From positions 1 to 34,554 of the forward strand of contig JABEUY010000040.1 of NCBI GenBank assembly GCA_013044175.1: a DNA stretch of 34,554 nucleotides. The letters run 5' to 3'. Numbering within the stretch: position 1 is the first letter of the stretch; the number at the start of each line of letters is the position of its first letter. Of the stretch, positions 1 to 34,554 are shown piece after piece. Origin of the DNA: Bacilli bacterium (lineage in GTDB: Bacteria > Bacillota > Bacilli > Alicyclobacillales > SLC66). The notes under the pieces are model-generated. The model was not told where the DNA came from. It worked only from the letters and a program-made list of their open reading frames with translations, and searched no databases. The position numbers and the translations under genes are program-made.

Positions 1-2
1 AG

Positions 3-311
3 GTGAAAGAACGCCAATACATCGACGCGCGCGCCAACCAGCACGAAGGCATGGTCAGCCTGATGGTGCAACAAGGCGTACAAGCCGTCCTCGCCGGAGG
101 CATCGGTGCCCACGCCGTCGAACGCCTCGAAGCTGCCGGCATTCGTCTACTCGCCGGCGTCCGTCTTCCGATCGACGAAGCAATCCAAGGCCTGCTCGCG
201 GGCACCCTCGAACCCGGCGACACCAGTTGCGGTTGTGGCGGTGATCATCATGGCGAAGGGCACCATTCGCATGGGCATCACCATGGTGAGCATCATCATC
301 AACCCCAGTAA
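3..311 (+). CDS. NifX/NifB-like FeMo-cluster-binding family protein, 5' partial
   Basis: The visible part is the C-terminal portion of a dinitrogenase iron-molybdenum cofactor-binding fold. The stretch around VQAVLAGGIGAHAVERLEAAGIRLLAG matches the typical pattern of a glycine-rich loop followed by an 'AGI' strand. These proteins bind iron-sulfur or FeMo-type clusters or their precursors in the cytoplasm, and many stand-alone homologues occur outside nitrogen fixers. The family usually begins about 35-40 residues earlier, so the real start is probably upstream of the window and the GTG at position 3 is only the first start available. The tail is odd: CGCGGDHH followed by a run in which about half the residues are histidine, which suggests Ni/Co/Zn/Fe binding. 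Family assignment is fairly sure; physiological role is unknown. Confidence 0.7.
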   Translation: MKERQYIDARANQHEGMVSLMVQQGVQAVLAGGIGAHAVERLEAAGIRLLAGVRLPIDEAIQGLLAGTLEPGDTSCGCGGDHHGEGHHSHGHHHGEHHHQPQ

Positions 312-407
312 TCGAAGATAGAAGAGATTCCTTTTTGTGATGAGCGTGAATCATTTTTGAAGATCACCCCATCCTCGCGCGGGAGAAGATAGGCAACATT
401 CCTACAT

Positions 408-437
408 TTGTCCCCATTCCTTCTCCCGTGGTATACT
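408..437 (+). promoter_or_regulatory. tRNA-Arg promoter
   Basis: A TATACT -10 box at 432-437 is preceded by TG with one intervening base (extended -10). TTGTCC at 408-413 lies 18 bp upstream. The predicted transcription start near 444 is about 17 nt before the tRNA. Confidence 0.5.
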
Positions 438-460
438 TGACAGCGAATCATTTTCAACGT

Positions 461-537
461 GCACCCGTAGCTCAGGTGGATAGAGCGCACGTTTCCTAAA
501 CGTGGTGTCGGCGGTTCAAATCCGTCCGGGTGCGCCA
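461..537 (+). tRNA. tRNA-Arg (anticodon CCU)
   Basis: The cloverleaf is complete. The acceptor stem GCACCCG pairs with CGGGTGC, the D-arm is GCTC/GAGC, and the anticodon stem CACGT/ACGTG carries the loop TTCCTAA with anticodon CCT. The T-arm is GGCGG-TTCAAAT-CCGTC, followed by discriminator G and an encoded CCA. It reads AGG codons. Its 3' end is immediately followed by phage/ICE-type genes, so this is a plausible integration site for the adjacent island. tRNA-Arg genes are frequent targets of tyrosine integrases. Confidence 0.95.
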
Positions 538-541
538 AACC

Positions 542-588
542 AAAGGGACACGATACAAAATTAGTCACATTTTGTATCGTGTCCCTTT
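542..588. repeat. Perfect 19-bp inverted repeat with 9-nt loop
   Basis: The arms at 542-560 and 570-588 are perfectly complementary, and the 9-nt loop reads TTAGTCACA. It begins four bases after the CCA end of the tRNA. The arm ends in AAAA on the left and TTTT on the right, but no T-run follows the right arm. It could act as a terminator for the tRNA transcript, or it could be an arm site or terminal sequence of the inserted element. The position at the tRNA-island junction makes both readings possible. Confidence 0.7.
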
Positions 589-713
589 ACATGATCGTGT
601 TACTTGAGAATCACATTTAGTTCGCGAGGCATATGAACAGATGTTGCGCAAAACTTAGCGCAAAGTTTAAGTAATACGGAGAGTAATGTTGTCGTCCATA
701 TTTACTTCTTGCA

Positions 714-743
714 TTGGATATTTTGTAACTGATACGTTACAAT
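714..743 (+). promoter_or_regulatory. Promoter of the XRE-ImmA-PIN operon with overlapping operator
   Basis: TTGGAT at 714-719 and TACAAT at 738-743 are separated by 18 bp. A perfect dyad TGTAAC-N6-GTTACA occupies 724-741, filling the spacer and entering the -10 box. A further half-site TGTAAC lies at 765-770. This placement suits repression by the XRE protein encoded directly downstream. Operator assignment is inferred from position and symmetry. Confidence 0.55.
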
Positions 744-785
744 GAACGTATATCGGAATATGAATGTAACAATGGGGGACGTTTT

Positions 786-1133
786 ATGGCTGAGATCACC
801 TATAAAATTATCGGGGAACGAATTAAAGCCGCGCGTAACAAGAGTGGTTTTACTCAGCAACAAATTGCAGACTACATTGGTGTCAAGCGGGAAAGCATAT
901 CGTATTACGAAAACGGTCAACGTTCTATTGACATGGTCACTCTAGAGAAAATTGCAGACTTATGCGGTTACTCGGTGGCATACTTTATTTCATCAGAAGA
1001 CGTGTCAGATATTCCACAAGTTTCTGTAGCTTTTAGAACGCAGGACTTATCGACTGAAGATTTAGAAACAGTAGCATGGGCTAAAAGGTTTGCTAGGAAC
1101 CTTAATTCCCTTAACAAGATTTTAAGCAAGTGA
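786..1133 (+). CDS. XRE-family helix-turn-helix transcriptional regulator
   Basis: This 115-residue protein has a Cro/C1-type HTH in its first ~65 residues. GERIKAARNKSGFTQQQIADYIG is followed by the recognition helix region VKRESISYYENGQRS and then LEKIADLCGYSVAYF. The start is an ATG preceded by GGGGGA at about 7 bp. It overlaps or abuts the downstream metallopeptidase, the usual ImmR-ImmA pairing seen in mobile elements such as ICEBs1. There the repressor holds the element silent until the protease removes it. An 18-bp dyad in its own promoter suggests autorepression. The C-terminal ~45 residues have no recognised domain. What it regulates beyond its own operon is not visible here. Confidence 0.88.
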   Translation: MAEITYKIIGERIKAARNKSGFTQQQIADYIGVKRESISYYENGQRSIDMVTLEKIADLCGYSVAYFISSEDVSDIPQVSVAFRTQDLSTEDLETVAWAKRFARNLNSLNKILSK

Positions 1134-1150
1134 CTTTGGAGGAATTGGTG

Positions 1151-1894
1151 ATGATTCGTCAAAGCATTTCAAGTAAGGCACAGGCAATGGCCACTAAGGC
1201 AAGAGTAAAATACGGATTAAATGCGGTTGAGCCAATCGATGTTTTTAAGATTTGTTCCATGGCTAGCATTACGTGCATCCTGAAACCGCTTAATGGTAAT
1301 GTTTCTGGGTTGTTTTTACGATTTGAATCGGTGCAGATTGTGTTGCTTAACTCTTCTAAATCACTTGGACATCAGAGATACACATTAGCTCATGAGTTAC
1401 ATCACGCTATGTACGACGATGGACTAGAAGGAAGAGCATGTATAGTTGGTGATTTCAAAAATGATAACGAGAAAGTTGCTGACTATTTTGCTTCAAATTT
1501 CCTAATGCCCGAAGATGGCGTTAGACTACATCTTAACGACCGACTAGGAAATCGAGAGGAAATTGAACTTCATGATGTCATTCATCTAGAACAACTATTT
1601 GGTGTTAGTCACTCCGCAATGCTCAATCGGTTGGAACAACTAGATATTATTGATAGTGCTAGTAAGGAAAATTTCCGCCCACATATTAGAACTTACGCAC
1701 GTAGCTACGGATACGATGATTCTTTGTATCTGCCTACACATGCGGAAAGGATAATTTCAGATTACGCGGAAAAGGCTAAACGAGCTTTTGATAATTCCCT
1801 GATAACGTTCTCGAAATATGAGGAATTATTGTCTGATGCCGGAATCCTCGAAGATGTTTATTTCGATGAGGAGGTGGAAGACTTTGTTGACTAA
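1151..1894 (+). CDS. ImmA/IrrE-family zinc metallopeptidase
   Basis: The zinc-peptidase signature HELHH occurs in LAHELHHAMYDD about 85 residues from the start, followed by EKVADYFASNFLMP. That is the usual downstream Glu-containing helix of the COG2856 family. The best start is the ATG at 1151, preceded by GGAGG at 1138-1142 inside the end of the XRE gene; a GTG at 1130 would overlap that gene by 4 bp but has a poorer ribosome binding site. Family members cleave XRE-type repressors, as ImmA cleaves ImmR, in response to DNA damage or cell-cell signals. XRE-COG2856 pairs have also been predicted as toxin-antitoxin-like modules. The C-terminal ~100 residues after the peptidase domain are charged and unassigned. 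Confidence 0.88.
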   Translation: MIRQSISSKAQAMATKARVKYGLNAVEPIDVFKICSMASITCILKPLNGNVSGLFLRFESVQIVLLNSSKSLGHQRYTLAHELHHAMYDDGLEGRACIVGDFKNDNEKVADYFASNFLMPEDGVRLHLNDRLGNREEIELHDVIHLEQLFGVSHSAMLNRLEQLDIIDSASKENFRPHIRTYARSYGYDDSLYLPTHAERIISDYAEKAKRAFDNSLITFSKYEELLSDAGILEDVYFDEEVEDFVD

Positions 1895-2443
1895 TCCCCC
1901 CTTGTCCTTGATACGGATATACTATCTTGTTTTGCCTGGATTAAACGCATGGAAATCCTTGAAGCCCTGTATTCAGGTCACATGTTAGTTCCAGGGCAAG
2001 TATTAGTTGAACTTTCTAAAGTTCCTCATCTTAGAGACCAAGTCGATCTGAGTATAGCGAATAATCATATTGTGGCAGTTCAACTTGACCCCTTGAAACC
2101 CGAGGCTCAAGAATTTGCGAAGCTCCTAAGTGGGGATCCTCCAATAGGCCGTGGTGAAGCAGTTGTAATGGCATTTGTTAAATTTAATGGAGGAACAATC
2201 AGTAGCAATAACCTTACGGACGTATTGTCGTATTCTGTCTTCCACGAATTGCCTCTCATTAGCATCAGGGCAATGTTTTACGATGCCATAGTACATAGAG
2301 GTGTACTGACTGAAGAAGAAGGTGAACAAGTATGGAATAAAATGAAAGGAAAAAGACGACAACTTCCATGCCCGACGGTGAAAGATATTATAGAATATTA
2401 CTCAACAGGTTTTGGCGTTTCTCTTGAATTGCAACGATACTAA
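1884..2443 (+). CDS. PIN-domain ribonuclease-like protein, N-terminus out of frame at a C6 tract
   Basis: From about 1905 the open frame reads LDTDILSCFAWIKRMEILEALYSG, then LVPGQVLVELSK, GDPPIGRGEAVVMAF and a C-terminal helix pair. This matches PIN domains: D near the N-terminus, the central E of GRGEA, then an acidic/Asn site near SSNNLTD. PIN proteins are Mg-dependent RNases, often VapC-like toxins. A GAGGAGGTG ribosome binding site (1868-1876) leads to TTG at 1884, but this start is in a different frame. The two frames meet at six C residues (1896-1901), and a seventh C would join them. Without that, the first ATG is at 1949 and the catalytic LDTD strand is lost. This may be phase variation, a -1 frameshift, decay or a sequencing error. 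It lies in one operon with the XRE and ImmA genes. Confidence 0.65.
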
Positions 2444-2459
2444 ATGCTACCTAGTCTAC

Positions 2460-3093
2460 CTATATACTTAACATAGATTCAGAGAACCTGTCCATAGCTT
2501 CGTGGGTGGCGCCTGGCAATACCTTCGTGTATATCTTAAGCGTTGTTGAGATTTCACTCTGGCCCATTAATGTTTGCAATGTCTTTGGGTCTACCCCTTG
2601 ATGAATCAGGATAGACGCAAAGGTATGTCGAGCATCATGAATGCGAATCCTCGGGAGTTCACAAAGTAATATTTTCTTGTATTTTTCTTGCTCTTGCTTC
2701 ACAGACACCAACATGTTTATGACTTGATTCGAAGCTGGTAGAGTTCTCCGCGAAGCTTTTGTTTTTGGTTCTTGAAATATATATCCATTTTTTGCGTAAT
2801 CAATATTTCTTCTCACAGTAATGATTCTTTGTTCAATGTTCACATAATGCCATCTTAATGCCAATACCTCACCTATGCGCATTCCAGTCGCGAACAACAG
2901 GAAGAAAACAGGGTACATTGGATCTGCGTTCGTAAAGCGTAGGAACTGCTGCACTTGGTCTTTTGTCCAAATATCAGTATCTATTGTTTTAGGGCGAGGT
3001 TTATCCACAAGAAGGCATGGAGTTGTCTGTATAATACCCCATTTAACAGCTCGGTTCAGCGCATCATGAAGAATGCGGTAAACGTGGTGTTTT
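2460..3093 (-). pseudogene. Tyrosine recombinase (phage/ICE-type integrase), N-terminus lost
   Basis: The catalytic domain is intact in frame from the GTG at 3008: ATGMRIGEVLALRW (Arg I), KTKASRRTLP (beta-strand Lys), HDARHTFAS (His-x-x-Arg) and LKIYTKV (nucleophile Tyr). The third His/Trp position reads LMGQS instead of the usual LGHS. Sequence continuing upstream in the same frame (YRILHDALNRAVKWGII) is the end of the core-binding domain. This ends at a TGA at 3096-3098, where IS21-type end sequence begins. The rest of the N-terminal arm- and core-binding domains are absent anywhere nearby. This was probably the integrase that placed the island at tRNA-Arg, now truncated by the IS. Catalysis is doubtful. 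Confidence 0.8.
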
Positions 3094-3139
3094 TGTCAAG
3101 AATGAATTGAGCCACAGTGATCCGTTTGAAAGTGAGCCA
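3094..3139. repeat. IS21-type element end
   Basis: The sequence starts with TGTCAAGAATG and contains two TGAGCCA motifs (3108-3114 and 3133-3139) around GTGATCCGTTTGAAAG. Such repeated terminal motifs adjoin the end of istB in IS21-family elements. It abuts the truncated integrase exactly, marking an insertion point. Confidence 0.5.
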
Positions 3140-3425
3140 TGTTAAGCTTCTCGTCACCAAATATCTGTACCCAGTCCCCCAAATCAAGATTTGAGGTTAA
3201 AATAAGGCTGCCCCGTTCCTGTCTTGCCGAGAAAAATTGGAATAACAATTCAGCACCCATCTTGGTGAACGGGACGTATCCAAGTTCATCGCAAATCACT
3301 GCATCGTATTTCAGCCACTGTTTTTCAAAATTAAGTAGCCGGAGTTTCCAACCAACAGAACGTTCTCTCGTTTCTGTACAAACTCACCCTTGGACAAAGC
3401 GATGATTTTCGTCTTGCTCAGACTA
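3096..3425 (-). pseudogene. istB: IS21-family transposition helper ATPase remnant
   Basis: On the minus strand, LPSLSKTKIIALSKGEFVQ, then KRENVLLVGNSG (start of Walker A), matches the IstB N-terminal half. About 40-60 residues, including the rest of the P-loop, are missing, and the frame shifts near 3340. The downstream part LKYDAVICDELGYVPF (Walker B), then AELLFQFFSARQERGS and LTSNLDLGDWVQIFGDEKL, is well preserved. IstB is an AAA+ protein that selects targets and activates the IstA transposase. This copy cannot be functional. Its end leads straight into the IS terminal repeats. Confidence 0.75.
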
Positions 3426-3666
3426 GGCAGTAGTAAGTGGGTTGTTTTTCCGATTCGATCCATTCGCGAGTATGCTTACTTTGGCTATTAAAAGCAGAAA
3501 GTGAGGGATCAAAAAAATGATCCAAGTGGCTCAGTATCATCTTATCAGAATCCCCTTTCCACTGCAGTGCATAGGCCTCACGTCTATAGACGTGAACGCT
3601 AATAGAATGTAAACGTAAATCCCCATCATTCCCTTGATAGACCAATGGCTCGATGAAGTTAGGCAA
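3418..3666 (-). CDS. Small unrecognised ORF between the IS21 fragments
   Basis: This 82-codon frame beginning MPNFIEPLVYQ and ending EKQPTYYCLV has no family that I recognise. A second, overlapping minus-strand frame (3537-3734) runs through the same stretch. The segment separates istB debris on the minus strand from istA debris on the plus strand, so it is probably old cargo or rearranged IS sequence rather than a working gene. The ribosome binding site is not convincing. Confidence 0.15.
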   Translation of the reverse strand: MPNFIEPLVYQGNDGDLRLHSISVHVYRREAYALQWKGDSDKMILSHLDHFFDPSLSAFNSQSKHTREWIESEKQPTYYCLV

Positions 3667-3764
3667 ACATGGAGAACCAGAATCACACGGCTTCTCTTAT
3701 TTATCATCGATTTCACTTTGTGTACGATTTTCAAAGTTCAAAGTAAAATATTCGAAAAGTGATG

Positions 3765-4245
3765 ACTTACCGTTTCAATTTGACTGAGGCGAGGCCGATG
3801 TTCGGATCAACGGCGAAGTTATGCGTGACTATCTGTTATGCATGGATTGTCGTCTAGTCGGAAAATATTTCTTAGACCCTATGATAATGAGCAGCAGGAT
3901 TCGTTTTTGGACGGTTTTGTCAGTGGATTTGATTCTTTTGATGGTGTTCCTGCAATTGGATTGTTCGACAATCTGAAGAGTACTGTAAAGAAATTCATGA
4001 TGGGGCACTACCGAGAGGAACAAGAGTCATTTATGGCACTGCAGGCATAACTAAGTTTTTAAGCCGAGGTTAGTAATCTCCCTCGCGTTAATAAAAAAGG
4101 CGTCGTTGAGTGGCTTTTTGGTTATGTGAGACGGAATACCTTGGCTCCCATTTCGTAAGTGATGACTTAGGAGGAACTGAACACGCAGATTTTGCTTTCC
4201 TGGTGTGAGCAAACGTCCCATATGATCGATTTCCTGAAAACCCAT
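3765..4245 (+). pseudogene. istA: IS21-family transposase (IstA) remnant with several frameshifts
   Basis: Pieces of the IstA catalytic core are recognisable in different frames. They are EADVRINGEVMRDYL, then SSRKIFLRPYDNEQQDSFLDG, FDGVPAIGLFDNLKSTVKK, EEQESFMALQA, then NKKGVVEWLFGYVRRNTLAPI, and finally EELNTQILL. GLFDNLKS includes a core Asp and KKGVVE includes the catalytic Glu region of this DDE transposase. At least three frame changes separate the pieces. It lies on the opposite strand from the istB remnant, although the two genes are normally co-directional. Either an inversion took place or these are scars of two insertions. Confidence 0.75.
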
Positions 4246-4596
4246 GACACTAGGATCAAAAATTATTACTAGCCTAGTTCAATAGCGTCAGATTTTATGC
4301 AAGATACTTTGAACAATTTTCATTGAGCAAAGGATTGTTATTCATAGTATTGAAAACTATAATTATGGAAGATGTAGTAATTTGGATGAGTAGACAAAAT
4401 GATTCCCGGGTTACCCGATGCAAGTGGATGATCGATTATTTTTCGTTGAGAAGATCTAAAGAGAGATGCTGTGGTTGTAGGTCTTGTACTACATGAAAAA
4501 TTATTACATGTTGTTGTGAACCCTCACATAGGTAAACGGATAAATTATTTTAGCGCGGGATTACGTAAAAATAATGAGGTGAACGAGGGGAAATAT
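4246..4596 (+). other. Intergenic leader region of the type III-like operon
   Basis: This stretch is AT-rich. It contains an interrupted dyad (ACTAG at 4249 / CTAGT at 4276) and the operon promoter. From the predicted start site near 4370 to the ATG at 4597 there is an untranslated leader of about 225 nt. The helicase frame is open back to a GTG at 4471, but the added 42 residues do not resemble the family. No other gene is visible. Confidence 0.45.
4335..4363 (+). promoter_or_regulatory. Promoter of the helicase-DUF4391-mod-res operon
   Basis: TTGTTA at 4335-4340 and a consensus TATAAT at 4358-4363 are separated by exactly 17 bp. No other strong promoter is seen before the four co-directional genes, which are packed with overlaps or gaps of under 10 bp. 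Confidence 0.6.
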
Positions 4597-7500
4597 ATGC
4601 GAATTCTTGACAATGTGAATCATACCGTCAAGGATGATTTGGCGGAAACGATCACAAAGGGTGATAAACTTTCCATCGCTGCGGCTTGTTTTTCGATTTA
4701 CGCCTATCAAGCTATCAAGAAGCAACTTGACGGAATTGATGAGCTTCGCTTTGTATTTACTTCACCCACTTTTTTGCAAGAGGAAGCGCCAAAAGAAAAG
4801 CGGGAGTTTTATATACCTAGACTTGACCGTGAGCGCTCCCTGTTCGGTACAGAGTTCGAGGTAAAGTTGCGTAACGAATTAACCCAGAAGTCGATTGCCC
4901 GTGAGTGTGCAACGTGGATTCGAAAAAAGGTGCAGTTCCGTTCGAACGTGACTGGCGGCGCGATGGGTGGATTTTTGAGTGTATCAAAGCCAGATGAAAC
5001 AATCGCATATGCACCAATCAATTCGTTTACCACATCGGATTTAGGATGTGAACGTGGCAATCACATTATGAATCTTGTCAACCGGATTGAATCCCCCCTT
5101 GCCGTTGAATACGTCAAAATGTTTGAGCAAATTTGGAATGAAAAGAATCTTTTGCAGGACGTAACCGAGCAGGTTATCGACGGCATTACAGCTGCTTACA
5201 ATGAAAACGCACCTGAGTTCATATACTTTGTGGCCATCTATAACATCTTCAATGAGTTTCTCGATGACATCAGTGAGGATGTAATGCCAAACGAAGCAAC
5301 AGGCTTTAAAGAAACGAAAATTTGGAACAAGTTATACGCCTTCCAGAAGGACGCCGCACTCGCAATCATCAACAAACTCGAAAAATATAACGGTTGTATT
5401 CTCGCAGATAGCGTTGGTTTGGGTAAAACATTCACTGCCCTCTCAGTGATCAAGTATTACGAACTTCGCAATCGCACCGTGCTAGTCCTCTGCCCGAAAA
5501 AGCTTGGCGATAACTGGCGCACGTTTAGAGAAAACTATTTGAATAACCCTATCGCCTCCGACAGAATGCGTTATGACGTGCTTTATCATACCGACCTATC
5601 ACGGGTGCATGGGTTCTCTGGTAGTGTGGATCTCTCAAAGTTCAACTGGAGTAATTACGATCTTGTCGTCATCGATGAAAGTCACAATTTTCGTAACGGC
5701 GGTGATTATTTCGGGCGCAGCGATGAAAAGCGTGAGAACCGCTATCTTCGGTTGCTGAACAAGGTGATTCGCAAAGGCGTAAAGACAAAAGTTTTGATGC
5801 TCTCGGCAACGCCTGTGAATAATGGCTTCTCCGATCTGCGGCATCAGCTTGAACTTGCTTACGAAGGGAACCCTGCCCTTATTAATGATAAGCTCGACAC
5901 AACCAAGCCGATTGACCTGATCTTTCGCAACGCTCAAACCGCTTTTAACAAGTGGAGCAAACTTGAGCCAGAGCAGCGTACAACCGAAAACCTTCTGCGT
6001 TCCCTTGACTTTGACTTCTTCACGATGCTAGACAGCGTAACAATAGCCCGCTCACGTAAACATATTGAAAAATACTATAATATCGAGGAAATAGGCAAAT
6101 TTCCAGAGCGAATGAAGCCTATTTCTTTACGCCCGAAGTTGACTGACCTACCGTCTGCGATAGACTACGACGAGATATACGGGCAACTAATGCTCTTGAA
6201 TCTCGCCATTTATGTTCCGACAGACTTTTTGCTGGAAAGCAGACGCGCGAAATACATAGACCCTAGCGTGAACATTGACCGCGCTGGAAGAGAAACCGGT
6301 ATACGACGATTGATGAGTATTAACCTTTTGAAACGACTGGAAAGCTCTGTCGCTTCATTTAGTATTACGCTTCAGCGTGTGAAAAGCCTGATAGATGGTA
6401 CAATTGCGGCTATCGAAAACTACGAAAGAGGCAACAGAAAAATCATCAACACGCGGGAACTGGTAGAAAACGACTTTGATGGCGACGACCGCAACAGCGA
6501 CTTCTTTGAAAACGACGGAAAGAAGCTCGACATCGACCTCGCCGATATGGACTATGTTTCGTGGCATAAGAAGCTCTCCGCTGATTCCGAAGTCCTCGAA
6601 CTGCTGACGCTGATGATAAAGGACATCACACCCAAACACGACACTAAGCTGCAAACACTCCTTCAGCTCATTTCTGAAAAGGCGCAGCACTCGTTCAATC
6701 CGGACAACAGAAAAATACTGCTGTTCACGGCATTCTCCGATACCGCTGACTATCTTTACAAGGGAGTGGCTCCGTTTGCAAAGGAACGGTTTGGGCTTGA
6801 CTCAGCGATGATCACTGGCACATCCGATGGCAAGACCACCGTAAAGTTGAAACGAACCGATATGAATACCATTCTGACGCTGTTTTCTCCGCTATCAAAG
6901 GATAAAGAACTGCTGATGCCGGACACAACAGAACAAATTGATATTCTCATTGCTACTGATTGTATTTCAGAGGGACAGAACCTGCAGGACTGCGACTACT
7001 GTATCAACTATGATATTCACTGGAATCCTGTCCGCATTATTCAACGGTTCGGACGAATTGATCGCATCGGAAGTAAAAACGACAAAATTCAGCTAGTGAA
7101 CTTCTGGCCGAACATTGACCTTGATAAGTACCTTGAGCTCAAGGGACGCGTGGAAACCCGCATGAAAGCTTCCGTCATGACCGCCACGGGAGATGACAAC
7201 CCGATTGATCCTGAGGAACAGGGCGATCTTGAATATCGTAAGGCACAGCTAGACAAGCTTCAAAACGAAGTGGTGGATATGGAAGACATGCAGTCTGGCG
7301 TATCGATCATGGATTTGGGATTGAATGAATTCCGGCTCGACCTGCTTGAATACGTCAAGCATCATGACAAATTAGATAGAGTCCCATTTGGACTTCACGC
7401 TGTTGTAAAAGGTGACACCGATGCGCCCCGAGGCACGATTTTTATTCTTAAAAACCGCAATGCAAACATTAACGCCAAAAATAAGAACCAACTTCATCCG

Positions 7501-7827
7501 TTTTATATGGTGTATGTACAGGAAGAATCGACCGTTTTCATCGACCACTTACAGCCGAAAAAGCTGCTCGATGAATTCCGTCAGTTGTGTCGTGGTAAGA
7601 CGGAGCCTGATCGAATGCTTTGTGATCAGTTCAATATGGAAACGAAAGACGGACGCAATATGCACCGCTATTCCGACTTGCTTTCCTTTACCGTGAAGTC
7701 CATCGTAGACCTGAACGAGAATGATTCCATAGACAGCTTCCTGTCTGGCAAGAATATATCCCTTGCTGCCAACACGATAGAGGGATTGGACGACTTCGAG
7801 TTGGTTTGTTTTGTGACGGTGAAATGA
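4597..7827 (+). CDS. SNF2/SF2-type helicase with PLD-like N-terminal region (type III system accessory)
   Basis: This protein has about 1076 residues from the ATG at 4597, which follows GAGGGG at 6 bp. The frame is open further up to a GTG at 4471. The first ~250 residues (DKLSIAAACFSIYAYQAIKKQL, LRFVFTSPTF) look like the PLD-like segment typical of this helicase group, but no clear HxK motif is seen. The ATPase follows: ADSVGLGKTF (Walker A, ~270), VVIDESHNF (DESH, ~360), LSATPVNN (~401), then TDCISEGQNLQ and QRFGRIDRIGS (motifs V-VI, ~787-824). Such proteins translocate on dsDNA or remodel DNA-protein complexes. It is the first gene of an operon with DUF4391, Mod and Res, so it probably belongs to a variant type III restriction system. 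Its precise role there is unknown. Confidence 0.85.
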   Translation: MRILDNVNHTVKDDLAETITKGDKLSIAAACFSIYAYQAIKKQLDGIDELRFVFTSPTFLQEEAPKEKREFYIPRLDRERSLFGTEFEVKLRNELTQKSIARECATWIRKKVQFRSNVTGGAMGGFLSVSKPDETIAYAPINSFTTSDLGCERGNHIMNLVNRIESPLAVEYVKMFEQIWNEKNLLQDVTEQVIDGITAAYNENAPEFIYFVAIYNIFNEFLDDISEDVMPNEATGFKETKIWNKLYAFQKDAALAIINKLEKYNGCILADSVGLGKTFTALSVIKYYELRNRTVLVLCPKKLGDNWRTFRENYLNNPIASDRMRYDVLYHTDLSRVHGFSGSVDLSKFNWSNYDLVVIDESHNFRNGGDYFGRSDEKRENRYLRLLNKVIRKGVKTKVLMLSATPVNNGFSDLRHQLELAYEGNPALINDKLDTTKPIDLIFRNAQTAFNKWSKLEPEQRTTENLLRSLDFDFFTMLDSVTIARSRKHIEKYYNIEEIGKFPERMKPISLRPKLTDLPSAIDYDEIYGQLMLLNLAIYVPTDFLLESRRAKYIDPSVNIDRAGRETGIRRLMSINLLKRLESSVASFSITLQRVKSLIDGTIAAIENYERGNRKIINTRELVENDFDGDDRNSDFFENDGKKLDIDLADMDYVSWHKKLSADSEVLELLTLMIKDITPKHDTKLQTLLQLISEKAQHSFNPDNRKILLFTAFSDTADYLYKGVAPFAKERFGLDSAMITGTSDGKTTVKLKRTDMNTILTLFSPLSKDKELLMPDTTEQIDILIATDCISEGQNLQDCDYCINYDIHWNPVRIIQRFGRIDRIGSKNDKIQLVNFWPNIDLDKYLELKGRVETRMKASVMTATGDDNPIDPEEQGDLEYRKAQLDKLQNEVVDMEDMQSGVSIMDLGLNEFRLDLLEYVKHHDKLDRVPFGLHAVVKGDTDAPRGTIFILKNRNANINAKNKNQLHPFYMVYVQEESTVFIDHLQPKKLLDEFRQLCRGKTEPDRMLCDQFNMETKDGRNMHRYSDLLSFTVKSIVDLNENDSIDSFLSGKNISLAANTIEGLDDFELVCFVTVK

Positions 7828-7836
7828 GGTGGCGAA

Positions 7837-8454
7837 ATGTTAGGGTTGCCAAGAGCGACTGAGATCAACAAGCCGCTTCCGAAAAAGTCCTTGTTTGAAA
7901 AGTTCAAGCCGAACGCCGCCGACCGGAAATTGTTTGACGATCAGATTAACAGGCTCTCAATTGTTGCAGAAATATCACCGGAGACGGTAAGCGTTGCTGC
8001 AAGCGCAGAGGTATCGACGATCTATGTGATCGCCGTGACGATGAAAACTGCCGATTGCGACAAGAAGAACATCGCACTTCTGTCTAATCTGATTGATCAG
8101 CGAATGCTATTCGTACTGCAATACGGAGATCACGCGCGACTAGCCGTTTACCGTGCAAAAAAGGTGTTTATTTCGGAGGAAAAGCCGACAGACGATTGGC
8201 AGTTGAATCTGAGCGGACTCGACCTCAGTGTGGTATGGGAACACATCATTGCTCAAATCGCCAGCATTGATCTGGCTGGGGGAAAAGACATCGACGCTAC
8301 TATTGCCGAGAACGACCGCCGCGAAAAACTGGCCAACCAAATCGCCGCGCTTGAAAAAAAAGCGCGTGCTGAAACACAACCACGCCGGAAGTGGGACTAC
8401 GCCGAGGAAATAAAGCGACTGAAGATCGAATTAGGAGGAAATACGAATGAATAA
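7837..8454 (+). CDS. DUF4391-family protein
   Basis: This 205-residue soluble protein begins MLGLPRATEINKPLPKKSLFEKF, a beginning characteristic of DUF4391 proteins found between helicase and methyltransferase genes. A mixed alpha/beta core (IYVIAVTMKT, MLFVLQYGDHARLAVYRAKKVF) is followed by a charged coiled-coil-like C-terminus (~155-200, LANQIAALEKKARAET). The ribosome binding site GAGGTGG overlaps the end of the helicase gene, and its own last 8 bp overlap the mod gene, so the products are probably translationally coupled. No catalytic motif is evident. A role as adaptor between the helicase and the Mod/Res complex is only a guess from position. Confidence 0.75.
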   Translation: MLGLPRATEINKPLPKKSLFEKFKPNAADRKLFDDQINRLSIVAEISPETVSVAASAEVSTIYVIAVTMKTADCDKKNIALLSNLIDQRMLFVLQYGDHARLAVYRAKKVFISEEKPTDDWQLNLSGLDLSVVWEHIIAQIASIDLAGGKDIDATIAENDRREKLANQIAALEKKARAETQPRRKWDYAEEIKRLKIELGGNTNE

Positions 8455-10321
8455 TATTGAGAGGCTCACTATGCACACCCCGTCCATCACGGATGAGAAT
8501 TTCACTGCTCTTGCGAAGCTTTTCCCTAACGCTGTCACCGAAACGATCGACGAGAACGGGGAGGTCGTTCGTGCCATTGACGCGGATGTGCTGGCGCAGG
8601 AGATCAACTCACACGTCGTATCCGGCAAGGAGGAGCGCTATCAGTTCACGTGGCCGGACAAGCGCAAAAGCATACTGCTTGCCAATGCGCCGATTGCTGC
8701 CACTTTGCGCCCTTGTCGAGAGGAGAGCGTAGATTTTGACAGCACAGAGAACCTTTACATAGAGGGCGACAACCTCGATGTGCTGAAACTGCTGCGCGAA
8801 ACATACCTCAATCGCGTGAAAATGATCTATATCGATCCGCCGTATAATACGGGCAACGACTTTGTATACGAAGACGATTTTTCAGAGGATGCAATCTCGT
8901 TTTTGAGTCGTGATGGGCAATATGACGAGCAGGGCAACCGCCTCACGCCGAATTTTGATAGCAACGGGCGTTTCCACACCGATTGGCTGAATATGATGTA
9001 CCCCCGTCTGCGTGTGGCAAAAGATTTGCTGACGGATGACGGGGTAATCTTTATAAGTATTGATGACAACGAAGTGGAGAATATGCGTAAGTTGTGTAAT
9101 GAAGTTTTGGGAGATACCAATTTTATAGCTCAACTCGTTTGGGAAAGGGCGTATGCGCCTAAAAACGATGCGAAATACATCTCTAACAGCCATGATTATA
9201 TCGTCATGTATGCAAAGTCGATAAATGAATTTCAAATAGGTAGACTTCCTAGAACAGAAGAAGCAAATGCGAGATACGCAAATCCAGATAATGACCCGCG
9301 TGGGGTATGGAAACCAAGCGATATGTCAGTAAAAACATATAATCCAAACTCGGATTATACAATTATAACGCCCTCCGGTCGTGAAATAGAGCCTCCAGCA
9401 GGACGCTGCTGGAGGCTCTCAAAAAATTCCTTTTTTGAGAGGCTCAAAGACAACAGAATATGGTTCGGTCATGACGGAAATAGTGTGCCCAGTATTAAAC
9501 GATTTCTCAGTGAATTAAAGTATGATGGAATGGCACCTACATCAATATTGTTCTATAAAGAAGTGGGCCACAGCCAAGAGGGTGCCAAAGAGGTTACATC
9601 ATTGATTGAGGCAGGCGCATTTGATGGACCTAAACCTATTCGGCTTCTGAGTCGCCTATTGACACTTGCAAATCTAGACGGAAATTCCATCGTACTCGAC
9701 TTCTTCTCTGGCTCCGCAACAACCGCCCACGCAGTTATGAGGCTCAATTCGGAGGACAGTGGCAAGCGCAAATTTATCATGGTACAAATTCCCGAAGTGT
9801 GCGATGAGAAGAGCGAAGCGAGCAGGGCGGGCTACAAAAACATCTGTGAAATCGGCAAAGAGCGCATTCGCCGCGCTGGACGTAAGATCAAAGACGAAGC
9901 GGGGCTGACAGCGCAAAACCTCGACATCGGCTTCCGAGTCCTGAAGCTCGACAGTTCCAACATGAAGGATGTGTACTACAAGCCGGAGGAAATAATTCAA
10001 CCTGAACTGAACCTCGATAGTCTGTCTGATAACATCAAGCCAGACCGCACTGATGAAGATTTGTTGTTTCAAACCATGCTCGACCTCGGTATTCCGCTTT
10101 CGGCAAAAATCAAGCAAGACGGCAAATTGTTCTTCGTGAACGATAACTATTTGATTGCCTTCTTCGGCAAGGTTGACACTACTCTCATTACAGAAATTGC
10201 AAAGAAGCATCCCTATTATGCCGTGTTCAGAGACGCAAGTTTCGTCAACGATAGCGCCATGGTGAACTTTGAACAGGTTTTTGCCACCTACAGCCCATCA
10301 ACGATCAGGAGGGTGCTGTAA
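8447..10321 (+). CDS. mod: Type III-type site-specific DNA methyltransferase (Mod)
   Basis: This 624-residue protein has the beta-class order of amino-methyltransferase motifs. Catalytic DPPYNTGNDFVYEDDF lies at ~130, and the AdoMet-binding DFFSGSATTAHAV at ~417. Between them lies the variable target-recognition region with the typical PPAGRCWR...FFERLKDNRIWFG block. It should transfer a methyl group to adenine N6 (most type III enzymes) on one strand of an asymmetric site, and should specify the site for Res. The start ATG overlaps the DUF4391 stop by 8 bp and has GGAGGA just upstream; an ATG at 8471 is a less likely alternative. The stop codon is immediately followed by the res ATG. Two tandem perfect hairpins (9388-9441) lie within the recognition region. 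Confidence 0.92.
   Translation: MNNIERLTMHTPSITDENFTALAKLFPNAVTETIDENGEVVRAIDADVLAQEINSHVVSGKEERYQFTWPDKRKSILLANAPIAATLRPCREESVDFDSTENLYIEGDNLDVLKLLRETYLNRVKMIYIDPPYNTGNDFVYEDDFSEDAISFLSRDGQYDEQGNRLTPNFDSNGRFHTDWLNMMYPRLRVAKDLLTDDGVIFISIDDNEVENMRKLCNEVLGDTNFIAQLVWERAYAPKNDAKYISNSHDYIVMYAKSINEFQIGRLPRTEEANARYANPDNDPRGVWKPSDMSVKTYNPNSDYTIITPSGREIEPPAGRCWRLSKNSFFERLKDNRIWFGHDGNSVPSIKRFLSELKYDGMAPTSILFYKEVGHSQEGAKEVTSLIEAGAFDGPKPIRLLSRLLTLANLDGNSIVLDFFSGSATTAHAVMRLNSEDSGKRKFIMVQIPEVCDEKSEASRAGYKNICEIGKERIRRAGRKIKDEAGLTAQNLDIGFRVLKLDSSNMKDVYYKPEEIIQPELNLDSLSDNIKPDRTDEDLLFQTMLDLGIPLSAKIKQDGKLFFVNDNYLIAFFGKVDTTLITEIAKKHPYYAVFRDASFVNDSAMVNFEQVFATYSPSTIRRVL
9388..9441. repeat. Two back-to-back perfect hairpins inside mod
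   Basis: The first hairpin has 14-bp arms (9388-9401 and 9406-9419) around a GACG tetraloop. The second has 11-bp arms (9416-9426 and 9431-9441) around TTCC, and shares its first four bases with the end of the first hairpin. The second contains an A6/T6 pair, so first stem plus T-run on either strand resembles an intrinsic terminator. The encoded residues (EPPAGRCWRLSKNSFFERL) fit the family, so the structure coexists with coding constraint. Confidence 0.75.
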
Positions 10322-13300
10322 ATGAAGTTTCAATTCAAGATACAGCCCTTTCAGACTGAAGCCGCTGAAAGCGTTGTGAAGGTGTTCGCTGGGCAGACAA
10401 AGCATGGCGAGTCGAAGTTTCGCCGCGATGTAGGCAACCTTAAAGGGGAGCTTGATGAATTTGACTCTGAATTTGATCTAGAATTCGAGACCGCTTACCG
10501 CAACGCTGACGTGGAGCTGTCAAAAGAACAGCTTCTAAAAAATATCCGCGCAGTGCAAACCGCGAACAATATTAAGTATTCGTCGGAGCTTGCCGCTGGG
10601 CTTGGCATGGTTTCCCTTGATATTGAGATGGAAACAGGGACGGGCAAAACCTATGTCTACATCAAGACGATGTTTGAGCTTTACAAAAACTATGGGTGGG
10701 GCAAGTTCATCGTGGTCGTACCGAGTGTCGCGATCCGCGAGGGCGTAAAAAAGTCGTTTGAGATAACGCAGGAACACTTCATGGAGCTATATGGCTTGAA
10801 GGCACGGTTCTTTGTATACAATTCCTCAAACCTGCACCAGTTGGATGAGTTTTCACAGAACAGCGGCATCAACGTGATGATCATGAACACGCAGGCGTTC
10901 AACACAACGATGAACGAGGAAAAGAATGTCGAGGGTAGAAGTGGCAACGAGGCGGCGAGAATTATTTACACCAAACGCGACGAGTTTGGTTCACGCCGCC
11001 CGATTGATGTCATCAAGGCAAATCGTCCGATTATCATACTGGACGAGCCGCAGAAAATGGGCGGTGCGGCGACACAGAATGCGCTGAAAAAGAATTTTTC
11101 ACCACTGTTTTCGCTGAATTATTCGGCGACGCACAAAACCTCCCATAACCTTGTTTACGTTCTTGACGCGCTGGATGCCTTTAAGAAGAAGTTAGTCAAA
11201 AAAATTGAGGTCAAAGGTTTTGAACTGAAGAATCTGAGTGGTACGAACGGCTATATGTATCTTTCGGATATTGTTCTTGACAGGAAAAAACCGCCCCGCG
11301 CCCGTCTGGAATTTGAGGTAAGCCGTGCAGGGGGCGTGCCGAAGCGCGAAACGCATCTACTTAACGTTGGCGACAGCCTTTACACGGCATCAAAGGGATT
11401 GGAGGAATACAAGGGCGTATCCCTCGCGGAAATTGACCCGGTACGGGGTCTTGTCACGTTTACGAACGGAGAAAGTTTGCGAGCCGGAGAAGCATGCGGG
11501 AATGTGAATGAGGGCGATATTCGACGCATCCAGATTCGCGAAACCATTGCTTCTCACTTTGACAAAGAGGAAAAGCTGTTCGAACAGGGCATCAAGTGCC
11601 TTTCACTATTTTTCATCGACGAGGTGGCAAAGTACCGTCAATACGGGGATGACGGCGAGGAAATCCTCGGTGAATACGGGAGCATATTCGAAGAAGAATA
11701 CACTGCTGCGCTGAACGAACGACTGACGCTTTTTCCATCGGCCTATCAAACTTATCTGCGCGGAATTGAACCCTCCGTTACACATCGCGGCTACTTTTCC
11801 ATAGACAAAAATAAACGTTACACGGATAGCCCAATCAAGCGCGGTAGTGATTTTTCGGACGATATTACCGCGTATGACCTGATCCTCAAACACAAAGAGC
11901 TTCTGCTTTCCTTTGACCAACCGACCAGGTTCCTGTTTTCCCACTCCGCTCTTCGTGAAGGCTGGGACAACCCGAATGTGTTTCAAATATGCACGCTGAA
12001 GCATTCCGACAACACCACTACAAAGCGTCAGGAAGTGGGACGCGGACTGCGCCTTTGCGTGAACAGCATGGGCGAACGACAGGATGTGGAATCTTGCGGT
12101 GAAAGTCATGTCCATGCCTTAAATACGCTGACCGTTGTTGCAAGCGAGAGCTACGCTGGATTTGTCGCGGATTTGCAGAGTGGGATTCAGTCCGACCTTT
12201 ACGAGCGTCCAACAAAGGCAAGTGTGGACTACTTTACGGGGAAAATGGTCAGTCTCGGTGATGAAACACACACCGTCACGGCTGCGGAAGCCACGGCAAT
12301 TTATAATTATTTGGCTCGTAACTTCTATGTGGACGATGACGGTGGGATTACGGACACGTATCGCAATGCCGCTGTTGCTGGTACCCTTGCGCCTTTGAAA
12401 CCTGAGCTTGAACCACTTACGGGCAGCATTCACAAGCTGATCCAGACGATCTTTGATCCGAGTATTTTGAAGGACATGGCAGGCAACGGACACGATACAA
12501 AGGTCAAAGAGAACCCGCTCAACGAAAACTGGAAGGAATTCAAGAATCTATGGGAACGAATCAACAAGAAATATGCCTATACAGTAGAATTTGACAGCGA
12601 CGAACTCATCCAAAAGTCCATCACTACGATCAATACAGATCTACGCGTTGCTTCTTTATTTTACACGACGACGACTGGCCGGCAGGAGGGCGCGGAGTTT
12701 ATTAAGGAGCATACAGAAACAAAAAAACTCGCTCGTTCTCGGGGTGGTTTTGCCGAATATGACCTTATTGGCAAGATAGCCGAGGGTACAACACTCACGC
12801 GTCGGACGGTCACGGATGTCCTCAAGGGTATCAACCGCGAAAAACTGTGGTTATTCCGTGAAAACCCGGAGGAATTCATTGCTAAGGTTTGCCGTATCAT
12901 CAATAGTCAAAAAGCTTCTGTGGTCGTTGAACATATTACCTACGCACCGAGTGCGGAAGAGCCGTATTCGCAGGATATTTTCAATATGAGCCGCGCCTCC
13001 GATGAATACGCAAAGGCATTCAGAGCGAAGCGATCTATTCAGGATTATGTCTTTACAGACGGCTCGGCGACGGATAGCATAGAGCGGCGATTTGTCGGGG
13101 ATCTGGATGTTGCCGATGAGGTCGTGGTCTACGCAAAGCTGCCGAAAGGTCCTCGCGGTTTCTACATTCCCACACCCGTTGGCAACTACTCCCCTGACTG
13201 GGCGATTTCGTTTAAAAAGGGTGCGGTGAAGCACATTTTCTTTATTGCCGAGACAAAGGGCACGATGGACAGCCTTCAACTGCGCCCGATTGAACAGGCG

Positions 13301-13408
13301 AAGATTTCATGTGCCAAGAAGCTGTTCAACGAAATCTCCACGACAGGCGTGAAGTATCACGACGTGGACAACTACCAGAGCTTGCTGACGGTGATGGAGA
13401 CGCTATAA
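10322..13408 (+). CDS. res: Type III-type restriction subunit (Res), DEAD/DEAH helicase with PD-(D/E)XK nuclease
   Basis: This protein has 1028 residues. The SF2 motor shows METGTGKTYVYIKT (Walker A, ~105), IILDEPQKMGG (DEPQ box, ~240), NYSATH (~267), then HSALREGWDNPNVFQ (~543) and RQEVGRGLRL (motif VI, ~570). The C-terminal nuclease reads YSPDWAI...IFFIAETKG (~957-980), a PD-x(n)-ExK site. Known Res proteins use ATP to switch, diffuse along DNA and cut when two unmethylated sites in inverted repeat are found. All key residues are present, so activity is expected. It starts directly after the mod stop, with AGGAGGG inside the mod end. It is the last gene of the operon. Confidence 0.92.
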   Translation: MKFQFKIQPFQTEAAESVVKVFAGQTKHGESKFRRDVGNLKGELDEFDSEFDLEFETAYRNADVELSKEQLLKNIRAVQTANNIKYSSELAAGLGMVSLDIEMETGTGKTYVYIKTMFELYKNYGWGKFIVVVPSVAIREGVKKSFEITQEHFMELYGLKARFFVYNSSNLHQLDEFSQNSGINVMIMNTQAFNTTMNEEKNVEGRSGNEAARIIYTKRDEFGSRRPIDVIKANRPIIILDEPQKMGGAATQNALKKNFSPLFSLNYSATHKTSHNLVYVLDALDAFKKKLVKKIEVKGFELKNLSGTNGYMYLSDIVLDRKKPPRARLEFEVSRAGGVPKRETHLLNVGDSLYTASKGLEEYKGVSLAEIDPVRGLVTFTNGESLRAGEACGNVNEGDIRRIQIRETIASHFDKEEKLFEQGIKCLSLFFIDEVAKYRQYGDDGEEILGEYGSIFEEEYTAALNERLTLFPSAYQTYLRGIEPSVTHRGYFSIDKNKRYTDSPIKRGSDFSDDITAYDLILKHKELLLSFDQPTRFLFSHSALREGWDNPNVFQICTLKHSDNTTTKRQEVGRGLRLCVNSMGERQDVESCGESHVHALNTLTVVASESYAGFVADLQSGIQSDLYERPTKASVDYFTGKMVSLGDETHTVTAAEATAIYNYLARNFYVDDDGGITDTYRNAAVAGTLAPLKPELEPLTGSIHKLIQTIFDPSILKDMAGNGHDTKVKENPLNENWKEFKNLWERINKKYAYTVEFDSDELIQKSITTINTDLRVASLFYTTTTGRQEGAEFIKEHTETKKLARSRGGFAEYDLIGKIAEGTTLTRRTVTDVLKGINREKLWLFRENPEEFIAKVCRIINSQKASVVVEHITYAPSAEEPYSQDIFNMSRASDEYAKAFRAKRSIQDYVFTDGSATDSIERRFVGDLDVADEVVVYAKLPKGPRGFYIPTPVGNYSPDWAISFKKGAVKHIFFIAETKGTMDSLQLRPIEQAKISCAKKLFNEISTTGVKYHDVDNYQSLLTVMETL

Positions 13409-13466
13409 ACCCATAGATTCGGAGGGTGAAGCGGTAAACGCATGCTTCCGTTCAAAGGGTCATGTA

Positions 13467-13655
13467 ATGACTCAAGAGCCCTACGCCGACGGCTATAAGT
13501 GGGACATGACATTAAATCTTTACAGCGATTTTCCAGCTAGTGACGACTTAATCTATTTGATCAAACTTTCCGATATTTGTGCTATAATAGAGTCGCCTTA
13601 TGTTTTAGATATAAGGGTCGGAGATTGTTGTCAACTGATCCACCGAAATCCCTGA
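13467..13655 (+). CDS. Possible small protein downstream of res
   Basis: This 62-codon frame (MTQEPYADGYKWDM..., an acidic peptide) begins at ATG with AAAGGG about 6 bp upstream, 58 bp after res. I recognise no family. The strong promoter assigned to the reverse transcriptase leader lies inside its last third, which argues against it unless it belongs to the res transcript. It may be a genuine small accessory of the R-M operon or simply chance. Confidence 0.2.
   Translation: MTQEPYADGYKWDMTLNLYSDFPASDDLIYLIKLSDICAIIESPYVLDIRVGDCCQLIHRNP
13583..13588 (+). promoter_or_regulatory. Extended -10 promoter of the reverse transcriptase leader
   Basis: TGCTATAAT, a consensus -10 hexamer with the TGn extension, predicts a start near 13595. 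TTGATC at 13557-13562 lies 20 bp upstream, too far for a normal -35, but extended -10 promoters can work without one. The promoter lies ~200 bp ahead of the RT start codon, so the transcript begins with a long leader. Confidence 0.55.
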
Positions 13656-13785
13656 ACAGGATATCGTTTCAGTTGATGGGTGTCCAGTAAGCATGAACAG
13701 AATAATCCACAACGAGACCATGATTATTGAACTCCTCTCCTTGACTATCATAACATAGTCAACTATTAGGGCGAGACTTGGGTAG
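13595..13785 (+). ncRNA. Candidate structured leader/non-coding RNA upstream of the reverse transcriptase
   Basis: Several stems are readable directly. CCTTAT/ATAAGG (13596/13611) encloses a 9-nt loop. TCAACTGA/TCAGTTGA (13631/13669) has an inner ATCC/GGAT hairpin and can extend with G-U pairs. TTGACTAT/ATAGTCAA (13741/13755) has a 6-nt loop. GAGACT/AGTCTC (13773/13794) has the TTG start codon of the RT in its loop. Several defence-associated reverse transcriptases (DRT2, DRT9) and retrons carry a template or co-factor RNA exactly here. No terminator is obvious before the RT. The boundaries and the template role are inferred; it could also be a translation-control leader. Confidence 0.45.
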
Positions 13786-15219
13786 TTGGATTCAGTCTCA
13801 CAACAGAATGAATTCAAGTTGAGTTATACCTGTCAGCTTAGGGATGCTACCCCCCATGTTGACGGGTATTACGCTATTGTAGGGGGAGAGTTCGTGAGTC
13901 TTCAGGAGTGGAAGGTTAGAAACAAGTTCGGTAGAAACTATGCGCATTTTGATTCAAGGGTATCGCTGGATAGAGTATGGAAATACATCAGCAACCCAAG
14001 AACTGTGGCTCGTCATGGATTCTATCCTTTCATTCACTACACACTCTCGTTTCATAAATACAATAAGGCGATTGGTGAAAAAAAAGATAAAAAACGCGAG
14101 ATCTGCTACTCGGCACATCTCGATCGGTATATGTATCAGTATTATGCGTTCAAACTGAACCAATACTATAATCGCCGAGTGAACATTGACGGCCTTGATG
14201 ATGTTGCGATCGCGTATCGTGACAACTTGCACAAGAACAACATACATTTTGCGAAGCGGGCTATCGATTTTATAAAGGCCAATCCCGAGTGTCACGTGAT
14301 TATCGGTGATTTTACTGGTTTCTTTGATAACTTGGATCACGACTATTTGAAAGACACCATCTGTAATTTGCTCAATGTTGACAGGTTGCCGGACGATTAC
14401 TATGCAGTATATAAGAACATCACTCGTTACTCATGTTGGAACCTAGAAGACTTACTGCAATTTAACGGACTCCCAAACAATCCAAGGGGAGTTCAGGCAT
14501 TTAAGCAGTTAGACAGAGCTATCTCCCCCTCTGATTTTAGAATTCATAAAAAGAAGCTCGTAAAACCACACAAAGAAACGTTTGGGATTCCGCAAGGCTC
14601 AGCAATCAGTGCGGTTCTTTCAAATATTTATATGCTGGAGCTTGACAGGAAAATAAACCAACACGTTGCTGAGCGACAGGGTCTGTACATGAGATACAGC
14701 GATGACTTTATTGTAATTTTTCCAGGTTCAAACCTGGATGAGTTCAAGACTGATTTCTCGTTCATTACTTCGGTCATCAAGTCGATCCCCCGCTTAGAAT
14801 TGGAGCCAGACAAGACGCAGTTTTTTAAATACACGCACGGCGTGTTGTCTAATTGTAATGAGGAAATTCTCCCCAACGTGCAAAAAGGGAAAAACATGCT
14901 CAATTACCTCGGTTTCTCGTTTGACGGAAAAAAAGTCCGATTGAGGGACAAAACGATTTCAAAATATTACTACAGATTGTACCGTAAGCTAAAAACAATT
15001 GTTAAACGTAAAGGAGTCACCAAACATGGAAAACGAATTAGCTGCGCAAATGTTTACGAGAAGTACTCGATAAAGGGAGCCAACGAATCTGATAGGGGTA
15101 ACTTCATTAGCTATGTTCAGCGTGCTGAAAAGGTATTTGCAGGTGAAGACGCTATAGGTAACATCAGGAGAAGACATATGCGTCAAATAAGAAAACGGTT
15201 GAACCAAATCGAGAAGTAG
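13786..15219 (+). CDS. Stand-alone reverse transcriptase, candidate defence-associated (DRT/unknown-group type)
   Basis: This 477-residue protein carries the RT palm motifs: IIGDFTGFFDNLDH (motif A, ~173), GIPQGSAISAVLSNIYM (motif B, ~266), MRYSDDFIVIF (motif C, YSDD at ~304) and MLNYLGFSFDG (motif E region, ~373). A basic C-terminal ~100 residues (YYYRLYRKLKTIVKRKG) probably forms a thumb or RNA-binding part. It lacks the HNH/maturase domains of group II intron proteins. It lacks the SQ-type motif B of diversity-generating RTs and is longer than usual retron RTs. The setting next to R-M and Hhe-like genes suits an anti-phage RT. The start is taken as TTG at 13786; it has a weak ribosome binding site and lies in a hairpin loop. 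Subtype cannot be fixed by eye. Confidence 0.85.
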   Translation: MDSVSQQNEFKLSYTCQLRDATPHVDGYYAIVGGEFVSLQEWKVRNKFGRNYAHFDSRVSLDRVWKYISNPRTVARHGFYPFIHYTLSFHKYNKAIGEKKDKKREICYSAHLDRYMYQYYAFKLNQYYNRRVNIDGLDDVAIAYRDNLHKNNIHFAKRAIDFIKANPECHVIIGDFTGFFDNLDHDYLKDTICNLLNVDRLPDDYYAVYKNITRYSCWNLEDLLQFNGLPNNPRGVQAFKQLDRAISPSDFRIHKKKLVKPHKETFGIPQGSAISAVLSNIYMLELDRKINQHVAERQGLYMRYSDDFIVIFPGSNLDEFKTDFSFITSVIKSIPRLELEPDKTQFFKYTHGVLSNCNEEILPNVQKGKNMLNYLGFSFDGKKVRLRDKTISKYYYRLYRKLKTIVKRKGVTKHGKRISCANVYEKYSIKGANESDRGNFISYVQRAEKVFAGEDAIGNIRRRHMRQIRKRLNQIEK

Positions 15220-15583
15220 TTAACCTAGTGTGTATGGTTAAGAGTCGTGGTTTTGGACTGATACGCTTCGCCTCCACCAGCCCCCCAACCTTACATACCC
15301 CCATTTTGATCGGATGAAGAAACAGGTCGACGGTGATAGTTCCGTTCGTCCTTTGTCCCCGTCTCGAACCACGATCGAAGGAAGTCCTATCCCTCGTATT
15401 TCATGAAGAATGCGTAGACTGTCTAGCATCCGGTGTGTGAATCTTGACGGTTTTTATTGGGTGGTGTAGGTTAGGAATGAATGGACGAAATAGGGTGTCG
15501 AATCTTGCCGAATGGCGCATCAACGTGATGTAGCCTTGCTTTTCTTCAGTACGATTCGAGGATGGACAGGGGACTTGTAGGGT
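15220..15583. other. Intergenic region after the reverse transcriptase
   Basis: No convincing gene is seen in these ~360 bases. A short minus-strand frame in it contains LRILHEIRG. Its DNA shares TCATGAAGAATGCG with the integrase remnant at 3064, too short to prove a second integrase scrap. A possible promoter for the downstream giant gene is TTGACG at 15444 with TAGGTT 17 bp later. The region could hold the 3' part of an RT-associated RNA or the true end of the RT cassette. Confidence 0.35.
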
Positions 15584-18500
15584 ATGGGTAGTGTTCCGAG
15601 AGAATCTCTTGAGGGTTCGTCAACCTCGCAGATGCCTTTTGCGCCAGGTAATAAAGCGAATGCAGTGTATAAGGAAAGTAATATGCGTGAAGCGGCCTTT
15701 GCTGATGCTTCCAACCCATCAACCACGCAATCTCTACGTGAAAAGTTACAGCAGGCACGAACAGACTTGTTAGATTTGACGCTCCGTAACAATATGCTTC
15801 ATTTTCGGTTGCCTAAGCGACTCGGGGTCAATCTGCATGCTCAATCGACGAGTTTAATTCTTTCGCAACTTGTCGAACAGCATGCTGCGCTGCGTTTTGA
15901 AGCTACGTTACGTGGTGAGACCGATGCCCACCAAGAGAATGTTGAACAACTCGTCATGGAGGATACGGTTGTTGACGATGACGAGGAAATGGATACGGAT
16001 CAGATCGGTCGTTCATCAGAAGTACGGCCAACGAAATCAGCCCCTATATTGTTTGCCCCTTATACGGTTGACCAATTACAAAATCGATTACTACAAACTT
16101 TTCGAACAGCAAGAACGTTAATGGAAGAACAAGGTGCCAATACGTTGTTTCTCGCGATCGGATTTCTCGAATGGTATGAAGCCAGTTCGAGTGATAAGGC
16201 GTTGATGGCGCCACTGCTATTACTTCCCGTGCAGTTGGAGCGCGATACGGTCCGTGACCAATTTACCTTGAAATACAATGATGATGAAGTGGTTGAAAAT
16301 CTCTCCTTACAATATCGTCTTACGGTAGATTTTCAAATCGCTCTTCCAACTTTGGATGGGAATGAACCGGAATCCACCATCGATCGCTTTTTTGCTGAAG
16401 TGGAAAACGCCATTGGCAAGCAAGAGCGGTGGCGGGTGCACCGGGACAAACTCATGCTCGGGTTTTTCTCGTTTGGCAAGTATCTTATGTTTCGTGATCT
16501 CGATCCCGACATCTGGCCTGAAGCGGCAAGTCCTTTGCTGCATCCTATCCTTGCTTCGCTGCTTGGGGAGGGTTTTGGCGCAGAACCTTCTTCTGTCGAT
16601 CCGGATGCGCGACTTGATGACGTGCTAATGCTTGCGGATATGCGCACGGTGCTCGATGCGGACAGTTCGCAGCTTAGGGCGATCGTCGATGTGTCACGAG
16701 GACGCAATTTGGTGATACAAGGGCCACCGGGTACGGGCAAATCGCAAACCATTACGAACATGATCGCGCGGGCGGTCATGGACGGTAAGTCGGTACTTTT
16801 TGTCGCGGAAAAAATGGCGGCGTTAGATGTGGTTAAACGTCGTTTGGAGCAGGTGGGTTTGGGCGCGGCTTGTCTTGAACTTCATAGTAACAAGACGAAC
16901 AAACGTCAGTTGCTTTTGGAACTCGACAGAACATGGCAAGTGAAAGGAACAGACGCAAACGAAGTGCGGTCAGAGGAGCAGGCGTACCTGTCTTTGCGGC
17001 AGAAGTTAAACGAATATATCGACATTATGCACCAGCCTATGGCAGCGTCTGGGGTCACACCTTATCATGCGATGGGGACGATCGTACGTTTTCATGATGT
17101 AGCGGTTGAAGAAAATTGGCCGATTTTTACCGTTCAAACAACGTGGACGCAGGAGACGTTCATTGATCATGTGGATCTACTCTCTGATCTGCAAGCTTTT
17201 CTCTCTGGCGTGGGCGTACTTCAGACGCATCCCTTTTGGGGTTGTACCATCGATGAAATTCAGGTTGGCTCTGATTTGCGACGTATAGCAACGATCCTTG
17301 AAGAATCGATCACGGCCTTGGAAGCGATGCAAAGGGAATGGGCAGACCTGTTAGGCAATTTAGAAATTTCGTATGGTGATACATGGCATGATGTGGATCG
17401 GATGTGCACTGTCTTACATCGTTTACAAACAGCGCCAGATGTCTCCGGGATCGATGTAACGGCCGAGGCTTGGCGCACGCAGGCAGACACACTGCATGAT
17501 GTCGCTAAAGCGATGCTGCAGATTGGTACTATGCGTCAAAAATATGAGGGAATCTTAGTAAGTGCTACGTGGCAGAAAGATCTATCGCGTGTTCGAACGC
17601 ATATCTTCTCGCATAAGTCGAGCTTTCTTCGTGTCTTATCGGGGGAATACAAAGCGGCACTTACCGAGGCGAAGGCATGTCTGCGCCATGCGCAAAAGCA
17701 GTCCATACAAGAGGTCCTAGCTTGGATGGATGACGTGATCGAGACCCAGGAGAAGATCAAGGAAGTGATGCGCCATGAAGAATTGTTGCAAAACGTACTG
17801 GGACAGTCGTGGCGTGGTGAAGAGACAGATTGGCTTCGCGTCACGGACGTCATCACTTGGTTAGTCCAATGGCATGCGGACGTGGCCAATGGAGAATTAC
17901 CTGATGGGGTGTTGACCACGTTATGCAGATCGGGTGTGCAAAAAGATGCCTTAGCGTGGGCGTCCGCTTTGCGACAGAAGCTCGATGTAGCCCAACATGC
18001 GGCACGCGCGGTAAAAGATGCGCTGAAGTGGAAAGAAGTAGATGCCGACGCGACAGATTGGGCACAGGCTATCGATCACGTTAAGCCGGCTTTTGGCAGG
18101 AGTATGGCTGTCGATGGTCAACGCATGCGCCAATGGCTCAGTGCAATCGATCAATTACCATCTATCATTCTCTGGAACAAGTATGTTCAAAAATGTTATT
18201 CGGTACAACTTCAGTCTGTCACGCAAGTTGCGTCGACGTGGCGACATGCCGGAACGAGTCTGGTCGATGCGTTTAGGTTTCGATGGTATGAAGCCTTGCT
18301 GCAAAAGACGTTTCAAGACCATGAAGCCTTGGCGCACTTCGCTGGCAGCACGCACGACAGCGTGATTGAGCGTTTTGGTCAACTTGATGAGGGGATGACA
18401 CGTGCGACGCAGCAACTGGCCAAAAAGGCGCATCTCGCACGTATACCCGCACGCGAAGGTGGGGGTGAGCTGAGCGTCTTGCGACGAGAAATTCAAAAGA

Positions 18501-20584
18501 AAGCTCGTCACATGCCGATTCGCAAGTTGCTGCGTGATGCAGGTCATGCGATTCAAGGTATCAAGCCGATTTTCATGGCGAGTCCTTTGTCCGTGTCGAC
18601 CTTCTTACCACCAGGAAGCTTGGCCTTTGACCTTGTTGTCTTCGATGAGGCTAGTCAGGTGCTTCCGACCGATGCCTTTGGTTCCCTGTTGCGAGGTCGT
18701 CAACTCGTGGTTGTTGGCGACAGTAAACAGCTTCCGCCGACCAATTTTTTTGACGTTACGTTGGAGGACGACGAAGAGGCGCAAGAGGCTGAGATACGAA
18801 CGAGTGACATGGAAAGCATACTCGGTCTTTGCGTCAGTCAAGGCATGCCAGAATGCATGTTACGTTGGCATTATCGAAGCCGCCATGAATCGCTCATTGC
18901 TGTTTCTAATGCGGAATTTTATGATGGACGACTCGTGGTTTTCCCAAGCGCTAACGCATCTTCGCAGGCCACCGGACTTGTCTTGCATCATAGGGAAAAC
19001 ACGGTGTATGATCGTGGCAAAACGCGTACGAATCGTCTAGAAGCGCGTGCTGTCGCCGAAGCGGTGCTTCAGCATGCTAGGTCGTATGTCGACGGCGAGT
19101 CGAAGGAAACGCTGGGCGTCGTCGCTTTTAGTAGTGCACAGGCAAGTGCTATTGAAGATGAAGTTGATCGCCTTCGCCGCAAATCTCCGGAAACAGAGGC
19201 GTTCTTTTCGGCAAGCACAGAGCATTTTTTTGTCAAGAATCTAGAAACTGTACAGGGTGATGAACGCGATGTCATCTTCATCAGTGTGGGCTACGGTCGG
19301 GATCAAAACGGTTACCTTGCGATGAGTTTCGGTCCGCTCGGTAAGTCAGGAGGCGAGCGCCGTCTCAACGTGTTGATTTCGCGTGCCCGCATGCGTTGTG
19401 AAGTTTTTACGAATCTTCGCGCCGATGATATTGATCTGCATCGTACCAAAGGCGAAGGCACGCGCATCTTCAAAACGTTTTTGAAATACTGTGAAACGGG
19501 TATCTTGGATGTGCCGCACAGTACGGAGAGGGAAATGGACTCACCGTTTGAGGTCGCCGTCCGCGACGAACTCGTTTCTCGTGGCTATCAAGTCGATGTG
19601 CAAGTTGGAACAGCAGGATTTTTTATCGATCTCGCCGTGATCGATGTCGACAAGCCAGGGCGCTACCTGCTTGGCATCGAATGTGACGGGCGGACGTATC
19701 ATAGTTCGCAAAGTGCGCGCGATCGAGATCGACTCCGTCAACGCGTGTTAGAAGGTCTCGGCTGGAGACTTCATCGGATTTGGAGCACGGATTGGTTTCA
19801 CGATAAGCGCCATTCGGTAGATCGGTTGATTCAAGCGATCGAACAAGCCAAGTTAGAAGGAAAAAATGAAAAACCCCAATCAACGAAAAATCACATAGTG
19901 ATCGCCAACGAGCAAGGAAATGGGTTGTCCGATGAGCAGCAAGCTATGGATCGTCAGGGTTCAGAAGATGTGAATGCTTTCGAAGCCAAGAAAAGTGCAG
20001 GAGAATCAGGGACTCCTCCGGTAGCAAGTAAATCTATTGCGGTACCATATGTTGTAAGTGACCTTGTGTTGCGCGTGTCGGGTGTGGAACTGCATGAAGT
20101 ACCTGTGCCTACGATGGCAAACTGGATTCGACAGGTGGTCAACGTGGAAGCGCCCGTGCACGTCGATGTGGTCGCAAGGCGTATCGCAGACGCTTGGGGT
20201 GTGAAACGCGTTGGCAATCGAATTCAGGCCACGTTTCATTCTGCGATTCACTATGCGATTCGGCAAAGTCTGGTGGAAAAAAGAGAAGGAGAATTTCTGT
20301 TTCGTCTAGGACAAACCGAAATCCCGCTGCGGTCTCGTGTCCATTTGGCCTCAGGGGAACGAAAAATGAATTGGATTGCTTCTGCGGAAATCGCCGGTGT
20401 CATCTCTGCTTTGATCGACAAGTCGTACGGTTATGCGAAAGAGGATCTCATCATCGATAGCACGCGCGAACTTGGGTTTTTACGTGCTACGCAAGAGATG
20501 CGAGACATCGTGGCGAAGATCGTGGATGAATTGTATCATGCGGGAAGTATTAAGCTTGAGGGCATCAATTATGTCAAAGGGTAA
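15584..20584 (+). CDS. Hhe-like defence helicase: DUF4011 - SF1 helicase - Vsr-like nuclease - DUF3320
   Basis: This is a giant 1666-residue protein. LREKLQQARTDLLDLTLRNNMLHF opens the DUF4011 region. IQGPPGTGKSQTITNMI is Walker A (~380). A long insertion precedes VVFDEASQVLPTDAFG (motif II, ~1020) and VVGDSKQLPPT (motif III, ~1045). TVQGDERDVIFISVGYG and ERRLNVLISRAR are motifs V-VI (~1222-1265). FFIDLAVI...LGIECDGRTYH is a Vsr/MTES_1575-type nuclease site (~1345-1370). The last ~160 residues match DUF3320. The same architecture was reported as the single-gene anti-phage system Hhe. The frame opens at ATG 15584, just after a stop; ATG 15683 has a better ribosome binding site (AAGGA). All catalytic residues look intact. 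Confidence 0.9.
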   Translation: MGSVPRESLEGSSTSQMPFAPGNKANAVYKESNMREAAFADASNPSTTQSLREKLQQARTDLLDLTLRNNMLHFRLPKRLGVNLHAQSTSLILSQLVEQHAALRFEATLRGETDAHQENVEQLVMEDTVVDDDEEMDTDQIGRSSEVRPTKSAPILFAPYTVDQLQNRLLQTFRTARTLMEEQGANTLFLAIGFLEWYEASSSDKALMAPLLLLPVQLERDTVRDQFTLKYNDDEVVENLSLQYRLTVDFQIALPTLDGNEPESTIDRFFAEVENAIGKQERWRVHRDKLMLGFFSFGKYLMFRDLDPDIWPEAASPLLHPILASLLGEGFGAEPSSVDPDARLDDVLMLADMRTVLDADSSQLRAIVDVSRGRNLVIQGPPGTGKSQTITNMIARAVMDGKSVLFVAEKMAALDVVKRRLEQVGLGAACLELHSNKTNKRQLLLELDRTWQVKGTDANEVRSEEQAYLSLRQKLNEYIDIMHQPMAASGVTPYHAMGTIVRFHDVAVEENWPIFTVQTTWTQETFIDHVDLLSDLQAFLSGVGVLQTHPFWGCTIDEIQVGSDLRRIATILEESITALEAMQREWADLLGNLEISYGDTWHDVDRMCTVLHRLQTAPDVSGIDVTAEAWRTQADTLHDVAKAMLQIGTMRQKYEGILVSATWQKDLSRVRTHIFSHKSSFLRVLSGEYKAALTEAKACLRHAQKQSIQEVLAWMDDVIETQEKIKEVMRHEELLQNVLGQSWRGEETDWLRVTDVITWLVQWHADVANGELPDGVLTTLCRSGVQKDALAWASALRQKLDVAQHAARAVKDALKWKEVDADATDWAQAIDHVKPAFGRSMAVDGQRMRQWLSAIDQLPSIILWNKYVQKCYSVQLQSVTQVASTWRHAGTSLVDAFRFRWYEALLQKTFQDHEALAHFAGSTHDSVIERFGQLDEGMTRATQQLAKKAHLARIPAREGGGELSVLRREIQKKARHMPIRKLLRDAGHAIQGIKPIFMASPLSVSTFLPPGSLAFDLVVFDEASQVLPTDAFGSLLRGRQLVVVGDSKQLPPTNFFDVTLEDDEEAQEAEIRTSDMESILGLCVSQGMPECMLRWHYRSRHESLIAVSNAEFYDGRLVVFPSANASSQATGLVLHHRENTVYDRGKTRTNRLEARAVAEAVLQHARSYVDGESKETLGVVAFSSAQASAIEDEVDRLRRKSPETEAFFSASTEHFFVKNLETVQGDERDVIFISVGYGRDQNGYLAMSFGPLGKSGGERRLNVLISRARMRCEVFTNLRADDIDLHRTKGEGTRIFKTFLKYCETGILDVPHSTEREMDSPFEVAVRDELVSRGYQVDVQVGTAGFFIDLAVIDVDKPGRYLLGIECDGRTYHSSQSARDRDRLRQRVLEGLGWRLHRIWSTDWFHDKRHSVDRLIQAIEQAKLEGKNEKPQSTKNHIVIANEQGNGLSDEQQAMDRQGSEDVNAFEAKKSAGESGTPPVASKSIAVPYVVSDLVLRVSGVELHEVPVPTMANWIRQVVNVEAPVHVDVVARRIADAWGVKRVGNRIQATFHSAIHYAIRQSLVEKREGEFLFRLGQTEIPLRSRVHLASGERKMNWIASAEIAGVISALIDKSYGYAKEDLIIDSTRELGFLRATQEMRDIVAKIVDELYHAGSIKLEGINYVKG

Positions 20585-20631
20585 GGCTAGGCGTCCCTAA
20601 GATGAAAACCATTATATAGGAGGTTTGTATA

Positions 20632-20853
20632 TTGGCAGATATCAAGTTTGAAATCAAAGAAACCATCGGAATGATCTCTGAATCCAGTAAAGGGTGGAAG
20701 AAAGAGTTGAATTTGATTTCGTGGAACGATAAGGCTCCGAAATACGACCTGCGGGAATGGTCACCGAATCACGAGAAGATGGGTAAAGGGGTCACGCTCA
20801 GTAAAGAAGAGTTGATTACTTTGAGGGATATGTTAAATAACATGGAGCTATAG
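20632..20853 (+). CDS. ydbC: YdbC/PC4-like single-stranded-DNA-binding protein
   Basis: This 73-residue protein reads KFEIKETIGMISESSKGWKKELNLISWNDKAPKYDLREWSPNHEKMGKGVTLSKEE in overlapping part, typical of the bacterial PC4 (YdbC) family. These form small homodimers that bind ssDNA with a curved beta-sheet. The start is TTG with a strong AGGAGG at 8 bp. It lies 47 bp after the giant helicase gene and may be co-transcribed with it, although YdbC is normally a housekeeping protein. No independent promoter is evident. Confidence 0.85.
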   Translation: MADIKFEIKETIGMISESSKGWKKELNLISWNDKAPKYDLREWSPNHEKMGKGVTLSKEELITLRDMLNNMEL

Positions 20854-21155
20854 AGTTTTAACGCGTCTGAATTAGTTGAGTCCGTATACTTGGAGTGATA
20901 TCGTGTGACAGTGCTACCTCACCCCTCTATTGGTAGAATGAGTTTGTCGAGAACACATTCGCAAGGATGGACTTCTGTCAAGATATTAGACACAAAAAGC
21001 GGGGTAGTGTGTAGGGAGCGTGATGTTGATGAATAAGGAGACTATGGAACCGCTTGGTTGGTTGTTGACTACAACATACGGATACACGGCGCATGAGTTT
21101 CAACCAGCGTAAAACAACTACATACGCCGATCTCTCACTATGGATGGTTCGGCTC
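20854..21155. other. Intergenic region between ydbC and hicA
   Basis: No known gene is seen. A 29-codon frame (21023-21112, MLMNKETMEPLGWLLTTTYG...) has a GGGAG-like ribosome binding site but no recognised homologue. Beyond hicA on the minus strand a weak GCCGA/TCGGC stem may help termination. The sequence looks like degraded spacer. Confidence 0.3.
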
Positions 21156-21389
21156 TTATAGTTGTTTCAGTAGGTTTGTAAACTCGTCCACTGTCATTCC
21201 GGCACTTTTTAGCATGCTCCGCAGCGTGCCGGGTTTCAGGTCTTTATTTCCATGAACAGGAATGGGAAACGGATCGTGTCCCGGCTTGTGTACGATATGG
21301 TGGGAACCATGGATACGTTTTACTGTCCACCCGGCCAACAGGAACGTCTTTAATGCGTCTTTGCCGGAGACGTTGGGTAACTCCGGCAT
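21156..21389 (-). CDS. hicA: HicA-family toxin (mRNA interferase)
   Basis: This 77-residue protein reads MPELPNVSGKDALKTFLLAGW, then RIHGSHHIVHKP and PVHGNKDLKPGTLRSML, a full HicA double-stranded-RNA-binding-like fold. The conserved catalytic His of the GSH motif is present at ~30. HicA cleaves mRNAs independently of the ribosome. The start is the ATG one base after the antitoxin stop codon; a longer frame to 21440 would overlap HicB and lacks homology. It is translationally coupled to hicB. Confidence 0.9.
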   Translation of the reverse strand: MPELPNVSGKDALKTFLLAGWTVKRIHGSHHIVHKPGHDPFPIPVHGNKDLKPGTLRSMLKSAGMTVDEFTNLLKQL

Positions 21390-21390
21390 A

Positions 21391-21591
21391 TCAGACCTCC
21401 ACGTATTGCATTTTGAGGGTTTCTGGCAAACCGAGTTCACGCCGTGTTTCCACTAACCCCTCGATGGCCTCGCGGATATTCGCCAATGCTTCCTCGACTG
21501 TATCGCCTTCTGTTACGCATCCTGGAATGATCGGGCACTCCACGACATATCCGCCAGTCTCGTTCTCGCGTAGTACGACAGGATACTTCAT
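21391..21591 (-). CDS. hicB: HicB-family antitoxin
   Basis: This 66-residue protein has the partial RNase H-like HicB fold: YPVVLRENETGGYVVECPIIPGCVTEGDTVEEALANIREAI. It binds and neutralises HicA. It is the short form and lacks the C-terminal HTH or RHH DNA-binding domain present in longer HicB proteins, so autoregulation may be weak or may need another factor. Upstream on the minus strand, TGCTATACT (extended -10) lies near 21645-21653 and can serve as promoter. Confidence 0.9.
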   Translation of the reverse strand: MKYPVVLRENETGGYVVECPIIPGCVTEGDTVEEALANIREAIEGLVETRRELGLPETLKMQYVEV

Positions 21592-21644
21592 CGCTGAACA
21601 CCCATGCTATTTGACACCTCGATCGTCCTCTCTCTTAGTATCAG

Positions 21645-21653
21645 TATAGCACT
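21645..21653 (-). promoter_or_regulatory. Probable hicBA promoter (-10)
   Basis: On the minus strand TGCTATACT gives an extended -10 about 50 bp before the hicB ATG. A -35 is not clear; TTCAAC lies 15 bp upstream. Confidence 0.35.
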
Positions 21654-21758
21654 GTTGCAAACAGTTGAAGCACCGCTCGGTGGGACGGTTTAGCACCGAC
21701 TCCGCATTCAAAGGTCGCGGGCTTGTACGCACATGGAGTCAAATTGGTTTTAGGCTAA

Positions 21759-21860
21759 TAGTGTGGACACAACGAATCGAGAATGTGAAAATAAGTAAAT
21801 CGATTCGAGGTAACTGCAGATGGCAAGCAAGTATGACGTGGATTTTAAGGTGAATCATCT
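21759..21860 (+). mobile_element. Possible IS3-type left-end remnant with truncated orfA
   Basis: TAGTGTGGACACAAC at 21759 resembles an IS terminal repeat. About 60 bp later GAGG precedes ATG at 21820, opening MASKYDVDFKV, typical of IS3-family OrfA beginnings. Homology appears to stop within ~12 codons, where the next chromosomal gene's 3' end begins, so only the end of the element survives. The call rests on short similarity. Confidence 0.35.
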
Positions 21861-21870
21861 CATCGAGGCA

Positions 21871-22278
21871 TTATCGTGCCGCGTAGTAACTTTTATGGCG
21901 ATTCTCGTGCCTAAAGAGGGCTTGAATGGCGCGGCCAAGCCATGTGCCGATCAGAGCGAGCAGTACGCCAAAGACTACACTTAGCACGATGACGACATTT
22001 CCGGCATGTGTTCCAAAGCCCATGACGCCAGCAATCATGTTGGCGGCTGGCATCACGGGGGCAACGAAACTTTGTGCGACGAGTTCTCCTCCCCAACTAA
22101 GAAGGCTTGCGAGCAAAGTGGAAACGAAGGCGAGTCCTCCTTTTTTATACGAAAGGCCAAGCAAAAGACCGGTGATCAAGGTCATGTACCAAGCATTTAT
22201 TTGATTTCCACCCCAATTGACGAGAATCACGACGAGCAGTATTAGCCAAAAACCACCGCTTTTCATCGACATCTTCAT
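21871..22278 (-). CDS. Small integral membrane protein
   Basis: This 135-residue protein has about four hydrophobic segments: WLILLVVILVNW, MTLITGLLLGL, then a stretch around LAFVSTLLASLL and VVIVLSVVFGVLLALIG. It ends in a short basic cytoplasmic-looking tail (RHENRHKSYYAAR). I recognise no family. It follows the penicillin acylase gene by 25 bp on the same strand, with AGGAAGGTG before its ATG, so the two are probably co-transcribed. A role with the acylase at the membrane is only suggested by position. Confidence 0.6.
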   Translation of the reverse strand: MKMSMKSGGFWLILLVVILVNWGGNQINAWYMTLITGLLLGLSYKKGGLAFVSTLLASLLSWGGELVAQSFVAPVMPAANMIAGVMGFGTHAGNVVIVLSVVFGVLLALIGTWLGRAIQALFRHENRHKSYYAAR

Positions 22279-22303
22279 GGTATTTCACCTTCCTCTTTTC
22301 GTG

Positions 22304-24796
22304 TTAAGGTTGTAAGGACCAAGTGGCAAGTTCTTTTTTACTGGCTGCTTGACCGACGCTTTGCATTGGGAAATAGTTACCGTTCCACCAAGCGTTGATT
22401 TGATCTTCATACCATGGCGACAAGGGGTTTTCACTTTGTCCACCTGGATAGACACCCATTCCTTGACCATTGGCCCAGTTCATAATAAATCGCCAGCTCG
22501 GGCCAGCACTTGAAACCATACCGCCGTCGGCTGCGTTGATCGTCCAAGGATCGCCACTTGCCGCTTTGGGGCCAAAGCCGAGTGAGGGCACTTGGGCGAG
22601 GGATGGAAAGGCTCGGGCGTGTAGGTTACCCCATTGCCAATTTTGTGGAGATGGGCCAAGCTGTTTGGACAGATCGGATAAGGCGTTTGTAAAGGCTTCT
22701 CGCATCACGCTATTCGCCGTTCTTTTTGTACCATTGGGTAATGTGAATGCGGGATTGGTCGGATCGTGTAACGTCCAAGCTTCCAAGTCTTCTTGCAGAG
22801 AGACGACATTGGCATTGATCTGCAAGGAAGAGTCCTGATTGACAGGCACATGATCGGCATTCCACCAGGGTTGGAAGGTATCGATCAGGTAGTTATTTAA
22901 AAATTCCCACCAGATCGATGCTGCCTGTGAAGATACGGTCATGGTGTCATGCCATGTAGCGAGCAGATGAACGGCCGATTTTTCCTGTGCGGTGAGCGGT
23001 TGTCCTTTCAAGGCTGATACTAATTTAGGCACTAGTAAAGTGGCGAGGTAATCTTGCACGCTGTTTTGCAAGGTCTCCATGTCGGCGACGGACAGTTTTT
23101 TCTTCGTGCTTAGCGTCTGGTGAATTAGATCGGCACGATAACCGTTATCAAAAAAATCATCCGTGGTGCCGATATAGTAAGGGTAATTCTTGCCGACCAC
23201 GCGCTGATTAGCAGAAAACACCATGTGCGTCGGCGGATCATACGCTTGCGGGATATCTTGAAAGGGGATGGAACCGACGATATCCGATGCCCCCGTACCA
23301 GGGAGAGGCAACCATGGTTGACCCGATTTAATGATCGGATAATAACCGGCTGAAAGCAGACCAATATTTCCTTTTTTATCGGCATACACGAAATTCAGCG
23401 CCGGTGCGAACCAGCTTTTTAAGGCATTTCGAAAATCGGTGTAATTCTTGGCTTTGGTCATCGCCAAAAGCACGGAAAGGTCTGGCGAAGGAATAGCGCC
23501 TACCCAGTCGACGGAGGTGGTTTCACCATCGGTCGTCATCACCGGTCCGTGTACGGTCAGGGATATCACATCGTGAACAGGCGCTTCACCTTTTACGGGA
23601 ATGGTATACGTAATTTTTTTGAAAGGAACCCACTTGCCGTTCCATTTATACATGCCTTTATGGTGAGAACTCGTTTTTTCCTGATAAAAAAAGGTCGCTT
23701 GATCTTGTACATCTGTTAAACTCCAACTGATGTTCTGGTTGCGACCGATGAGGATGATTGGCAAGCCAGGAATGCTAACGCCTTGAAAGTCGTAATGGGG
23801 ATCTTTCGCACTGATCTGATACCAAATCGATGGAATGGTCTGATTCAAATGCGGATCGCCTGCCATCAATGATTTACCCGTCGTGGTCTTCGTACCGTCG
23901 ACAGCCCAGTTATTGCTGTTCGCGCCATGATGAACGGCCGTAGGAGGCAATTGACTGATTTTTTTAGTTAAGGCATCAACGGCTTTGATTTCCTTTAAGG
24001 AAACTTGTTGATCGGGTGACCAACGTAGCGTAGAAGGAGCTTGCTTGTGATAGGGTCCCGTATCGTAGGGGGATTGACTGTCAGGAGGTAAAATCGGGAA
24101 CCATTGCATCGTACGTGTAACACCAAGAGAATGCTCATACAGAGCGTAGTCGAGGGGAGCGGTGGTAAAATCCATGTCTTGCGTCATAATCCCTTGAATG
24201 ACCAACGTATCGGTCGGCTTCCAGAGCGTAGGTTGATAGCCAAGCAACTTAAACATGAAAGGAAGATTGCCTGAGGCGATGTCTTTTTTTATGACAGCGT
24301 TTACACCAGAGGTATACGCCAAAAGCGCTTGCCGAGCAGCGCTCGTTTGCGCTAAAGCTTGCCACTCTGCCTTGGCGGTTCTTGACAAGCCCAGTGAGTC
24401 TTCAAACTCATCGGAAGGAAGTGCTTGAACGCCTACCACTTGTGATAATAGACCCTCGCCTTGGCGTCGCATCAAATCCATTTGAAACAAGCGGTATTTG
24501 GCGTGCAAATAACCGATGGCAAAAAACAAGTCATGATCATTCGCAGCATCGATATAAGCCGTACCTCGTTGGTCAAATTGAATGCGGACAGGGTCTTTCA
24601 GACCTTGTATGGTGAGCGTCCGACTGGTTGGAAGCGTAGCGCCGTTCGCTACTGTCCATACGCCAGTACCTGGATTAAACGCTGGCCCCATCGGCGGAAG
24701 CGGACCAACGCCTGAGAAACCTGCATACAGTATGCCACCTGTGACCAGCAATGCCGCGACAAGATTGATCCCCTTCCCAAGTCTGCGTGAATTCAA
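22304..24796 (-). CDS. Penicillin acylase-family Ntn hydrolase (peptidase S45)
   Basis: This is an 830-residue precursor. An N-terminal hydrophobic segment (INLVAALLVTGGILYAGF, ~10-28) should export or anchor it. The alpha-chain region includes AYIDAANDHDLFFAIGYLHAKYRLFQMDLMRR in parts typical of S45. The autocleavage site is HHGANSNNWAVDG, giving Ser ~294 as the new N-terminal nucleophile, followed by GDPHLNQTIPSIWYQ. The family hydrolyses amides such as beta-lactam side chains or acyl-homoserine lactones, outside the membrane. The natural substrate is unknown. The start is TTG with GGGG upstream. Length fits the family and no defects are seen. Confidence 0.9.
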   Translation of the reverse strand: MNSRRLGKGINLVAALLVTGGILYAGFSGVGPLPPMGPAFNPGTGVWTVANGATLPTSRTLTIQGLKDPVRIQFDQRGTAYIDAANDHDLFFAIGYLHAKYRLFQMDLMRRQGEGLLSQVVGVQALPSDEFEDSLGLSRTAKAEWQALAQTSAARQALLAYTSGVNAVIKKDIASGNLPFMFKLLGYQPTLWKPTDTLVIQGIMTQDMDFTTAPLDYALYEHSLGVTRTMQWFPILPPDSQSPYDTGPYHKQAPSTLRWSPDQQVSLKEIKAVDALTKKISQLPPTAVHHGANSNNWAVDGTKTTTGKSLMAGDPHLNQTIPSIWYQISAKDPHYDFQGVSIPGLPIILIGRNQNISWSLTDVQDQATFFYQEKTSSHHKGMYKWNGKWVPFKKITYTIPVKGEAPVHDVISLTVHGPVMTTDGETTSVDWVGAIPSPDLSVLLAMTKAKNYTDFRNALKSWFAPALNFVYADKKGNIGLLSAGYYPIIKSGQPWLPLPGTGASDIVGSIPFQDIPQAYDPPTHMVFSANQRVVGKNYPYYIGTTDDFFDNGYRADLIHQTLSTKKKLSVADMETLQNSVQDYLATLLVPKLVSALKGQPLTAQEKSAVHLLATWHDTMTVSSQAASIWWEFLNNYLIDTFQPWWNADHVPVNQDSSLQINANVVSLQEDLEAWTLHDPTNPAFTLPNGTKRTANSVMREAFTNALSDLSKQLGPSPQNWQWGNLHARAFPSLAQVPSLGFGPKAASGDPWTINAADGGMVSSAGPSWRFIMNWANGQGMGVYPGGQSENPLSPWYEDQINAWWNGNYFPMQSVGQAASKKELATWSLQP

Positions 24797-24854
24797 TGAA
24801 TCGCCCCATTATTTTATAGGATAGTTTTTAAAATTGAGTATAACATGTGAATTC

Positions 24855-24863
24855 GTTTTTTAA
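24855..24863 (-). promoter_or_regulatory. Region of the acylase promoter
   Basis: On the minus strand TATAGTAAA-like and, closer to the gene, TGTTATACT (extended -10, around 24839-24847) occur in an AT-rich stretch upstream of the TTG start. No convincing -35 is seen. Confidence 0.3.
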
Positions 24864-24983
24864 AAATTTACTATAATAGAAATTAAAAATCATTGAACGA
24901 AAGAAAAGGAATTCACCCAAGAAAGTTAGGGTAACAAGGATTCTCATCCGCCATTTACCAGAAGATCTTTAGACTCCCCCCAT

Positions 24984-25011
24984 TGAATACACGGTTTTTA
25001 TCACTATAATA
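24984..25011 (+). promoter_or_regulatory. Alcohol dehydrogenase promoter
   Basis: TTGAAT at 24984-24989 and TATAAT at 25006-25011 are 16 bp apart. A second extended -10 (TGCTAAAAT) lies near 25039. The leader is ~90 nt and ends in GAGGAGG before the ATG. Confidence 0.5.
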
Positions 25012-25110
25012 GTATTGGAACGTTACTTTATGTAATGTGCTAAAATCATTACTGTTGGCTAGCGTTGTTTTGTACATAGTGCATTCTATTTATTTTGAGG
25101 AGGTTATTCG

Positions 25111-26160
25111 ATGTCTAAAGCTACGGCTCGTGCTGTTTTTGATCCAAAAGGTTCTTTTCAAACTACCTCGATTGAACGCAGGGAGCTTCAACCGGATGAT
25201 GTATTGATCGAGATTAAATTTGCGGGGATTTGTCATTCGGATATCCATACGGCGCGCGGTGAGTGGGGGCAGATCCAGTATCCTCTCGTGCCTGGTCATG
25301 AAATCGCTGGTGTTGTGGCGCAAGTTGGTTCTGCGGTCACGAAGTATGCGGTGGGTGATCGCGTTGGTGTCGGTTGCATGGTGGATTCGTGTGGTGAATG
25401 TGATAGCTGTAAGCATGGGGAAGAACAATATTGCAGCAAAGGGAACACGGGTACGTACGCTTCGATCGATCGCTATGGCCAATATACGCAAGGTGGTTAT
25501 TCGACGCACATCGTGGTGACGGAAAACTTCGTTGTGCGTATTCCTGATAACATTCCGTTAGATAAAGCGGCGCCGCTGTTATGTGCAGGGATCACCACGT
25601 ATTCTCCGCTTCGTCATTGGGAAGTAACGCCTGGGCAAAAAGTGGCGGTGGTCGGCATGGGTGGTCTTGGCCACATGGCAGTCAAACTCGCGCATGCGAT
25701 GGGTGCCCATGTCACCGTGCTTTCGCAATCGTTAAAGAAAAAAGAGGACGGTTTGCGTCTTGGTGCTGACGACTATTATGCGACGAGTGATCCGGAGACA
25801 TTTAGGACGCTTAAAAATTCGTTTGATTTTATCATCAACACGGTGAGTGCGAAAATTTCGGTTGACGCCTATCTTTCGCTGTTAGCGGTCGATGGTACGA
25901 TGGTCAATGTGGGTGCACCACCGGATCCGTTGTCAGTCAACGTTTTTTCGCTAATCGGTCAACGCAAATCGTTTGCTGGATCGATGATCGGCGGTATTCG
26001 CGAAACGCAAGAAATGCTCGACTTCTGTGCTGAACATGATGTTACGCCGGAGATCGAAGTGATCGCCGCTTCGCAAATCGATGAAGCGTGGGATCGTGTT
26101 CTTGCTTCGGATGTGCGTTATCGCTTTGTGATTGACATCAGCACGATGGAGAATGACTGA
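25111..26160 (+). CDS. Zinc-dependent NAD(P) alcohol dehydrogenase (CAD/YahK-like)
   Basis: This 349-residue protein has catalytic zinc ligands Cys41 (GICHSDIH), His63-Glu64 (PGHE) and Cys158 (LLCAG). Its structural zinc lobe has Cys94, 97, 100 and 108. The nucleotide-binding loop is GMGGLG at 182-187. It belongs to the medium-chain cinnamyl-alcohol-dehydrogenase-like group that reduces aldehydes or oxidises alcohols in the cytoplasm; the exact substrate cannot be told. GAGGAGG lies 7 bp before the ATG. It is a single-gene transcript between a good promoter and a good terminator. Confidence 0.93.
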
Positions 26161-26198
26161 CGTATTTCATGGTTTCTACTAGATACTCCATTTTCATT

Positions 26199-26228
26199 GC
26201 GGACACGATTAACGTGTCCGCCTTTTTT
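26199..26228 (+). terminator. Rho-independent terminator after the alcohol dehydrogenase
   Basis: A 9-bp perfect stem GCGGACACG/CGTGTCCGC (26199-26207 and 26213-26221) with a 5-nt loop is followed by a run of six T residues. Its presence rules out the upstream start proposed by the longest frame of the next gene. Confidence 0.9.
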
Positions 26229-26271
26229 GCCCTTAACGTCTAAGGGAATCTTAGGGAGGAGTTTGCCTGCT

Positions 26272-27462
26272 GTGACTGCCAAGAAACATGCTTTTCGCTT
26301 CGCCCTTTTACTCGCTATGTTTTCCGGCCTTGGCCCTTTTACGTTTGATATGTATTTGCCATCCTTTCCACAGATGATGAAGTTTTTTGGGACGACTGCT
26401 TCGACGATTCAGATTAGTTTGACCGCTTGTTTGCTAGGCTTAGCGGTGGGGCAAATCGTCATGGGTGCACTCAGTGATGTCTATGGCAGAAAAAAACCGC
26501 TGATTTTGGCGATGCTGCTTTATGGTCTCTCTTCGCTCGGCTGTGCTTTCGCACCGAACATCGGCGTTTTTATCGCGCTGCGCTTTGTGCAAGGCTTTGC
26601 CGTTTCAGCAGGAACGATCGCAAGCGCCATCGCGCGCGATACGTATCACGGGACGGAACTGACGAAATTTTTCTCCCTGATCAGCGTCATGAGCAGTACA
26701 GCACCCTTGCTCGCGCCACTTGGCGGCAGTGCGATCATTACGCTGACCAAGTGGGAAGGTGTTTTTTACTTTCTCGCGGGTCTAGGATTGTTACTTTCGC
26801 TGACGACGATTTGGCGACTGCAGGAAAGCTTACCGAAAGAGAAGCGCATCCGCAGTCATCTTGGCGAAATGTTCAGCAATTTCAAGACCTTGTTAGGCAA
26901 TCGTGTCTTTATGGGGTACGTGCTCGCGCAGGGTTTTTTGCTCGGTGGCGTGTTTGCTTATGTGGCCGGGACACCTTTCGTTTATCAAAAAATCTATGGG
27001 GTATCCCCACAGGTATTTTCCTTGCTGTTTGCACTAAACGGTGTCGTACTGATCACCGCTTCGCAAGTGGTTCGTAAATTGGCAGGCAAAATCGAGGAGC
27101 ATCGCATTTTGCGCTTTGGTCTTGGTTTATCGTTTGTCGCGACGATGGGAGTAATGATCGCAGTTATCACGCACGGACCGCTTTTTGCTCTCGTGATTCC
27201 GCTCGTCGGCTATGTGGCTTCGATGGGGACGATCGGTCCAGTTTCGTTCACGCTTGCGATGGAATCGCAAGGACATATCGCAGGTAGCGCTGCGGCACTG
27301 CTTGGTGTCATACCGTTTTTACTCGGCTGTATCAGTTCGCCTTTGGTGGGTATCGCTGGCGAGTATTCGGCGCTTCCACTTGGGCTCATCTTAGTAGTAG
27401 CCAGCTTGCTCGCTATCGGTTGCTACGTCCTCTTCGCCGCAAGAGAAACGATGGCGAGATAG
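26272..27462 (+). CDS. Bcr/CflA-type multidrug MFS exporter
   Basis: This 396-residue membrane protein has about 12 hydrophobic segments. FTFDMYLPSFPQMMKFF and GALSDVYGRKKPL (motif A loop between helices 2 and 3) with RFVQGFAVSAGTIASAIARD are hallmarks of the Bcr/CflA drug-H+ antiporter group. The start is GTG at 26272, after AGGGAGGAG at 10 bp; the frame is open back to 26197 but that would cross the terminator. It probably exports small toxic compounds such as bicyclomycin or chloramphenicol-like drugs, with real substrates unknown. It has no partner gene nearby. Confidence 0.9.
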   Translation: MTAKKHAFRFALLLAMFSGLGPFTFDMYLPSFPQMMKFFGTTASTIQISLTACLLGLAVGQIVMGALSDVYGRKKPLILAMLLYGLSSLGCAFAPNIGVFIALRFVQGFAVSAGTIASAIARDTYHGTELTKFFSLISVMSSTAPLLAPLGGSAIITLTKWEGVFYFLAGLGLLLSLTTIWRLQESLPKEKRIRSHLGEMFSNFKTLLGNRVFMGYVLAQGFLLGGVFAYVAGTPFVYQKIYGVSPQVFSLLFALNGVVLITASQVVRKLAGKIEEHRILRFGLGLSFVATMGVMIAVITHGPLFALVIPLVGYVASMGTIGPVSFTLAMESQGHIAGSAAALLGVIPFLLGCISSPLVGIAGEYSALPLGLILVVASLLAIGCYVLFAARETMAR

Positions 27463-27542
27463 CCTCTATGCCTTGATCGTGAGAAGCCAATACCGAATGG
27501 CGCAGCGAGGAGGGATCGGTCGATAATCATGGGCAAGGCTAG

Positions 27543-27548
27543 TATAAT
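27543..27548 (+). promoter_or_regulatory. Promoter (-10) of the DUF3427 helicase gene
   Basis: A consensus TATAAT lies about 50 bp before the ATG. A 17-bp spacing would put TCGATA at the -35 position, a weak match. Confidence 0.35.
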
Positions 27549-27598
27549 TGGTTATGACGAATGGTTAGAAAAACAAGCGATCAGAGAATGGGTGAGCG

Positions 27599-30500
27599 AT
27601 GAAACAAGGACTGTATGAACAAATCATCAATCAGCTGACAGCAAGGCAACTTGAGAAGCTCGACGAAGCTGTCTTTGCTGTTGGAAGAGAACGCCTCGAT
27701 GCGACAGAAGCGAAAAAAATGTTATCTTCTTATATCGCTTCGGTTACGCGCAAAGCGCTATCGATCGTCCGCGACGACAAGGCAGACGAAGATGAAGCGC
27801 TTCTTGCGCAAATTCGACTGTGTAATGACATGATCGCCACGCTCACTTCGAGTCTTGGCCAAGATGAAATCCAAGAGCTTGCTTTGGAGGAAAAAGGCGA
27901 AGTTTTGACCTATGTGTATAGTAAGGTGAACCATGCACGTGGTCTTAACCATGCTCACTCTTCCAAAGAAAAACCGATTCGACCAACCACACCGCTGTCA
28001 CAAAGTTCGTTATTTACTGGCGCTCATGCCGAACCGAGTATGATCAATGAGCTCAAAAAAGAGATTCTCACGGCAGATCGCATTGATTTTCTCGTGTCGT
28101 TTATCAAGTGGAGTGGGATTCGACTTTTCATTGAGGAATTAAGAGATTTCACAGAGCATGGTGGTCAACTTCGTATCGTTACGACGACGTATATGGAAGC
28201 TACCGATTATAAAGCGATTGAGGAACTTGCAAGGTTAGCTAATACACACATCAAGATCTCCTATGATACCCATCGAACACGTTTGCATGCGAAAGCGTAT
28301 GCGTTTTATCGCGAAACGGGCTTTACGACCGCTTACATAGGTAGTTCGAATATATCTCATCCTGCGCTGACGAGTGGTCTTGAGTGGAATGTAAAGATCA
28401 CGGAGAAAGATGCTTTTGACGTGGTAAAGCGTATGGAAGCTACGTATGAAAGTTATTGGTATGATCAAGAATTTCATGATTTTTCTCTTGACGAGGATAG
28501 CGACGTAAAGCGACTGCAACATGCGCTTCAAAAAAAGAAAGGGAATGACGTCGTCGATTGGTCTTTTGGCTTTGCAATCCGACCGTATGATTTTCAAAAA
28601 GAAGTGTTGGAAAAACTCGATGTCGAACGAACGTTGTATGGTCGGATGCGTAATCTCGTGGTCGCTGCCACTGGGGTCGGAAAAACGGTCATTGCGGCGT
28701 TTGATTTTAAACGCTTTTGCGCCAAAAAACCAGGGGCGAAACTGTTATTCGTCGCGCATCGCGAAGAGATATTGCGCCAGAGTCGAGACACGTTTCGTTG
28801 GATTCTTCAGGATCTCAATTTTGGCGAAATGCAAGTCAACCATGAACGAGCAACGTCAATCGATCATCTTTTTATCAGCATTCAGAGTTTCCAATCGAAA
28901 AAGCTCGATACGTTCACATCGCCCGATTTCTATGACTTTATCATTGTGGATGAATTCCATCATGCTGCGGCACCTTCGTATCAAAAATTATTAACGCATT
29001 ATCAACCTGCGATCTTACTTGGTTTGACAGCTACGCCAGAGCGCATGGATGGGCAGAATATCCTCTCGTACTTTGATGATACGATGGCAGCTGAGATTCG
29101 CTTGTCCGATGCGATCGATCGAAAACTTTTGTGCCCTTTTCACTATTTTGGTGTAACCGATTATGTCGATGTATCGAAAGTAAAATGGTCACGCAAAGGG
29201 TATGATTGGCAAGAACTTGATCATTTATATACCAATAACAGTATTCGTGCCAAACAAATTCTGCGCAGTGTCCAAAAATATGTGACGGATCTTGAGGCGG
29301 TGAAGGGACTCGGCTTTTGTGTGAGCGTTCAGCACGCGCGGTATATGGCGAAGATCTTCAACGAAGCGGGTGTTCCATCACTTGCGTTGCATGCGCAAAC
29401 ACATCATGAAGAGCGCAATGAAGCGAAAAAACGTTTGGTCTCAGGTGCGATCAAGATGATCTTTGTGGTCGATCTCTACAACGAAGGCGTCGATATTCCG
29501 GAAGTTAATACGATTTTATTTTTACGACCGACGGAGTCATTGACGGTATTTTTGCAACAGTTGGGTCGTGGTCTGCGGTTAGCCGATGATAAGGAATGCC
29601 TTACCGTCTTAGATTTTATCGGTCAAGCGCATCAATCGTATAATTTTCAAGAAAAATTCCGTGCTTTGATCGGTACCACGAAGCATGCTGTATCGTATTA
29701 CGTGGAACAAGGATTTTCTCATCTACCTCGAGGTAGCTACATTTCGCTTGAAAAACAAGCAGCCGACTATATATTGAGCAATCTGCGTCAAGCGATCATC
29801 AATAAGAGGTATCTTATCGATAAAATGAAGTATTTCGAAGCGGATACGGGATTATCGCTTACCCTTCACCATTTCATTGATTTCTATCGAATGAGTTTGC
29901 AAGACTTTTATGGACGACGTAATTCAGGACGTACTTTTCAGGGCATGATGGCAGAAGCAGGGTGTCGGGCGGCAATACACATCGAGGACAAAGAAACGTT
30001 ACTTAAGCGTATTCCGTCGTTACTTACGATCGACTCGAAACGGTGGCTTTCGTTTCTTCTCGCCTTTTTGGAAGAAGGGCGTGAACCGCGATCGCAAGAA
30101 GAACGTATCATGCTCACGATGCTCTACTACAGTTTTTATCGGACAAAGCCTCAAGACCAAAACTTTGCCCATATCGAGGAAGGCATCGGGTATATCTTTT
30201 CCTCAGCGGATTTTCGCGAAGAAATCATCGCCATTTTGCGCTATAACCTTGACCATCTTCATTTCGTGCCTAAGCCCAATACGTTACCTTTCGTATGTCC
30301 ACTTGAGATCCATTGTCGTTATACCATCGATCAAATTTTGGCTGCCGTAGGATATTGGCAAGAAGATAAGGCGCCAGCTTTTCGCGAAGGTGTGCTATAT
30401 CTTGCCGAGCACAAAACGGATATGTTTTTTATCACCTTAAATAAGTCCGAAAAAGATTATTCCCCTTCGACGCTTTACGAAGATTATGCGGTTAATGAGC

Positions 30501-30766
30501 GTTTGTTTCATTGGCAGACACAGTCTCGTACATCGACTGCATCAACAACTGGGCAACGCTATCTGCATCATCGCGAGACGGGTGGGCATATCCTGCTTTT
30601 TGTCCGCGAATATAAAGAACAAAACGGTGTTGCTTCACCCTATGTGTATCTGGGTGAAGCCGATTACGTCAGCCATTCAGGCGATAAGCCGATCAGTTTC
30701 CTTTGGCGATTACGAGAAGCTATGCCTGCCTCACTAGTTCCGATCGCGAACAAAGGGATTATGTGA
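27599..30766 (+). CDS. PLD-SF2 helicase-DUF3427 protein
   Basis: This protein has 1055 residues. After a helical N-terminus comes a phospholipase D-like nuclease half-site: RLHAKAYAFYRETGFTTAY then IGSSNIS (HxK at ~229, GSSN at ~247). The SF2 motor shows AATGVGKTVIAAF (~357), IIVDEFHHA (~450), LGLTATPERMDG (~475) and QQLGRGLRLADD (~655), followed by the C-terminal DUF3427 (~700-1050). Such proteins probably bind or cut DNA with ATP-driven movement. Several PLD-helicase fusions take part in phage defence, but DUF3427 proteins are also widespread without known function. All motifs are intact. It is a single gene behind TATAAT, ending 24 bp from the convergent next gene. Confidence 0.88.
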   Translation: MKQGLYEQIINQLTARQLEKLDEAVFAVGRERLDATEAKKMLSSYIASVTRKALSIVRDDKADEDEALLAQIRLCNDMIATLTSSLGQDEIQELALEEKGEVLTYVYSKVNHARGLNHAHSSKEKPIRPTTPLSQSSLFTGAHAEPSMINELKKEILTADRIDFLVSFIKWSGIRLFIEELRDFTEHGGQLRIVTTTYMEATDYKAIEELARLANTHIKISYDTHRTRLHAKAYAFYRETGFTTAYIGSSNISHPALTSGLEWNVKITEKDAFDVVKRMEATYESYWYDQEFHDFSLDEDSDVKRLQHALQKKKGNDVVDWSFGFAIRPYDFQKEVLEKLDVERTLYGRMRNLVVAATGVGKTVIAAFDFKRFCAKKPGAKLLFVAHREEILRQSRDTFRWILQDLNFGEMQVNHERATSIDHLFISIQSFQSKKLDTFTSPDFYDFIIVDEFHHAAAPSYQKLLTHYQPAILLGLTATPERMDGQNILSYFDDTMAAEIRLSDAIDRKLLCPFHYFGVTDYVDVSKVKWSRKGYDWQELDHLYTNNSIRAKQILRSVQKYVTDLEAVKGLGFCVSVQHARYMAKIFNEAGVPSLALHAQTHHEERNEAKKRLVSGAIKMIFVVDLYNEGVDIPEVNTILFLRPTESLTVFLQQLGRGLRLADDKECLTVLDFIGQAHQSYNFQEKFRALIGTTKHAVSYYVEQGFSHLPRGSYISLEKQAADYILSNLRQAIINKRYLIDKMKYFEADTGLSLTLHHFIDFYRMSLQDFYGRRNSGRTFQGMMAEAGCRAAIHIEDKETLLKRIPSLLTIDSKRWLSFLLAFLEEGREPRSQEERIMLTMLYYSFYRTKPQDQNFAHIEEGIGYIFSSADFREEIIAILRYNLDHLHFVPKPNTLPFVCPLEIHCRYTIDQILAAVGYWQEDKAPAFREGVLYLAEHKTDMFFITLNKSEKDYSPSTLYEDYAVNERLFHWQTQSRTSTASTTGQRYLHHRETGGHILLFVREYKEQNGVASPYVYLGEADYVSHSGDKPISFLWRLREAMPASLVPIANKGIM

Positions 30767-30790
30767 AAAGCATGCAAATCCTAAAATTTA

Positions 30791-32752
30791 CTATAATTTA
30801 CTCAAATAAAATGAGAGCAAAGTATTGGCAAGTGGGTTTTGTGGTGACATCGTCACTTCTTCTTGGCTAAAAAATACTCCACCGTTTTTATATTGCTCTT
30901 GATAAGCAATACCGTATGAGGGTAGCGTCGTTCCTTTATGCTGAATCTCGTATACGGAAGTGTTGGGGTTGATGACATGATAGGCGATAAACGGGAGCGA
31001 GGCAGTGTTGAAACCTACCTCTTGTTTTTTCGCCCATGCGTTGAGATTAGGAAAGTAAGAGCCCATATCGGAGATGGAACATCCTTGACAAGCGCCGTCA
31101 TCACGTACGGTCATGCTTTGTGAACCGTTTGGAGACTGGAGGGTAAAGCTCTCTGAACCATCAGCACCGATACCTGCGTCTTTAACGAGCCAATTGCGCG
31201 GACCAAGAAATGTGTATCCTTGGTTGTTGTACCCTTCATTCACCCAATAGAGAGCCAATTGAGAAGCTTGATTGGGTGGGAGGGAGAATTTGATAGGTGA
31301 TAATGGTTGGGAAGGTATCATACTGGGTGTCATATTGATGCCATAGCTTGCCTTAATACCGATGACAGGAAGGATCGACGTTGATCCATCACTTCCTCGA
31401 AACGTAACAGTACCGCCATACTGTTCATGGCTTGGTAGGGATGATACGCCGTATTGATTTTGAGAAAAAGGGTTTCCTAGGCTTGTGTTCATCGATTGCA
31501 TATAGTCTGCCCAAGTTTTGCTATTACGTGCTGTGAGAACAGGGACCTTGATGGCGGAGGTGCTCGGTGTTTGTCCTGAAAGATTCATCCCGAGGGAAGC
31601 GGAAATGCCATTGAATACATCGGGCTTATTCTCAGCCAAGCCAGTAGCGACATGAAAAGTGAATCCATTCCCGAATAGAGATTTTTGCAGCGTGATTGAC
31701 GTCGGTAAGAGTGTAATGACGCCAGCATGAATCGCTTTATTTATGGAAGATTGTAGTTGTGTAAAGGATAGGGAATCGATGGTAGCTTGGGTTAATGGCG
31801 CGGTGTTTGCCTTCCGATTCATCGCATTTAAGGTATTGATATCTTGAACAAACATGCTTTTATGTTGTTGGATTTGTTGAAGAAAAGCGTCAACGATCGG
31901 GAGTACCGAATTTTGATTAAGGCGAATCGTAAGGCCAAGAAGTCCATTTCGAGTAATATCTTGGCTTGGTATACTTTGTATGAGCATGCTCATGATATCG
32001 CGTTCGGCGTGAAGTTGATAGGCAGTCAGTGTGTTTCCTTGATGAAGCACATTCCAAAATGTTCGCAATGGCTGTGCATAACCTTGCCCTAGATCGATAT
32101 ATTCAGGAAGAGAAGGGATCGGAATATTCAATCCGGATTCCTTGGTGATTTGATCGATCAGCTTTTGTAGACCGTTTACCTTGGCGATAATATCTTGGTC
32201 ATTGATCCACATGGTCATTTCATCGCTACCTTGTTGGTTTAGGAGGATACCTTGGATCATACCTTTATCTTTTTGAGGATCGAGAGCATAAGAAAACGAT
32301 AAGGAAGATCCGTCCCATGACGACACGCTTTGCCTCTCTTGTAACGAGGTTGAGACGATGTTGTTGAGTTTGAAAGAGAGCGTACCTGAAAAAGACGTTG
32401 GTAGGCTCGGTGCTGATAACGGTTCCAAGGAATTGACAGCAGTAAGTAGGATCTCTTTGGGTGAAGAAAACAGATTTACTTGCGTTGCCCCGTAAAGAGC
32501 TCCTCCGACGAAGAGAACGATGCCAAGGGCGATACTACCTGCCAACAGCATTCGTTTCCACGATGTGGGGCGAGCGATTTCATTTTGCGTCATCGACGTG
32601 GGCAGCAAATCCGTACCTTGTATGGCTGCAATTTCAAGATTTTTGATATTTTGTACTGGATTACCGCAGTATGGACAAAAAGCCGCTTTGTCTGAAATTT
32701 GTTGCTGACATGCTGAGCATGGGATCAGTGCCAAGGATTTCATTCCTCTCAA
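30791..32752 (-). CDS. Zinc-ribbon, single-pass membrane protein with large extracytoplasmic domain
   Basis: A CxxC...CPYCG zinc ribbon (CSACQQQISDKAAFCPYCG) occupies the first ~35 residues, followed by a transmembrane helix (MLLAGSIALGIVLFVGGAL, ~68-88). About 560 residues rich in Ser, Thr, Asn and Gln follow, suited to the cell surface. The last ~130 residues (from about NWLVKDAGIGADGSESFTL) look like a compact beta-rich domain. No enzyme motif is seen. The start is unclear: TTG at 32752 lacks a ribosome binding site, and for ATG at 32743 the GAGAGG is too close. It follows a DUF2628-like gene on the same strand. Function is unknown. Confidence 0.7.
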   Translation of the reverse strand: MRGMKSLALIPCSACQQQISDKAAFCPYCGNPVQNIKNLEIAAIQGTDLLPTSMTQNEIARPTSWKRMLLAGSIALGIVLFVGGALYGATQVNLFSSPKEILLTAVNSLEPLSAPSLPTSFSGTLSFKLNNIVSTSLQERQSVSSWDGSSLSFSYALDPQKDKGMIQGILLNQQGSDEMTMWINDQDIIAKVNGLQKLIDQITKESGLNIPIPSLPEYIDLGQGYAQPLRTFWNVLHQGNTLTAYQLHAERDIMSMLIQSIPSQDITRNGLLGLTIRLNQNSVLPIVDAFLQQIQQHKSMFVQDINTLNAMNRKANTAPLTQATIDSLSFTQLQSSINKAIHAGVITLLPTSITLQKSLFGNGFTFHVATGLAENKPDVFNGISASLGMNLSGQTPSTSAIKVPVLTARNSKTWADYMQSMNTSLGNPFSQNQYGVSSLPSHEQYGGTVTFRGSDGSTSILPVIGIKASYGINMTPSMIPSQPLSPIKFSLPPNQASQLALYWVNEGYNNQGYTFLGPRNWLVKDAGIGADGSESFTLQSPNGSQSMTVRDDGACQGCSISDMGSYFPNLNAWAKKQEVGFNTASLPFIAYHVINPNTSVYEIQHKGTTLPSYGIAYQEQYKNGGVFFSQEEVTMSPQNPLANTLLSFYLSKL

Positions 32753-32809
32753 AACGAAGTAGGCGTTTTCGATGCATTTTTCGATGCTAGTCGCATTGTG
32801 AGCATTCTT

Positions 32810-33415
32810 TTATAGGAAAGTGAGGCTTACGGCACCGATGACAACACCGATTATTGTCACGATCGTGCCAAGGAGACTGCGTCCACCTTTTGCGGCAAGT
32901 TTAGCCTGAAGTTCATCGGTGTCCGCTTTGGGAAAAGCCGCTTTGATTTTATGAATTTTTGCTAGGGCATAACGATAATAGAGTGCGTCTCCCCACATTG
33001 CGAAAATGAAAATCGAGAGTAATTGGGTGATTTCATTGATCAAAATTCCGGCGAATAGGCTGATCACAAAGAGGATATAGTACAGCGTAGCGAAAAGATA
33101 CATTTTTCGAAAGCCCATCCAATACAACATTAATAGACCTGCCCAATTCCATGAGATGTGAAGCGGATTGGTCGATTTGGCCCAACGGGAAAGATAGCGA
33201 TCGGCGTATGGTCCAATAAATGAGCGTAAATCTTGTTCGGTCACTTCAGAGGCGATGATTTTAGAACGTGTAGGGGAAGGCGCAGCGTTTGATGGCTTTG
33301 AATTGCTATTTTGTTGCTTCGTATCGTGTGAAAGTGGAGTGCTGATGGGCGTTCCACATTCGGAACAAAAACTCGATTCGCTTTGTAGTTCTTTCCCGCA
33401 TTGTGAACAGTACAT
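32810..33415 (-). CDS. Zinc-ribbon DUF2628-like membrane protein
   Basis: This 201-residue protein begins MYCSQCGKELQSESSFCSECG, a double-CxxC zinc ribbon. After a Ser/Asn-rich linker comes the block SWNWAGLLMLYWMGFRKMY..ALYYRYALAKIHKI, characteristic of DUF2628 proteins with three or four membrane helices. The start is the ATG at 33415 with GGGGGA at ~10 bp; an upstream in-frame extension to 33481 lacks support. It lies in a run of minus-strand genes for small membrane proteins. Function is unknown; such proteins often sit in Bacillota envelope regions. Confidence 0.8.
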   Translation of the reverse strand: MYCSQCGKELQSESSFCSECGTPISTPLSHDTKQQNSNSKPSNAAPSPTRSKIIASEVTEQDLRSFIGPYADRYLSRWAKSTNPLHISWNWAGLLMLYWMGFRKMYLFATLYYILFVISLFAGILINEITQLLSIFIFAMWGDALYYRYALAKIHKIKAAFPKADTDELQAKLAAKGGRSLLGTIVTIIGVVIGAVSLTFL

Positions 33416-33502
33416 CGTATGCTTTTCCCCCAAGTATGCTTTTAAAATGCTGGTCGGCTTGAAAGAGAACTCTTCTTCCAAGCCTTACATTGAATCTTTT
33501 CG

Positions 33503-33841
33503 TTAAACAGTTTTTTTACTTTCCTTGCGCAAAAGTCCCATGAGCCCTGCGGGTATCAAGAGTAAAGCAGGAAGTACACCGAATAGACTGATCGAAATCA
33601 AAATACCAACACCGCTGATCAGCATCAGAACACCGCCGATTTTTGCTTTGAACTTAACGAGAATGGAACCGAGAATCGCAAGAATTGCGAAGACAAAAGC
33701 AGCGATCCCCAAGCTACTAATCGAGCCGCCCGTTCCTGTTGCTGCTTTATCGAAAGCACCGAAAAACATCGCAAAAAATGCACCGCCGAAACTGAAAATG
33801 CCACCGATAAGCCCCAGCACGAATTCGGTTGTACGATTCAT
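33503..33841 (-). CDS. DUF4064-like small membrane protein
   Basis: This 112-residue protein has about three hydrophobic segments: FVLGLIGGIFSFGGAFFAMFFG, then AAFVFAILAILGSILV and GGVLMLISGVGILISI. The N-terminal MNRTTEFVLGLIGG pattern is typical of DUF4064. The start is ATG at 33841 behind GGGGG; five extra upstream codons are open but lack a site. Its promoter carries a 17-bp operator also found at 34366. Confidence 0.75.
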   Translation of the reverse strand: MNRTTEFVLGLIGGIFSFGGAFFAMFFGAFDKAATGTGGSISSLGIAAFVFAILAILGSILVKFKAKIGGVLMLISGVGILISISLFGVLPALLLIPAGLMGLLRKESKKTV

Positions 33842-33903
33842 TTGTCTTACCCCCAAATTTAGTATGTTGTCTTGTCGTCAGTGAAAACATGGTTGATAAG
33901 GAT

Positions 33904-33936
33904 AGTATAGTGAAACCATTGGACACGATATGTCCA
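33904..33936 (-). promoter_or_regulatory. DUF4064-gene promoter with 17-bp operator
   Basis: TGGACA-N5-TGTCCA is a perfect dyad at 33920-33936. Exactly 10 bp later on the minus strand is TATACT (33904-33909). The operator thus covers the -35 region, and no good -35 hexamer is present, which fits an activator or a competing repressor. Confidence 0.65.
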
Positions 33937-34104
33937 TGTTACTGCGTATATCCTAAAAAATAATACGATTTACCCGATTTTTTTGGTGGCGCAATCTTGC
34001 TTACTTGCTTTTTTGCAAGGCACGAATTCTTCTTTTTTAATCAACGCGTCGGCAATCATCGCGCATCCCTAGGACATAAAGGCTATCGATATGCTAGAAT
34101 CGAT

Positions 34105-34317
34105 TTATTGATGATTTTGCCAATGGTTATTTTTCGACATTGGCGTTATTCCTGGTTCGAAAAAGGATGAAGGGTGCTTTTCTTGACGAAGCTTGGGGAG
34201 TAGAAATGCCGTGATTTTGCGATTGATAATCAATAAGACAGCCAAGAATGGATAAAAGATCATCGCGACCACAGCTAAAGCGAATAAACCGAGCACTAAT
34301 TCAAAAAGGGCTTCCAT
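34105..34317 (-). CDS. Small single- or two-pass membrane protein
   Basis: This 70-residue protein has a hydrophobic first half (LFELVLGLFALAVVAMIFYPFLAVLLII) and a basic, polar C-terminal tail. GGGAGG lies 7 bp before the ATG. No family is recognised. It shares the operator-promoter layout of the DUF4064 gene, so the two are likely regulated together. Confidence 0.6.
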   Translation of the reverse strand: MEALFELVLGLFALAVVAMIFYPFLAVLLIINRKITAFLLPKLRQEKHPSSFFEPGITPMSKNNHWQNHQ

Positions 34318-34349
34318 GGTTGAAACCTCCCAAGTCAGAATGTACTTTC

Positions 34350-34399
34350 AGTATAGGCACCATCGTGGACAATATATGTCCATATAAGTTTGTTATAAC
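34350..34399. promoter_or_regulatory. Divergent promoters around a second copy of the 17-bp operator
   Basis: TGGACA-ATATA-TGTCCA occupies 34366-34382. Leftward, TATACT (34350-34355) lies exactly 10 bp away and drives the small membrane protein. Rightward, TGTTATAAC (extended -10, 34394-34399) lies 11 bp away and faces the regulator fragment at the window end. Confidence 0.65.
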
Positions 34400-34429
34400 G
34401 TGTATAGAAGTCGATAGGGGGAAACCGAT

Positions 34430-34554
34430 CTGGGGGTTGGAGAATCTTCGCAGGCGAAAGGCTTTCGCTTGTTATCGATGTATGATCGTTTGCAACAAGG
34501 CGAGGTTTTGAACAAAAAGAAGTTGGCGCAGGAACACGGTGTAAATGAAAAAAC
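34430..34554 (+). CDS. N-terminus of a probable HTH (WYL-type) regulator, 3' partial
   Basis: The frame reads KGFRLLSMYDRLQQGEVL, then NKKKLAQEHGVNEKT to the edge. This resembles the winged-HTH start of DeoR/WYL regulators, in which 'LL.LYDRL..GE.inK..la..fgVs.kTi' is typical. The start is uncertain. A CTG at 34430 lies 8 bp after GGGGG, while TTG (in RLLS) and ATG further in would cut into the first helix. It is divergent from the small membrane-protein gene across the shared operator, so it is the prime candidate for the operator-binding protein. Confidence 0.45.
   Translation, partial: MGVGESSQAKGFRLLSMYDRLQQGEVLNKKKLAQEHGVNEK

What the first reader, a model, noticed from the sequence alone, without database searches (positions are those of the whole stretch)
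13583..15219. Stand-alone reverse transcriptase behind a structured ~190-nt leader with its own strong promoter
Seen: an RT with intact YSDD, a TGCTATAAT promoter ~200 bp upstream, and at least four stems between them. Known: DRT2 and DRT9 use an RNA encoded just upstream of the RT as template or partner. Inferred: this is a DRT-type defence cassette, possibly with a templated product. Frames across 13595-13785 contain stops, but a concatenated or rolling-circle product could read differently, as in DRT2. The RT is not an obvious retron, DGR or group II protein.
Basis: partly seen in the sequence, partly recalled or inferred. Interest (0 to 1): 0.78.

Follow-up and report, generated by a model that had tools for sequence, protein, structure and literature searches.

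The report
DRT2 antiviral cassette with hidden gene
This is a DRT2-type bacterial antivirus system whose "leader" is an RNA template that, if copied over and over by the neighbouring reverse transcriptase, should assemble a promoter and an endless hydrophobic protein gene on the opposite strand; 47 related loci show the same hidden gene, built around a different template-jumping signal (AUU) from the studied Klebsiella system (ACA).

Summary
The RT is a DRT2 (UG2) enzyme: PADLOC Drt2 E=1.7e-145, and its model matches only the Klebsiella DRT2 structure closely (TM 0.81). Its start is probably GTG 13894, not 13786, so the "190-nt leader" is really a ~300-nt DRT2 ncRNA (13594 to ~13890) with 5' handle, template, 7-bp pseudoknot, buttress and tower, supported (template apart) by strong covariation. 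Rolling-circle copying of 13624-13764 (141 nt = 47 codons) would join a -35 (TTGACA) to a -10 (TATGAT) at exactly 17 bp, followed by an RBS, ATG and a stop-free hydrophobic Neo ORF. In 48 systems (24 template clusters) repeat length is always a multiple of 3 (126-168 nt) and the same antisense frame is open. The jump motif is AUU(G), not the published ACA, and the reading phase relative to the -35 differs from the E. coli type. So: a known kind of system, but a Bacillota variant whose neo gene I did not find described. Activity and defence are inferred, not shown.

The parts
13580..13588 (+). extended -10 (TGCTATAAT) of the ncRNA/RT operon promoter
   Evidence: sequence; TATAAT-like box at a similar distance before the template in most homologues
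13594..13890 (+). predicted DRT2 ncRNA (ends inferred: 5' end from the -10 and the Rfam match, 3' end from comparison with the 280-nt K. pneumoniae ncRNA)
   Evidence: Rfam RT-6 at 13594-13667, 48.4 bits, gathering 46.7; covariation
13596..13616 (+). 5' handle hairpin (13596-13602 with 13610-13616)
   Evidence: 98.4% of cells paired, 6 of 7 pairs with double changes
13624..13764 (+). predicted template region, 141 nt = 47 codons
   Evidence: bounded by repeated ATT; length multiple of 3 in 24/24 clusters
13624..13626 (+). jump motif 1 (AUU of AUUG), end of each round of copying
   Evidence: matches jump motif 2; AT 24/24, third base 22/24, fourth 20/24 clusters, background about 7/24
13765..13767 (+). 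jump motif 2 (AUU), where the nascent cDNA 3' end AAT would re-anneal
13629..13634 (-). -35 box TTGACA of the junction promoter (used only in the concatemer)
13747..13752 (-). -10 box TATGAT of the junction promoter; 17 bp from the -35 only across the repeat junction
13732..13740 (-). ribosome-binding site GGAGAGGAG of neo
   Evidence: CTCC/TTCC at this place in most homologues
13719..13721 (-). predicted ATG start of neo
13624..13764 (-). proto-neo: one repeat of the never-ending ORF, VDYVMIVKERSSIIMVSLWIILFMLTGHPSTETISCSGISVDQLTTI
   Evidence: same antisense frame stop-free in 24/24 clusters; codon position 2 is 45% T; GRAVY z=11.6
13741..13762 (+). hairpin holding the -10 complement, abutting jump motif 2
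   Evidence: folds in nearly all homologues
13780..13786 (+). pseudoknot strand 1, GGGTAGT
   Evidence: 99.6% of cells paired with strand 2, 5 of 7 pairs with double changes
13846..13852 (+). pseudoknot strand 2, GCTACCC, in the tower loop
13787..13816 (+). buttress hairpin (13787-13793 with 13810-13816)
   Evidence: 83.7% of cells paired, all 7 pairs with double changes; the window row is shifted by one column in the alignment
13826..13869 (+). tower hairpin (13826-13837 with 13858-13869)
   Evidence: 99.3% of cells paired, 10 of 12 pairs with double changes
13881..13888 (+). Shine-Dalgarno of the RT gene
   Evidence: sequence
13894..15219 (+). DRT2 reverse transcriptase, 441 aa, GTG start, YSDD at 14695-14706
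   Evidence: PADLOC Drt2 1.7e-145; PDB 9c0i 7.4e-62; fold TM 0.81/0.84 to 9c0i

Best explanation
A DRT2 abortive-infection system of a Bacillota subclade. The operon promoter makes a ~300-nt ncRNA followed by the RT. The RT would bind handle, pseudoknot and tower and copy the 141-nt template (13624-13764). [quoted passage not shown] Second-strand synthesis would make them double-stranded. Each junction joins TTGACA to TATGAT at 17 bp, so host polymerase would transcribe the strand antisense to the ncRNA, and ribosomes would translate a stop-less ORF (Neo) of 47-aa hydrophobic repeats that stops growth and with it the phage. Shown here: family, RNA structure, template geometry, rebuilt promoter, open frame, selection for a hydrophobic peptide. 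Inferred from the K. pneumoniae system: copying, jumping, second strand, Neo synthesis, growth arrest, phage trigger.
For: RT identity. ncRNA covariation, with the same topology as described for K. pneumoniae: handle, template, pseudoknot strand, buttress, tower with the second pseudoknot strand in its loop (PMC12039810, PMC12596737). Repeat length multiple of 3 in 24/24 clusters over 12 distinct lengths, p=3^-24, while the pseudoknot-to-pseudoknot distance of the same RNAs is 5/7/9 over the three residues. Same antisense frame open 24/24; the other antisense frames 2/24 and 0/24; any sense frame 6/24. Junction spacing of 17 bp and the jump-motif repeat give the same length independently. Self-match at offset L peaks at four positions. 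T at codon position 2 45% against 21-22% (chi-square p=1e-36); interior GRAVY +0.98 against -0.03 shuffled. Positive control: the same generic search on an E. coli DRT2 returns the published-type layout, 117 nt, ACA, 17 bp, open antisense frame.
Against: No expression, cDNA or phage data. NCBIfam Drt2 score is 389.2, just under its cut-off of 390. The published ACA motif is absent. The window's jump motif is 3 nt (AUUG then AUUA). Substitutions in close pairs show no excess at codon position 3, so the Neo sequence itself is not conserved. L061 and L038 have the RT but no layout that I could resolve. The nearest relative, L047, is truncated.
Confidence: 0.92

Rival explanations
1. The antisense frame is an ordinary small membrane-peptide gene opposite the ncRNA (type I toxin-like), read from the genome without any reverse transcription.
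For: In the linear genome the window frame runs from ATG 13721 to a stop at 13607 as a 38-aa hydrophobic ORF with an RBS.
Against: Does not predict a repeat length divisible by 3, nor the stop-free stretch between junction and start codon, nor boxes that form a promoter only when the template ends are joined; the genomic stop falls at variable places just outside the template (10-79 nt) and never inside.
Confidence: 0.04
2. DRT2 RT and ncRNA are real, but this clade makes a cDNA that acts as nucleic acid, and the ORF is a by-product.
For: Neo amino-acid sequence is not conserved; DRT9 and DRT10 act through non-coding repeat DNA (PMC12483538, PMC12632851).
Against: Divisibility by 3, one open frame in 24/24 clusters and the strong T bias at codon position 2 are coding signatures.
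Confidence: 0.03
3. A DRT9-like, retron, DGR or group II intron RT with a regulatory leader.
For: Weak shared RT-domain scores only.
Against: Drt2 profile is far ahead (483.9 against 69.8 bits for Drt9); fold match to DRT2 TM 0.81 against about 0.56 or less for all others listed; group II maturase model 69.8 bits against a cut-off of 300.
Confidence: 0.01

Closest known systems
K. pneumoniae DRT2 (UG2), Tang et al. 2024 (PMC11100668) and Wilkinson et al. 2024 (PMC12039810)
   Same: Single RT gene; upstream ncRNA with handle, template, pseudoknot, tower; junction promoter with 17-bp spacing; stop-free antisense ORF; repeat length divisible by 3; hydrophobic Neo.
   Different: Jump motif AUU(G) instead of ACA; repeats 126-168 nt instead of 111-129; -35 box read as TTG ACA (phase 0) instead of phase 1 as in the E. 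coli and Photobacterium systems; the -10 complement lies in a local hairpin against the jump site; YSDD instead of YCDD; about 33-35% RT identity to the gammaproteobacterial DRT2s compared.
Rfam RT-6 RNA (RF03027)
   Same: Handle plus start of the template of the window and of 11 of the 12 AUU-type loci scanned match it.
   Different: The Rfam model covers only 75 nt of a ~300-nt RNA and stops inside the template.
Rfam RT-12 RNA (RF03016)
   Same: Covers the 3' part of the E. coli and Photobacterium DRT2 ncRNAs, the counterpart of the window's 3' domain.
   Different: Does not match the Bacillota loci at its gathering score.
DRT9 and DRT10
   Same: Class 2 UG RT with a template ncRNA.
   Different: Products are homopolymer or short tandem repeats without a coding role (PMC12483538, PMC12632851); only a weak profile score for Drt9.

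Membership tests
DRT2 (UG2) | RT belongs to the Drt2 protein family | tested here: met
   PADLOC Drt2 E=1.7e-145 and 2.3e-95; PDB 9c0i 7.4e-62. NCBIfam NF041746 389.2 bits, 0.8 under its cut-off of 390
DRT2 (UG2) | DRT2 RT fold, no further domain | tested here: met
   AlphaFold2 pLDDT 85.3; Foldseek best 9c0i TM 0.81/0.84, all others listed about 0.56 or less
DRT2 (UG2) | Pseudoknotted ncRNA directly upstream of the RT | tested here: met
   Covariation of handle, pseudoknot, buttress, tower
DRT2 (UG2) | Template flanked by a short direct repeat that allows repeated jumping | tested here: met
   AUU at distance L in 22/24 clusters, the window included
DRT2 (UG2) | Junction-reconstituted sigma-70 promoter and stop-free antisense ORF, repeat length divisible by 3 | tested here: met
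DRT2 (UG2) | Phage-induced concatemeric dsDNA, Neo protein, defence | not testable with these tools
   needs experiments
K. pneumoniae-like DRT2 subclade | ACA jump motifs | tested here: not met
   AUU(G) instead; E. coli control shows ACA
Rfam RT-6 | Covariance-model score above gathering | tested here: met
   48.4 against 46.7 bits
Group II intron RT | Group II RT/maturase equivalog | tested here: not met
   TIGR04416 69.8 bits, cut-off 300
Retron | Retron RT model above its cut-off | tested here: not met
   Best retron model 49.1 bits, cut-off 235
DRT9 | Drt9 protein family | tested here: not met
   69.8 bits against 483.9 for Drt2

The most novel reading that the evidence does not exclude
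The Bacillota AUU-type DRT2s are a distinct mechanistic branch: the jump signal has been exchanged for AUU(G) lying against a hairpin that hides the -10 box, and the neo reading phase has shifted relative to the promoter. Neo proteins of the two branches would then share only a hydrophobic repeat character, so the effector is defined by physical properties rather than sequence.
Probability: 0.5. Interest if true: 0.7.

Novelty: new variant of a known kind. Interest (0 to 1): 0.56.

Why it matters
Tang et al. could assign ncRNAs in divergent DRT2 clades but found Neo hard to annotate there, and left open other modes of rolling-circle copying and expression (PMC11100668). For a Bacillota clade this analysis gives a specific answer: the same gene assembly with a different jump signal, testable with one junction PCR. 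It also gives a way to find hidden neo genes without knowing the jump motif (17-bp junction spacing, divisibility by 3, one open antisense frame). And it suggests that what selection keeps in Neo is a stop-free hydrophobic repeat rather than a sequence, which bears on the open question of how Neo works.

Tried and rejected
Jump motif GTC (13617-13619 and 13758-13760), the first candidate in the window, was dropped: self-match at offset L across clusters peaks at the ATTG position, not there. ACA in the window: absent at the right distance. Selection on the amino-acid sequence: no excess of third-position changes. RNAalifold on the 3' domain found the tower only; pseudoknot and buttress were named by hand and counted. 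Deeper clades: L049 (156 nt) and L053 (129 nt) gave a candidate with a multiple-of-3 length, an open frame and a TGTCAA box; L048, L051, L054-L056, L059, L082 and L084 gave none. An IMG/VR scan found no relatives. Weinberg et al. 2017 (source of the RT-6 family, from memory) is not held.

Full report
What was claimed and what is there. The RT, the promoter and the structure are real. The listed ORF begins at TTG 13786, but homologous RTs align from GTG 13894, which has a Shine-Dalgarno at 13881-13888. The leader RNA is therefore about 300 nt (13594 to about 13890), close to the 280-281 nt of the K. pneumoniae DRT2 ncRNA (PMC11100668, PMC12039810). The ends are inferred.

Family of the RT. PADLOC gives Drt2 at E=1.7e-145, the next non-Drt2 families at 1e-21 or weaker. 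NCBIfam Drt2 scores 389.2, just below its cut-off of 390; group II and retron models fall far below theirs. The best solved relative is the K. pneumoniae DRT2 RT (7.4e-62). An AlphaFold2 model (pLDDT 85.3) matches 9c0i with TM 0.81/0.84; every other PDB entry in the list is at about 0.56 or less by query length. In a 64-protein tree the window lies with Paenibacillus and other Bacillota proteins, separated with SH-aLRT 99 from the proteobacterial and cyanobacterial rows, including two E. coli DRT2s. The tree is a quick one, rooted at the midpoint.

The RNA. Rfam's RT-6 matches 13594-13667 (48.4 bits, gathering 46.7). Eleven of the twelve AUU-type loci given to the scan carry RT-6 at the same place, and the E. 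coli and Photobacterium ncRNAs carry RT-12 in their 3' part, so both Rfam families are pieces of DRT2 ncRNAs. On 36 homologues the handle stem is paired in 98.4% of cells, with 55 double-change cells against 14.7 in shuffles and at most 8 when slid. On 34 homologues the 3' domain has a 12-bp tower (99.3% paired), a 7-bp pseudoknot GGGTAGC/GCTACCC (99.6%, 5 of 7 pairs with double changes, such as GGATAGC/GCTATCC, GGGCAGC/GCTGCCC and GGATGGC/GCCATCC) and a buttress (83.7%); together 129 double-change cells against 40.2 shuffled and at most 32 slid. The pseudoknot strand just after the template pairs with the tower loop; the E. coli RNA appears to have the same arrangement by inspection (GCGGT with ACCGC in the sequence printed).

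The hidden gene. In DRT2 the effector ORF is antisense to the ncRNA and exists only in concatemeric cDNA (PMC11100668, PMC12039810). On the minus strand of the window one frame is open from 13826 to 13607. TTGACA (13634-13629) and TATGAT (13752-13747) lie in the wrong order for a promoter in the genome. Requiring the 17-bp spacing found in K. pneumoniae fixes the repeat at 141 nt, which is 47 codons. Independently, ATT at 13624-13626 recurs at 13765-13767, exactly 141 nt on. The joined sequence reads TTGACA-17 bp-TATGAT, then GGAGAGGAG and ATG, then an endless frame.

Is it more than chance? In 48 systems (window plus 47 loci) the length is always a multiple of 3. They fall into 24 clusters of templates (equal length and over 60% identity joined) with 12 distinct lengths, 126-168 nt; p=3^-24=3.5e-12 if independent. 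Selection has to be disclosed: the working table was built from candidates with length divisible by 3 and an open frame, but the unfiltered lists show no AUU-type locus whose layout fails, apart from a second, worse candidate in L024 and one at 15-bp spacing in L041. Five lengths (L028, L034, L041, L044, L050) were taken. L061 and L038 could not be resolved. The same antisense frame is open in 24/24 clusters, the other two in 2/24 and 0/24; at least one sense frame is open in 6/24; the product of the per-cluster open-frame probabilities from dinucleotide shuffles is 10^-22.8. As a control, the length between the two pseudoknot strands of the same RNAs is spread 5/7/9 over the three residues. 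Identity between position x and x+L is 24, 24, 22 and 20 of 24 at the four positions of ATTG and mostly 3-10 of 24 elsewhere, with 14 and 16 at two single positions. As a positive control the generic search (spacing, length, frame, without a given motif) on an E. coli DRT2 returned 117 nt, ACA and an open antisense frame, the published layout.

Is the frame coding? Codon position 2 is 45% T against 21-22% at positions 1 and 3 (chi-square p=1e-36), and the interior is far more hydrophobic than shuffles (GRAVY +0.98 against -0.03, combined z 11.6). Substitutions between close pairs are not concentrated in third positions, so the property is kept and the sequence is not, in line with the hydrophobic bias reported for K. 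pneumoniae Neo (PMC12039810).

What differs from the studied system. The jump motif is AUU(G), not ACA. The repeat is longer. The -35 box is in codon phase 0 rather than 1. The -10 complement sits in a local hairpin against the jump site. The active site is YSDD, not YCDD. Tang et al. said that ncRNAs could be predicted in divergent clades but that Neo was hard to annotate there and that other modes might exist (PMC11100668). In the papers held I found no description of an AUU-type neo, but supplements could not be read, so priority is uncertain.

Distribution and context. The RT is found in 1 of 18 genomes of the window's family (the window's own) and in 5 of 399 genomes sampled from its phylum, which fits horizontal spread. 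The window is a defence island: a type III restriction-modification pair (8447-13408), an SNF2-type helicase similar to PADLOC C3a139, a large Hhe/ProA-like DUF4011 protein directly downstream, and a type IV-like restriction enzyme further on.

Verdict. A DRT2 system whose mechanism can be predicted to the base. Family, RNA structure and hidden-gene layout rest on computation with controls; reverse transcription, jumping at AUU, Neo production and defence are inferred from the K. pneumoniae system.

Noticed in passing
L079:752-888, L068:1034-1146, window 13594-13667: Rfam RT-12 and RT-6, curated as separate RNA families, are the 3' part and the 5' part of DRT2 ncRNAs from two clades.
   Followed up: partly
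L047:4658-5486 (Alicyclobacillus sp. SP_1): Nearest relative (96% DNA identity over 830 bases) is a decayed copy: RT homology stops after codon 163, and the -35 complement and the handle stem are altered, while the antisense frame is still open.
   Followed up: partly
window 15584-20584: 1666-aa DUF4011/AAA/MTES_1575 protein next to the DRT2 operon, best models PDC-S37 (PADLOC) and ProA (NCBIfam, 1485.2 bits against a cut-off of 1500); Hhe-like anti-phage protein.
   Followed up: no
window 4471-13408: SNF2-type helicase (C3a139-like), DUF4391 protein, type III methyltransferase and restriction subunit in one run upstream of the DRT2 operon.
   Followed up: no
window 27599-30766: PLD-helicase-DUF3427 protein scored as a type IV methyl-directed restriction enzyme.
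   Followed up: no
window 786-1894, 2460-3008, 21156-21440: Helix-turn-helix regulator plus IrrE-like peptidase pair, a phage integrase family ORF, and a HicA toxin ORF, signs of mobile-element traffic.
   Followed up: no
L061 upstream of 5001; L038 upstream of 5001: RTs of the clade whose ncRNA layout could not be resolved by the same rules.
   Followed up: partly
L049, L053, L068, L069, L077: Other DRT2 clades give candidate layouts with other short repeats at the junction (such as TTA, AGTAT, AGAT, GTAT), which suggests that the jump motif changes often.
   Followed up: partly
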